The translations under genes and the position numbers were made by a program. 46,057 nt of DNA from a bacterium (GTDB lineage: Bacteria > Actinomycetota > Aquicultoria > Aquicultorales > Aquicultoraceae). The stretch is taken from positions 1 to 46,057 of the forward strand of contig CADDYS010000006.1 in the NCBI GenBank assembly GCA_902810715.1, written 5' to 3'. The notes beneath the pieces are model-generated. The model did not search any database and had not been told where the DNA came from. It saw only the letters and a list, made by a program, of their open reading frames with translations. Shown here piece by piece: positions 1 to 46,057 of the stretch (positions are counted from its first letter, which is position 1; every line of letters begins with the position of its first letter).

Positions 1-123
1 AGTGGGTCGGGTGCTCGCAATGACGCCAAATATCATATGCAAGGTTGGCTTCTTTTTAAGGGGGCCTGGGCGTTTTGCCGAGGCCTGTTTGGTATGCTAT
101 AAGCATGCGAAGGCGATAAATAC

Positions 124-3100
124 ATGCAGCTAGAAAAAATACTAAGCGTAATTCAGAAAAACAAGAAATACAGCGAGTTGGTAAGCCGGATAGAAGAGGG
201 GGGCGGGGCTGCGATATCGGTCGGCTCTGCCGCAAGGCCCTACCTTATTGCCGCGCTTTTTAAAAGCGTTGGTAAACCGATACTGGTTATCACTCCAAAT
301 ACCGAGAAAGCCAGGCGTCTGGTTGAGGATTTGAAAGCATACTCAATCGAGGCCGGGCTTTTCCCCGAGGTTGAGACGATGCCGTACGACTCGCTCTCGC
401 CAAGCGCCGAGTCAGTGGGAAGAAGGCTGTCCATTCTTGATGAGATGATATCGGGCCTTACCAAAGTGTGGGTTACCCCGATGCAGCCGGCCATGCGCAT
501 TATCGCACCGGCCAACGCCGGGCTGCACCATCCGCTAAGGCTTAAAGTGGGCGATGAGGCGGACCTGTATGACTTGGCCGAGGTATTAACCAAAATGGGG
601 TATATACGCACTCCCCTGGTTGAGGGGCACGGGCAGTTTAGCATGCGGGGCGACATCATCGACATCTTTGCCTCCAATGCGCCAAGCCCCGTGCGGATTG
701 AGTTCTTTGGCGACGAGGTCGAGTCGATCCGCGCTTTTAGTGTATCCAGCCAGCGATCAACATCCAATTTAAAAGAAGTTAAGATTTACGGTTGCCGTCA
801 AGTATTACTGGATGAAAATACCGCCCAAAGAGCGGCCGGGCAGATTAAGGGTGAGTACCCCGACTACCTTGAGGAGGAGATCGGCAAGATAAAGGACCGG
901 CAATACTTTGAGGGCATCGACAAGTACCTGCCTTTCTTTTACGAAGATGCCGCAACGATTTTAGATTACGTGCCCAAGGACGCATTTTTAGTTATCGACG
1001 AACCGGAGGAGGCGACCCAACTTGGGCGTCAGCATGTTTTGCAGCAGCAGTCTTATATAGAGCACCTGGTTCAGCACAAGGCGATAATCAAGCCCCCACG
1101 GCCGTATTTCAAAAAACCAGAAGAGATAATTAATAGCAGTGCAAAAATCGAGCTTTCCTCGATCGGTAAAAACGGAAGCCCGGCCAGGGGAACGGCAAGT
1201 TTTGCCGTGTCCCCCATACAGCCCATCGCCGGAAAAATCGAGCAGCTAAAAGATGTCATTAAGGATTATATGAAACTTGGGCTTAAAGTCATCATTACGT
1301 TACCCGATGAAAACCAGCTTGCAAGGATGGCGGGTATCCTTACCAAGGATAATATTGCTTACTCAACCCGAGATCGTGTAGGTAAAAAAGAAGTAAGCTT
1401 GATGGTCGGCGATTTAAGCGGTGGGTTCTCAAGCACCGATGTCGGCCTTGCCATAATATCCTCTGCAGATATATTCGGTCGCCGGGTTGCACAGCGCAAA
1501 ATCCAACCTAAGGCAAAGGGCCGTGCAATCACCGATATCGCCGACTTAAAGATCGGCGATTACGTGGTACACAGCACGCATGGTATAGCGGTCTACGCCG
1601 GCCTGCAGCGAAGGGAAGTCGCCGGGGTTGTCCGCGATTACGCTGTCTTAGAGTACGCCGGGGGCGACCGGCTCTTTGTGCCGACCGATCAACTGGATCG
1701 CATCACAAAATTTATCGGGGCGGCCGGCGAGGTGCCGACAATATCCAGGCTCGGCGGTTCTGAGTGGCTAAAGGCCAAGAAGAAAGCCAGGGCCTCGGCG
1801 AAAAAAGTCGCCTATGACCTCTTATCCCTTTACGCCGAGCGGTCAAACACCAGGGGGTTTGCGTTCACGCCGGACTCCCCGTGGCAGAAGGAGCTTGAGG
1901 ATTCCTTTGTCTACGAGGAAACGCCGGACCAGCTAACTGCGGTGGAAGACATCAAGCAAGACATGGAGATTCCCAAACCGATGGACAGGCTGATATGCGG
2001 CGACGTTGGCTACGGCAAAACCGAGGTTGCGGTACGCGCCGCCTTTAAGGCTATCGTTGACGGCAAGCAGGTAATGGTCCTGGTGCCGACAACGATTCTC
2101 GCGCAGCAGCACTTTGCCACATTTAGCGAGCGATTCTCCACATTTCCGGTAACTGTTGAGATGGTAAGTCGTTTTAGATCACGGGCCGGGCAGCAAGATA
2201 TCATTGAGCGATTTAACGAAGGCAAGATTGATATCTTAATCGGGACCCACCGGCTGCTTCAATCCGATGTCAAGCCGTTTGATTTAGGCCTCGTTGTAAT
2301 AGATGAGGAACAGCGCTTTGGGGTAAACGACAAAGAGAAACTTCGCAGTTTTAAAAAGAGCGTGGATGTTTTAACGCTTAGCGCAACCCCGATCCCGCGC
2401 ACTCTTCAGATATCGCTTGCCGGCATCCGCGATATGTCGGTTATCGAGACCCCGCCGGAGGACCGCCACCCGATAATCACCCACGTGGGAAGATACAACG
2501 AGGAGATGATGGTGCAGGCGATAAGGCGAGAGCTTGGCCGCGGCGGGCAGGTTTACTTCGTCCACAACCGGGTTGGGACGATCACCCGCATTGCAAACCG
2601 CATCCAGGAACTCATTCCCGAGGCGCGTGTTGCAATTGCGCACGGGCAGATGGGCGAGCACCAGCTTGAAAAAGTAATGCTTGCCTTCTTGGATAGAAAA
2701 TACGATGTCCTGGTCTGTACGACGATTATCGAGTCCGGCATCGATATCCCAACCGTAAACACGCTAATCGTTGATCGGGCCGAGATGCTCGGCCTCGCGC
2801 AGCTTTATCAACTGCGCGGAAGGGTGGGGCGGTCAGACCGGCGCGCGTACGCCTATTTCTTCTTCTCGCCGCAGAAACTTCTGACGGTGCAGGCGTTTGA
2901 GAGGCTAAAGACGATAAACGATTTTACCGATCTGGGTTCGGGAATGAAGATCGCGCTTCGCGACCTTGAGATAAGAGGCGCGGGCAATCTCCTCGGCGCG
3001 GAGCAGCACGGCCACATGTCGGCAGTCGGCTTTGAGCTTTACTGCCAGATGCTTCGCGAGGCTATCGACGAGTTTGAGGGCAAGCCGGCGGTTAAGCCGG

Positions 3101-3561
3101 TTGAGATAAAGATCGACCTTCCGGTGAACGCATACCTACCCGAGTCGTATATATCTGAGGAGAGTCTAAGAATCGAGGCGTACAAGCGCATTATCATGGC
3201 GCGAAGCATACAAGATACCGAGGAGATTTCGCTTGAGCTAAAAGACCGCTACGGGGAATATCCAGACCCGGTTATAAAACTCCTTGGGATTGCAAAGATC
3301 CGCCTGCTCGCTAAAGAGCTTGGTATAACCGAGATAGTCTATCAAAGCGGCCGCGTAAAAATATCGCCGGTTCAACTTGGTAAGCAGCAAGAGCTTATAC
3401 TCAACACGTCGTACAACAACCTGATTTTTAAATCCGAGCGGCACTATCTTCTTATAACTAGGGCAGAGTCTGATAAAATAGTTGATTTTATGCTTACTTT
3501 GTTTGATGATATAATAAGTGCGCTCACTACGGGGGTAATGATAAGCCAGAAAGCGAGGTAA
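124..3561 (+). CDS. mfd: Transcription-repair coupling factor Mfd
   Basis: ATP-dependent DNA translocase that removes RNA polymerase stalled at lesions and recruits UvrA. The 1145 residues match the usual Mfd length (about 1150). The N-terminal third is UvrB-like. A CarD-like polymerase-interaction domain begins near residue 475 (IGDYVVHSTHGIAVY). The RecG-like helicase part has Walker A GDVGYGKTE near residue 626, a DEEQRFG box near 727 and LTLSATPIPRTL just after. The TRCF C-terminal domain fills the last 150 residues. The ATG at 124 has a weak GAAGG-type site upstream. The next gene starts 4 nt after the stop, so the two are probably co-transcribed. A possible promoter (TTGCCG, 16 nt, CTATAA at 97-102) lies upstream. 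Confidence 0.97.
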   Translation: MQLEKILSVIQKNKKYSELVSRIEEGGGAAISVGSAARPYLIAALFKSVGKPILVITPNTEKARRLVEDLKAYSIEAGLFPEVETMPYDSLSPSAESVGRRLSILDEMISGLTKVWVTPMQPAMRIIAPANAGLHHPLRLKVGDEADLYDLAEVLTKMGYIRTPLVEGHGQFSMRGDIIDIFASNAPSPVRIEFFGDEVESIRAFSVSSQRSTSNLKEVKIYGCRQVLLDENTAQRAAGQIKGEYPDYLEEEIGKIKDRQYFEGIDKYLPFFYEDAATILDYVPKDAFLVIDEPEEATQLGRQHVLQQQSYIEHLVQHKAIIKPPRPYFKKPEEIINSSAKIELSSIGKNGSPARGTASFAVSPIQPIAGKIEQLKDVIKDYMKLGLKVIITLPDENQLARMAGILTKDNIAYSTRDRVGKKEVSLMVGDLSGGFSSTDVGLAIISSADIFGRRVAQRKIQPKAKGRAITDIADLKIGDYVVHSTHGIAVYAGLQRREVAGVVRDYAVLEYAGGDRLFVPTDQLDRITKFIGAAGEVPTISRLGGSEWLKAKKKARASAKKVAYDLLSLYAERSNTRGFAFTPDSPWQKELEDSFVYEETPDQLTAVEDIKQDMEIPKPMDRLICGDVGYGKTEVAVRAAFKAIVDGKQVMVLVPTTILAQQHFATFSERFSTFPVTVEMVSRFRSRAGQQDIIERFNEGKIDILIGTHRLLQSDVKPFDLGLVVIDEEQRFGVNDKEKLRSFKKSVDVLTLSATPIPRTLQISLAGIRDMSVIETPPEDRHPIITHVGRYNEEMMVQAIRRELGRGGQVYFVHNRVGTITRIANRIQELIPEARVAIAHGQMGEHQLEKVMLAFLDRKYDVLVCTTIIESGIDIPTVNTLIVDRAEMLGLAQLYQLRGRVGRSDRRAYAYFFFSPQKLLTVQAFERLKTINDFTDLGSGMKIALRDLEIRGAGNLLGAEQHGHMSAVGFELYCQMLREAIDEFEGKPAVKPVEIKIDLPVNAYLPESYISEESLRIEAYKRIIMARSIQDTEEISLELKDRYGEYPDPVIKLLGIAKIRLLAKELGITEIVYQSGRVKISPVQLGKQQELILNTSYNNLIFKSERHYLLITRAESDKIVDFMLTLFDDIISALTTGVMISQKAR

Positions 3562-3565
3562 TTAA

Positions 3566-4609
3566 ATGAAACTTAGGAGGTACGGTATGGTGATTGCTTT
3601 AATTGCGGCAATTACCTTAACCGTTGCGGGGTGCTCGAAGGATCCCCTGGCTGCAACTATCAATGGAAAATCGATTACAGTAGCCGAAGTCGACAAACAG
3701 TTAGATCAGACATTAAAAGCATCGGGCCAGCAAAGTCAGGTTTTTGAAGGCCCGCAAGGAAAGCAGTTGAAAGATCAGTTTAGGATGCAGCTTCTTGATA
3801 GGATGGTCGACATCGAGATTATGACGCAAGAGGCTAATAAGCGCAGAATAAAGGTTACCGATAAAGATGTAGATGCAAAGTTGAAGCAGTTGATGAAGCA
3901 GCTTAATATCAAGGACGACAAGCAGCTTGATGATGCTTTAAAGCAAAGCGGTCTCACGAGGGACCAGATGAAAGACCAACTTCGCAAGGGTATCCTGAGA
4001 GATAAACTTGGCGAACAGGTCACAAAGGGTGTAAAGGTTACCGATAAAGAAGTTGAGAATTATTACAACACACACAAGAGCGAGTTTGCTACCAAAGACC
4101 GGATACATGCCGCCCACATACTCTTGCAAAAAGAAGAGGATGCAAAAAATGTGCTACAGCAGGTTCAGGGCGGCGGCGATTTTGCGGCGCTCGCCAAGCA
4201 GTATAACCCCGACAGCACCAAAAATACGGGCGGGGACCTATCCTGGATAAATAAAGACAGCCTGGATCCGGTATTTGCCGAGGCGGCTTGGAACCTTCAG
4301 CCCGGGCAAATAAACAGCCAGCCCATAAAAACGCAATTTGGCTATCATATAATCAAGTTGATCGATAAAAAGCTCGGCACTCAGAGGACGTTTGAGGAGG
4401 CAAAAGCCGACGCAAAGGAGAAGCTTCTGAAGCAGAAAAAGGCCGAGGTATGGCAGAAGTGGTTTAACGATATTAAGAAGAAGGCAGATGTTAAGAAGTA
4501 TCTCACACCGCCTAAGACCGAGGCGCCAATTGTTCCGTCACCCGGCGGCGCCCAGGGCGGGGCTCAGGGTAGTAGCCCTAGCGGAACGGTACCGCAAGCA
4601 AGTAACTAG
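3566..4609 (+). CDS. PrsA/SurA-like peptidyl-prolyl isomerase lipoprotein
   Basis: Extracytoplasmic parvulin-type foldase that should help exported proteins fold. The signal peptide has a KLRR n-region, a hydrophobic core and lipobox VAGC (Cys at residue 23), so it is a lipoprotein. A SurA_N-type chaperone region covers about residues 28-165. A PPIC domain covers about 178-268 (HAAHILL, GGDLSWI, FGYHIIKL). The C-terminus is a Pro/Gly/Ser-rich tail. Two starts are possible. ATG 3566 keeps the positively charged n-region. An in-frame ATG at 3587 sits ideally behind AGGAGG at 3575-3580 but would lose the charge. I prefer 3566. The gene follows mfd by 4 nt, and a hairpin after it may end the transcript. 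Confidence 0.92.
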   Translation: MKLRRYGMVIALIAAITLTVAGCSKDPLAATINGKSITVAEVDKQLDQTLKASGQQSQVFEGPQGKQLKDQFRMQLLDRMVDIEIMTQEANKRRIKVTDKDVDAKLKQLMKQLNIKDDKQLDDALKQSGLTRDQMKDQLRKGILRDKLGEQVTKGVKVTDKEVENYYNTHKSEFATKDRIHAAHILLQKEEDAKNVLQQVQGGGDFAALAKQYNPDSTKNTGGDLSWINKDSLDPVFAEAAWNLQPGQINSQPIKTQFGYHIIKLIDKKLGTQRTFEEAKADAKEKLLKQKKAEVWQKWFNDIKKKADVKKYLTPPKTEAPIVPSPGGAQGGAQGSSPSGTVPQASN

Positions 4610-4637
4610 CTGCATATAGTAAAGATGGATTAACCTC

Positions 4638-4660
4638 AGGGCCGGGATAAACTCGGCCCT
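4638..4660 (+). terminator. Hairpin after PPIase gene
   Basis: A 7 bp GC-rich stem (AGGGCCG at 4638-4644 with CGGCCCT at 4654-4660) lies 29 nt after the PPIase stop and before mazG. Only a short, broken T stretch follows, so it is at best a weak intrinsic terminator. Confidence 0.45.
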
Positions 4661-4696
4661 TTATGGTATCTTTATTCAACATGGGGGTGAAATTTT

Positions 4697-6765
<2,069 letters not shown>

Positions 6766-6793
6766 AATTATTGCCCTCATTACTTGCTATCAT

Positions 6794-6826
6794 GCTGTGA
6801 GCTGTCAGCTGAGAGCTGTGAGCTAA
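6794..6826. repeat. GCTGTGAGCT repeat between eno and pyk
   Basis: GCTGTGAGCT occurs twice as a direct repeat, separated by GTCAGCTGAGA. The segment also contains overlapping inverted AGCTG/CAGCT words. It fills most of the short eno-pyk spacer just upstream of the pyk ribosome site. It looks like a remnant of a dispersed repeat. No function is evident. Confidence 0.5.
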
Positions 6827-6842
6827 TTTGGAGGTTTTTTAA

Positions 6843-8252
6843 TTGAGGCACGCAAAGATCGTTTGTACGATCGGCCCGGCAAGCCGGGACATAGAAATAA
6901 TGAGGCAGTTGCTCGATGCGGGCATGGACGTCGTGCGCGTAAACATGGCGCACGGCAGCCATGGCGAACACAAACTAACCATATCCAACACCAGGCAACT
7001 CGAAGCCGAGAGCGGCAAGCCGATAGCCGTCTTGATGGATCTCGCCGGCCCCAAACTTAGAATAGGCGATATCGAGGGCGACGAGGTTATCCTGAACGAG
7101 GGCGACGAGTTTGTCGTCACAACCAAATCGATACCTGGGACAAAAGAGATCGTCTCAATCAACTACCCCGAGTTTCCAAGAGACGTAAAGCCCGGCGATA
7201 CAATCCTGATCGATGAGGGCCTTATTATCCTTGAGGTCGTCAAGGTCCACAAGGAGGATGTCGTCACAAAGGTAATTGAGGGCGGGCCGCTTGTCTCGCG
7301 GCGCGGGGTCCACCTGCCGGGCGTCAAAGTAAGTATTTCTCCGCTATCGGATAAAGACAGGCAAGACCTTGCCTTTGGGCTGGGGCAGGGTGTTGACTGG
7401 GTGGGACTTTCCTTCGTGAGAAACGCCGATGACGTAAAGATGCTAAAGGGGATGATCCTGGATACAGGCAGCAAGGCTAAGACAATCGCAAAGATTGAAA
7501 AGCAAGAGGCCGTAAAAGACATCGACAGCATAATCGAGGTGGCGGACGGCATCATGGTTGCCCGTGGCGACCTCGGCATTGAGATGCCCACCGAAGATGT
7601 TCCTATAGTCCAGAAGATGATAATCAATAAGTGTATAATCGCGGGCAAACCGGTTATAACCGCAACGCAGATGCTTGACTCGATGATTAGAAACCCGCGC
7701 CCGACAAGGGCCGAAGTAAGCGATGTCGCAAACGCTGTTCTTGACGGAACCGACGCGCTCATGCTTTCCGGCGAGACGGCTATGGGTAGGTTCCCGGTCG
7801 AGAGCGCAAATATGATGGCAAGAACAATCCTGGCAGCCGAGGCTACCCTAACCTACTGTGTTGATAGGGCAAATAAGAGCAGGATGCGCCTTACCACAAC
7901 CGAAGCGATAAGCAAGGCGACATGTGAGATAGCCGCCGCGCTTCAGGCAAGCGCGATAATTACCTCTACGCAATCCGGTACCACCGCAAGGCAAGTTGCG
8001 AAACACCGGCCGTCGCCGCCGATAATTGCGGTCAGCCCAAGTGAAGAAATCGTGCGCCAGCTTGAGCTTACCTGGGGTGTTATACCGCTTAAGGCAGGCC
8101 CCAGCATAAACCTTGATAACATGTTTGACATAGCGGTCGAGGCCCCGCTTAAGGCGGGCTTGATAGAAAAGGGCGACAAAGTCGTTATCACAGCCGGCGT
8201 ACTGGTAAACGTACCTGGCACGACAAACTTGATTAAGGTCCATAGAGTCTAG
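6843..8252 (+). CDS. pyk: Pyruvate kinase (predicted K+-independent type)
   Basis: Transfers phosphate from PEP to ADP in the last step of glycolysis. The 469 residues are a plain A/B/C-domain enzyme without the extra C-terminal phosphohistidine domain found in some Gram-positive enzymes. The active-site block KIEKQEAVKDIDSIIEVADG followed by VARGDLGIEMP is intact, as is SGETAMGRFP. The K+ site differs from the classic type: RVNMAHG replaces RxNFSHG, and DLAGPKLRI replaces DTKGPEIRT. Lys in place of the Glu is the known mark of K+-independent pyruvate kinases. The start is TTG 6843 behind GGAGG at 6830-6834; no ATG or GTG gives the conserved RHAKIVCTIGPAS start. Confidence 0.97.
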   Translation: MRHAKIVCTIGPASRDIEIMRQLLDAGMDVVRVNMAHGSHGEHKLTISNTRQLEAESGKPIAVLMDLAGPKLRIGDIEGDEVILNEGDEFVVTTKSIPGTKEIVSINYPEFPRDVKPGDTILIDEGLIILEVVKVHKEDVVTKVIEGGPLVSRRGVHLPGVKVSISPLSDKDRQDLAFGLGQGVDWVGLSFVRNADDVKMLKGMILDTGSKAKTIAKIEKQEAVKDIDSIIEVADGIMVARGDLGIEMPTEDVPIVQKMIINKCIIAGKPVITATQMLDSMIRNPRPTRAEVSDVANAVLDGTDALMLSGETAMGRFPVESANMMARTILAAEATLTYCVDRANKSRMRLTTTEAISKATCEIAAALQASAIITSTQSGTTARQVAKHRPSPPIIAVSPSEEIVRQLELTWGVIPLKAGPSINLDNMFDIAVEAPLKAGLIEKGDKVVITAGVLVNVPGTTNLIKVHRV

Positions 8253-8269
8253 CGAATTACCATCTTTCC

Positions 8270-8298
8270 TTTACCAACCGGTTGTAATATTATATATG
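8270..8298 (+). promoter_or_regulatory. Possible promoter before the FtsB-like gene
   Basis: TTTACC (8270-8275), a 17 nt spacer and TATATG (8293-8298) resemble a sigma-70-type promoter in the pyk/ftsB spacer. The match is partial and only visual. Confidence 0.3.
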
Positions 8299-8309
8299 AT
8301 GTGGGAATA

Positions 8310-8338
8310 GCGGTAAAAATCAGGCTGATTTTTACCGC
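8310..8338. other. 13 bp perfect hairpin upstream of the FtsB-like gene
   Basis: GCGGTAAAAATCA (8310-8322) pairs perfectly with 8326-8338 around a 3 nt loop. It lies after the possible promoter and before the chosen ATG at 8364. There is no T tract behind it, so it is either a factor-dependent pyk terminator or a 5' leader structure of the next gene. Confidence 0.6.
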
Positions 8339-8363
8339 CAAAACAACAGATGTAGCAGAAGAT

Positions 8364-8897
8364 ATGGCACAAAACGCAAAACAAAGTCGTAGAAAAGGTC
8401 GAACAACCGGTCAAAAAAAGGGCCAAAGGACGAGCCAAAAAAAGGCCGCCAGCGTCAGCGTCTTAAGGCCCAAGCCAAAGAAGCGGACAAAGGTTAAATA
8501 TGGCCGTGTGCTCATGCTCGGCCTTGTCATCTATTTTATAATATGGGCTGTTTATCCGGCCACTTTTCGTGTAAAGCAGGGCAGGGAGTTAGATAAGCTT
8601 AAAAAGCAGCTTGGGTACATTGACAAACAAAACACGGATATCCAGAAGGAAGTAGATTACTTAAACTCGGATGAGTATGTGGAGCAAAGGGCAAGGTCGC
8701 TTGGCTTATCTAAAGCTGATGAGGAAGTAATCGTAGTCATCCCCCCGGATTCAAAAGACTCAAGGGGCGCAAAAATCCCTAAAAATCCCGATAAACCACT
8801 AAAGAAGGAAGAAAACAAAGCCGAAAAAAAGGGTGAAAATAAGCCGGCAGCTTCCTTATGGGATAGAATTACAGGCTTTTTCTCAAGCAGATTTTAG
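8364..8897 (+). CDS. FtsB/DivIC-family septum formation initiator
   Basis: Small bitopic membrane protein of the divisome that would pair with FtsL and FtsQ/DivIB. About 45 very basic N-terminal residues (many Lys/Arg/Gln) face the cytoplasm. They are followed by a membrane segment (VLMLGLVIYFIIWAVYPATF, about 49-68), an extracytoplasmic coiled coil (LDKLKKQLGYIDKQNTDIQKEVDYL), the DivIC-type end YVEQRARSLGLSKADEEVIVVIP, and a Lys-rich tail. The reading frame stays open upstream to a GTG at 8301, but those codons run through a strong hairpin, so I start at ATG 8364. Its position after pyk and before an S1-domain gene matches the divIC neighbourhood in Gram-positive genomes. Confidence 0.85.
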   Translation: MAQNAKQSRRKGRTTGQKKGQRTSQKKAASVSVLRPKPKKRTKVKYGRVLMLGLVIYFIIWAVYPATFRVKQGRELDKLKKQLGYIDKQNTDIQKEVDYLNSDEYVEQRARSLGLSKADEEVIVVIPPDSKDSRGAKIPKNPDKPLKKEENKAEKKGENKPAASLWDRITGFFSSRF

Positions 8898-8915
8898 TTG
8901 CAAATATCACGACAC

Positions 8916-8945
8916 TTGACATATTCCCCGTTAAAATGGGAAAAT
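8916..8945 (+). promoter_or_regulatory. Possible promoter before the S1-domain gene
   Basis: A consensus -35 TTGACA (8916-8921) is followed after 18 nt by GAAAAT (8940-8945). The -35 is strong and the -10 is weak. It lies just after the FtsB-like stop and about 40 nt before the S1 gene start. Confidence 0.4.
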
Positions 8946-8984
8946 TTGCTTAATAAAAAGAAAGGAGTTTTTGCACAAAACCGC

Positions 8985-9377
8985 ATGTCTTTAGAAATTG
9001 GAACGGTTGTCGAAGGAAAGGTTGTAAAGACCACGAACTTCGGCGCATTCGTCGAACTGGTCGGAGGTCAAACGGGCCTCATCCATATCTCCGAGATTGC
9101 ACACTCTTACGTTAAAGACGTCAAGGATTTCCTACGCGAGAACGACTCAGTCACCGCAAAAGTTGTAGCAATTAAGCCCGATGGCAAGATCGATCTTTCT
9201 CTCAAGCAATTGGAAGGGCCAAAAGAGGAAGCTAAAACCTATGCATATGATAAGGTAGCCTCCTCACCGAGGAGCTCTAACAGCGATTCTTTTGAGAAAA
9301 TGATGAAAAACTTCCTCCGCTCAAGCGAAGAAAAACTAGGAGACCTTAAGAGACACATTGAAGGCAAACGCAATTAG
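8985..9377 (+). CDS. S1-domain RNA-binding protein (YabR/GSP13-like)
   Basis: Small protein with one S1/OB-fold RNA-binding domain at about residues 3-75 (GTVVEGKVVKTTNFGAFVELVGGQTGLIH, then DGKIDLSLKQ). A charged, probably flexible tail ends in a Lys/Arg-rich helix. The length (130 residues) and its place after a DivIC-like gene match B. subtilis YabR-type proteins, which associate with ribosomes. The frame is open further upstream to TTG 8898. ATG 8985 starts right at the conserved domain (MSLEIG). The purine-rich GGAG at 8964-8967 is rather far from it, so the exact start is uncertain. Confidence 0.85.
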   Translation: MSLEIGTVVEGKVVKTTNFGAFVELVGGQTGLIHISEIAHSYVKDVKDFLRENDSVTAKVVAIKPDGKIDLSLKQLEGPKEEAKTYAYDKVASSPRSSNSDSFEKMMKNFLRSSEEKLGDLKRHIEGKRN

Positions 9378-9534
9378 CAAAGGCGGCCTTTAGACTCTTA
9401 AAAATAAAGTTTTCCAAGAAAGTATCCTAAAGGATTATATCCGCGCGGGTGCTTTTTTGTTTTTATTGAGAATGAGCGATAGTATGAATGTGAAGAGATA
9501 AAGAACATCGAATGTAAGGAGCGCTACAGATAAA

Positions 9535-10461
9535 ATGATTGTTGGAGCGGTAGACATCGGGACTAACTCGGTCAGGCTTATAATCACCGAGAGAAAGGAT
9601 GGCCATTGGCATGACCTTATCCGCACAGTCGAGATCACCCGTCTGGGAGAGGGAGTGGATAAGACCCGCACCATCAAGCCCGAGGCGATGCAGAGGACTA
9701 TTGCTGTTCTTGCCCATTATAAGGAGCTTATGGAGAAGCACCATGTAGAAAAGTCAAAGGTGGTTTCAACCAGCGCCATGCGTGATGCAAAAAACGCTTC
9801 GGATTTTAAGGAGTTAGTTAAAGGGCGACTTGGTCTGGATATTGAGGTTATCTCGGGGGAAGAGGAGGGCCGCCTTACCTTTGCCGGGGCGGTTGGCCAG
9901 GATAGTTTGTCGCCCAAAGGGGAAGTTGCGCTCGTCGTTGATGTCGGCGGCGGGAGTACCGAGTATATCTACGGCAAGGAGACGGAAATCTACGGTGCAA
10001 CCAGCCTTAATATCGGCTCGGTTCGCTTAACCGAGCAGTTCTTAAAACACGACCCACCGACCGCCACCGAGCTTTTATCCGCAAGGCAGACCATAAGAGA
10101 GGCGGCCGGGCCGGTCTTCAAAAAAGTTGCCGATGCCAACCCGGGCGTGATGGTTGCGGTTGCCGGCACCGCCACCCAGCTTTCCGCCGTCTACTACGGT
10201 ATCGAGCCGTACGACCCGGAGAAAATCCACGGCTCTAAGCTAACGCTCACTGAACTACAAGAATTAATTCAAAAACTTGCATCAATATCTACCGAGGAGC
10301 GAAAAAAACTAAAGGGCATGCATCCCCAAAGGGCAGATGTCATTATCGGCGGCGCATTGATACTCGAGGAGACTCTCGATGAGTTATGCTTCAACGAGAT
10401 GATTATAAGCGAAAAAGACATCCTCGACGGGCTTATATACTCAATAGCAGATAACCGGTAA
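9535..10461 (+). CDS. ppx: Exopolyphosphatase / guanosine pentaphosphatase family (Ppx/GppA)
   Basis: Actin-like ATPase-fold phosphatase that releases phosphate from polyphosphate or pppGpp. Phosphate-binding motifs are AVDIGTNSVRLIITE near the N-terminus and VVDVGGGSTEYIYG near residue 139. The GTATQLSAVYYGI segment and the late EERKKLKGMHPQRADVI region are typical. At 308 residues it has only the two ASKHA domains and lacks the HD-type C-terminal extension of E. coli Ppx, the short form common in Actinobacteria. The sequence cannot decide between polyP and pppGpp as substrate. AGGAG at 9518-9522 is 12 nt from the ATG. A GTAG-type palindrome pair follows the stop. Confidence 0.93.
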   Translation: MIVGAVDIGTNSVRLIITERKDGHWHDLIRTVEITRLGEGVDKTRTIKPEAMQRTIAVLAHYKELMEKHHVEKSKVVSTSAMRDAKNASDFKELVKGRLGLDIEVISGEEEGRLTFAGAVGQDSLSPKGEVALVVDVGGGSTEYIYGKETEIYGATSLNIGSVRLTEQFLKHDPPTATELLSARQTIREAAGPVFKKVADANPGVMVAVAGTATQLSAVYYGIEPYDPEKIHGSKLTLTELQELIQKLASISTEERKKLKGMHPQRADVIIGGALILEETLDELCFNEMIISEKDILDGLIYSIADNR

Positions 10462-10480
10462 ATCGGTGACCGGGATATTA

Positions 10481-10530
10481 TAGCTGCCCGATTCATCGGG
10501 CCAAATAAGCTCCATAAATGGAGCAACTAC
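10481..10530. repeat. Head-to-head pair of GTAG-type palindromes (REP/BIME-like), copy 1
   Basis: Two units face each other. 10481-10501 reads TAGCTGCCCG, ATTCAT, CGGGC. 10509-10530 is the inverse unit ending in GCAACTAC. Each unit can fold on itself around a loop close to ATTTAT. The same unit recurs at 38138, 38167, 40496 and 41351. It sits between ppx and the tRNA promoter. Confidence 0.75.
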
Positions 10531-10546
10531 ACCGCCTGCTCTCACC

Positions 10547-10575
10547 TTGACTTTGTGCAGCGTACCCGGTAAATT
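10547..10575 (+). promoter_or_regulatory. Promoter of tRNA-Leu
   Basis: TTGACT (10547-10552), exactly 17 nt, then TAAATT (10570-10575). It ends 44 nt before the tRNA 5' end and is the best promoter match next to an RNA gene here. Confidence 0.6.
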
Positions 10576-10619
10576 TAATTAGGATTTCATGCCAATAAGC
10601 TTGCGAAAACAGAATAAAT

Positions 10620-10706
10620 GCCCGAGTGGCGGAATAGGCAGACGCAGCGGACTTAAAATCCGCCGGCCTTTTGGCCGTGCCGGTTCGACTCCGGCCTCGG
10701 GCACCA
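10620..10706 (+). tRNA. tRNA-Leu (anticodon UAA)
   Basis: An 87 nt class II tRNA. The acceptor stem GCCCGAG (10620-10626) pairs with CTCGGGC (10696-10702). The anticodon stem GCGGA/TCCGC encloses loop CTTAAAA, giving anticodon TAA, which reads UUA. A long variable arm (CGGCC TTTT GGCCG) is typical of Leu. The T arm contains GGTTCGACTCC. Discriminator A and a genome-encoded CCA end the gene at 10703-10706. Confidence 0.97.
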
Positions 10707-10997
10707 CACCTGGCACCACACCGCACTTGGCGTGTAAATTGAAAAAATGGCGTATAAGTGACGTGAAAGATATGGCGCGTATTTTCAGATTTTGGCGTGC
10801 AAGTGGCACGATTATTTTTTAGCACAATGTCATGATTAGCTAAAAAATGTCATGAATAATGTCACGATTTACGACATGATTGGGTAGTCGAGCACGCTCA
10901 GTTATGTCGAATCAACTTCTCTAGCTGCTCAAACGCTTTCATGATATTGTTTGAATAGTGACTTGCCTGGTCACAGCAGTTTAGCAGGCTAAATACA

Positions 10998-11028
10998 AAA
11001 TGCACCAGGTTTTTGTTCTGGTGCATTT
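10998..11028. terminator. 11 bp hairpin, terminator-like
   Basis: AAATGCACCAG (10998-11008) pairs perfectly with CTGGTGCATTT (11018-11028) around a 9 nt loop. A short T run (GCTTTTGGG) follows on the + strand. It lies 290 nt after the tRNA, between it and the converging hemerythrin gene, so it may stop transcription from either side. Confidence 0.45.
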
Positions 11029-11070
11029 GTGCTTTTGGGAGCCAAACTTCTAACGACCCTTAAAAATCGT

Positions 11071-11210
11071 GATAGGTGCCAATGATAGGTGATGATAGGT
11101 GCCAGATAGGTGCCAGGCTTGAAAGATTGAAAGATTGCAAGATTGCATAATGCGCTGATCTTGCAATCTTTCAAGCCTGGCACCACACCCATGGCACCAC
11201 ACCACCACAC
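11071..11210. repeat. GATAGGTGCCA direct repeats plus 21 bp inverted repeat
   Basis: GATAGGTG(CCA) occurs at 11071, 11084, 11094 and 11105. The last copy runs into GGTGCCAGGCTTGAAAGATTG (11109-11129), whose perfect inverse is at 11164-11184. After it come further CACCACACC words to 11210. The pattern looks like a small non-autonomous palindromic element that has gathered copies of its own end. Confidence 0.65.
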
Positions 11211-11269
11211 CCCAACCAAAAGCACGCGTGACGGTGCACTAGGCGCAGACTCGAGTTAAGATGTTGCCG

Positions 11270-11806
11270 CTATCCTTGCTCAAGCCCTAAAACTTTTTCC
11301 CTATAAAGTTCATGGATTATGCTGCTGTCGAATTTGCGAAAGGCCTCAAGCATCTGATCGCGTTCGTTCTGGCTGAAGTACTCCATAGATAGAGGAAAGA
11401 AGTGCTTGTCCTCTTTCTCGATATGCGCGGGATAAAACGTACTAAGTATGCTCATTGTTCTATTGATGTCTGCCAAAGCCTCGCCGCTTCCCTGCCCATA
11501 TCGCTCCTTGGCCTCAAGAAGTTCTTTGACAATCCCTCGTACGAAGGCGTGTTCCCGTATTAGCTCCTCCATCATGGCCCTGTGTTCAGGTAAGAGCGGC
11601 TTCGCCTCTAGCTCACCAAAAAGAATATGCTCTTCCTTTCCATGATGGCAGAAATCGGTATAGACCCTAAAGAAATCGACGGCGATCTCAATAAACCTTT
11701 GGTCTACCTTCTTGGTCGCCTGTATTCTTGAAAGCTCACGCTGAAGTAGAGGTATCATTCGTTCTATAAGCCTGTGCTCTGACATCAATTGCCCGGTTGG
11801 CGCCAT
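11270..11806 (-). CDS. Hemerythrin (HHE) domain protein
   Basis: Four-helix-bundle di-iron protein expected to bind O2 or sense iron, O2 or NO in the cytoplasm. Histidine motifs in order are SEHRLIERM (His 11), DFCHHGKEEH, LPEHRAMMEE, IREHAFVRG and YPAHIEKEDKHFFPL, which supply the usual His/Glu ligands. The 178 residues match single-domain hemerythrin-like proteins, with no attached signalling domain. I start at ATG 11806 because AAAGGAG lies 8 nt upstream. The longer frame to 11827 runs through that ribosome site. The gene stands alone, facing the tRNA. An O2- or NO-scavenging role would suit an anaerobe, but that is inference. Confidence 0.9.
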   Translation of the reverse strand: MAPTGQLMSEHRLIERMIPLLQRELSRIQATKKVDQRFIEIAVDFFRVYTDFCHHGKEEHILFGELEAKPLLPEHRAMMEELIREHAFVRGIVKELLEAKERYGQGSGEALADINRTMSILSTFYPAHIEKEDKHFFPLSMEYFSQNERDQMLEAFRKFDSSIIHELYREKVLGLEQG

Positions 11807-12057
11807 GTAAATATCTCCTTTTAACATGTATTTACCCTTTTGCTGTAAACTATATTAATCCCCCAACCATCGGCACCTCGCAGGCCCGATTATTCTTATG
11901 TAAGCACATCTGGTTTTTATTAAGGTTTCGCTCAACTCTTATGACAATCTTCTCCAAAATTACGAAGTAATAGGTTTAAAACAGTAAGACTAAGGAAAAA
12001 TTACTAAATCGAAGGCCAATAGAGAGCAGAAGGGCAGATGTAAAAGGGGAGATTAGG

Positions 12058-13884
12058 CTGGGGCTAAAGAAACTAATTTATTTAACAGCTGATATATTGC
12101 TCGTTGGTGTTGCCTGGCTTCTTGCGTTTCTACTCCGTTTCGGCGTGTATATACCTGTTGAGTACATTCAAGTGTTTTTATTATTAACGCCGCTTGCGAT
12201 TGCCATAAAGATCATCGTATTTTACATCTCAGGTTTCTATGGCCAGCTCTGGACGTATGCAAGCCTAAAAGAAGGGTTGAGATTGCTGTATGGGATAACC
12301 GTAGCCTCACTTATTATTTTAGCGGTGCTCTTTTTCACCCAGCAAAGTGATTTTCCTAGAGCAGTAATTGTTATCGATTGGCTCTTGACCTTATTCCTGG
12401 TAGGGGGGAGCTACTTCTTTATCCGGGCTAAGAAAGATATTTTTTCTTTAACCCCAAGGGGTGTAAAGCAGAAAAAAATAATTATTGTTGGGGCGGGGGA
12501 AGCCGGCAGCATGCTGGTAAAGCAGATGCAACGCAGTCCCGGGAAAGGATACAAACCGATAGCAATTCTAGATGATGACCTATCAAAGACTGGCTTAATG
12601 ATTCATGGGGTTAGAGTAGTTGGAAGCAGCAGGTCTATCCCAGCGATTATTGCCGACTACCCGGCCGATGAGATAGTTTTAGCAATCCCATCCGCTTCGC
12701 GAGAGGAAAGAAGACGTATTGCCATTGAGTGCAGAGACCTTGGCATTCCCTGTAAGACAGTGCCAGACATTACTGAGCTGGTGGACGATGAGATAAGCAT
12801 CTCCCAGATAAGAGATATAGACCCAAAAGAGTTGTTAGGTCGAAAAGAGACAAATATTGATCTCAAAGACACCGTAGATCGCTACAGAGGCAAAACCGTC
12901 CTCATTACTGGGGCGGCGGGCTCTATAGGCTCTGAACTCTGCCGCCAGATAGTTGATCTTGAACCAGAGAGGGTGGTTGCGACCGATATCTCGGAGAACG
13001 GGCTCTATCATCTTGAAGAGGAGATGATCTCCTGGCTAAACGGTAGTAGCAAGGTGACCTTCAACGTCCGGGTTATGGATGTTAGGGATAACCATGCGGT
13101 TGAAAGAATCCTTAAGACGTATAAGCCGGAGGCCATCTTTCATGCAGCGGCCTACAAGCATGTGCCTATGATGGAAAGACACCCCATTGAGGCCATGGAA
13201 AATAACTTCTTAGGTACCCGCGTTATGATAGAGGCTGCCAGGCGGCACAATTCTGAGAGGTTTGTCCTTATCTCTACCGACAAGGCTGTTAATCCAACAA
13301 GCATTATGGGCCTATCAAAGCGACTTGCCGAGCAATCCGTTAAAGTAGCGGCAAGCGAGAGCGGCAGTACTAAATTTATGGCTGTAAGATTTGGAAATGT
13401 TCTTGGCAGCAACGGAAGTGTTATTCCCAAGTTTAAGCGACAGATTAGTAGTGGAGGGCCCATAACTGTTACCCACCCCGATATTACCAGGTACTTTATG
13501 ACCATACATGAGGCCGTATATCTCGTTATTCAAGCGGCCGCAATGGGCAATGGCGGGGAGATATTTCTGCTTAATATGGGAGAGCCGGTGCGAATAGTTG
13601 ACCTGGCCCGGAGTATGATCAGGCTCTCCGGTCTGGAGCCGGAAAAAGATATACCGGTAGAATTTACCGGCCTCAGGCCGGGTGAAAAGCTCTATGAGGA
13701 ATTGTACGGGCAAGATGAGGCGATTAACAAGACACAGCATCCCCAGATATTTGAGGTATGCAGTGCTTGCAATGAGATGTTGCTCGTCGAGATGTTAAGT
13801 GAATTGGAGACTGTTGTAACTAAAGGGGACGGACTTAACTTTTCCAATTTTTTGAGCCGGAACTATCTTGCCCCGGCCGCTTAA
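12058..13884 (+). CDS. Membrane-bound UDP-sugar 4,6-dehydratase (CapD/WbpM family)
   Basis: NAD(P)-dependent short-chain dehydrogenase that probably converts UDP-GlcNAc to a 4-keto-6-deoxy sugar for surface glycan synthesis. An N-terminal membrane region with about four helices is followed by a first Rossmann domain (IIIVGAGEAGS, near residue 140) and the catalytic SDR domain (VLITGAAGSIGSELC, near 280). The usual catalytic Tyr is Met (STDKAVNPTSIMGLSK), as in this family. The first ATG/GTG/TTG of the frame is TTG 12097, but that would cut the first helix. The open frame upstream encodes GLKKLIYLTADILL. AGGGGAG at 12045-12051 is 6 nt before CTG 12058, so I propose a CTG start. It opens the glycan operon. 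Confidence 0.88.
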   Translation: MGLKKLIYLTADILLVGVAWLLAFLLRFGVYIPVEYIQVFLLLTPLAIAIKIIVFYISGFYGQLWTYASLKEGLRLLYGITVASLIILAVLFFTQQSDFPRAVIVIDWLLTLFLVGGSYFFIRAKKDIFSLTPRGVKQKKIIIVGAGEAGSMLVKQMQRSPGKGYKPIAILDDDLSKTGLMIHGVRVVGSSRSIPAIIADYPADEIVLAIPSASREERRRIAIECRDLGIPCKTVPDITELVDDEISISQIRDIDPKELLGRKETNIDLKDTVDRYRGKTVLITGAAGSIGSELCRQIVDLEPERVVATDISENGLYHLEEEMISWLNGSSKVTFNVRVMDVRDNHAVERILKTYKPEAIFHAAAYKHVPMMERHPIEAMENNFLGTRVMIEAARRHNSERFVLISTDKAVNPTSIMGLSKRLAEQSVKVAASESGSTKFMAVRFGNVLGSNGSVIPKFKRQISSGGPITVTHPDITRYFMTIHEAVYLVIQAAAMGNGGEIFLLNMGEPVRIVDLARSMIRLSGLEPEKDIPVEFTGLRPGEKLYEELYGQDEAINKTQHPQIFEVCSACNEMLLVEMLSELETVVTKGDGLNFSNFLSRNYLAPAA

Positions 13885-13909
13885 AAGTCATTTATAAAAG
13901 GAGTATCGG

Positions 13910-14968
13910 ATGAGGGATTTCTACAAAGGCAAGAGAATTCTCGTTACCGGCGCTGCCGGGACTGTCGGAAAAGAAGTGGTTAGACAACTCTACTCCTTCG
14001 CACCTTTAGAGCTTCGCCTTATGGATAACAATGAGTCGGAGATGTTCTTTCTTGCAGAAGAGTATAGAGACCAGGATATCTTCTGCTTCCTTGGAGATGT
14101 TAGAGATAGAGACAAGGTTGAAAAACTCTCAAAAGGAATCGATATCATTATCCACTCTGCTGCTTTTAAGCATGTACAGCTCTCCGAATACAACCCATTT
14201 GATGTGGTGCAGACAAACATAATCGGGGTTGAAAATATCATCCACGCGGCAACGGCATGCAACGTAAAGCGCGTTCTCTTTACAAGCAGCGACAAAGCGG
14301 TCAATCCAACCAACGTTATGGGCACCTCAAAACTTATGGGAGAGCGGCTTATCACCGCTGCCAATGCAGTGCGAAATGGTAGCGACACCATCTTTAGCAG
14401 CACACGGTTTGGTAATGTGATAGGTTCCAGAGGCTCGGTCGTCCCACTCTTTATGAAGCAGATTAAAAACGGTGGGCCCGTTACCTTAACCGACGAGAAG
14501 ATGACACGCTTTGTTATGATTATAGAAGAGGCAGCCAGGTTAGTACTAAAGTCGGCGACAATTGCCCGGGGCGGGGAAGTATTTGTCACCAAGATGCCGG
14601 TAGTTAAAATCCCTGATCTAGCTGAGGCAATGATAGAGCTTCTTGCCCCAAAATATGGCTACAGCCCCCCAGATATTGGCATCGTTGAGATAGGCGCTAA
14701 GCCCGGTGAAAAGCTCTATGAAGAGCTTATGAATGAGGAAGAGGTCCATCGCTCTATGGAGCTCAAGGACATGTTTGTCATCACACCGGCCTTTAGGTCC
14801 ATTTATGAATCTATAACATACCTGTACCCAGATGTCGTCCCTGAAAAGGTGCAAAGATCGTATGTTTCTGCCAACGAGGAGTCGATGGATAAGGAATCCA
14901 TCAAGCAATACCTAATTGAGAACAAGGTCATCGAGAGCGTTGAGGATATCCTATTGGAGGTGGCTTGA
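13910..14968 (+). CDS. SDR-family UDP-HexNAc 4,6-dehydratase-like protein
   Basis: Soluble member of the polysaccharide-biosynthesis SDR family (352 residues), acting on a nucleotide sugar in the cytoplasm. The dinucleotide-binding loop is VTGAAGTVGKEV near residue 10. The active-site segment SSDKAVNPTNVMGTSK has Met for Tyr, the mark of the 4,6-dehydratase group that includes FlaA1/PseB and CapD. KPGEKLYEEL near the C-terminus is also typical. It starts at ATG 13910 behind AAAGGAG, 25 nt after the membrane-bound dehydratase, and ends 2 nt before the sulfoquinovose synthase. Two such enzymes side by side suggest two different 6-deoxy sugars or a dehydratase/epimerase division of labour. Confidence 0.88.
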   Translation: MRDFYKGKRILVTGAAGTVGKEVVRQLYSFAPLELRLMDNNESEMFFLAEEYRDQDIFCFLGDVRDRDKVEKLSKGIDIIIHSAAFKHVQLSEYNPFDVVQTNIIGVENIIHAATACNVKRVLFTSSDKAVNPTNVMGTSKLMGERLITAANAVRNGSDTIFSSTRFGNVIGSRGSVVPLFMKQIKNGGPVTLTDEKMTRFVMIIEEAARLVLKSATIARGGEVFVTKMPVVKIPDLAEAMIELLAPKYGYSPPDIGIVEIGAKPGEKLYEELMNEEEVHRSMELKDMFVITPAFRSIYESITYLYPDVVPEKVQRSYVSANEESMDKESIKQYLIENKVIESVEDILLEVA

Positions 14969-14970
14969 GG

Positions 14971-16182
14971 ATGAGGGTTTTGGTACTGGGGGCCGACGGG
15001 TATCTAGGTTGGCCAACGTGTATGTACTTTTCCAGGCGGGGCCATGATGTTATAGGGGTGGACAATTACTTCAGGAGAAGTGCCGCAACTGAGCTTGATT
15101 GTGAGCCTCTAATTCCGGTCCCAAATCTTATGCAGAGAGCAAGGGTATGGCAGGAGATGACCGGCAAGGATATGGATATCCACATTGGAGATGTCACCGA
15201 TTACCCCTTTCTTAAAAGCATATTTAAGGATTATAGGCCAGATGTTGTCGTTCATTATGCGGAACAGCCTTCCGCCCCTTACTCAATGATAGACCATGAT
15301 AAAGCAGCTTTCACTGTGAGAAATAACCTCATCAGCACTCTTAATGTTGCCTATGCAGTACAAGAGGTCGCGCCGGAGTGCCATATCGTAAAACTTGGCA
15401 CTATGGGCGAGTATGGTACTCCCGATATCGATATAGAGGAGGGCTTTATAGAGATAGAGCATAAAGGCCGCAAGGACAGATTTCTTTTCCCAAGGCAGGC
15501 AAGCTCTCTTTACCATACCACTAAGATCCAGGACACTGACATGCTCTGGTTCTATATCAGGACATGGGGCATAAGAGCAACGGACCTCATGCAGGGCCCC
15601 GTATATGGAGTCTCTACCGAAGAGGCAGATATTAATCTTTCTCTTATGCCTCACTTTAACTACGATGAGATATTTGGCACCGTCTTAAACAGATTTGTGG
15701 TCCAGGCAGTAGCAGGCCATCCCTTAACCATATACGGCAAGGGGGATCAGATAAGGGGATATTTAAACATCAAAGACACTTTAGCCTGTGTGTATCTTTC
15801 TGCCATGAACCCGGCGGAGCCAGGCGAGTTCAGGATATTTAATCAAGTTACAGAGACGTTTTCTGTAAATGAGCTTGCTAAGAAAGTAAAGAGAGTTGGG
15901 GAGAGCCTTGGCTACAAGATAGAGGTTAGGAACTACGAAAACCCGAGAGTGGAGAAGGAAGAACATTACTACAACCCGAAATATACCGGTCTTCTTGAGC
16001 TTGGACTAAAGCCCCACTACCTCACCGATGAGGTTCTTGGAGAGATGTTTAGGATTGTTGAGGAGTATAAACACAATATATACGATCACAAGATATTTAG
16101 GGGGATTAAGTGGCAGCAAGAGAGTTGCGAAGAAAAATTCAACCATCAACCAGCGAAGCTACACAAGTTCATTCGGGTTTGA
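14971..16182 (+). CDS. sqdB: UDP-sulfoquinovose synthase (SQD1/SqdB-like)
   Basis: Makes UDP-sulfoquinovose from UDP-glucose and sulfite. The protein (403 residues) resembles plant SQD1 over its whole length: GADGYLGWP at the NAD site, HYAEQPSAPYSMID, KLGTMGEYGTPDIDIEEG with the active-site Thr, ASSLYHTTK supplying Tyr 181 and Lys 185, WGIRATDLMQGPVYGV, YGKGDQIRGYLNIKDT and NPRVEKEEHYYNPKYTGLLELGL. I recall these blocks as nearly identical in SQD1. It starts at ATG 14971, 7 nt after GGAGGTGG. No sulfolipid synthase (SqdX/SQD2-like) lies beside it. All neighbours are surface-glycan genes, so the sugar probably enters a polysaccharide or glycoprotein glycan, as for archaeal Agl3. Confidence 0.9.
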   Translation: MRVLVLGADGYLGWPTCMYFSRRGHDVIGVDNYFRRSAATELDCEPLIPVPNLMQRARVWQEMTGKDMDIHIGDVTDYPFLKSIFKDYRPDVVVHYAEQPSAPYSMIDHDKAAFTVRNNLISTLNVAYAVQEVAPECHIVKLGTMGEYGTPDIDIEEGFIEIEHKGRKDRFLFPRQASSLYHTTKIQDTDMLWFYIRTWGIRATDLMQGPVYGVSTEEADINLSLMPHFNYDEIFGTVLNRFVVQAVAGHPLTIYGKGDQIRGYLNIKDTLACVYLSAMNPAEPGEFRIFNQVTETFSVNELAKKVKRVGESLGYKIEVRNYENPRVEKEEHYYNPKYTGLLELGLKPHYLTDEVLGEMFRIVEEYKHNIYDHKIFRGIKWQQESCEEKFNHQPAKLHKFIRV

Positions 16183-17483
16183 GAGCAATTCCTTTCCGGG
16201 GATTATCATTACGTCATAACATTTCCTGGACGCTGGTTGGAAATTTAGTCTATGCTGGCTGCAATGGTGGAATGCTTGTTACCCTTGCCAAACTTGGGAA
16301 CCCGGTGATGGTTGGTCAACTTGCACTTGCGCTTGCTGTTACTACACCGGTGTTCACGTTCTCCAACCTGCAATTGAGCAATATCCAGGCCACCGATGCA
16401 AGATACGAGTATCTTTTCGGTGATTACCTAGGGTTAAGGATCATCACGACGGTGCTCGCACTTCTAGTTACTCTGGGAACTACCCTGTTAGTTAAGTATC
16501 ACCCAGAGACGACACTTATCATCATGGTTGTAGGTATAACAAGGGCGTTCGCTTCCATAAGTGATGTATATTACGGGCTTCTTCAGCAACATGAGCGGAT
16601 GGATCGCATTGCTAAATCAATGATAATCGAGGGTCTCTTATCACTAATAATGCTAGGTGCTGGAGTGTATTTTACTGGCAGTATGCTATGGGGCGTTATC
16701 GGATCAGCAACCGCCCAGGTATTGGTTCTCGTTGGCTACGACATTCGAAGCGGCTCATTGGTCCTGAAAACCATGGCGAGAACATCGGGAGACGAGTCAA
16801 TTAGTAGAGCTGATCCAGCAATAGAATTGCGGCCACACTGGTCGATAGAGGCGCTGTGGAAACTAGCATGGCTAGCCTTGCCACTGGGTTTTGTGGCGAT
16901 GCTGAGCTCTCTCTATACCAACATCCCTCGCTATTTTATAGAGCATTACTTGGGTGAACGAGAGTTAGGTATATTTGCCGCCATGGCATACCTGATTATA
17001 GGGGGGAGTACTGTGGCAAATGCGCTGGGGCAATCGACCAGGCCACGGTTAGCTAAATACTATGCAGCGGGCAATAGCAAGGCATTCCGCACGCTTCTCC
17101 TCAAGTTAGTAGGCGTTGGTATTCTACTAGGTACCGTGGGCGTGTTAGCCGCTTTGATTGCTGGCCGGGAGATACTAATCCTCCTTTATAGGCCTGAGTA
17201 TGCTAATCACGCGAGCGTTCTTATCTGGCTAATGGTCGCTGCGGGGATTGGCTATGTGGGTAGCTCTCTTGGCAATGGGATTCTTGCAACCAGGGCATTT
17301 AGTCGATATATCATTCCCCACCTGGTAGTAGTTGCAGGTATTATCGGATTCTCAGCACTTCTAATTCCTGCTTATGGTCTTATTGGTGCTGCGTGGGCTT
17401 TGTGTGCAGTTAGTTTAGTAGGTCTTGTCGCAATTATCGTTATCCTAAAAACCATGAGGAGGCAAGCAATAACCTTATCCTAG
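16110..17483 (+). CDS. Polysaccharide flippase (Wzx/MOP family)
   Basis: Integral membrane protein (457 residues, about 12 hydrophobic helices) expected to flip lipid-linked oligosaccharide units across the membrane. No strong sequence motif exists for this family. The call rests on the helix pattern, the short cytoplasmic N-terminus followed by RHNISWTLVGNLVYAGCNGG, and its place in the locus. The chosen GTG 16110 has AGGGGG 4-9 nt upstream and overlaps the end of sqdB by 73 nt. A later start inside the frame would lose this site. The next gene begins 8 nt after its stop with its own AGGAGG. Confidence 0.85.
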   Translation: MAARELRRKIQPSTSEATQVHSGLRAIPFRGLSLRHNISWTLVGNLVYAGCNGGMLVTLAKLGNPVMVGQLALALAVTTPVFTFSNLQLSNIQATDARYEYLFGDYLGLRIITTVLALLVTLGTTLLVKYHPETTLIIMVVGITRAFASISDVYYGLLQQHERMDRIAKSMIIEGLLSLIMLGAGVYFTGSMLWGVIGSATAQVLVLVGYDIRSGSLVLKTMARTSGDESISRADPAIELRPHWSIEALWKLAWLALPLGFVAMLSSLYTNIPRYFIEHYLGERELGIFAAMAYLIIGGSTVANALGQSTRPRLAKYYAAGNSKAFRTLLLKLVGVGILLGTVGVLAALIAGREILILLYRPEYANHASVLIWLMVAAGIGYVGSSLGNGILATRAFSRYIIPHLVVVAGIIGFSALLIPAYGLIGAAWALCAVSLVGLVAIIVILKTMRRQAITLS

Positions 17484-17491
17484 GAGGTACT

Positions 17492-18202
17492 ATGTGTGAT
17501 CAATCCTGTATCAGGTTTGGGCAAGATTACTTTACAGAAGATATAGTCAGAAGGAAAGCTGTCATTGAGGTAGGCTCTCGCAACGTTAATGGTTCGCTTC
17601 GTCCTGTCATTGAGAACCTTAATCCGCAAAGTTATTTAGGGGTTGACCTAGAGGAAGGTTTGGGAGTGGATGAAATCTGCGATGCAGGCAAACTGGTTGA
17701 ACACTTCGGTTCTGAGGCGTTTGATTTATTAATATCAACATTTTTAGTAGAGCACGTATGCGACTGGCGCAAAGTCATTAGCAACTTTAAGCATATTTTA
17801 AAACCGAACGGTACACTGTTAGTATCCACAGCATCGAAAGATTTTCCGTATCATGGTTACCCTTTTGATTACTGGAGGTATGAGCTGGATGATTTGCAGA
17901 TAATCTTTTCTGATTTTATTGTTGAGGTGCTTGAGGAAGATATCTCTAAGCAGCTCGTCTATATCATTGCAAGAAAACCGCCTATTTTTGAGGAAAAGGA
18001 TCTGTCAGATTACCAGCTTTACTCCATTATTAGAGGAGTTCGCATACCAAAAATTCTTACTAAAGATATCGTGCTGTTTAAGATCAAGCATCCTTCTCTT
18101 GGACTGCGGAAAATTACAGCCATTGTAGCCCGGTGGCTGCCAATACCAGTTAAGCATGCCATAAAACGGCTTTTGGTTATTTTTGGAACGGGTCTTACTT
18201 AA
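17492..18202 (+). CDS. SAM-dependent methyltransferase (class I), glycan locus
   Basis: Predicted methyltransferase of 236 residues. A degenerate motif I (VIEVGSRNVNGS) is followed by an acidic loop YLGVDLEEG, then FDLLISTFLVEHVCDWRKVISNFKHILKPNGTLLVST, the usual core of Rossmann methyltransferases. A conserved-looking PYHGYPFDYWRY patch follows and may shape the substrate site. It could methylate a sugar of the polymer or cap its end. Substrate and position cannot be read from the sequence. AGGAGG at 17483-17488 supports ATG 17492. Base composition turns noticeably A+T-richer from here on. The 129 nt after it hold no gene. Confidence 0.82.
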   Translation: MCDQSCIRFGQDYFTEDIVRRKAVIEVGSRNVNGSLRPVIENLNPQSYLGVDLEEGLGVDEICDAGKLVEHFGSEAFDLLISTFLVEHVCDWRKVISNFKHILKPNGTLLVSTASKDFPYHGYPFDYWRYELDDLQIIFSDFIVEVLEEDISKQLVYIIARKPPIFEEKDLSDYQLYSIIRGVRIPKILTKDIVLFKIKHPSLGLRKITAIVARWLPIPVKHAIKRLLVIFGTGLT

Positions 18203-18331
18203 AATGTGGGTATGATTGGTGACCGTGCTGATAAATGACTTAAGTGGTTCTTTATGCTGGCAATGGATGAATGAGAAGCTAGTGCAAAGTTACTTTGTAA
18301 TCATCACAGTTTCTGTTGAAAGGACGAGGCC

Positions 18332-19339
18332 ATGATAGATGCGCTGAGCGATAACGCAATCCGTGCTAGTTCTTGTTCTGATTGCTATCTATGCGGTACA
18401 CAGGGCAAAATTCTTTACCGGGGTTTAAGTGATCGCCTTTTTGGATCACCGGGGGAATGGAATTTGAAAACATGCTCGAATCCTGAATGCCGACTGGTGT
18501 GGCTAGACCCGATGCCGCTGAAAGAAGATATCGGCAAGGCTTATAAGACCTATTTTACACATGGGAAAAACAAATCCAATAGCCAAGATAAAGACTTAAA
18601 GGAAGCTATCTTGGCTAACTTAGGAAAAATTTATAGAGCAATGTTGCGGGCAACGCCGCTTTATTATGAACGCAAGAAGCGATCTTTGATGTACCTGGAT
18701 AAATTAACACCTGGTAGGCTGCTTGACGTGGGCTGTGGAAATGGTGATCAACTCGTCCAAGCACGCGCCCTAGGCTGGAAGGTAGAAGGCCAGGAGATTG
18801 ACCCGAAAGCAGCTGAATATGCCCGCAATGTTCATGGTCTTACGGTGCATCTAGGCACTTTGGAGGAGCTAGCATTTCCAGATGCAACGTTTGATGCAAT
18901 TATTGTAAGTCACGTTATCGAGCACGTGCATGATCCAATAGGGCTTCTTAAAGAATGCTATCGAATATTAAAACCTAACGGCTCATTGTTTGTGTTTACA
19001 CCAAATATTGAAAGTTTTGGTCACAGGTACTTTAAATCGTATTGGTATGCCCTTGACCCGCCAAGACATCTGTATCTTTTTTCCATGAGTTCTCTCCGTA
19101 TATGTGCTAAAAGAGCAGGATACGGATCGATTAATATTTGGACCGCCTTACCTTACAAACCAGGCATATTTCTTGCTAGTCAGGATATTCAGGTGAAGGG
19201 TATGCACGAGATAGGTGAGCCTAAACGGCCATCTCTGCTTAGGTTTATCCAAGCATCTGGGTTACAGTTTTGGGAGTTATTTCTTAGATTTTGGATTCCT
19301 AAAGTTGGTGAAGAGTTAGTGTTAAGAGCAATTAAATGA
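18332..19339 (+). CDS. SAM-dependent methyltransferase with N-terminal Cys cluster
   Basis: Methyltransferase of 335 residues. The N-terminus carries a probable zinc knuckle, Cys 18/21 (CYLC) with a second Cys pair about 30 residues later (CSNPEC), as in methyltransferases of polysaccharide and nucleotide-sugar loci. The Rossmann core has LLDVGCGNGDQL (motif I), VEGQEIDPKA, FDAIIVSHVIEHVHDP and LLKECYRILKPNGSLFVFTP. The last third (about 230-335) is a separate region with RHLYLFSMSSL. Its target is probably a sugar in the repeat unit. The stop overlaps the start of the next glycosyltransferase by 4 nt (ATGA), so the two are translationally coupled. Confidence 0.84.
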   Translation: MIDALSDNAIRASSCSDCYLCGTQGKILYRGLSDRLFGSPGEWNLKTCSNPECRLVWLDPMPLKEDIGKAYKTYFTHGKNKSNSQDKDLKEAILANLGKIYRAMLRATPLYYERKKRSLMYLDKLTPGRLLDVGCGNGDQLVQARALGWKVEGQEIDPKAAEYARNVHGLTVHLGTLEELAFPDATFDAIIVSHVIEHVHDPIGLLKECYRILKPNGSLFVFTPNIESFGHRYFKSYWYALDPPRHLYLFSMSSLRICAKRAGYGSINIWTALPYKPGIFLASQDIQVKGMHEIGEPKRPSLLRFIQASGLQFWELFLRFWIPKVGEELVLRAIK

Positions 19340-20289
19340 AGGTAACGAGCATAAAAGGGCAAATTCAATATGCGCCAAGCATACATAACATATGTGCCGT
19401 CATTGTTACCTATCATCCAGGCATGGATTTTTTAGAAAGAGTCAAATGCATTAACCATCAAGTTGGTAAGGTAGTTATAGTTGATAACCACTCTTCGGAA
19501 TCTTGCCTACAAATGATGAGAAAACTACCTACTGAAATGGGAGCGCATTTAATTTTAAACGAAGAAAATTTGGGGGTTGCGGCTGCTTTAAATCAGGGAA
19601 TTCAGTATGCAATTGATCTTGGTTATACCTGGGTCTTAACAATGGATCAAGATACCTTTGCCTATCCGACAATGGTTCGGAATTTGATTACGGCATATAA
19701 CGATTGCCCGTTTAGAGAAAAAGTAGGGATGGTTGGTTCAAGTTATCATGAAGGAAATACAGGCAAGGTTATGCCAGTTGGGAAGGATAATGGTAGGCGG
19801 CCCTGGCTAGAGGTTAGAGGGGTTATAACTTCTGGAAGCCTGATACCCGTTCCAGTTTTTGAGAGGGTTGGCCCATTCCGGGAAGATTTTTTTATTGATC
19901 TTATAGATACTGAATACTGCCATAGGCTTAGGTTGGCAGGGTATAAGCTTATCATCACCCCAAGAATCAGTATGCAGCATTTTATTGGAAACCGTAGCAA
20001 GATCAGGACTCTTTCATCAAATACCATTACGCAAAATACCATTATGCCGCTTAATTATCCACCATTTCGGAGTTACTACATAACAAGGAACACGTTATTG
20101 TTGGCATGCAAATCTGACTTTTGGAAAGAGTCTAGGTGGGCGGTGGGTATGCTCAGGTTTCTTATTAGGTATTGGTTAATGACAGTCTTATTTGAGGACA
20201 ATAAACTGACAAAAATAAAATACATTGGTCTAGGAATTACTCATAGTTTGATTTCTAAGCGAGGAAAATTAAGATGTGTAAGCCATTAA
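19336..20289 (+). CDS. Family 2 glycosyltransferase (rhamnosyltransferase-like)
   Basis: GT-A fold transferase of 317 residues that should add one sugar to the lipid-linked unit at the cytoplasmic face. Motifs are CAVIVTYHPG at the N-terminus, VVIVDNHSSES, NEENLGVAAALNQGI and the metal-binding LTMDQDT near residue 102, followed by DFFIDLIDTEYCHRLRLAGY, which resembles dTDP-rhamnose transferases such as WbbL. The first 15 residues are extra and could be trimmed by a later start. The 4 nt overlap with the previous methyltransferase supports ATG 19336. Donor and acceptor are unknown. Confidence 0.85.
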   Translation: MKVTSIKGQIQYAPSIHNICAVIVTYHPGMDFLERVKCINHQVGKVVIVDNHSSESCLQMMRKLPTEMGAHLILNEENLGVAAALNQGIQYAIDLGYTWVLTMDQDTFAYPTMVRNLITAYNDCPFREKVGMVGSSYHEGNTGKVMPVGKDNGRRPWLEVRGVITSGSLIPVPVFERVGPFREDFFIDLIDTEYCHRLRLAGYKLIITPRISMQHFIGNRSKIRTLSSNTITQNTIMPLNYPPFRSYYITRNTLLLACKSDFWKESRWAVGMLRFLIRYWLMTVLFEDNKLTKIKYIGLGITHSLISKRGKLRCVSH

Positions 20290-20377
20290 TTTTAATAAGT
20301 TGTGTTCGGATTGATCTACAAATAGATTCAAATTTATATACCGGACCTTTTGCAATTAGAATAGGGGTAAAGCAAGG

Positions 20378-21703
20378 ATGAGCTACAAGGCAACTACCAT
20401 AAATAAGGCAATAAGCTATTTTATACTGGCATTTGTCTTCGTTTCGCTTATTTTCCGGTATCAGCTAAGGATGCCGAATGCTGGCTACTATGCCACCCTG
20501 GCTAATTTATTATTGGCGGCTATTACCTTAGGCTTTGCTTTAAAGGTTCTTATCAACAAAAAAAATATTCATGTAAAAAGTAAATTAGATATTCCTTTTG
20601 CCCTTTTTTCGATAGCAATTTTTATTGGTCTTATAAACGGTTATTTTAGATTCGGCATTACACAGGATTATCTAAATGATGCTAGGTACTTTTATCCATT
20701 CCTCCTATTTTTTATTGTAACTTCCACAAGCGAAATATACATGGATGTCCGTAAGTTCACAAAAAAAATGATTACTCTTCTATTATTATCTAGCTTAATC
20801 GTTGCTACTTACACAATTTTTGCCTCACTTCTTCATTTCGACCATCCTCTAGATATATCTAGTCCTTGGGATTTAAAGTTGATTGAACTCGAGGGATTTA
20901 CGAGGGTTGCTACCCTAGCCCCAGAAGGAATTTTATTAATAACGCCTTGCGTTATTTTCGGCCTTCTGCATGTAAAGAAGCTGTCTCTTGTTAAAGGTTG
21001 TTTTTTACTAGCTCTCAACATGCTAGCGCTAGTAGTTACTTTTACTAGACTATTGGTGGTGGGTGTAGTAATATCAATAATCCTATACTTCATTATAGTG
21101 GCACTTAAAGGACATATATCTGCGATAGCTAAGGTTCTCTTAGCGATATCGCTAGTTTTTGTATTCACTCAAGCCTTTTTCTCTCACTATGGCGCTTTTG
21201 CGGGCAACCTAGTTATGTTACGCTTTGAACCTCTTTTTAATGCACAATCCGTATACGATATAGGTTCTGCAGAACACAGAATAGAAGAATCAAAAGCTTT
21301 TTTAAATGTATTTCAAGAGAGTCCCTCTCTAGGGACCGGCTTAGGGACCACTGTTACTTTTTATTCAACGATATTTCACGGATATGTAAAAAGAGGCAAT
21401 TGGCACAACGCGTATTCAATGCTGCTCGGTAAATTAGGGCTGCTAGGATTCTTAAGTTTTATATTGATACTTATTAGCCTTTTTAGCGAGAGCATTTTTG
21501 TTTTCAGAAAAAGTCAAGACCTAAATTCTAAACTCTTCGCTATAGTTTCTATCGTAATCATAGCAAGTTTAACGATAACAAGTTTTGGCGAGAGCGACTT
21601 AATTAGCTTAGACCTAACCCCTTTTTTTATAGTCCTGGCCGGATTAATTGGCCTTTATGCTTCAAAGCTTAGAGCAAGCGAAGAGGTGGGCCATGGCCTT
21701 TAG
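20378..21703 (+). CDS. O-antigen polymerase/ligase-like membrane protein (Wzy/WaaL family)
   Basis: Integral membrane protein of 441 residues with about 11-12 hydrophobic segments. It carries a long extracytoplasmic loop with GTGLGTTVTFYSTIFHGYVKRGNWHNAYSMLLGKLGLLGF; the GxGxG and HNxYxxxLxxxGxxG pattern is that of the Wzy_C family. It should polymerise repeat units on the outer face of the membrane. As the only such gene in the locus, polymerase is more likely than ligase. The surrounding DNA is strongly A+T-rich. The C-terminus overlaps the next glycosyltransferase by 11 nt. Confidence 0.85.
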   Translation: MSYKATTINKAISYFILAFVFVSLIFRYQLRMPNAGYYATLANLLLAAITLGFALKVLINKKNIHVKSKLDIPFALFSIAIFIGLINGYFRFGITQDYLNDARYFYPFLLFFIVTSTSEIYMDVRKFTKKMITLLLLSSLIVATYTIFASLLHFDHPLDISSPWDLKLIELEGFTRVATLAPEGILLITPCVIFGLLHVKKLSLVKGCFLLALNMLALVVTFTRLLVVGVVISIILYFIIVALKGHISAIAKVLLAISLVFVFTQAFFSHYGAFAGNLVMLRFEPLFNAQSVYDIGSAEHRIEESKAFLNVFQESPSLGTGLGTTVTFYSTIFHGYVKRGNWHNAYSMLLGKLGLLGFLSFILILISLFSESIFVFRKSQDLNSKLFAIVSIVIIASLTITSFGESDLISLDLTPFFIVLAGLIGLYASKLRASEEVGHGL

Positions 21704-22634
21704 GCTAAGCATAATAATCGTTAACTGGAACACACTCAAATTATTAGATAACTGTCTTAACTCTATCACCTTTAGCCAGACCAGCTTTTCTACTGAAACT
21801 ATTGTTGTGGATAATGCATCCACGGATGGCAGCGTCGAAATAGTAAAGACAAAATACCCGTGGATCAAACTAATAAAAAATAAGGAAAACGTTGGGTTTG
21901 CAAGGGCAAATAACCAGGGCTTTAAGGAGAGTAGCGGCAGACATGTGATGTTTTTAAACAGCGATACAATAGTTAAGCCTCATGCTATTGATAGGGTAAT
22001 TGAATTTATGGATTCTTGCCCAGGTGCAGACATTGCTGGCCCAAAGCTTCTAAACGAAGATGGAAGCTTACAGATATCGGCCTTTAAGCTCCCTACTTTG
22101 TTTAATTCTATCGGCGATCTGATATTCGGTTTCTTTAATAGTCCTCTTTCAAGCAGGTTTACCTCTAAGTACGGTCGCTATGATAGAGAAATTCAGGTAG
22201 GGTGGGTATCCGGCGCATGTCTGGTCGCAAAAAGAGAGGCAATAGAAAAAATTGGCGGTTGGGATGAGACCTTTTTCATGTATTCCGAGGACGTAGTAAT
22301 GGGCATTAAAGCCAAGCAGTACGGCTTAAAAACATTCTTCTTTCCAGGGGCTGAGGTAATCCACCTAAGGAATAAAAGCAGTAATATTCCCCAAAAGAGG
22401 ATTATGCAAATCTATGAAAGCAGGATAAAACTCAGGCGAGAGTATTTCAATGGCTCTTCGTTTCTTATGTATTTGTTGTTAATTGGCTTAATCGCTTTTG
22501 GTAGAGCAATGATTTATTCAGTGAAGTTCTTACTTCAAAAATCGGTTGGTAGAGAGGCGTCATTTGCGCGAGAAAGGGTATCAATATATATAGAGGTCTT
22601 TTCCCTTCACATCAAATCAGTATTCGGGGGATAG
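21693..22634 (+). CDS. Family 2 glycosyltransferase
   Basis: GT-A transferase of 313 residues. IIIVNWNTLKLLDNCL, VVDNASTDGSVEIV, NVGFARANNQGF, FLNSDT (metal site) and GWVSGACLVAKREAIEKIGGWDETFFMYSEDV follow the usual order for WbbL-like rhamnosyl or galactofuranosyl transferases. A hydrophobic stretch near the C-terminus may bind the membrane. I start at ATG 21693 because GAGGTGG lies just upstream. The frame is open further back to 21648 inside the polymerase gene. The stop is 1 nt before the next gene's ATG. Confidence 0.87.
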   Translation: MAFRLSIIIVNWNTLKLLDNCLNSITFSQTSFSTETIVVDNASTDGSVEIVKTKYPWIKLIKNKENVGFARANNQGFKESSGRHVMFLNSDTIVKPHAIDRVIEFMDSCPGADIAGPKLLNEDGSLQISAFKLPTLFNSIGDLIFGFFNSPLSSRFTSKYGRYDREIQVGWVSGACLVAKREAIEKIGGWDETFFMYSEDVVMGIKAKQYGLKTFFFPGAEVIHLRNKSSNIPQKRIMQIYESRIKLRREYFNGSSFLMYLLLIGLIAFGRAMIYSVKFLLQKSVGREASFARERVSIYIEVFSLHIKSVFGG

Positions 22635-22635
22635 A

Positions 22636-23820
22636 ATGAGTGAAAATGGTTTAAAGGTTTTGGACAGAAAGCACTTGAGTGATTCAGTTTGCGTTATAGT
22701 CGGTACTCGACCAGGCATTATTAAAATGAGCCCCATCATTAAGGAGTTAAGCTGGCGACAGGTTCCTTCTTTTACGCTTCATACCGGACAGCATTACTCT
22801 TACGAAATGGATAAGAAATTTTTTGAAGATTTAGGGTTACCAAAACCCCTATACCACTTACCGCAATGTAAACCTGGAAGTCTTCATGGAGAACAAACGG
22901 CTAATATGCTATCAGGGATCGAATCTGTACTTATTGAGGCGAAGCCAAGATTGGTGTTAGTTTGCGGTGATGCTAACACAAATTTAGCAGGCGCGCTCGC
23001 GGCAAGAAAGCTACAGATAGAAGTAGGACACGTAGAGTCTGGCTTGAGAAGTAACGATTGGCGTATGCCAGAAGAGCACAATAGAGTAATAATAGATCAT
23101 ATTTCTGATTATTTATTTGCCCCAACGCCAAGAGCAAGACAAAATCTCGCCGATGACAATGTAAAAGGAAAAATATATTTAACAGGTAACACCATAGTTG
23201 ATGCCTTGATTCAGCACGTAGAAATAGCTGAGAACAAGAGCGCCATCATGAAGACTCTATCTTTGCCTAAAAACGGTTACATATTAACCACCATACATAG
23301 AGAAGAGAACGTTGACCATATAGATACTTTAACAGAAATCATTAAGGGCCTGGAATTGATTGGGGGCAATCTCGATTTCCCAATAGTGCTTCCAGTTCAC
23401 CCAAGAACAAAGAAGCGATTTAGTGATTTTAATCAGTGGAGTAAATTGGCGGGCATCCAGAACCTTACTATTATCGATCCTGTTGGATATCTCGATTTCT
23501 TGATTCTCTTAAGAAATGCAGCATTAGTCCTAACCGATAGTGGTGGAATTCAAGAAGAAAGTTGTATTCTCCATACACCCTGCGTGACTCTACGAGAAAA
23601 TACAGAACGACAAGAAACCGTATACGTAAAATCAAATACCATTGCTGGGACAAAGCCAGAGAGAATACTAAATGCGGTGGAAAGGTCTCTGGAAAAGGAG
23701 GCAGATTGGCCTAACCCATTTGGAGATGGTAGGGCAGCAAAAAGAATTATCGATGTTTCGGTCGGCATACCTGTAACCGAGTGGGCCTCTGCCCTTGATA
23801 ATAAGATGAGGCTATTGTAA
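22636..23820 (+). CDS. wecB: UDP-N-acetylglucosamine 2-epimerase (non-hydrolysing)
   Basis: Interconverts UDP-GlcNAc and UDP-ManNAc in the cytoplasm. The 394 residues match the family. The expected acidic and His residues are visible in VCGDANTNLAGA, GHVESGLRS, MPEEHNRVIIDH and TTIHREENVD, and the C-terminal domain has LTDSGGIQEE and TLRENTERQET. One departure is GTRPGIIKM where GTRPEIIKM or GTRPEAIKM is usual. No UDP-ManNAc dehydrogenase is next to it, so ManNAc itself or a downstream product made by the Gfo/Idh-DegT pair may be used. ATG 22636 follows a GGGGG stretch. Confidence 0.93.
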   Translation: MSENGLKVLDRKHLSDSVCVIVGTRPGIIKMSPIIKELSWRQVPSFTLHTGQHYSYEMDKKFFEDLGLPKPLYHLPQCKPGSLHGEQTANMLSGIESVLIEAKPRLVLVCGDANTNLAGALAARKLQIEVGHVESGLRSNDWRMPEEHNRVIIDHISDYLFAPTPRARQNLADDNVKGKIYLTGNTIVDALIQHVEIAENKSAIMKTLSLPKNGYILTTIHREENVDHIDTLTEIIKGLELIGGNLDFPIVLPVHPRTKKRFSDFNQWSKLAGIQNLTIIDPVGYLDFLILLRNAALVLTDSGGIQEESCILHTPCVTLRENTERQETVYVKSNTIAGTKPERILNAVERSLEKEADWPNPFGDGRAAKRIIDVSVGIPVTEWASALDNKMRLL

Positions 23821-23823
23821 AGC

Positions 23824-25065
23824 ATGAGAATTATAATACTAAACCATTTTGAGAGATTTAGCCCGAGGGTCACCCTAGAAACAACTTCTCTCAGGCAAAA
23901 TGGTCATAATTTGACCGTTTTAAGCTGGTGCAGAAATTCGGATAGGCATGCCGGGTTGGAGGATCAACTGAATGGTCTACCTGTGAAATGGGTCACAGTA
24001 AGATCAACAAAAGCTTCCTCACGATTGTTGCTATCTCTTCCAAAGTTATACGAAAATATCTGGCGGTTTTTAAAAGAGGAGGAGTTTGATGTGATTCATT
24101 GCACCCACCTCTTTTTGCTTCCCATCGCAGTATTTGTAGCTAAAAAAAAGAAATGTAAGGTCGTATATGATGCGTATGAAAGACATGCGGTTGATCTTGC
24201 AGATTACTACTTCCCATTCTTAAAAACCTGGATAGCAAAGTTAATTGAATTAGCAGAGAATCTCTTCGTTCGGCATGTCGATGGTGTACTGACAATATCA
24301 TCCGCCGGTGAAGTGCTTGAGAAAAGATATAGGAAATTATGTAGGAATGTTGAGGTTATCTATAACGTCCCATCGCTGAGGTCTTCGACAAGGAATTCTA
24401 AGAAGAAAGATCTAGAAAAGAAGTATCGTGGGCGGTATTTGTTGTCATATGTTGGGGGCCTTATAAAGGGAAAGGGGTTGTTCCGGCTCATTGACATGCT
24501 GGATGCTATCAGGCTGAGATATTCTGAAGTACTGCTCCTATTAATAGGAGAATTCGATTCTTTGCAGGAGATGGAGGAGTTTTTCAGCCGTATTAAGAAA
24601 AGAGCGCTTGATGAGTATGTTGAAGTACTACCCTATTTACAATACGATGATATGCTTGACTATTTGGAACTCTCTCGTATTGGTCTTGCATTACATCAAC
24701 AGCAGGCTAGATTTAAGCTTGTTGGGAAGGGAGCGGGACGTAAATTCTTTACATATATGCAAGCAGGAGTGCCGGTTATATCTACCAACTTTGGGGAGAT
24801 TGCCAAAGTTATTGAAGAGGAAAAATGCGGGGTTTTAATAGATACAACGTCAGTGCAAGAAATTGTAGAAGCTGTAACTTTCCTCTTAAAGAACAAAGAT
24901 ATCGCAAAAAAAATGGGGGAGAATGGCAAGGCGGCTATTCTAGAAAAATATAATTGGGAGATAGAAGAAAAAAAGTTGAATCGAGTGTATGAAAAGCTTG
25001 TGCAGAATAGTAAAGGTACTCAGGCGGATGATCAGATGGAATTCGATAGGCTAAGCACTGCATAG
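23824..25065 (+). CDS. Family 4 glycosyltransferase
   Basis: GT-B transferase of 413 residues. The N-terminal domain has NHFERFSPRV and FDVIHCTHLF. The C-terminal domain has LLSYVGGLIKGKGLFRLIDML and the donor site FFTYMQAGVPVISTNFGEIAKVIEEEKCGVLID. The EX7E motif is present in modified form around the GEIAKVIEEEKCG region. It should add one sugar of the repeat unit from a nucleotide donor. Starts 3 nt after wecB. The ribosome site is weak, so translation may depend on coupling. Confidence 0.86.
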   Translation: MRIIILNHFERFSPRVTLETTSLRQNGHNLTVLSWCRNSDRHAGLEDQLNGLPVKWVTVRSTKASSRLLLSLPKLYENIWRFLKEEEFDVIHCTHLFLLPIAVFVAKKKKCKVVYDAYERHAVDLADYYFPFLKTWIAKLIELAENLFVRHVDGVLTISSAGEVLEKRYRKLCRNVEVIYNVPSLRSSTRNSKKKDLEKKYRGRYLLSYVGGLIKGKGLFRLIDMLDAIRLRYSEVLLLLIGEFDSLQEMEEFFSRIKKRALDEYVEVLPYLQYDDMLDYLELSRIGLALHQQQARFKLVGKGAGRKFFTYMQAGVPVISTNFGEIAKVIEEEKCGVLIDTTSVQEIVEAVTFLLKNKDIAKKMGENGKAAILEKYNWEIEEKKLNRVYEKLVQNSKGTQADDQMEFDRLSTA

Positions 25066-25104
25066 TTTGTCTCTATATTGCGAAAAATTGGAGGGAGTAT
25101 ATCT

Positions 25105-26178
25105 ATGGATAAATTGAGAATTGGCATAATAGGCTGCGGTAAACAGGCAGAGAAACACATCTACTCCCTCAAGAAGATACCTTATGTGGAGACGGTTCTA
25201 AGTGATATCCAACCTCTGGCTGCGAAGAGATTAGCAGAAAAGACAGGTTCTATATGGGTGGATCACCCAGATGAAATATACACTGATGATTCAATCAGGT
25301 CAGTCGTAATATGTACACCTACTCCAACACATGTTTCTCTTATTGAAAAGACTATCGCCCGCGGGATGGATGTATTCTGCGAAAAACCCCTTTGTGATAC
25401 TCCAGAAGAGGCTAAACGTTTACAAAACCTTCCCTCTCAGTCCGAACAAGTTATTCTTATAGGTTATGTATATAGGTATGTGCCAATTTTTGAAGAAGGC
25501 TTTAGGCTTTTCCGTGAGCAGACAATTGATGGTGAGAGCCTTGTTATGGGAAAGCCAGTAAGCGCCTACTTCAGGCTAGGTGGACGTGGTGGCCATCAGG
25601 TGTGGAAGCATATGAGAGGTTCTGGGGGAGGGGCTATTAATGAAATGTTGGTCCATATGTTAGACCTTGCCAACTGGTATTTTGGGCCTTTCAAAGATAT
25701 TGAAGTAATATCTTGCAGTTTAAGATGTCCTGCAAGGATGATAAATGGAGAGATGGTCGAGGTAAATGCTGAAGATTTCATCCTTGTAAAATGCACGGGA
25801 GGAAATGGATTAGAAATTTTTTGTCAGGCAGACCTTATTTCTCCTGCTTTTGTTCAGTATGTGGAGGTTCAGACAGAGAAAGGAACCTTTATGGGATCGA
25901 TTCAATCGGATATGCCTTCCTATATCTTTCTAAAAGAGGGTAGCGGTGGATATAGTGCAGGAAAGACAGAGCTTAGATTTGGTCAAAGGAATGTCTTTGA
26001 TATGCAGATGTTGCATTTTGTTTATTGCATATTGAAGAGGGGGCTACCGGATAAAAACAGGGTTGAAGATTCTTTGCAATTGATAGAAGTGATAAGGGAG
26101 ATCAGGAATCAGGCTGATTTGAAGCTGATAAGTGGTAAACAGGGGGTCATTACTTATGATACATATGGCAGAGATTAA
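25105..26178 (+). CDS. Gfo/Idh/MocA-family sugar oxidoreductase
   Basis: NAD(P)-dependent dehydrogenase of 357 residues acting on a sugar or nucleotide sugar. The Rossmann motif is RIGIIGCGKQAEKHI, then VVICTPTPTHVSLIEK and the family signature CEKPLCDTPEEAK with the catalytic Lys. GGAINEMLVHMLDLANW supplies the usual His of the C-terminal domain. ATG 25105 follows GAGGGAG at 25091-25097, so the upstream TTG 25078 is rejected. It overlaps the next aminotransferase. This pairing is typical of making a keto sugar and then aminating it, for example 3-amino sugars from WlbA/WlbE-type pairs. The product here is not known. Confidence 0.87.
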   Translation: MDKLRIGIIGCGKQAEKHIYSLKKIPYVETVLSDIQPLAAKRLAEKTGSIWVDHPDEIYTDDSIRSVVICTPTPTHVSLIEKTIARGMDVFCEKPLCDTPEEAKRLQNLPSQSEQVILIGYVYRYVPIFEEGFRLFREQTIDGESLVMGKPVSAYFRLGGRGGHQVWKHMRGSGGGAINEMLVHMLDLANWYFGPFKDIEVISCSLRCPARMINGEMVEVNAEDFILVKCTGGNGLEIFCQADLISPAFVQYVEVQTEKGTFMGSIQSDMPSYIFLKEGSGGYSAGKTELRFGQRNVFDMQMLHFVYCILKRGLPDKNRVEDSLQLIEVIREIRNQADLKLISGKQGVITYDTYGRD

Positions 26179-27256
26179 GTTAATGGAAAGGGAGATAGAG
26201 GCTGCCGTAAGGGTATTAAGATCAGGCGAATTGCGTCAGGGAAAGGAATGTGAAAGGTTCGAGGCAGAGTTTGCAGAGAAGGTGGGTTCAAGATACGCTG
26301 TTACATGCGCAAACGGGACAGCCGCGCTCCACCTGTCCTATATGACAATTTTGGAGCCTGGTGATGAAGTGCTCGTTCCTTCCTTTACCTTTTTCGCAAC
26401 CTGCAGCATGGTCGTAATGGCTCAAGGAAAACCTGTGTTCTGCGATATCGATCCAGAAACCTTTCTTATAGATCTAAAGGATGCAGAGAAAAAAATTACT
26501 TCAAAGACCCGGGCGATAGTACCGGTCCATTTATTTGGGAATCCTTGCGATATTGACCGTATTGTTACATTTGCTAAGAAACATAACCTGAAAATAGTCT
26601 GGGATGCAGCCCAAGCCCACGGTGCTACCTACAAAGGTAAGGATGTAGGTGCCTTTGATGAGCTTGTTTGTTATTCTTTTTATCCCTCTAAGAATATGTT
26701 TGTAGGAGAGGGAGGGATGATCTGCACCAACGACACACAGTTATATGAGAAGCTTCGATATATGAGAACCCATGGGCAGACTGGCAAATATTACCATACT
26801 ATGTGGGGGTTGAATTACCGCATGACCGATGTTGAAGCTGCAATAGGAAAAGAGCAGTTGAAGCGTCTGGACGAGATGCTTTCCGTCAGGAGAAGGAATG
26901 CCGAATTTTTGAACAAAAGATTGGCTGCAATCCCAGGTATCAGGCCTCAAAAAGTTACATCTTATGGAGAACATGCCTGGCATCAGTACTCCGTAATTGT
27001 AAATAAGGAGGAATTTGGTTGTAGTAGAGATGCGCTATCAAAGCAGCTTGGGGAAAAAGGTATTGTTACAGCCGTACATTACCCGAAAGGCGTTCATCAG
27101 CAACCTGTCTTTAAGGAACAAGATGAAAAAATCTCTCTTCCAAATACAGAATATGCTGCAGAAAACATCCTGTCTGTGCCTGTTCATCATGGGTTATCCC
27201 AAAGTGATATAGAAAGGATTGTTGAAGCGATACATGAAGTCAGGCAAGAATTCTAA
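26156..27256 (+). CDS. DegT/DnrJ/EryC1 sugar aminotransferase (first copy)
   Basis: PLP-dependent aminotransferase of 366 residues that aminates a keto nucleotide sugar. TCANGTAALHLSYMTI and EVLVPSFTFFATC are typical of the family, VWDAAQAHGATYKG provides the PLP-contacting Asp, and CYSFYPSKNMFVGEGGMICT contains the Schiff-base Lys. I choose ATG 26156, which lies 8 nt after a GGGGG site; the GTG at 26132 is too far inside the previous gene. It overlaps the Gfo/Idh gene by 23 nt, so the two are almost certainly coupled and consecutive in the pathway. Confidence 0.9.
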   Translation: MIHMAEIKLMEREIEAAVRVLRSGELRQGKECERFEAEFAEKVGSRYAVTCANGTAALHLSYMTILEPGDEVLVPSFTFFATCSMVVMAQGKPVFCDIDPETFLIDLKDAEKKITSKTRAIVPVHLFGNPCDIDRIVTFAKKHNLKIVWDAAQAHGATYKGKDVGAFDELVCYSFYPSKNMFVGEGGMICTNDTQLYEKLRYMRTHGQTGKYYHTMWGLNYRMTDVEAAIGKEQLKRLDEMLSVRRRNAEFLNKRLAAIPGIRPQKVTSYGEHAWHQYSVIVNKEEFGCSRDALSKQLGEKGIVTAVHYPKGVHQQPVFKEQDEKISLPNTEYAAENILSVPVHHGLSQSDIERIVEAIHEVRQEF

Positions 27257-28484
27257 ACCAACACATATTCTTTTTTTAACCTATCACCTACCTCTTGAAA
27301 ATGAGCCTGGAGCGTTTAGGCCATGGATGGAAGCTCGGCTTATGGCCAAAGCTGGATACAAGGTGACGGTTGTGACCTCTGGTGTCCAGTATATGACGGG
27401 TAAAGATATACGGCCCTACAAGGCATGGTGCACTGAGGAATTTGTTGAAGGGGTAAGGATACTAAGAACCTGGGCACCTGAAGACTATCGCCGTTCCTTG
27501 ATCCGTCGTCTTTACAACTATCTAGGTTATACCATTTTAGCAGGCATAGCCTCGTGTTTTAAAGTTAAAAAGGTAGATCGCATTTTTGCTGGGACGGACC
27601 CTATTTTTATGATGCCAATGGTTTATCTGCTCTCGCTCATCAAGCGAGCTCCAATGGTGCTGGATGAGCGAGATTTGTATCCAGAGACTGCTATTGCCCT
27701 AGGAGTGATGAGAGAGGGAATACTTTCAAATCTGCTGTTTAAACTTCAACAATTTTTCCGGTTCAAGGCTATAGGTATCTTAACTGCCACTCCAGGCATT
27801 AAAAGAAGACTTTTAAGTTACGGTATCCCAGATGAGAAAGTGTATTTACTATACAATGCCGACGTGTTTTTGGACGCCGAGGTCGAAATTAATAAGAATA
27901 CTGAGTCAATCCGTACACTAACAAATGAGAGATTTCTGGTGGGTTATGTTGGAGGGCTGGGAAGGGCCAATGACATCCCTACTTTGCTTCGAGCTGCTGA
28001 GCGTATGAAAGATATGAAAGAACTTGGTTTCTTAATTGTCGGAAGCGGTGACAGACGCAAAGACTATATTGAGTTTTGTAAACAAAGGGGTCTTGATAAT
28101 GTGACATTCCTTTCGGCAGTCCCCAGAATAGAGGCGAGGGCCTTACTGAAGCGGATAGATATTTGCGTGCAACCACTGCTTAAAGATAAGCACTTCTCAG
28201 GCACATTAACAAGCAAGACATTTGATTATCATGCTCTGGGCAAACCCATGATCTTCTGTGGAAGTGGTGACACAGAAGATTTGCTTCGAGAAACAAGAGG
28301 TGGACTCATTGTGCTACCAGAGGATGACCAGGAACTGGCGAGATCAATCCAGACGCTTATAGAAGATGAACCCCTTCGACAAAAAATGAGAACATCAGCC
28401 AAAAAATGGTATGAAAAAAATATTAATCCGGATATTGCTTGTTGGATAATGAAAAAGGTCATGGAGGGTAATGGATATAAATGA
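27234..28484 (+). CDS. Family 4 glycosyltransferase (WcaI/WbuB-like)
   Basis: GT-B transferase of about 416 residues. ILFLTYHLPLENEPGAFRPWMEARLMAKAGYKVTVVT is the N-terminal pattern of WcaI/WbuB-like enzymes. VGYVGGLGRANDIPTLLRA, FLIVGSGDRRKDYIEFC, VTFLSAVPRIEARALLKRIDICVQPL and KTFDYHALGKPMIFCG form the donor domain. Start is uncertain: ATG 27234 or the in-frame TTG 27219, whose AAAGGA box is too close. Both lie inside the preceding aminotransferase gene. The end overlaps the methyltransferase by 14 nt. Confidence 0.85.
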   Translation: MKSGKNSKPTHILFLTYHLPLENEPGAFRPWMEARLMAKAGYKVTVVTSGVQYMTGKDIRPYKAWCTEEFVEGVRILRTWAPEDYRRSLIRRLYNYLGYTILAGIASCFKVKKVDRIFAGTDPIFMMPMVYLLSLIKRAPMVLDERDLYPETAIALGVMREGILSNLLFKLQQFFRFKAIGILTATPGIKRRLLSYGIPDEKVYLLYNADVFLDAEVEINKNTESIRTLTNERFLVGYVGGLGRANDIPTLLRAAERMKDMKELGFLIVGSGDRRKDYIEFCKQRGLDNVTFLSAVPRIEARALLKRIDICVQPLLKDKHFSGTLTSKTFDYHALGKPMIFCGSGDTEDLLRETRGGLIVLPEDDQELARSIQTLIEDEPLRQKMRTSAKKWYEKNINPDIACWIMKKVMEGNGYK

Positions 28485-29166
28485 AGTATCCCGCATAAAA
28501 AAGGCATATGAAAAGAGGGACTTAGAGGGTAAAAAGAAACTCTATTCTCTCTTCAGCCCTGCCTCTCTTTACATGAGCCAGCAAAGAGAGCAAGAAATAC
28601 TAAGGGCCCTCTCTCAATCCGGCATCAAAGAACTTTCAGAAAAGATAATTCTTGATCTAGGGTGTGGCGTTGGGGGAGTTCTGAGGGATTTTCTAAAATA
28701 TGGCGCAAGACCCGAGAATTGTCATGGGATAGATTTGCTCCTAGACAGGATTGATACCGCAAGAGAATTAAGCCCTAACATCGATTTTGTATGCGGCAAT
28801 GCAGAGGGTTTGCCGTATGAAGATGAATCCTTCGATATAATCCTTTGCTTCACGGTATTTACTTCAATTTTTGATAAGGGAATGAAGCAGAACCTGTCAA
28901 GGGAGATGCTCCGGGTGCTAAAACGTGGTGGTATCATCCTCTACTACGATTACCACATGGACAATCCCAAAAATCCCGATGTAAGGGGCGTAAAGAAGGG
29001 GGAGATCCATGAACTCTTCCCCCACTGCGCAATTAATCTTAAACGGATTACCCTTGCTCCACCATTGGCAAGGGCTATTGCTCCGCGCTCAATCATTGTA
29101 TGCCAGGTTCTCGAAAAAATACCGTTGCTCTGCACTCACTACCTTGGGGTGATTAAAAAGCAATGA
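28471..29166 (+). CDS. SAM-dependent methyltransferase (class I, Methyltransf_11 type)
   Basis: Methyltransferase of 231 residues. ILDLGCGVGGVLRDFLKYG (motif I), HGIDLLLDRIDTA, FVCGNAEGLPYEDESFDIILCFTVFTSIFD and EMLRVLKRGGIILYYDYHMDNP make a complete SAM-binding core. It resembles methyltransferases sandwiched between glycosyltransferase and aminotransferase genes. N-, O- or C-methylation of the aminated sugar is possible but not decided. ATG 28471 follows GGAGGG closely (28463-28468). The stop overlaps the next ATG by 4 nt. Confidence 0.85.
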   Translation: MDINEVSRIKKAYEKRDLEGKKKLYSLFSPASLYMSQQREQEILRALSQSGIKELSEKIILDLGCGVGGVLRDFLKYGARPENCHGIDLLLDRIDTARELSPNIDFVCGNAEGLPYEDESFDIILCFTVFTSIFDKGMKQNLSREMLRVLKRGGIILYYDYHMDNPKNPDVRGVKKGEIHELFPHCAINLKRITLAPPLARAIAPRSIIVCQVLEKIPLLCTHYLGVIKKQ

Positions 29167-30329
29167 AGCAAATACCATTTCATGAGCCGTATATAACAGA
29201 TGAAGAGATAGTCGAAGTTGTAGACTCTTTGAGGTCCGGATGGCTTACTATGGGGCCGAAGACCGTGAGGTTTGAAGAGGAGTTTGCTCGCTATATCGGC
29301 TCGAAATATTCTGTCACTTCGAACTCCTGCACGGCTTCACTGCATCTCGCCCTAAAAGCTATCGATTTAAAACCTGGGGATGAGGTTATTATCCCGGCAA
29401 TGACATTTACGGCTACAGGTGAGGTCATCTGCTACTTTAATGCAAAACCGGTTATCGTCGACGTGGATAGAGATACCCATAATATAGATACCTCCAAGAT
29501 AGAACAGGCTATAACCTCTAAGACTAGAGCCATTATCCCTGTTCACTTTGCTGGTCAACCCTGCGACATGGATGAGATTCTAGGCATTGCCGACAAGTAC
29601 GGCTTATTTGCTATCGAAGATGCCGCACACTCGCTACCTGCCTGGTATAAGGGGAGAAAAGTAGGAACGATAGGTGATATGACCTGCTTCAGCTTCTACG
29701 CTACCAAAACGCTCGCCACGGGTGAGGGTGGAATGATAACCACTGAAAATGACGAGTGGGCGGAAAGAATAAAAGTTCTGCGATTGCACGGCATCTCCAA
29801 GGATGCCTGGAAGAGATATTCCAACGAGGGATCGTGGTTCTATGAGGTCATAGAGGCTGGCTATAAGTACAATATGACCGACATTCAGGCCGCCCTCGGT
29901 ATCGCGCAGCTTAAAAAAGTCGAATGGATGCGGGAGAGGAGAGTATATATCGCTGAGCGATATACTGAGGCATTCAGGGGTTTGGATGCAATTGCTGTGC
30001 CCTCTGTTGAACCGGATAGAGTTTCTGCATGGCATTTATATGTCATAAAACTTAATGTAGAGGCGTTACAGGCCGATAGGGAGGCATTTATTGAGGGGCT
30101 CAAAGCAAAGGGTATTGGAGCCAGCGTACATTTTATACCCTTGCATATACATCCTTTTTACAGAGATACCTTCGGTTATAAGCCGGGGGATTTTCCAGAA
30201 TCCGAATGGATATACGAGCGATCTGTCTCGCTTCCGATCTATCCCGGCATGACAGACAACGATATTGGGCGGGTTATTGAGGCAGTTTTTGATTTGGTTA
30301 AAGGGCTTAGAGATGAAACGGCTGCTTGA
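29163..30329 (+). CDS. DegT/DnrJ/EryC1 sugar aminotransferase (second copy)
   Basis: PLP-dependent aminotransferase of 388 residues, of the type that makes 4-amino-4,6-dideoxy sugars (PseC/ArnB/PglE-like). Motifs are GWLTMGPKTVRFEEEFARYIGSKYSV (split over the N-terminal helix), TSNSCTASLHLALKAI, DEVIIPAMTFTATG, IEDAAHSLPAWYKG and [20 protein letters not shown] with the PLP Lys. A 4-keto-6-deoxy product of the two dehydratases would be its natural substrate. A frameshifted scrap of a very similar gene lies at 32133-32270. It overlaps the methyltransferase by 4 nt and the sugar transferase by 17 nt. Confidence 0.92.
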   Translation: MKQIPFHEPYITDEEIVEVVDSLRSGWLTMGPKTVRFEEEFARYIGSKYSVTSNSCTASLHLALKAIDLKPGDEVIIPAMTFTATGEVICYFNAKPVIVDVDRDTHNIDTSKIEQAITSKTRAIIPVHFAGQPCDMDEILGIADKYGLFAIEDAAHSLPAWYKGRKVGTIGDMTCFSFYATKTLATGEGGMITTENDEWAERIKVLRLHGISKDAWKRYSNEGSWFYEVIEAGYKYNMTDIQAALGIAQLKKVEWMRERRVYIAERYTEAFRGLDAIAVPSVEPDRVSAWHLYVIKLNVEALQADREAFIEGLKAKGIGASVHFIPLHIHPFYRDTFGYKPGDFPESEWIYERSVSLPIYPGMTDNDIGRVIEAVFDLVKGLRDETAA

Positions 30330-30903
30330 CGTGTTCTTCTCGTTCATCGGCTTAATAGTGCTGTTGCCATTATTTGCAGTAGTAGCAGTCCTGATAAAAC
30401 TGGATAGCCCGGGTCCCGTCTTCTTTGTCCAGAGAAGGGTTGGCAGGAACTTCAAATTGTTTAACCTCTATAAGTTTAGGTCAATGGTTATTGATGCCCC
30501 TAAAAAAGGAATTCCTGTTACAGTTGGCGGTGATCCTCGCGTCACAAGAGTCGGAAGGTATCTTCGAAGATCGAAGGTAGATGAGCTACCCCAACTTATC
30601 AATGTTTTGAAAGGCGACATGAGCCTTGTTGGGCCGAGACCAGAGGTGGGTAGGTATGTAGAGAAGTATCGGGATGAGTATGGAACGATTCTAACGATAC
30701 GACCCGGCATTACCGATATTTCCTCGCTCAAGTATAGGAATGAAGAAGAGGTCTTGCGAGACAAGAAAGACCCTGAAGAGTACTATATCCGCACACTCTT
30801 GCCCGAGAAAATTGAGCTTGCTAAAGAATATATAAGAAAAGCCTCCCTTATATACGATCTTAAGCTTATATTCCGTACCATTTTTAAACTGGTCGAGAGA
30901 TAG
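30313..30903 (+). CDS. Initiating phosphoglycosyl transferase (monotopic PglC/WcaJ type)
   Basis: Transfers a sugar-phosphate from a UDP-sugar to undecaprenyl phosphate and so starts the repeat unit. At 196 residues it is the short, PglC-like form without extra membrane helices. The N-terminal re-entrant helix is [21 protein letters not shown], then [47 protein letters not shown] with the Asp-Glu dyad, and [16 protein letters not shown] 30313 gives the conserved KRLLDV start; the longer frame lies inside the aminotransferase. Together with the DegT enzymes, a di-amino or 4-amino-6-deoxy-HexNAc may be the first sugar. It is the last gene before the transposon. Confidence 0.92.
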
Positions 30904-30908
30904 AGTAG

Positions 30909-30932
30909 GGGGACGTTCATCGAATATATCGG
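30909..30932 (+). repeat. Left 24 bp inverted repeat of the RAYT element
   Basis: Starts GGGGACGTTCATCG, ends ATATATCGG. It matches the inverse of 32041-32064 at 23 of 24 positions. A short inverted copy of CGATAT follows inside the element, which could form a foot hairpin. Confidence 0.85.
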
Positions 30933-31039
30933 TTTCTGCTCGATATTTGTTTCTAATTCCTGACCTCCTATCATAATTACTCATAAGCACATTAGCACAT
31001 ATTCTTGACAGCTATTAGCTCAAGCGTTAGTGTTGGGCT

Positions 31040-32026
31040 ATGCCAAGAAAACCACGACTTGATGCGCCGGGGCTTGTACACCATGTTATCGTACGCGGCA
31101 TCGAAAAAAGAGACATCTTTTTGGATAATGCCGACAGGTATGATTTTTTGAATCGTCTGTCGAAGGTTGTAGGGCTTAAGAACAACCAGCTCTATGCTTT
31201 TGTGCTTATGCCAAACCATATTCATCTTTTAATGCGAACACTTGCACTCCCGCTTCCTTCGTGCATGCGCCGCCTATTAACTGGATATGCAATCTATTTT
31301 AACCGCAGGCACAAACGATGCGGCCATCTGTTCCAAAACCGCTATAAATCATTTGTCGTCGATGAGCAAACATACCTTTTGGAACTTATCCGCTACATTC
31401 ATTTAAATCCTCTGCGTGCAGGAATTTGCGAGGATTTAGGCGCGCTCGCTAAATGGCCTTTTTCTGGTCACGCCGCACTTATGGGAAGAGTTGCATACCC
31501 ATGGTTTGAGATGATGTATCCACTGGTGCTATTTGGTAGCTCGTATGCTTCTGCCCGCAAAAATTTAGTGCGGTTTATGTTGGACGGACTCGCCAAAGGC
31601 AGGCGAGATGATTTGGTTGGCGGTGGCTTGAAGCGAAGCCTTACCGCACTGGCTTCACATGAGCACACCCAGATGGTTGTCTACGATGAGCGTATTTTGG
31701 GCTGCGGAGAATTTGCAGAAGCGGTTCTTATCGCATTAGAACAGAATAATATTTCAGCTTCCAGTAAGATATCCAGTGAGATACCGCTTGATAAATTAAT
31801 CGAACGCATTGCGGCACATTTTGACCTTACATCGCATGAGCTTTGCTCAGGAACAAGACGGCGTACTGTGGTTAAAGCCAGGTCTGCCGCTATATGGATT
31901 GGCATAAAGAAATATGGGTTTTCAGCCAACGAGTTCTCAGAGGCCCTATCGATCAGCAGAACTCGTATCTATGAGATACTTAACTCGGGCCGAGGCAAAA
32001 AAGAGAGCGATGGTATCGAGATATAA
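31040..32026 (+). CDS. REP-associated tyrosine transposase (RAYT, Y1_Tnp)
   Basis: HUH-type single-strand transposase of 328 residues. LVHHVIVRGIEKRDIF starts the Y1 domain. VLMPNHIHLLMR holds the HUH metal-binding motif (His near residue 59-61). LIRYIHLNPLRAGI contains the catalytic Tyr (about residue 119). The last 110 residues are a helix-rich domain with a helix-turn-helix-like end (SANEFSEALSISRTRIYEIL), similar to the DnaA C-terminal-like domain of many RAYTs. No frameshift or stop is seen, so it may be active. It sits inside 24 bp inverted repeats. RAYTs recognise REP palindromes with a GTAG foot, and GTAG palindromes occur elsewhere in this window. Confidence 0.92.
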   Translation: MPRKPRLDAPGLVHHVIVRGIEKRDIFLDNADRYDFLNRLSKVVGLKNNQLYAFVLMPNHIHLLMRTLALPLPSCMRRLLTGYAIYFNRRHKRCGHLFQNRYKSFVVDEQTYLLELIRYIHLNPLRAGICEDLGALAKWPFSGHAALMGRVAYPWFEMMYPLVLFGSSYASARKNLVRFMLDGLAKGRRDDLVGGGLKRSLTALASHEHTQMVVYDERILGCGEFAEAVLIALEQNNISASSKISSEIPLDKLIERIAAHFDLTSHELCSGTRRRTVVKARSAAIWIGIKKYGFSANEFSEALSISRTRIYEILNSGRGKKESDGIEI

Positions 32027-32040
32027 AATATAGCATGTTT

Positions 32041-32064
32041 CCGATATATCCGATGAACGTCCCC
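32041..32064 (-). repeat. Right 24 bp inverted repeat of the RAYT element
   Basis: Begins CCGATATATC and ends GATGAACGTCCCC. It is the inverse of the left end with one mismatch, and lies 14 nt after the transposase stop. Confidence 0.85.
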
Positions 32065-32132
32065 TCTGCTCTGAGCTGCTACTTTAGGTTTTAGGTGAGG
32101 TAAATATGCCTATTTACTGCGGAAGATCGGTT

Positions 32133-32270
32133 GCTACCTGTCTGGTATAAGGGAAGAAAAGTAGGAACATAGGTGATATGATCTGCTTTAGCTTTTATGC
32201 TACCAAAACTCTCGCTATAGGTGAGGGCGGAATGATAACCACCGAAAACGATGAGTGGGCAGAAAGGATG
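32133..32270 (+). pseudogene. Frameshifted fragment of a DegT aminotransferase gene
   Basis: Aligned by eye to 29633-29771 of the intact second aminotransferase, it shows about 17 mismatches and one missing base over about 139 positions (near 88% identity). It covers the PLP-Lys region ([12 protein letters not shown], then after the lost base [15 protein letters not shown] and [15 protein letters not shown]). The deletion after 32168 shifts the frame and makes an immediate stop. No start, N-terminus or C-terminus remains. Most differences are at third codon positions, so the copy diverged as a working gene before it decayed. Confidence 0.88.
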
Positions 32271-32300
32271 ATTTTATTTACGTAAGTGAAGGAGTGGTGA

Positions 32301-32561
32301 CTATAATGCAGATGTCGACTTATCCTTTGATCTTCCTATCTCGTAAAGAAAGTCGGGTGACATATCGGCGCCGTTGCTCCAAACGATCGTATCCACATCG
32401 GGATTTAGCCGTACTGTTTTGAAATACTCTATATCCTTTAGCGGTTCAAATATCTCACCTTCAAGATACGGTTCAAGATCGACGATTCGTTTGCTTCCAT
32501 CCTCAAAAGTCAATAATAACTTATATTCTGATATATAAGAGACGTCCCTTACAAAATGCAT
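32301..32561 (-). CDS. DUF2442 domain protein
   Basis: Small protein of 86 residues with the DUF2442 pattern: VRDVSYISEYKLLLTFEDGSKRIVDLEPYL, then LKDIEYFKTVRLNPDVDTIVWSNGADMSPDFLYE. A strong GGAGGAAG site lies upstream of its ATG. It follows the DUF4160 gene by 10 nt. These two families very often travel as a pair and have been suspected of being a toxin-antitoxin-like or mobile module. The function is not established, and I cannot assign a role to either from the sequence. Confidence 0.85.
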   Translation of the reverse strand: MHFVRDVSYISEYKLLLTFEDGSKRIVDLEPYLEGEIFEPLKDIEYFKTVRLNPDVDTIVWSNGADMSPDFLYEIGRSKDKSTSAL

Positions 32562-32571
32562 AAGCTTCCTC

Positions 32572-32832
32572 CTATACTAATGGTTGAATCTTATTAAGTG
32601 GCTTCTTTGCTCTTGCGAGCTCCCAGTCTTCTATCAGCTCTGCCCTATGCTCAAAAGCCCACTCAAGAACCAGCGAAATTACTCTTTTCGGCAAATTTCC
32701 CTCTATGAGCGATAGGTCTGATATTGAGAAAATACCAACTTGGCCACTATACTTAGCATGAAAATGCGCTGGTTCATGGTCGACGTAATACATAATTATA
32801 ATAATTCCAAGGAATCTGCAAATCTCCGGCAT
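32572..32832 (-). CDS. DUF4160 domain protein
   Basis: 86 residues with the family pattern MPEICRFLGIIIIMYYVDHEPAHFHAKYSG at the N-terminus (including the HxPxHFHA-like block) and VLEWAFEHRAELIEDWELARA at the end. There is no ribosome site before the ATG. Instead TATAAAAT lies within 10 nt upstream on the - strand, so the mRNA may be leaderless. It is the first gene of the pair with DUF2442. The function is unknown. Confidence 0.85.
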   Translation of the reverse strand: MPEICRFLGIIIIMYYVDHEPAHFHAKYSGQVGIFSISDLSLIEGNLPKRVISLVLEWAFEHRAELIEDWELARAKKPLNKIQPLV

Positions 32833-32945
32833 TATTTTATACTAGCTTTTATGCAAAAATTAAGCAACACGCAAGCAGGTAGAGAGCTAGAGGCTTGAAG
32901 CATAGGATAAAAGGATCGAAAAATTTATTTTATCCGTCTTCTGCA

Positions 32946-33004
32946 TTGTAAAAACAGTAACACATCAATGTTATTGTTTTTACAACACAATAACATTGAT
33001 GTGT
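32946..33004. other. Two mutually exclusive 17 bp hairpins
   Basis: Between the DUF4012 stop and the DUF4160 start, 32960-32976 (ACACATCAATGTTATTG) pairs perfectly with 32988-33004. Alternatively 32969-32985 pairs with 32946-32962 (TTGTAAAAACAGTAACA) at 16 of 17 positions. The shared middle arm means only one can form. It may end the - strand glycan operon or be a palindromic repeat. Confidence 0.75.
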
Positions 33005-33040
33005 AATCAATGGATCTGTTAGTATTTGATCCCTGGTGGC

Positions 33041-34990
33041 TCACTCAGCTATACTGAGGGCAAACCGTTCATCCCTTACAAGCATCTTGTTGAGCGTAAC
33101 TCTTTCTCCTTGTTTTTTCATACCAGGTGGAATATCTGGCACATTAAAACCTTTCGGCAGCTTAATGCTTAATGCTATATTGGGGTTGTTGATCATTGGC
33201 TGGGTTTGGCAATCTAATATATACTCTTTTTTCTCGCCGTCAAACCTTAATGCTTTCGGCAGGTTGTAGGTAAAACTTACCTTACTGCTTGCCCCAGGTG
33301 CTATATCAAGATACTGCGAGAAGACAGCCTTGCCCTTTTCATGGTCGACGTCTGGATTGCCTGGCTTGCCATCAACAGTAACGTCCATTAGCTGGGCATC
33401 TTTAGGAACGTAAATGCTTAGATACGTTCTGCTAGAGCCGCCTTGAGCGGCAAGCGGATTCAGCATGCCCGCCACTTCTGGAGGTAGGCCAAATTTTGGT
33501 GCTTTATTTATCAATGTGACCGTTACTTTGGCGGCTGCTAAGCCATTATCATCTAGCGAGATAGTGTAATCGATATTTTCATGCAGGTATACATCGACCT
33601 TATTTGCCCCATGGTTCTGTGCCACAACTTGCAGGTAATCACATACGGTTGGGGCAAGGGTACCGGCATAGCCTATATCCTCAAAAAGTTTTTGCTCATC
33701 TTCATGCGCACTGTAAAATATCATGCGCTTACCGCTGAGGGCGCCGTCTAGTTGGGGTGCTAGTTTCGGCCTGTTGCTGATTTGCCCTGTAAGCAGTCGC
33801 TCCCAGACAGCCTTCGCTACATCTGCAAGCGCATCTTTTCTCTCCCGCCTGTTTCTGAATACATCATAGGCTTTAACCAAAGTCCAATCCACAACGTTAC
33901 CGGAGCTTATGGTAACATCAGTCCCCGGCACCTGCACCGGGCCTATTGCCTCCAAAAGGTATTGCAAGCCAACCGGGTCTACACTTATGACCCCATCCAG
34001 GTTCTCTCCCTCCGCACTTTTGTAAAGCTTAACCAAAAGCCTGCCTACAGTGGGAAAATCGGGGGTCATGTTAACGTTCTGCCACATACTCGTACCCTTA
34101 AAGCGGGCATATATAGGCATGTAGCCCTTAGGTACTTCAACCGGTGGCTTGTCTTTGCCCGTGCCCACAAGCTTGGATATCTGATCAAAGGAATCAAGAG
34201 CCAACCTTCCATTTTCAACTGAGATAATACCGTAGTTTCCTATAAGCCCGCCCGTTGCCCTCAACTCCGCGTTATTTTGGACAGCTAAAAAATACCTTCT
34301 TTTGCCGTTTGTCCCCAACATCTCCGGCAGCAGGTCAAAGGATTTCTTTGCGTTTGCCGTTAGATCTCTTAACCTGGGCAGTTGCCCCCCGAGTTCATCA
34401 CATGCTCTTTTAATAGGGGGGATTAGGTTGCCGTGCGGTATCTTATCGTATTCGGCGGCTGCTTTAAGGATGTGCGAATTGGCCTCATCAACATACGGTT
34501 TTGCAGCAATAATTGGTTGCAAATCTATTTGTCCATTATTAAAGCCAAAGTCAACCTTTCCATTTTTTAAAAACTTTGTCGAGGCCCGCGTAAAAGATTC
34601 ACCGGCCAGCGTGACCTCCAATCCGGTAGATGCCAGTTGCCTGAGAACCAGCAGGTTTTCATTAACAACCGGCACGGGGGACAAAACGCTCACACTCGGG
34701 CTATTTAACGTTTTACTCGCACCAAGAAAGTTGCCCTTTGCTTTTTCAAGGTATCGTTCTGCTTTTCCGAGGTCCGCCTTTTCTACCTCTTGATAGGCAG
34801 ATTGCAAGTTATCTTTCCCTTGTGAAAGAGATTGCTTTGCCTCAATTAGGTCAGATGTAAGCACTACACCATAAGCTAAAACCAATAGGATCGCGGCGAT
34901 GCAAAAGACTAAGATTAGTCCCTTGTCTCTCTTTCCCATTGACGGTTTGTTAGATTTATGTTGGCGTAGCTTTCGAATCTTTTTGCCCAT
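33041..34990 (-). CDS. DUF4012 domain membrane-anchored protein
   Basis: 649 residues. A basic N-terminus (KKIRKLRQHKSNK) is followed by one membrane helix (GLILVFCIAAILLVLAYGVVL, about 24-44), a coiled-coil-like stretch (QSLSQGKDNLQSAYQEVEKADLGKAERYLEKA) and a large outside domain with RRYFLAVQNNAELRATGGLIGNYG, the DUF4012 signature. The family is common beside polysaccharide genes in Actinobacteria and Chloroflexota, and its exact job is not known. It starts 16 nt after the tyrosine autokinase gene with a weak ribosome site, so it is in that operon. An outside scaffold or glycan-transfer role is a guess. Confidence 0.87.
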   Translation of the reverse strand: MGKKIRKLRQHKSNKPSMGKRDKGLILVFCIAAILLVLAYGVVLTSDLIEAKQSLSQGKDNLQSAYQEVEKADLGKAERYLEKAKGNFLGASKTLNSPSVSVLSPVPVVNENLLVLRQLASTGLEVTLAGESFTRASTKFLKNGKVDFGFNNGQIDLQPIIAAKPYVDEANSHILKAAAEYDKIPHGNLIPPIKRACDELGGQLPRLRDLTANAKKSFDLLPEMLGTNGKRRYFLAVQNNAELRATGGLIGNYGIISVENGRLALDSFDQISKLVGTGKDKPPVEVPKGYMPIYARFKGTSMWQNVNMTPDFPTVGRLLVKLYKSAEGENLDGVISVDPVGLQYLLEAIGPVQVPGTDVTISSGNVVDWTLVKAYDVFRNRRERKDALADVAKAVWERLLTGQISNRPKLAPQLDGALSGKRMIFYSAHEDEQKLFEDIGYAGTLAPTVCDYLQVVAQNHGANKVDVYLHENIDYTISLDDNGLAAAKVTVTLINKAPKFGLPPEVAGMLNPLAAQGGSSRTYLSIYVPKDAQLMDVTVDGKPGNPDVDHEKGKAVFSQYLDIAPGASSKVSFTYNLPKALRFDGEKKEYILDCQTQPMINNPNIALSIKLPKGFNVPDIPPGMKKQGERVTLNKMLVRDERFALSIAE

Positions 34991-35006
34991 AATTTTTGCC
35001 CAGCCA

Positions 35007-36386
35007 TCAAGCGGACTTTTCGTTAATTGTAGCCTGCTGCTTATAATACGGTTTGTAATAGTAATAGTAGCTGTTACTCCTGGACACCTGCACCTTGTTT
35101 ATGGCAAAACCAATAAGGCGAGCCCCTACTTTATTAAGCACATCCTCAGCCGCTACCAATGCACTTTTCTTTGTTTTTCCAAAGTTTGTCACCATAAGAA
35201 CAGCATCGGCTTTGGATGCCAGGATGGGGGCATCGGCCATCGATAGAGTCGGGGGACTATCCAGAATTATGAGATCGTAATTTTTCTCCAGGCTAGATAA
35301 AAGCTCATCCATCCCTGCGGAATTTAACAGATCTGCCGGGTTTGGAGGTGTCGGTCCACTTGCGATGATGCTCAAGCCGTCTATGTCGGTAGGCAAGATA
35401 ACGTAGTCTGCACGGGCCGCACCGATAAGGACATTAGATAGTCCAGCAGCGTCCGATTGATCGAATAATTTGCCTATGCTGGGTTTTCTTAAATCGCAAT
35501 CGATAACAAGTACATTAAATCCGGCTTGTGCAAGCACGATTGCAAGGTTTGATGAGACGGTTGTCTTGCCCTCACCCATACTGGGGCTGGTTACCATAAA
35601 AGTTTTAATCGATCGATCGAAGTTTAAGTACTGCAGGTTTGTCCTGATGCTTCGGCATGCTTCTGACACCATGGAGTTGTTATTGTTTAGAAGAAGCGGT
35701 TTCTTTACATCTGGAATATTGCCAAGAGACCGCAACCCCGTAAGTTGCTCGATCTCATCCGGTTCTTTTACTGTTATATCAAGCTGTTCTAAAAGAAATG
35801 CAAAGCCAACACTAGCCATAATTCCAATTAAGAAGCCTAGAACGGCATTTAATACTGGTTTTGGACTTACTGGACTAGGTGGGACTGTCGCTGGCTCAAC
35901 CATACTTAAGTTTATCAATGCTGATGAAGGTATTGATTTATTAACCATTTTGATAAATTCTTCGGCGTACGTATCGGCCAGATTTTTTGCCCTGACCGGG
36001 TCGGTATCGGTAACTGTGATCCGTATAATCTGGGTATCTCTAACCGGTTCTGCACTTACTTTTGTCATTAAGCTCTCGGGCGACAGAGGAGATTTAAGTT
36101 TCTCCATAACTTTTTCGGCCAGGGACCTGCCTACAATCATTTGGCTGAAGGTCTTGGTAAGCCTTTCGCTTAAGAGTACGGCCTGGTACGACTCACCTGA
36201 AGATTGGTCGCGTGGTGCCGCCTGCCCTTGAGATACTAGGAGTTGCGCAGTGGCCTCGTAGGTTGGCGTGGTATAGGCCGTCACAACTAATGCTGAGAGA
36301 AAGCAAACCAGTACACCCAGAATAATAATGAGCTTTCTTTTCTTTGCGATCTCCAAAAATTTAAGAAGTTCAGACGATTCTTTCAA
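35007..36386 (-). CDS. Wzz-type chain-length regulator fused to BY-kinase
   Basis: Polysaccharide co-polymerase and tyrosine autokinase in one chain (459 residues), controlling polymer length and export. The N-terminal Wzz part has a first membrane helix (LIIILGVLVCFLSALVVTAY, about 19-38), an outside domain, and a second helix after the Pro-rich stretch PPSPVSPKPVLNAVLGFLIGI. The cytoplasmic kinase has Walker A SPSMGEGKTT (near 270), Walker A' VLVIDCDLRKP and Walker B LIILDSPP. A Tyr-rich tail (SNSYYYYYKPYY) offers autophosphorylation sites. TTG 36386 lies 7 nt after GAGGTGG. It is the missing partner of the Wzx/Wzy locus at 12-31 kb. Confidence 0.92.
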   Translation of the reverse strand: MKESSELLKFLEIAKKRKLIIILGVLVCFLSALVVTAYTTPTYEATAQLLVSQGQAAPRDQSSGESYQAVLLSERLTKTFSQMIVGRSLAEKVMEKLKSPLSPESLMTKVSAEPVRDTQIIRITVTDTDPVRAKNLADTYAEEFIKMVNKSIPSSALINLSMVEPATVPPSPVSPKPVLNAVLGFLIGIMASVGFAFLLEQLDITVKEPDEIEQLTGLRSLGNIPDVKKPLLLNNNNSMVSEACRSIRTNLQYLNFDRSIKTFMVTSPSMGEGKTTVSSNLAIVLAQAGFNVLVIDCDLRKPSIGKLFDQSDAAGLSNVLIGAARADYVILPTDIDGLSIIASGPTPPNPADLLNSAGMDELLSSLEKNYDLIILDSPPTLSMADAPILASKADAVLMVTNFGKTKKSALVAAEDVLNKVGARLIGFAINKVQVSRSNSYYYYYKPYYKQQATINEKSA

Positions 36387-36545
36387 ATCAGCACCACCTC
36401 AAGATTCATATTGTTGTAGTGAGGGTCATTGGCAATCAAACTGCCGAGCCTTCTACATCCTATCAATACCTTAAATCTCTCCGGCTTAAACATCGCACTA
36501 TCCAAGTACTTAAAATTTATGCGCTACCATATACTTAAAATTTTT

Positions 36546-37199
36546 CTAAAGTTTTTCGGCGCCGGTTAACCTGGATATCGCCAGCAACCTTTGAGCTGCG
36601 GAGTACATAGGGTTGCAAGTTGATAAAACAAGTCTTGGCTCACCATCCGGCTTAATATCGCTCCAGTCATCCGGCTTTATTTTCTTTATTTCTATGACTG
36701 TATAAGTGAAAACCGCCTTTTTTGTGTAGAGGATCAGCTTATCCCCGGCCTTCAGACTATCAAGATTGTGAAATGGGGCACCGTACATCGTTCGGTGTGC
36801 GGATATTAGAGCGGTTCCTACATCACCAATTTTTGCAGTCTTTGAAACATGGACCGGGCCCCTTGCAAGATTCGCCCAGGTTGCATCTTCAAGTACGGTT
36901 TGCTTAAGGTTCAGGGCAGGTATTTCAAGATAGGCGATGCTGTCGCCCGATTTTATCAGGCTTCCATCAACCAGATCGGCCGTATTTATAAGACTGTTTT
37001 TCGCCGTACGCATTTTTCTTACTTTATGGTTGTTCTTATGGGCAATCGTCAAAGGTTCCCATTTTTTGGATTGGTTCCACTGATAATACTTAGCGTTAAC
37101 CCATAAACCGGCCGGGATGGCCACCAAGATTAGCCCTATTAAAATTAATACATTTGCAACTCTTACGATCTTGGTTTTATGCGGTTGCCCACTTTTCAT
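36546..37199 (-). CDS. Class E-like sortase (transpeptidase)
   Basis: Membrane-anchored Cys transpeptidase of 217 residues that links proteins with an LPxTG-like signal to the cell surface or to each other. It has one N-terminal helix (VANVLILIGLILVAIPAGLWV), then YLEIPALNLKQTVLE, GTALISAHRTMYGAPFHNLDSL with the catalytic His, LVLSTCNPMYSAAQRLLAISRL with the catalytic Cys and Arg. These blocks fit the actinobacterial class E (or D) group. ATG 37199 follows AGGAGATGG. A likely substrate is encoded 120 nt upstream, with a perfect palindrome in between. Confidence 0.92.
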   Translation of the reverse strand: MKSGQPHKTKIVRVANVLILIGLILVAIPAGLWVNAKYYQWNQSKKWEPLTIAHKNNHKVRKMRTAKNSLINTADLVDGSLIKSGDSIAYLEIPALNLKQTVLEDATWANLARGPVHVSKTAKIGDVGTALISAHRTMYGAPFHNLDSLKAGDKLILYTKKAVFTYTVIEIKKIKPDDWSDIKPDGEPRLVLSTCNPMYSAAQRLLAISRLTGAEKL

Positions 37200-37236
37200 T
37201 TAACACCATCTCCTATCAACTGCTTGGCCGCATTTC

Positions 37237-37278
37237 GTAGCAGGGCTTTAGCTAAAGCTAATGCTAAAGCCCTGCTAC
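37237..37278. repeat. 16 bp perfect palindrome with GTAG/CTAC ends
   Basis: GTAGCAGGGCTTTAGC (37237-37252) and its exact inverse (37263-37278) surround a 10 nt centre that itself repeats the TAAAGC/GCTTTA words. It lies between the sortase substrate gene and the sortase gene. The GTAG foot and CTAC end are like a REP/BIME pair, but the stem differs from the ATTTAT family. Confidence 0.8.
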
Positions 37279-37321
37279 ATATTCTTGTAACTAACGAGGC
37301 AGAGTCGTTAAGACGCAAGTC

Positions 37322-37822
37322 TTAACTCCTCGCTCTGAGCTTCAGGCCGAATCCACCAACAACCGAGACCAGCCCTGCGATTAGCAAAATCCAAAGCGGC
37401 AGTCCTCCTGTAATCGGAAAGATCTCCGCTCTGGTGGGCGGCACCGCAGCGGGAACTCCCGAAACCCTGAGGGTAGCCGAAGCTATGAGCGTTCCGCCTC
37501 CCGCTCCAGGGCCTACGGCGCTCAAGGTATGCAGACCCGCGCTTGCATCGAGAGGGATGGTAAAGCTGAATGTTGCAACGCCGCTTGCATCTGTAAAAGG
37601 ATCGACTATGACGACGCCATCCCATAAGACGCTGTATTTTTCGTTGGGGGCAAATCCGCTTGCTGAGCAGGTAATTGTTTGTCCGGGAACTACCGTGGTA
37701 TCACTTGTAGCTAATGTGGTTGTAGTTACCGCTCCATACGGCAATACTTGCGCAGAAGCTAAGCCGCACATGGCCAAAGATAGGAGCGCAAGCATCATCA
37801 GAATTACTAAAACCTTCCTCAA
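37322..37822 (-). CDS. Small secreted surface protein with FPITG sorting signal
   Basis: 166 residues. The signal peptide (RKVLVILMMLALLSLAMCGLASA) is followed by one beta-rich domain rich in Thr, Ser, Val and Gly (about 25-125, Ig-like in style: ITCSASGFAPNEKYSVLWDG, GVATFSFTIPLDASAGLHTLSAVG). The C-terminus is a sorting signal: FPITG at 135-139, a hydrophobic helix, then LKLRARS. This makes it a likely substrate of the adjacent sortase. TTG 37822 is used, 6 nt after GGAGGGG. The upstream region has a tandem duplication of the leader. Confidence 0.87.
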   Translation of the reverse strand: MRKVLVILMMLALLSLAMCGLASAQVLPYGAVTTTTLATSDTTVVPGQTITCSASGFAPNEKYSVLWDGVVIVDPFTDASGVATFSFTIPLDASAGLHTLSAVGPGAGGGTLIASATLRVSGVPAAVPPTRAEIFPITGGLPLWILLIAGLVSVVGGFGLKLRARS

Positions 37823-38275
37823 TATTTCCCCTCCTTTCGTTCAACGGTTTGACGAACCCCCTCCCTTCAGTTAATTAGTTGACGAAAAACTAGGTTGCAA
37901 AGATTTAGTTAACGGAGTTGCATTGATTGTTAGCAGGTATCTATTGCTTAGCAACACGGCCATCTTAAAACCCTTAACCGCTACTACATCCGTTACTCTA
38001 CAACCATGTACTTCAATTCAATATCTTTACAGAATAAATGGTTTCTAAACATTTAATGCGCTAAAATTTTCATCAAATGTTTAATTTAAAAACCATCGAC
38101 ACTACTACAGCATCACACATGCTTTGATTGCTTAACCGTAGTTGTCCCATTTATGGGGCTTCTTTCGCCTGATAAATCGGGCAACTACAGAACTATAAGT
38201 TGTAAACCTTTTTATAGAAGCAAGGGAGGATATGAAGCTACTAGATGAGGAGTTAATTGGCAAGATTTAAAGGGC
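37823..38275. other. Gene-free 453 bp upstream of the sortase-substrate gene
   Basis: No credible gene. The part next to the substrate gene holds two adjacent 29-30 bp imperfect copies (37828-37856 and 37857-37886), each with a GGAGGGG-like box and a TTCGTCAA word on the - strand. The middle is A+T-rich with several TTTAA words and probably contains the promoter. A REP/BIME-like pair lies at 38138-38188. Confidence 0.6.
38138..38188. repeat. Head-to-head pair of GTAG-type palindromes (REP/BIME-like), copy 2
   Basis: Unit one is 38138-38159 (GTAGTTGTCC, CATTTATG, GGGC). Unit two is the inverse, 38167-38188 (GCCTGATAAATCGGGCAACTAC as separate words GCCTGATAAAT and CGGGCAACTAC). Spacing between the two is 7 nt, the same as in copy 1 at 10481-10530. 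Confidence 0.8.
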
Positions 38276-38566
38276 TTATTTGCGTCTCCTAAACCATCGT
38301 TTCATTGCAGTTGAAGCACCGCCTGCCAGGCGCACAAAGAAAAATAAAATTGCAATGGCCATGATGGCGGTTGAGAGGTTCAGCAGAACCCGCGTGAACG
38401 CTGGGAGAATTCTAAAAGCCGCAAGAAGCATAGACGTCCCAAAGATAAATATCGCAACCGTAGCCAGGGCCAGGTCAAGATAGCGATTGCGATTAACATA
38501 CGCATAGATCGCTATCGCCCCCGTTAGATACGAGACTACAGCGGCAATCATATTGTTAATATTCAT
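38276..38566 (-). CDS. Small membrane protein of unknown function
   Basis: 96 residues with three hydrophobic helices (about 5-23, 31-50 and 58-80) and a basic end (KRWFRRRK). I do not recognise a family. GGAGTGGGTG lies just upstream of its ATG, which supports real translation. It diverges from the GAF/SpoIIE phosphatase gene across a 118 bp spacer, and its N-terminal helix pattern is like small sensor-linked membrane proteins. A connection to that phosphatase is possible but not shown. Confidence 0.7.
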   Translation of the reverse strand: MNINNMIAAVVSYLTGAIAIYAYVNRNRYLDLALATVAIFIFGTSMLLAAFRILPAFTRVLLNLSTAIMAIAILFFFVRLAGGASTAMKRWFRRRK

Positions 38567-38684
38567 AAATCACCCACTCCTTAAACTCATTTAAATTTAC
38601 CCAGGCAAGGCGAGGTCTTATCATAGGCAGGCCGCCTCTACTTAGCAAGTTTTATCGGATATCTCGAACGGGAACAATTAAATC

Positions 38685-40499
38685 ATGTACTATTCACTGG
38701 GTATTCCCGAGAGACCGGAAGAAGAGAGTGAAAAACTTAAAAAAGAGCGTAAGCGCAATGAGAGAATTATCCAGGAGAGAAACAGAGACCTTGAAATATT
38801 AAATCGGGTGGGGCTTGAGATTGCCTCGCGCCTTGACCTTAGAGAGATACTCACCAGAGTCGTAAAAAATGCGGTTGAGATAGTAGGAGGTGATGCCGGC
38901 GGCATTGCCTTTTACGATGAGCGGGAAAAACAAATTAAGTATCCCCATACCTACAATATGCCAGAGGGCCTCGAGCGCGTGATCGTCGCAAAGGCCGGCT
39001 GGTTTATGACCCATATTATGGATACCAGGGAATCGGTAATTATCGAGGATTACCCGGCTTCAAGGGAGGCGATAAAGGAGTTTGTCAATGCGGGCATTAG
39101 GTCAATGGTTCTGGTGCCTATATCAACCAAGGAGATGTCGTTCGGTATACTAGCCATATTCTCGCTGACTCCTGGGAAGAGATTCAATAAGCGTGGGCGC
39201 TGGTTACTTGAGGGGATCGGAAGAGAGGCTGCAATTGCAATAGAAAACGCACGTCTCTTTGAAGAGGCGAGAGAGCGGGCAAGGCGTGCCGAGGCCGCAT
39301 ACGAGATCAGCCGCATCTTTAATTCGACACTTGAGCTTTCTGAGGTCCTGCACCTGGTCATCAATGAGATAAGTTCGGCGATCGGTACTGAGGTTGGCGG
39401 AATATTCTTTTACCACCCGGATGAGGATAAATTTTACGGTAAAATGGGCTATGGACCGGCACACCAGCGTGTCCAAGACATAATTGAGGACGCCGATAAA
39501 TTTATGCTTGCCAATGAGGCGGTAAGGACGGGGGATATTGTTGTCATAAGGGATGCAAGAACCGACCCAAGAGCACCTCGCCGGTACGTGGAAATGTTTA
39601 ATATGCGCTCTATAATCGTACTACCGCTTATAGTTAAAAATAATGTAATTGGAGTTATTGCATTGGGGCACACCGAAGAGGAACACCGGTTTGGCGAGGA
39701 TGAGATTGCTTTTGCCAAATCGATCGCTTTACAGGCTGCAATTGCCATAGAAAACGCCCGGCTTTACGAGAGCGAACACTATGTTGCCGATACATTGCAA
39801 AAAAGCTTTCTACCGGAAAAAATACCGGAGATACCAAATACACAAATTGCGGTTTTTTATACCACGGCAAGCCAGGTCGGGCGGGTCGGCGGCGATTTCT
39901 ACGATTTTATTCAGTTAACCGGCGACCGTGTAGGCATCGTAGTCGGTGATGTCAGCGGCAAGGGGATTGAAGTGGCTTCCACAACCGCCCTCGCAAAGTA
40001 TACTGTGAGGGCCTTTGCGTTTGAAGACGAGAAAACCACAACCACGCTTGAGCAAACCAATAAAGTTATCGCCCGTGAAATTGAGGCCGGCCGCTTTATC
40101 ACCCTTGTATACGTAATCTACGATTGGCAAAGCGGGCAAATATCCATATCAAGTGCCGGCCATCCTTATCCAGTCCATTACATGGCAAACGAAGCCAAAT
40201 CGCATCTAATTAAGAGTGAAAACGCTGCCCTTGGCATCCTGCCGAAGCTAAAATTTACCGAGAAAATAGAAAAACTAGATGCAGGCGATATCCTTATTCT
40301 CTATACCGACGGCTTAATCGAGTCAAGGCGAGGTTCACAATTTTACGGGGTCGATCGACTCATGCAGATTGTAGGTGAGAGCGCCCAGCTCTCAGCCAAT
40401 GAGATAGTCAACCGCATTGTCGAGGATGTAAACTCCTTTACACAGGGGCGGCTGCGCGACGACATAGCCTTAAGCGTGCTTAAAAGAGAAAGATTGTAA
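38685..40499 (+). CDS. GAF-GAF-SpoIIE (PP2C) phosphatase
   Basis: Cytoplasmic signalling phosphatase of 604 residues. A charged coiled coil (about 10-40) is followed by two GAF sensor domains (about 45-190 and 210-365, each ending in AAIAIENARL) and a C-terminal SpoIIE/RsbU-type PP2C domain (about 375-600). Metal-binding Asp motifs are visible: GGDFYDF, VVGDVSGKG, LYTDGLIE and RDDIAL. Such enzymes dephosphorylate anti-sigma-factor antagonists. No STAS or anti-sigma kinase gene is in the window, so its partner is elsewhere. The ribosome site before ATG 38685 is weak. A palindrome overlaps its stop codon. Confidence 0.92.
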   Translation: MYYSLGIPERPEEESEKLKKERKRNERIIQERNRDLEILNRVGLEIASRLDLREILTRVVKNAVEIVGGDAGGIAFYDEREKQIKYPHTYNMPEGLERVIVAKAGWFMTHIMDTRESVIIEDYPASREAIKEFVNAGIRSMVLVPISTKEMSFGILAIFSLTPGKRFNKRGRWLLEGIGREAAIAIENARLFEEARERARRAEAAYEISRIFNSTLELSEVLHLVINEISSAIGTEVGGIFFYHPDEDKFYGKMGYGPAHQRVQDIIEDADKFMLANEAVRTGDIVVIRDARTDPRAPRRYVEMFNMRSIIVLPLIVKNNVIGVIALGHTEEEHRFGEDEIAFAKSIALQAAIAIENARLYESEHYVADTLQKSFLPEKIPEIPNTQIAVFYTTASQVGRVGGDFYDFIQLTGDRVGIVVGDVSGKGIEVASTTALAKYTVRAFAFEDEKTTTTLEQTNKVIAREIEAGRFITLVYVIYDWQSGQISISSAGHPYPVHYMANEAKSHLIKSENAALGILPKLKFTEKIEKLDAGDILILYTDGLIESRRGSQFYGVDRLMQIVGESAQLSANEIVNRIVEDVNSFTQGRLRDDIALSVLKRERL

Positions 40500-40524
40500 T
40501 TGCCCCATTTATCGGGCAATTACA
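40495..40524. repeat. GTAG-type palindrome (GTAA variant) over a stop codon
   Basis: TGTAATTGCCC (40495-40505) pairs with GGGCAATTACA (40514-40524) around CATTTATC. The TAA stop of the phosphatase gene (40497-40499) is part of it. It may also act as a terminator, although the T run afterwards is short. Confidence 0.8.
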
Positions 40525-40598
40525 GGATTATTTTTCACCTAATATGTTAAAATGTGGAACAGCTTAAAGAATGAATATTTTTGCTTAGAGGAAGACAA

Positions 40599-41354
40599 GT
40601 GCACGACGCAAACGTCAGGCAGATTTTAGAGGAGTTAAAAAGCGGGAGCTTAAGCGTGGATGAGGCGTATGATCGCCTCAGGCACCTGCCGTTTACAGAC
40701 CTTAAGTTTGCAAAAGTTGACAACCACCGGGCGATTAGAAAAGGATTTCCCGAAACCATCTTTTGCCAGGGGAAAACCCCCGAGCAGTTGAGATATATCG
40801 CACAGGAGATTTTAAAAAACGCCGATGCGCTTCTCGCCACCCGGGCCGATGAAGCGGCCTTTGAGGCGATAAAGTCTATTGAGCCGGCGGCGGTCTACCA
40901 TGCGCAGGCCCGCATTGTTGCTGTTGATAAGCGTGAGCGCAGGCAACCGGTTGGAGACGTCGTTGTCATGAGTGCGGGGACCGCCGATGTGCCGGTCGCT
41001 GAGGAGGCGGCGATAACCGCGGAGATGCTTGGGGCAAACGTCTCACGGGTCTACGACGTGGGGGTTGCCGGTCTGCACCGGCTTCTTGCATCCTACGAGA
41101 AGATATCAGGGGCGAAGGTGATCGTAGTGGTAGCCGGGATGGACGGCGTGCTGCCAAGCGTTGTGGGGGGCATGGCGTCGTGCCCGGTTATTGCAGTTCC
41201 AACAAGCGTGGGCTATGGCTCCCACTTCGGAGGTCTGGCCCCGCTTCTTACCATGCTTAATTCTTGCGCGACCGGCGTTGCGGTGGTAAATATTGATAAC
41301 GGATACGGCGCCGGGTACCTGGCCGCAATCATTAACCAAATTGGTGAAGTGTAG
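40599..41354 (+). CDS. larB: Nickel-pincer cofactor biosynthesis protein LarB
   Basis: Carboxylates and hydrolyses nicotinic acid adenine dinucleotide, the first step to the nickel-pincer nucleotide of lactate racemase-type enzymes. The 251 residues contain an N-terminal helical region and a PurE-like domain: VVVMSAGTADVPVAEEAAITAEMLGANVSRVYDVGVAGLHRL, then VVVAGMDGVLPSVVGGMASCPVIAVPTSVGYG and the end NIDNGYGAGYLAA. GTG 40599 has AGAGGAAG 4 nt upstream; the TTG at 40581 precedes that site and is rejected. LarE follows after 55 nt. LarC and LarA are not in this window. Confidence 0.95.
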   Translation: MHDANVRQILEELKSGSLSVDEAYDRLRHLPFTDLKFAKVDNHRAIRKGFPETIFCQGKTPEQLRYIAQEILKNADALLATRADEAAFEAIKSIEPAAVYHAQARIVAVDKRERRQPVGDVVVMSAGTADVPVAEEAAITAEMLGANVSRVYDVGVAGLHRLLASYEKISGAKVIVVVAGMDGVLPSVVGGMASCPVIAVPTSVGYGSHFGGLAPLLTMLNSCATGVAVVNIDNGYGAGYLAAIINQIGEV

Positions 41355-41372
41355 TTGCTCGATTTATCGAGC
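41351..41372 (+). repeat. GTAG-type palindrome over the larB stop codon
   Basis: GTAGTTGCTCG, ATTTAT, CGAGC. The TAG stop of larB (41352-41354) lies inside its GTAG foot. It falls in the larB-larE spacer. Confidence 0.8.
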
Positions 41373-41409
41373 GCGCACTTGCAAAACGAGATTTAAGGAG
41401 AATTACCTA

Positions 41410-42243
41410 ATGCCTGATCTACAGGATAAATATAAAAACCTGCAAGACATCTTATCTGATATGCAAAGCGTACTTATCGGCTTCTCCGGCGGCGTTGACA
41501 GCACTTTTTTACTTAAATCCGCCCACGACTTGCTGGGTGAGAGGGCCGTCGCAGTTACGGCAAATTCGGCGACGCTTGCCCCGGGCGAGCTTGAGGAAGC
41601 AAAGCAGATTGCAAAAGATATCGGCGCCGTCCACGATATCGTATTATCCGATGAGCTTGCCTGCGCCGACTTCGTTAAAAACCCACCGGACCGCTGTTAT
41701 CACTGCAAGAAGACAAGACTCTCCATCTTCAAGAAGCTACAGGTTGGGCATGGTCTAAAATGGATGGCCGACGGCACCAATGCAGACGATGGGGGAGATT
41801 TTCGACCCGGCATGAGAGCGGCCGCCGAGATGGGAGTAAGAAGTCCTCTAATGGAGGCCGGCCTTACCAAATCCGACATTCGGGAGCTATCCAGCGCCTT
41901 AAACCTTCCTACCTGGGATAAGCCAAGCACGGCGTGCCTTGCCTCAAGGGTGCCTTACGGCGAGATAATTACCGGGGAAAAGTTAAACCAGATAGCACAG
42001 GCCGAGGAATACCTAAGAAGGCTTGGCTTCAGGCAGCTTAGGGTTCGCCACCACGGCGACCTTGCAAGAATTGAAATCCAAAAAGATGCAATGGAAGCCG
42101 CGTTGCAAAAATCCGCTGAGATAGTCGAGAAACTAAAGGAGATAGGTTTCCACTTTGTCTCTCTTGACCTATCGGGGTTTAGGAGTGGGAGTATGAATGT
42201 GGTTTTAGACGAAGCCTGGTTGACTCCCAATAAACTTTTCTGA
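41410..42243 (+). CDS. larE: Nickel-pincer cofactor sulfur transferase LarE
   Basis: ATP-dependent enzyme that puts sulfur into the LarB product. The 277 residues start with the PP-loop GFSGGVDSTFLL. PPDRCYHCKK has Cys 96 and Cys 99 as a CxxC pair, and PSTACLASRVPYG has Cys 176, the same position as the sacrificial Cys 176 of the L. plantarum enzyme. Having all three Cys points to the form that binds a [4Fe-4S] cluster and can turn over, rather than the sacrificial form. ATG 41410 follows AAGGAG. It probably shares a transcript with larB. Who uses the cofactor cannot be seen here. Confidence 0.94.
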   Translation: MPDLQDKYKNLQDILSDMQSVLIGFSGGVDSTFLLKSAHDLLGERAVAVTANSATLAPGELEEAKQIAKDIGAVHDIVLSDELACADFVKNPPDRCYHCKKTRLSIFKKLQVGHGLKWMADGTNADDGGDFRPGMRAAAEMGVRSPLMEAGLTKSDIRELSSALNLPTWDKPSTACLASRVPYGEIITGEKLNQIAQAEEYLRRLGFRQLRVRHHGDLARIEIQKDAMEAALQKSAEIVEKLKEIGFHFVSLDLSGFRSGSMNVVLDEAWLTPNKLF

Positions 42244-42310
42244 TATCATTCCCCTGTTTCTTGAGTAAGATTTTACCTGTATATTTAGTTATTTCTTGGG
42301 AGGTGTATTA

Positions 42311-42721
42311 ATGTTTGGTCGCAAATCGGTAATCTTCATCTTAATCACTCTTTTGGCATTGGCGTTGGTTCTTATCGGCTGCAGTTCTACTGGCGATAAT
42401 GCACCGGCAAACTTAAGCGGTGCAGAAAAAGAAAAGCTTACCAAACAGCTAAAGGCGGTTTTTATCGATCGTTATCCAGATGAGCAGGGCATTGTTAAGA
42501 TATACGGCGAATTAACCAACAATACAAACAGACAGCTTATCTCCGCCACTATCGCCGCCTCTGATGTAGTGACTAAAGATAAGAATACCACCTACGGTAC
42601 CGTTGTTGTTAGCGATGTGAAACCATATGGGACAAAATCTTTTGAGATTGCTACAGGTCGTGGAATTAAAGAAATAGGTGACACAGTCATATTTACCGTA
42701 CAAGATGCGCAATTTCATTAG
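42311..42721 (+). CDS. FxLYD-like lipoprotein
   Basis: 136 residues. A lipoprotein signal (FILITLLALALVLIGCSS, Cys 24) is followed by one beta-sandwich domain with KIYGELTNNTNRQLISATIAASDVV, close to the FxLYD pattern (xVxGxVxNxxxxxxxxVxV). It is anchored outside the membrane, probably structural or binding. The chosen ATG 42311 has GGGAGGTG upstream, so the in-frame TTG before that site is rejected. The next lipoprotein starts 30 nt later. The function is not known. Confidence 0.8.
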   Translation: MFGRKSVIFILITLLALALVLIGCSSTGDNAPANLSGAEKEKLTKQLKAVFIDRYPDEQGIVKIYGELTNNTNRQLISATIAASDVVTKDKNTTYGTVVVSDVKPYGTKSFEIATGRGIKEIGDTVIFTVQDAQFH

Positions 42722-42751
42722 TTAACCCTGCCAATTAAGAAAGGAGTACGG

Positions 42752-43285
42752 ATGGCTATTCTTTTTCGTACAGCCATCATCATGATCTTCCTAACGATGG
42801 CTCTAGCTACTGGTTGCTCTAAGCAAAATGCTGCCGTAAGTGAGATATCAAAAAACCTTCAAAACCAGGATAATCTGGTCGAGGTCCACATTTTTTATCC
42901 TAGCACCAACAAAATTATTGAGGAAACAATAGAAATCGAAAGGTCGAAGTACGCGCCCGACGAGGTTCTGAGACAGCTTTTTGAGAATAAGCGGACGGGC
43001 AGTAAATTTGAGCCGGTAATGCCGACCACGAAAATTATTAGCGTAAAAGTTGTAAATGGAATGGCAACCGTTAATTTTGAGAAAAGCGTTTTAGATTTCT
43101 CGATGCCGGAGATTAATCAACAACTGGTTGTTGCCGCAGTTGTTAAGACCCTGGCCCAATTTCCGGAGATCAAACAGGTTAAATTCCAGGTCGAAGGGCT
43201 TGAGAGGGGAAATATCGGCGGCAAAGATATTGAGACATTTTGGGGCAATGTTACTTTAAAAAGCCAGCCATGGAATGTAAAATAA
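42752..43285 (+). CDS. GerMN-domain lipoprotein
   Basis: 177 residues with a lipoprotein signal (Cys 22 in MALATGCSK) and a GerMN (sporulation/spore germination-type) domain: VHIFYPSTNKIIEETIEI, DEVLRQLFENKR, VKVVNGMATVNFEKSVLDF and LVVAAVVKTLAQFPEIKQVKFQVEG. The domain also occurs in cell-surface proteins of non-spore-formers, so it does not show that the host sporulates. AAAGGAG precedes its ATG. It is in line with the FxLYD-like lipoprotein, so the two probably share a transcript. Confidence 0.88.
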   Translation: MAILFRTAIIMIFLTMALATGCSKQNAAVSEISKNLQNQDNLVEVHIFYPSTNKIIEETIEIERSKYAPDEVLRQLFENKRTGSKFEPVMPTTKIISVKVVNGMATVNFEKSVLDFSMPEINQQLVVAAVVKTLAQFPEIKQVKFQVEGLERGNIGGKDIETFWGNVTLKSQPWNVK

Positions 43286-43437
43286 GGGATAATAATTTAT
43301 TTTTTTATCCTAAGTAATCCAAATTGGAATAGTAAAGTGTAAAGTAATGGTGTAGTATAGATATTGTACAGCTTTTTAATCAGGCGTTTGGTGCCCTTAA
43401 ATTTGATTGGTGTTATTAAAGGGAGGTAGGTACCGGT

Positions 43438-44091
43438 ATGGGAAATGCGAAGCTGACAGGTTTTATCCTTCGCTTCCTGATCTTTCTGGTGGTTTTGGCT
43501 ATAGGTGTTGCCGTGATTTTTGTAATTAAGGCGGCTCTTATTGATAAACCAACTGGACCTAGGACTGAGGTAGAACGCGAAATTATGGATGCTGAGGCGG
43601 CGGTAAAATCTGACCCTACAAGCGCTAAAGCAAGAATTGCGCTAAGTCTTGCATACAGCAGGGTGGGTCGCTATAACAATGCGGTTGAGGAAGCAAGCGT
43701 CGCCGCAAAGCTCGAAAAGGATAATGCGAATGCATACTATGCGCTGGGTATAGCAAGAAAACGCCAGGGCGACTATGAACAAGCGATTATGGCATTTAAA
43801 AAGGCGGTCGGTCTTAATACAACAACAAATGATATCTACCAGCAGGCGTTCTACGAACTTGGAGAGGTCTATACGGACCAAAAAAATTACAAAGAGGCAG
43901 TGAGAGCCTACGAGGGTGCGCTGGCCAATGGACCAGAAGCGACGTATGTGGTTATTGCGCTTGCTCGTGCCTATGAGAAGGCCGGAGAACTTAAAAGCGC
44001 AATAGAGCAGTACCGTGCAGTGCTGGATTACGATCCGACAAGCCAAGAGGCGAAAGACGCCCTAGTTCGGCTTGGTGTAAAGCTAAAATAG
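43438..44091 (+). CDS. TPR-repeat membrane protein
   Basis: 217 residues. One N-terminal membrane helix (FILRFLIFLVVLAIGVAVIFVI, about 9-30) is followed by at least three or four tetratricopeptide repeats (SAKARIALSLAYSRVGRYNNAVEEA, NAYYALGIARKRQGDYEQAIMAF, QAFYELGEVYTDQKNYKEAVRAYEGAL, TYVVIALARAYEKAGELKSAIEQY). TPRs usually hold partner proteins. A GGGAGGTAGG site lies before ATG 43438. The NHL-repeat gene starts 28 nt later, so the two probably act together at the membrane. Which side the TPRs face is not certain. Confidence 0.87.
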   Translation: MGNAKLTGFILRFLIFLVVLAIGVAVIFVIKAALIDKPTGPRTEVEREIMDAEAAVKSDPTSAKARIALSLAYSRVGRYNNAVEEASVAAKLEKDNANAYYALGIARKRQGDYEQAIMAFKKAVGLNTTTNDIYQQAFYELGEVYTDQKNYKEAVRAYEGALANGPEATYVVIALARAYEKAGELKSAIEQYRAVLDYDPTSQEAKDALVRLGVKLK

Positions 44092-44119
44092 TGAAAGAAA
44101 GATTTAGGGGGTTTTGGGC

Positions 44120-45559
44120 TTGGCAGTTCCTAAAGGCAACAAAAGATACGCTGTTTTGCTGGTCATTTTGCTGGCCGTGCTGGTCGCTTTGATAGGTATC
44201 TACTACGTGTTGGCGAGACCACTACAGCCTGTTGGCACGGTGAAACCAAAAGGATACGCACATATATTCTCAATCTACGGCGTTGAAACCGATCGGTTGT
44301 ATCGGCCAACTGAAGTAGCCGTTGATAATTCTGGGAATATCTACATTGTAGATACTTACAAGCACAGGGTTTTGATATTTGATAGGGATGGCAAATTTAT
44401 CGATCAATTTGGCAAAAAAGGTAGTGGCAAGGGGGAGTTTCTATTCCCAAGCGGGATAACTGTTGATGATAATGGCCGTATCTATGTGCTATCAAATAAG
44501 CAAAACAAGGTCTCGATTTTTAATCGGAACAAGCAATTGGTGTGGGAAATCGAAGTTCCTCAGCCTTTAACCGCAACGGTTAAAAATAAAAAGCTGTACA
44601 TAACGACCGATCGCGGTATCATGGTTGGGGACCTCAACGGTAATCTTTTATTCTCTTTTGGCGTTAAAGGTAGAAGCAAAGGACAATTTAACCGGCCGAC
44701 CGGTGTTGCTGTTGATGATAAGGGCAATATTTATGTGGCCGATTCAATGAACTACCGTCTAAGCGCTTACAACAAAGAAGGAAAGCACCTTTGGGATGTA
44801 GGTAGCCCGCCGGACCCGCAAAAAGCAATCCAATCCAGAGAAAGAAGATTTGGTCTCCCTGTAGGATTAACCCTATCTAATGATGGTCTTCTTTACATGG
44901 TGGATGCTTTTAACGGGGAAATTTATATCTATAATACCGACGGGCGGCAGCGCGGTGTTGTCGGTGAGTGGGGTAAAGAGGATGGACAGTTTTACTATCC
45001 TGGAGGGCTTGCCGCCATGGGCAATGAACTGTTTGCTGTTGCCGATAAGTTTAACAACCGTGTACAGGTTGTCAGGATACCGAGTCCAAACGTCACACCG
45101 GTAGTCCGTGCAGGCCGCTATGTCCCGTGGTTCCTTGCGATTCTGCTGTTGCCGTTATTGCTGTATATGCGGAAGCGCAGGTTCGTGTTTGCTGCCGATG
45201 AGGCGTTCCTGCGGCGCGCGATAGGTGACGGAAATATAACGGCTTTGGCAAAGGCCGGCAAAATATACGTAATTGAAGACGTTTATGAGCGGCTTAAGGA
45301 ACAGACCCCTGGCGATGTTAAATTAAGCAAAACGTTGCAGGTAATCGAACATCTGGATGAGGACAGACAAAAACTTGCATCTGCGCGCGGGCTGAGCGAT
45401 GAAGCGGTAGGATTACTCTCAGCACAGTTTAAACGGGCAAAAGTGACACTGCTCACAGATAATGATCTGCTAAAGAAGGCGGCGGCAGAACATAAGGTTG
45501 TTACTGTAGGCTACGGCGAGTTTGTAAATGGCCTGGGTAAACAAGGCGTCGCTGGGTAG
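44120..45559 (+). CDS. NHL-repeat membrane protein with PIN-like C-terminal domain
   Basis: About 479 residues. A first membrane helix (YAVLLVILLAVLVALIGIYYVL) is followed by a six-bladed NHL propeller outside (PTEVAVDNSGNIYIVDTYKHRV, PSGITVDDNGRIYVLSNKQNKV, PTGVAVDDKGNIYVADSMNYRL and more), a second helix (WFLAILLLPLLLYM) and a cytoplasmic domain. That last part (FVFAADEAFLRRA, YVIEDVYERLKE, VTLLTDNDLLKKAAAEHKVV, GYGEF) looks PIN-like, with Asp residues in the right order. The PIN call is mine by eye. TTG 44120 is preferred over TTG 44114, since AGGGGG at 44106-44111 is 8 nt before it. Paired with the TPR gene. Confidence 0.82.
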   Translation: MAVPKGNKRYAVLLVILLAVLVALIGIYYVLARPLQPVGTVKPKGYAHIFSIYGVETDRLYRPTEVAVDNSGNIYIVDTYKHRVLIFDRDGKFIDQFGKKGSGKGEFLFPSGITVDDNGRIYVLSNKQNKVSIFNRNKQLVWEIEVPQPLTATVKNKKLYITTDRGIMVGDLNGNLLFSFGVKGRSKGQFNRPTGVAVDDKGNIYVADSMNYRLSAYNKEGKHLWDVGSPPDPQKAIQSRERRFGLPVGLTLSNDGLLYMVDAFNGEIYIYNTDGRQRGVVGEWGKEDGQFYYPGGLAAMGNELFAVADKFNNRVQVVRIPSPNVTPVVRAGRYVPWFLAILLLPLLLYMRKRRFVFAADEAFLRRAIGDGNITALAKAGKIYVIEDVYERLKEQTPGDVKLSKTLQVIEHLDEDRQKLASARGLSDEAVGLLSAQFKRAKVTLLTDNDLLKKAAAEHKVVTVGYGEFVNGLGKQGVAG

Positions 45560-45953
45560 GAAAAGCTTGCTCATCAAATGCTAGGTATTCTATACACCTC
45601 TTAAAAAGATTTCGAAAATAGTCCAAAATAGTGCTTGACTTCACAATCACTGTGCATTAACCTATAACTAGTGTTACTAGTCCAATATTGACTAGGCTAA
45701 TTTACAAAGCATTGCTGATCTTTGATAAAGCCTAACAACCGCAGCATCGAAACACTCTATTTACTCTATTTACCGCACCCGGCTAAAAAATTAATTATCT
45801 TTTTAGTTTGTATTGATTTGACACTTCTTGGTGAGAAATGGGCTATGGCAGTCTGAGCATGGCACATCTTGAGAGCTGTAATAGCCAAGCAGCCGATTTT
45901 CAAGATGTGTCACATCCGTACAAGCTTATCTTGAATGAAAGGAGGTGAAACAA
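45560..45953. other. 394 bp gene-free leader region before the last gene
   Basis: No gene seen. It holds a small ACTAGT-GTT-ACTAGT palindrome near 45668-45683, a consensus -35 TTGACA at 45818-45823 without a clear -10, and a folded-looking stretch at 45841-45909: GGCTAT (45841-45846) can pair with ATAGCC (45881-45886), and CACATCTTGA (45863-45872) with TCAAGATGTG (45900-45909). I do not recognise a known riboswitch. Confidence 0.55.
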
Positions 45954-46057
45954 ATGAGAAAGGTTTTAATTATTTTGCTGGCGCTCGTCTTCGTTAGCTT
46001 GATGGCTGGAGTTGCTCTTGCAAACGACCCATCAACTACCAGCAGCGATAACTTTAC
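45954..46057 (+). CDS. Secreted protein, cut by the window end
   Basis: Only 34 residues are visible: a signal peptide (RKVLIILLALVFVSLMAGVALA, with cleavage probably after ALA) and the start of the mature part (NDPSTTSSDNFT). AAAGGAGGTG lies 5 nt upstream of the ATG, a very strong ribosome site. Its start, MRKVLIILLALVF, is close to the signal peptide of the sorting-signal protein at 37322-37822 (MRKVLVILMMLAL), which hints at another surface protein. The gene runs off the + end. Confidence 0.85.
   Translation, partial: MRKVLIILLALVFVSLMAGVALANDPSTTSSDNF

Follow-up and report, generated by a model that had tools for sequence, protein, structure and literature searches.

Organization of the locus

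The window, by which we mean the whole 46,057-nucleotide stretch of DNA that was analysed, carries an SQD1-like gene (14971..16182, +) embedded in a run of polysaccharide genes. The open reading frame is real and encodes a 403-aa extended SDR, assigned from its match to SQD1, its clade and its AlphaFold model, with the motif RQAxSLYHTTK..DTDLLWFY of a group that we refer to as the T clade. Upstream lie a WbpM/PglF-type membrane-anchored 4,6-dehydratase (12097..13884, +; CoA_binding_3 and Polysacc_synt_2) and a soluble CapD/PseB-like NDP-sugar dehydratase, here termed CapD2 (13910..14968, +; Polysacc_synt_2), with the active site SDK..MGxxK. Reading of the sequence places the ATG of the SQD1-like gene at 14971, just 2 nt past the CapD2 stop codon, with a TTG at 14965 as an alternative start and a likely ribosome-binding site, GGAGG (14957..14961, +), within the 3' end of CapD2. 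Since the start lies only 2 nt beyond the upstream stop, the two genes are probably translationally coupled.

The genes that follow begin with a Wzx-type flippase (16110..17483, +; Polysacc_synt, PF01943), whose true start probably lies downstream of 16110, because the long reading frame overlaps the SQD1-like gene. Next are two class I SAM methyltransferases (17492..18202, + and 18332..19339, +), a GT2 glycosyltransferase (19336..20289, +), a Wzy-type polymerase (20378..21703, +; PF04932), a second GT2 (21648..22634, +), the UDP-GlcNAc 2-epimerase WecB (22636..23820, +; TIGR00236 above its cut-off), a GT4 glycosyltransferase (23824..25065, +), a Gfo/Idh/MocA oxidoreductase (25078..26178, +), a DegT-type sugar aminotransferase (26132..27256, +), a WcaI-like GT4 (27219..28484, +), a further class I SAM methyltransferase (28471..29166, +), a DegT/DnrJ/EryC1 aminotransferase (29163..30329, +) and an initiating bacterial sugar transferase (Bac_transf; 30265..30903, +). 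A polysaccharide co-polymerase combining Wzz and tyrosine-kinase-like parts is encoded on the opposite strand (35007..36386, -). With flippase, polymerase, initiating transferase, co-polymerase and glycosyltransferases all present, the locus is a complete one of the Wzx/Wzy type. The surface-polysaccharide setting described in the initial annotation is therefore borne out by the WbpM-like and CapD/PseB-like dehydratases, the flippase, Wzy, the GT2 and GT4 enzymes, WecB, the two DegT proteins and the sugar transferase.

Just past the polysaccharide locus is an IS200-like transposase (Y1_Tnp; window 31040-32026). The co-polymerase belongs to a minus-strand group (window 33041-37822) that also includes a DUF4012 protein, a sortase and a small exported protein, and this group possibly serves surface attachment. 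Further along (window 40581-42243), two reading frames resemble, by eye only, LarB and LarE of nickel-pincer cofactor synthesis.

The SQD1-like protein and characterized enzymes of its family

The protein possesses the full-length extended-SDR homology and the fold of a UDP-sulfoquinovose synthase. Residues 2-385 align with Arabidopsis SQD1 (PDB 1qrr, 1i24; EC 3.13.1.1) with E=3e-137 against 1qrr and no large gaps, and the next matches in the PDB sequence search are much weaker. The three top PDB structural matches of its AlphaFold model (mean pLDDT 84) are likewise SQD1 (TM 0.91/0.94), with other SDRs reaching a query-normalised TM of ~0.6-0.7. Catalytic Thr144, Tyr181 and Lys185 correspond to Thr145, Tyr182 and Lys186 of SQD1, and Ser179, His182 (SQD1 His183) and the GTMGEYGTP loop, which includes the MGEYGTP shared with SQD1, are retained as well. 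Both the end-to-end match to SQD1 and the conservation of the active-site Thr, Tyr and Lys had been claimed beforehand, and both hold.

The differences from SQD1 are equally specific. Pro100 occupies the alignment position of Arg101 in SQD1 and Agl3, the helix following the YxxxK motif reads HTTKIQDTDML rather than HLSKVHDSHNI, and the gene lies in a polysaccharide locus, not a sulfolipid one, beside a CapD2 partner. Against the NCBIfam model for UDP-sulfoquinovose synthase (NF041015) the protein scores 468.5 bits, under the curated cut-off of 575 bits; Pfam and NCBIfam alone would describe it as an "epimerase" with a sub-threshold UDP-sulfoquinovose synthase match. The gene is single-copy in its genome (2.43 Mb, 98% complete).

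Agl3 of Sulfolobus acidocaldarius is a member of the same family that feeds a surface glycan (PMC4388408). All Agl3 residues tested by mutation are kept in the window protein except Arg101, and the Agl3 R101A mutant is inactive (PMC4388408). Agl3 serves an archaeal N-glycan and, to judge from published primers, has YHWTKVHD from its catalytic Tyr onward, so the window protein differs from it in this segment as well as at Arg101. The Agl3 reaction proceeds through C4 oxidation, C5-C6 dehydration, sulfite addition and C4 reduction (PMC4388408; PMC8987622), and when sulfite is absent the enzyme yields UDP-Glc-5,6-ene (PMC4388408). This last property, together with the sub-threshold family score, the altered helix and the replacement of Arg101 by Pro in every T-clade sequence aligned (81/81), would be consistent with a T clade that lost its sulfite chemistry along with Arg101, makes no sulfosugar and acts as a dehydratase, epimerase or 5,6-ene former on another UDP-sugar. 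We regard this as unlikely, in view of the sulfur genes described below.

Phylogeny and distribution of the T clade

In a first tree, which included relatives from the phylum of the window's organism, the sequences with YHT(T/S)K..DTD form a single clade (98 SH-aLRT). A second tree, computed under a stronger model and with named SqdB, haloarchaeal and other sequences added, recovers the T clade with 97/97 support and places characterized SQD1 and SqdB on other branches, the haloarchaeal branch also being separate. The SQD1-like protein thus falls outside the clade of any characterized enzyme in these trees. Agl3 was compared through a published alignment and primer sequences, its own sequence being absent from the trees. 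The SqdB reference consisted of the Sinorhizobium meliloti pSymB gene and a Marinovum gene, each followed by a GT8-family transferase, an arrangement that agrees with the known sqdBDC order. SqdB of rhizobia and roseobacters, which occurs with SqdD and SqdC, belongs to the SQD family, but it has Arg101 and an MGVYGY loop, and its gene is followed by the GT8 without an adjoining CapD2.

The expected grouping with SQD1 and Agl3 therefore holds in part: the protein is an SQD1 homologue and the T clade neighbours the SQD1 clade, but it is separate from both SQD1 and SqdB (with Agl3 not in the tree). The loss of Arg101 is also not unique to the T clade, since the same position is Pro in 25 of 34 canonical-motif sequences from the window's phylum (loci L005-L041), which have no CapD2.

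The distribution of the T-type gene was assessed with a collection scan seeded with the window's subfamily, of which the best 80 matches were retained; the resulting 80 loci are consequently all T-type by design. They span more than 12 phyla, and many of the carriers are named as sulfate reducers. In 11 relatives scanned for gene content, the flanks of the T-type gene consist of polysaccharide genes (Poly_export, Wzz, Wzx, Wzy and glycosyltransferases; 67 proteins).

CapD2 is a near-obligate partner

One of the key features of the T-type gene is its pairing with CapD2, which is found at 68 of the 80 best-matching loci. In 65 of these the two genes directly adjoin, with CapD2 directly upstream in 61 (at a distance of at most 200 bp between aligned ends in 56) and with overlapping ends in 4; in the other 3 it is nearby. 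Among the 12 loci without CapD2, 7 have less than 1 kb of upstream sequence, and searching the 12 genomes located CapD2 elsewhere in 7 (54-78% identity), bringing the genomes that carry it to 75 of 80. A similar result comes from a set of 99 genomes related to the window's organism: exactly 4 encode CapD2 (73-100% identity), and these are the ones that have the T-type gene. The best match outside these 4 is 44% identical, and CapD2 is absent from 16 other relatives among the 99 that have an SQD homologue (E<1e-40). At loci L005-L020 and L022-L041, the 1.5 kb to either side of the SQD gene likewise contain no CapD2. The T-type gene and CapD2 accordingly constitute a conserved two-gene module in more than 12 phyla, and the initial picture of a solitary SQD1 taken up by a single locus does not stand. 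The name UDP-sulfoquinovose synthase also proved too specific, as the position on a branch apart from SQD1, SqdB and the haloarchaeal sequences, the loss of Arg101 and a near-obligate CapD2 partner lacking in canonical enzymes mean that both substrate and product may differ.

CapD2 itself retains [ST]DK and MGxxK in 69 of 69 aligned sequences, which is the active-site pattern of PglF/WbpM (PMC8987622). Its nearest PDB chain is Pen of Bacillus thuringiensis (6bwc; 43.5% identity), a UDP-GlcNAc 5,6-dehydratase that releases a 5,6-ene; FlaA1 is 40% and CapE 37% identical. Wild-type Pen has the same [ST]DK acid/base pair, the deposited PDB sequence bearing two active-site mutations, but CapD2 resembles PglF/WbpM and differs from Pen in having Met at the catalytic Tyr position. 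CapD2 forms its own clade (92/91), sister to the group of Pen, FlaA1 and CapE and inside none of them. We therefore rejected the simple equation of CapD2 with Pen, as the tree places CapD2 outside the Pen lineage.

It is conceivable that the two enzymes work apart, the SQD1-like protein alone converting UDP-Glc and sulfite to UDP-sulfoquinovose while CapD2 makes a different sugar of the same repeat unit, such as UDP-4-keto-6-deoxy-HexNAc. The intact Thr/Tyr/Lys triad and SQD1 fold would suit such an enzyme, CapD2 has the complete active site of a WbpM/PglF-type dehydratase, and Pro at position 101 need not by itself demand a partner, given that the same-phylum canonical clade mostly has Pro and no CapD2. 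However, pairing across more than 12 phyla in otherwise variable loci, with matching presence and absence in relatives, speaks more for a single common pathway than for two sugars unrelated to each other, and we consider independent action a possibility of lower rank. In a shared pathway, CapD2 might supply an activated intermediate to the SQD1-like enzyme.

Sources of sulfite

Four loci (L072, L097, L105 and L110) share the gene order PAPS reductase - SDR - CapD2 - SQD, with the reductase above its NCBIfam cut-off, and the same order of reductase, SDR, CapD2 and SQD recurs at L085, where the reductase was recognized by similarity (60% identity). Within the fetched flanks, sulfate-activation genes occur at ~10 of the 80 loci, and the PAPS reductase, which is diagnostic for sulfite, at only 5 of 80; a sulfate-activation gene in a flank could alone serve O-sulfation.

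A search of the window's genome for the PAPS-reductase family gave no match. Its aprA, qmoC and sat score above their curated cut-offs, and the places of qmoA and qmoB are taken by two HdrA-like reading frames. These genes lie together in one region (L163, G000:C1:36000-55900), with predicted membrane proteins nearby. Judged by this gene content, the organism has a dissimilatory sulfur metabolism, and because its genome contains aprA, qmoC and sat along with the HdrA-like frames, sulfite is probably formed as an intermediate in the organism's own metabolism. Five relatives with a PAPS reductase in the operon itself, the many carriers named as sulfate reducers and the APS-reductase pathway in the window's genome all argue against a T clade devoid of sulfite chemistry.

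Sulfolipid or surface polymer

SQD1 and SqdB supply UDP-sulfoquinovose for the sulfolipid SQDG, and the transferase SqdX/SQD2 is a GT4 enzyme. A sulfolipid role for the window gene would thus require UDP-sulfoquinovose to be used for SQDG by an unrecognised transferase; GT4 enzymes are common in the genome, with 28 Pfam matches. In Rubrobacteraceae a canonical SQD gene is followed by a GT4, taken as SqdX-like by position; a PDB search with this protein named no sulfolipid transferase. With this positionally chosen GT4 as the query, no SqdX-type orthologue was found in the window's genome, the best match being a generic GT4 of 30% identity; the SqdD-type GT8 found beside SqdB likewise had no match there, in a search that lacked a positive control. 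Moreover, canonical and T-type copies are kept apart in genomes having both. A sulfolipid destination consequently appears very improbable.

Jannaschia sp. Os4, Rubrobacter marinus and Mesorhizobium albiziae, all of them in culture, contain a T-type gene together with a canonical-type one, this second SQD gene being 40-48% identical to the window protein. The data fit a division of labour in which the canonical copy would serve lipid and the T-type copy a polymer.

Proposed function

Based upon these features, we consider it probable that the T-type enzyme and CapD2 together convert a UDP-sugar and sulfite to a UDP-6-deoxy-6-sulfo-hexose destined for surface polysaccharide rather than sulfolipid. 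We infer the UDP form and the destination, along with the chemistry, for which Agl3 is the analogy. In the T-type enzyme, NAD-dependent C4 oxidation and 5,6-dehydration would be followed by sulfite addition at C6 and C4 reduction, with CapD2 acting in the same pathway and with sulfite presumably provided in the window's organism by the Sat, APS reductase (AprA) and Qmo pathway. A glycosyltransferase of the locus would place the sulfosugar into a repeat unit, which Wzx would flip and Wzy would polymerise into a surface polysaccharide. Either UDP-sulfoquinovose or a different 6-sulfo sugar, such as a 6-sulfo-GlcNAc derivative, may be the product. More tentatively, the reaction could be split, with CapD2 oxidising and dehydrating a UDP-sugar (perhaps UDP-GlcNAc) to an intermediate activated as a 5,6-ene or 4-keto sugar, to which the T-type enzyme would add sulfite at C6; the product would then not be sulfoquinovose but a sugar like UDP-2-acetamido-2,6-dideoxy-6-sulfo-glucose, and it would be widespread in bacterial capsules and exopolysaccharides. 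The suggestion in the initial annotation that the sulfonated sugar enters a surface polymer remains the best reading, given the polysaccharide flanks in 11 relatives and the sulfite supply in relatives and in the organism's own genome.

Sulfonated sugars are known mainly as the head groups of plant and cyanobacterial sulfolipids and from archaeal glycans. Among the leading PubMed Central matches, none describes sulfonated sugars from the surface polysaccharides, capsules or EPS of bacteria, and one metagenome study counts UDP-sulfoquinovose synthase with the sugar genes for EPS but gives no evidence of the polymer itself. The enzyme family and the polysaccharide loci were known already; as far as these searches show, the T-type/CapD2 pair, its spread and the link to sulfite supply are undescribed. 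If the proposal is correct, C-S-bonded sugars would be common in bacterial surface polymers, especially those of sulfate reducers, and they would confer an acid-stable negative charge, constitute a source of organosulfonates in sediments and be easily mistaken for O-sulfated sugars. Such sugars could thus be frequent, yet so far unnoticed, constituents of bacterial coats. The proposal would also give a role to a large gene clade annotated merely as "NAD-dependent epimerase" and offer a two-enzyme system for studying the addition of sulfite to sugars.

Additional genes and copies

A third SDR, 4-epimerase-like by its PDB matches, lies directly 3' of the T-type gene at 21 of the 80 loci and in two sister genomes (L164:15942-17057 and L166:13289-14371). 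A possible role would be to epimerise the product, leading for instance to a sulfofucose; the gene is excluded from the core module because it is missing in the window. A conserved 513-aa "neighbour family" that emerged from clustering was taken to represent antisense reading frames over the SQD gene and was dropped. Multiple copies also occur: genome G306 holds several SQD genes, and at L047 an SqdB-type and a T-type gene (6949-8097 and 10591-11739) lie ~2.5 kb apart, with more T-like copies in that genome. Finally, an Agrobacterium plasmid carries an SQD-like gene of divergent sequence (L185:6001-7221), which is situated in a cluster of glycosyltransferase and methyltransferase genes and possibly represents a further non-lipid branch of the family.
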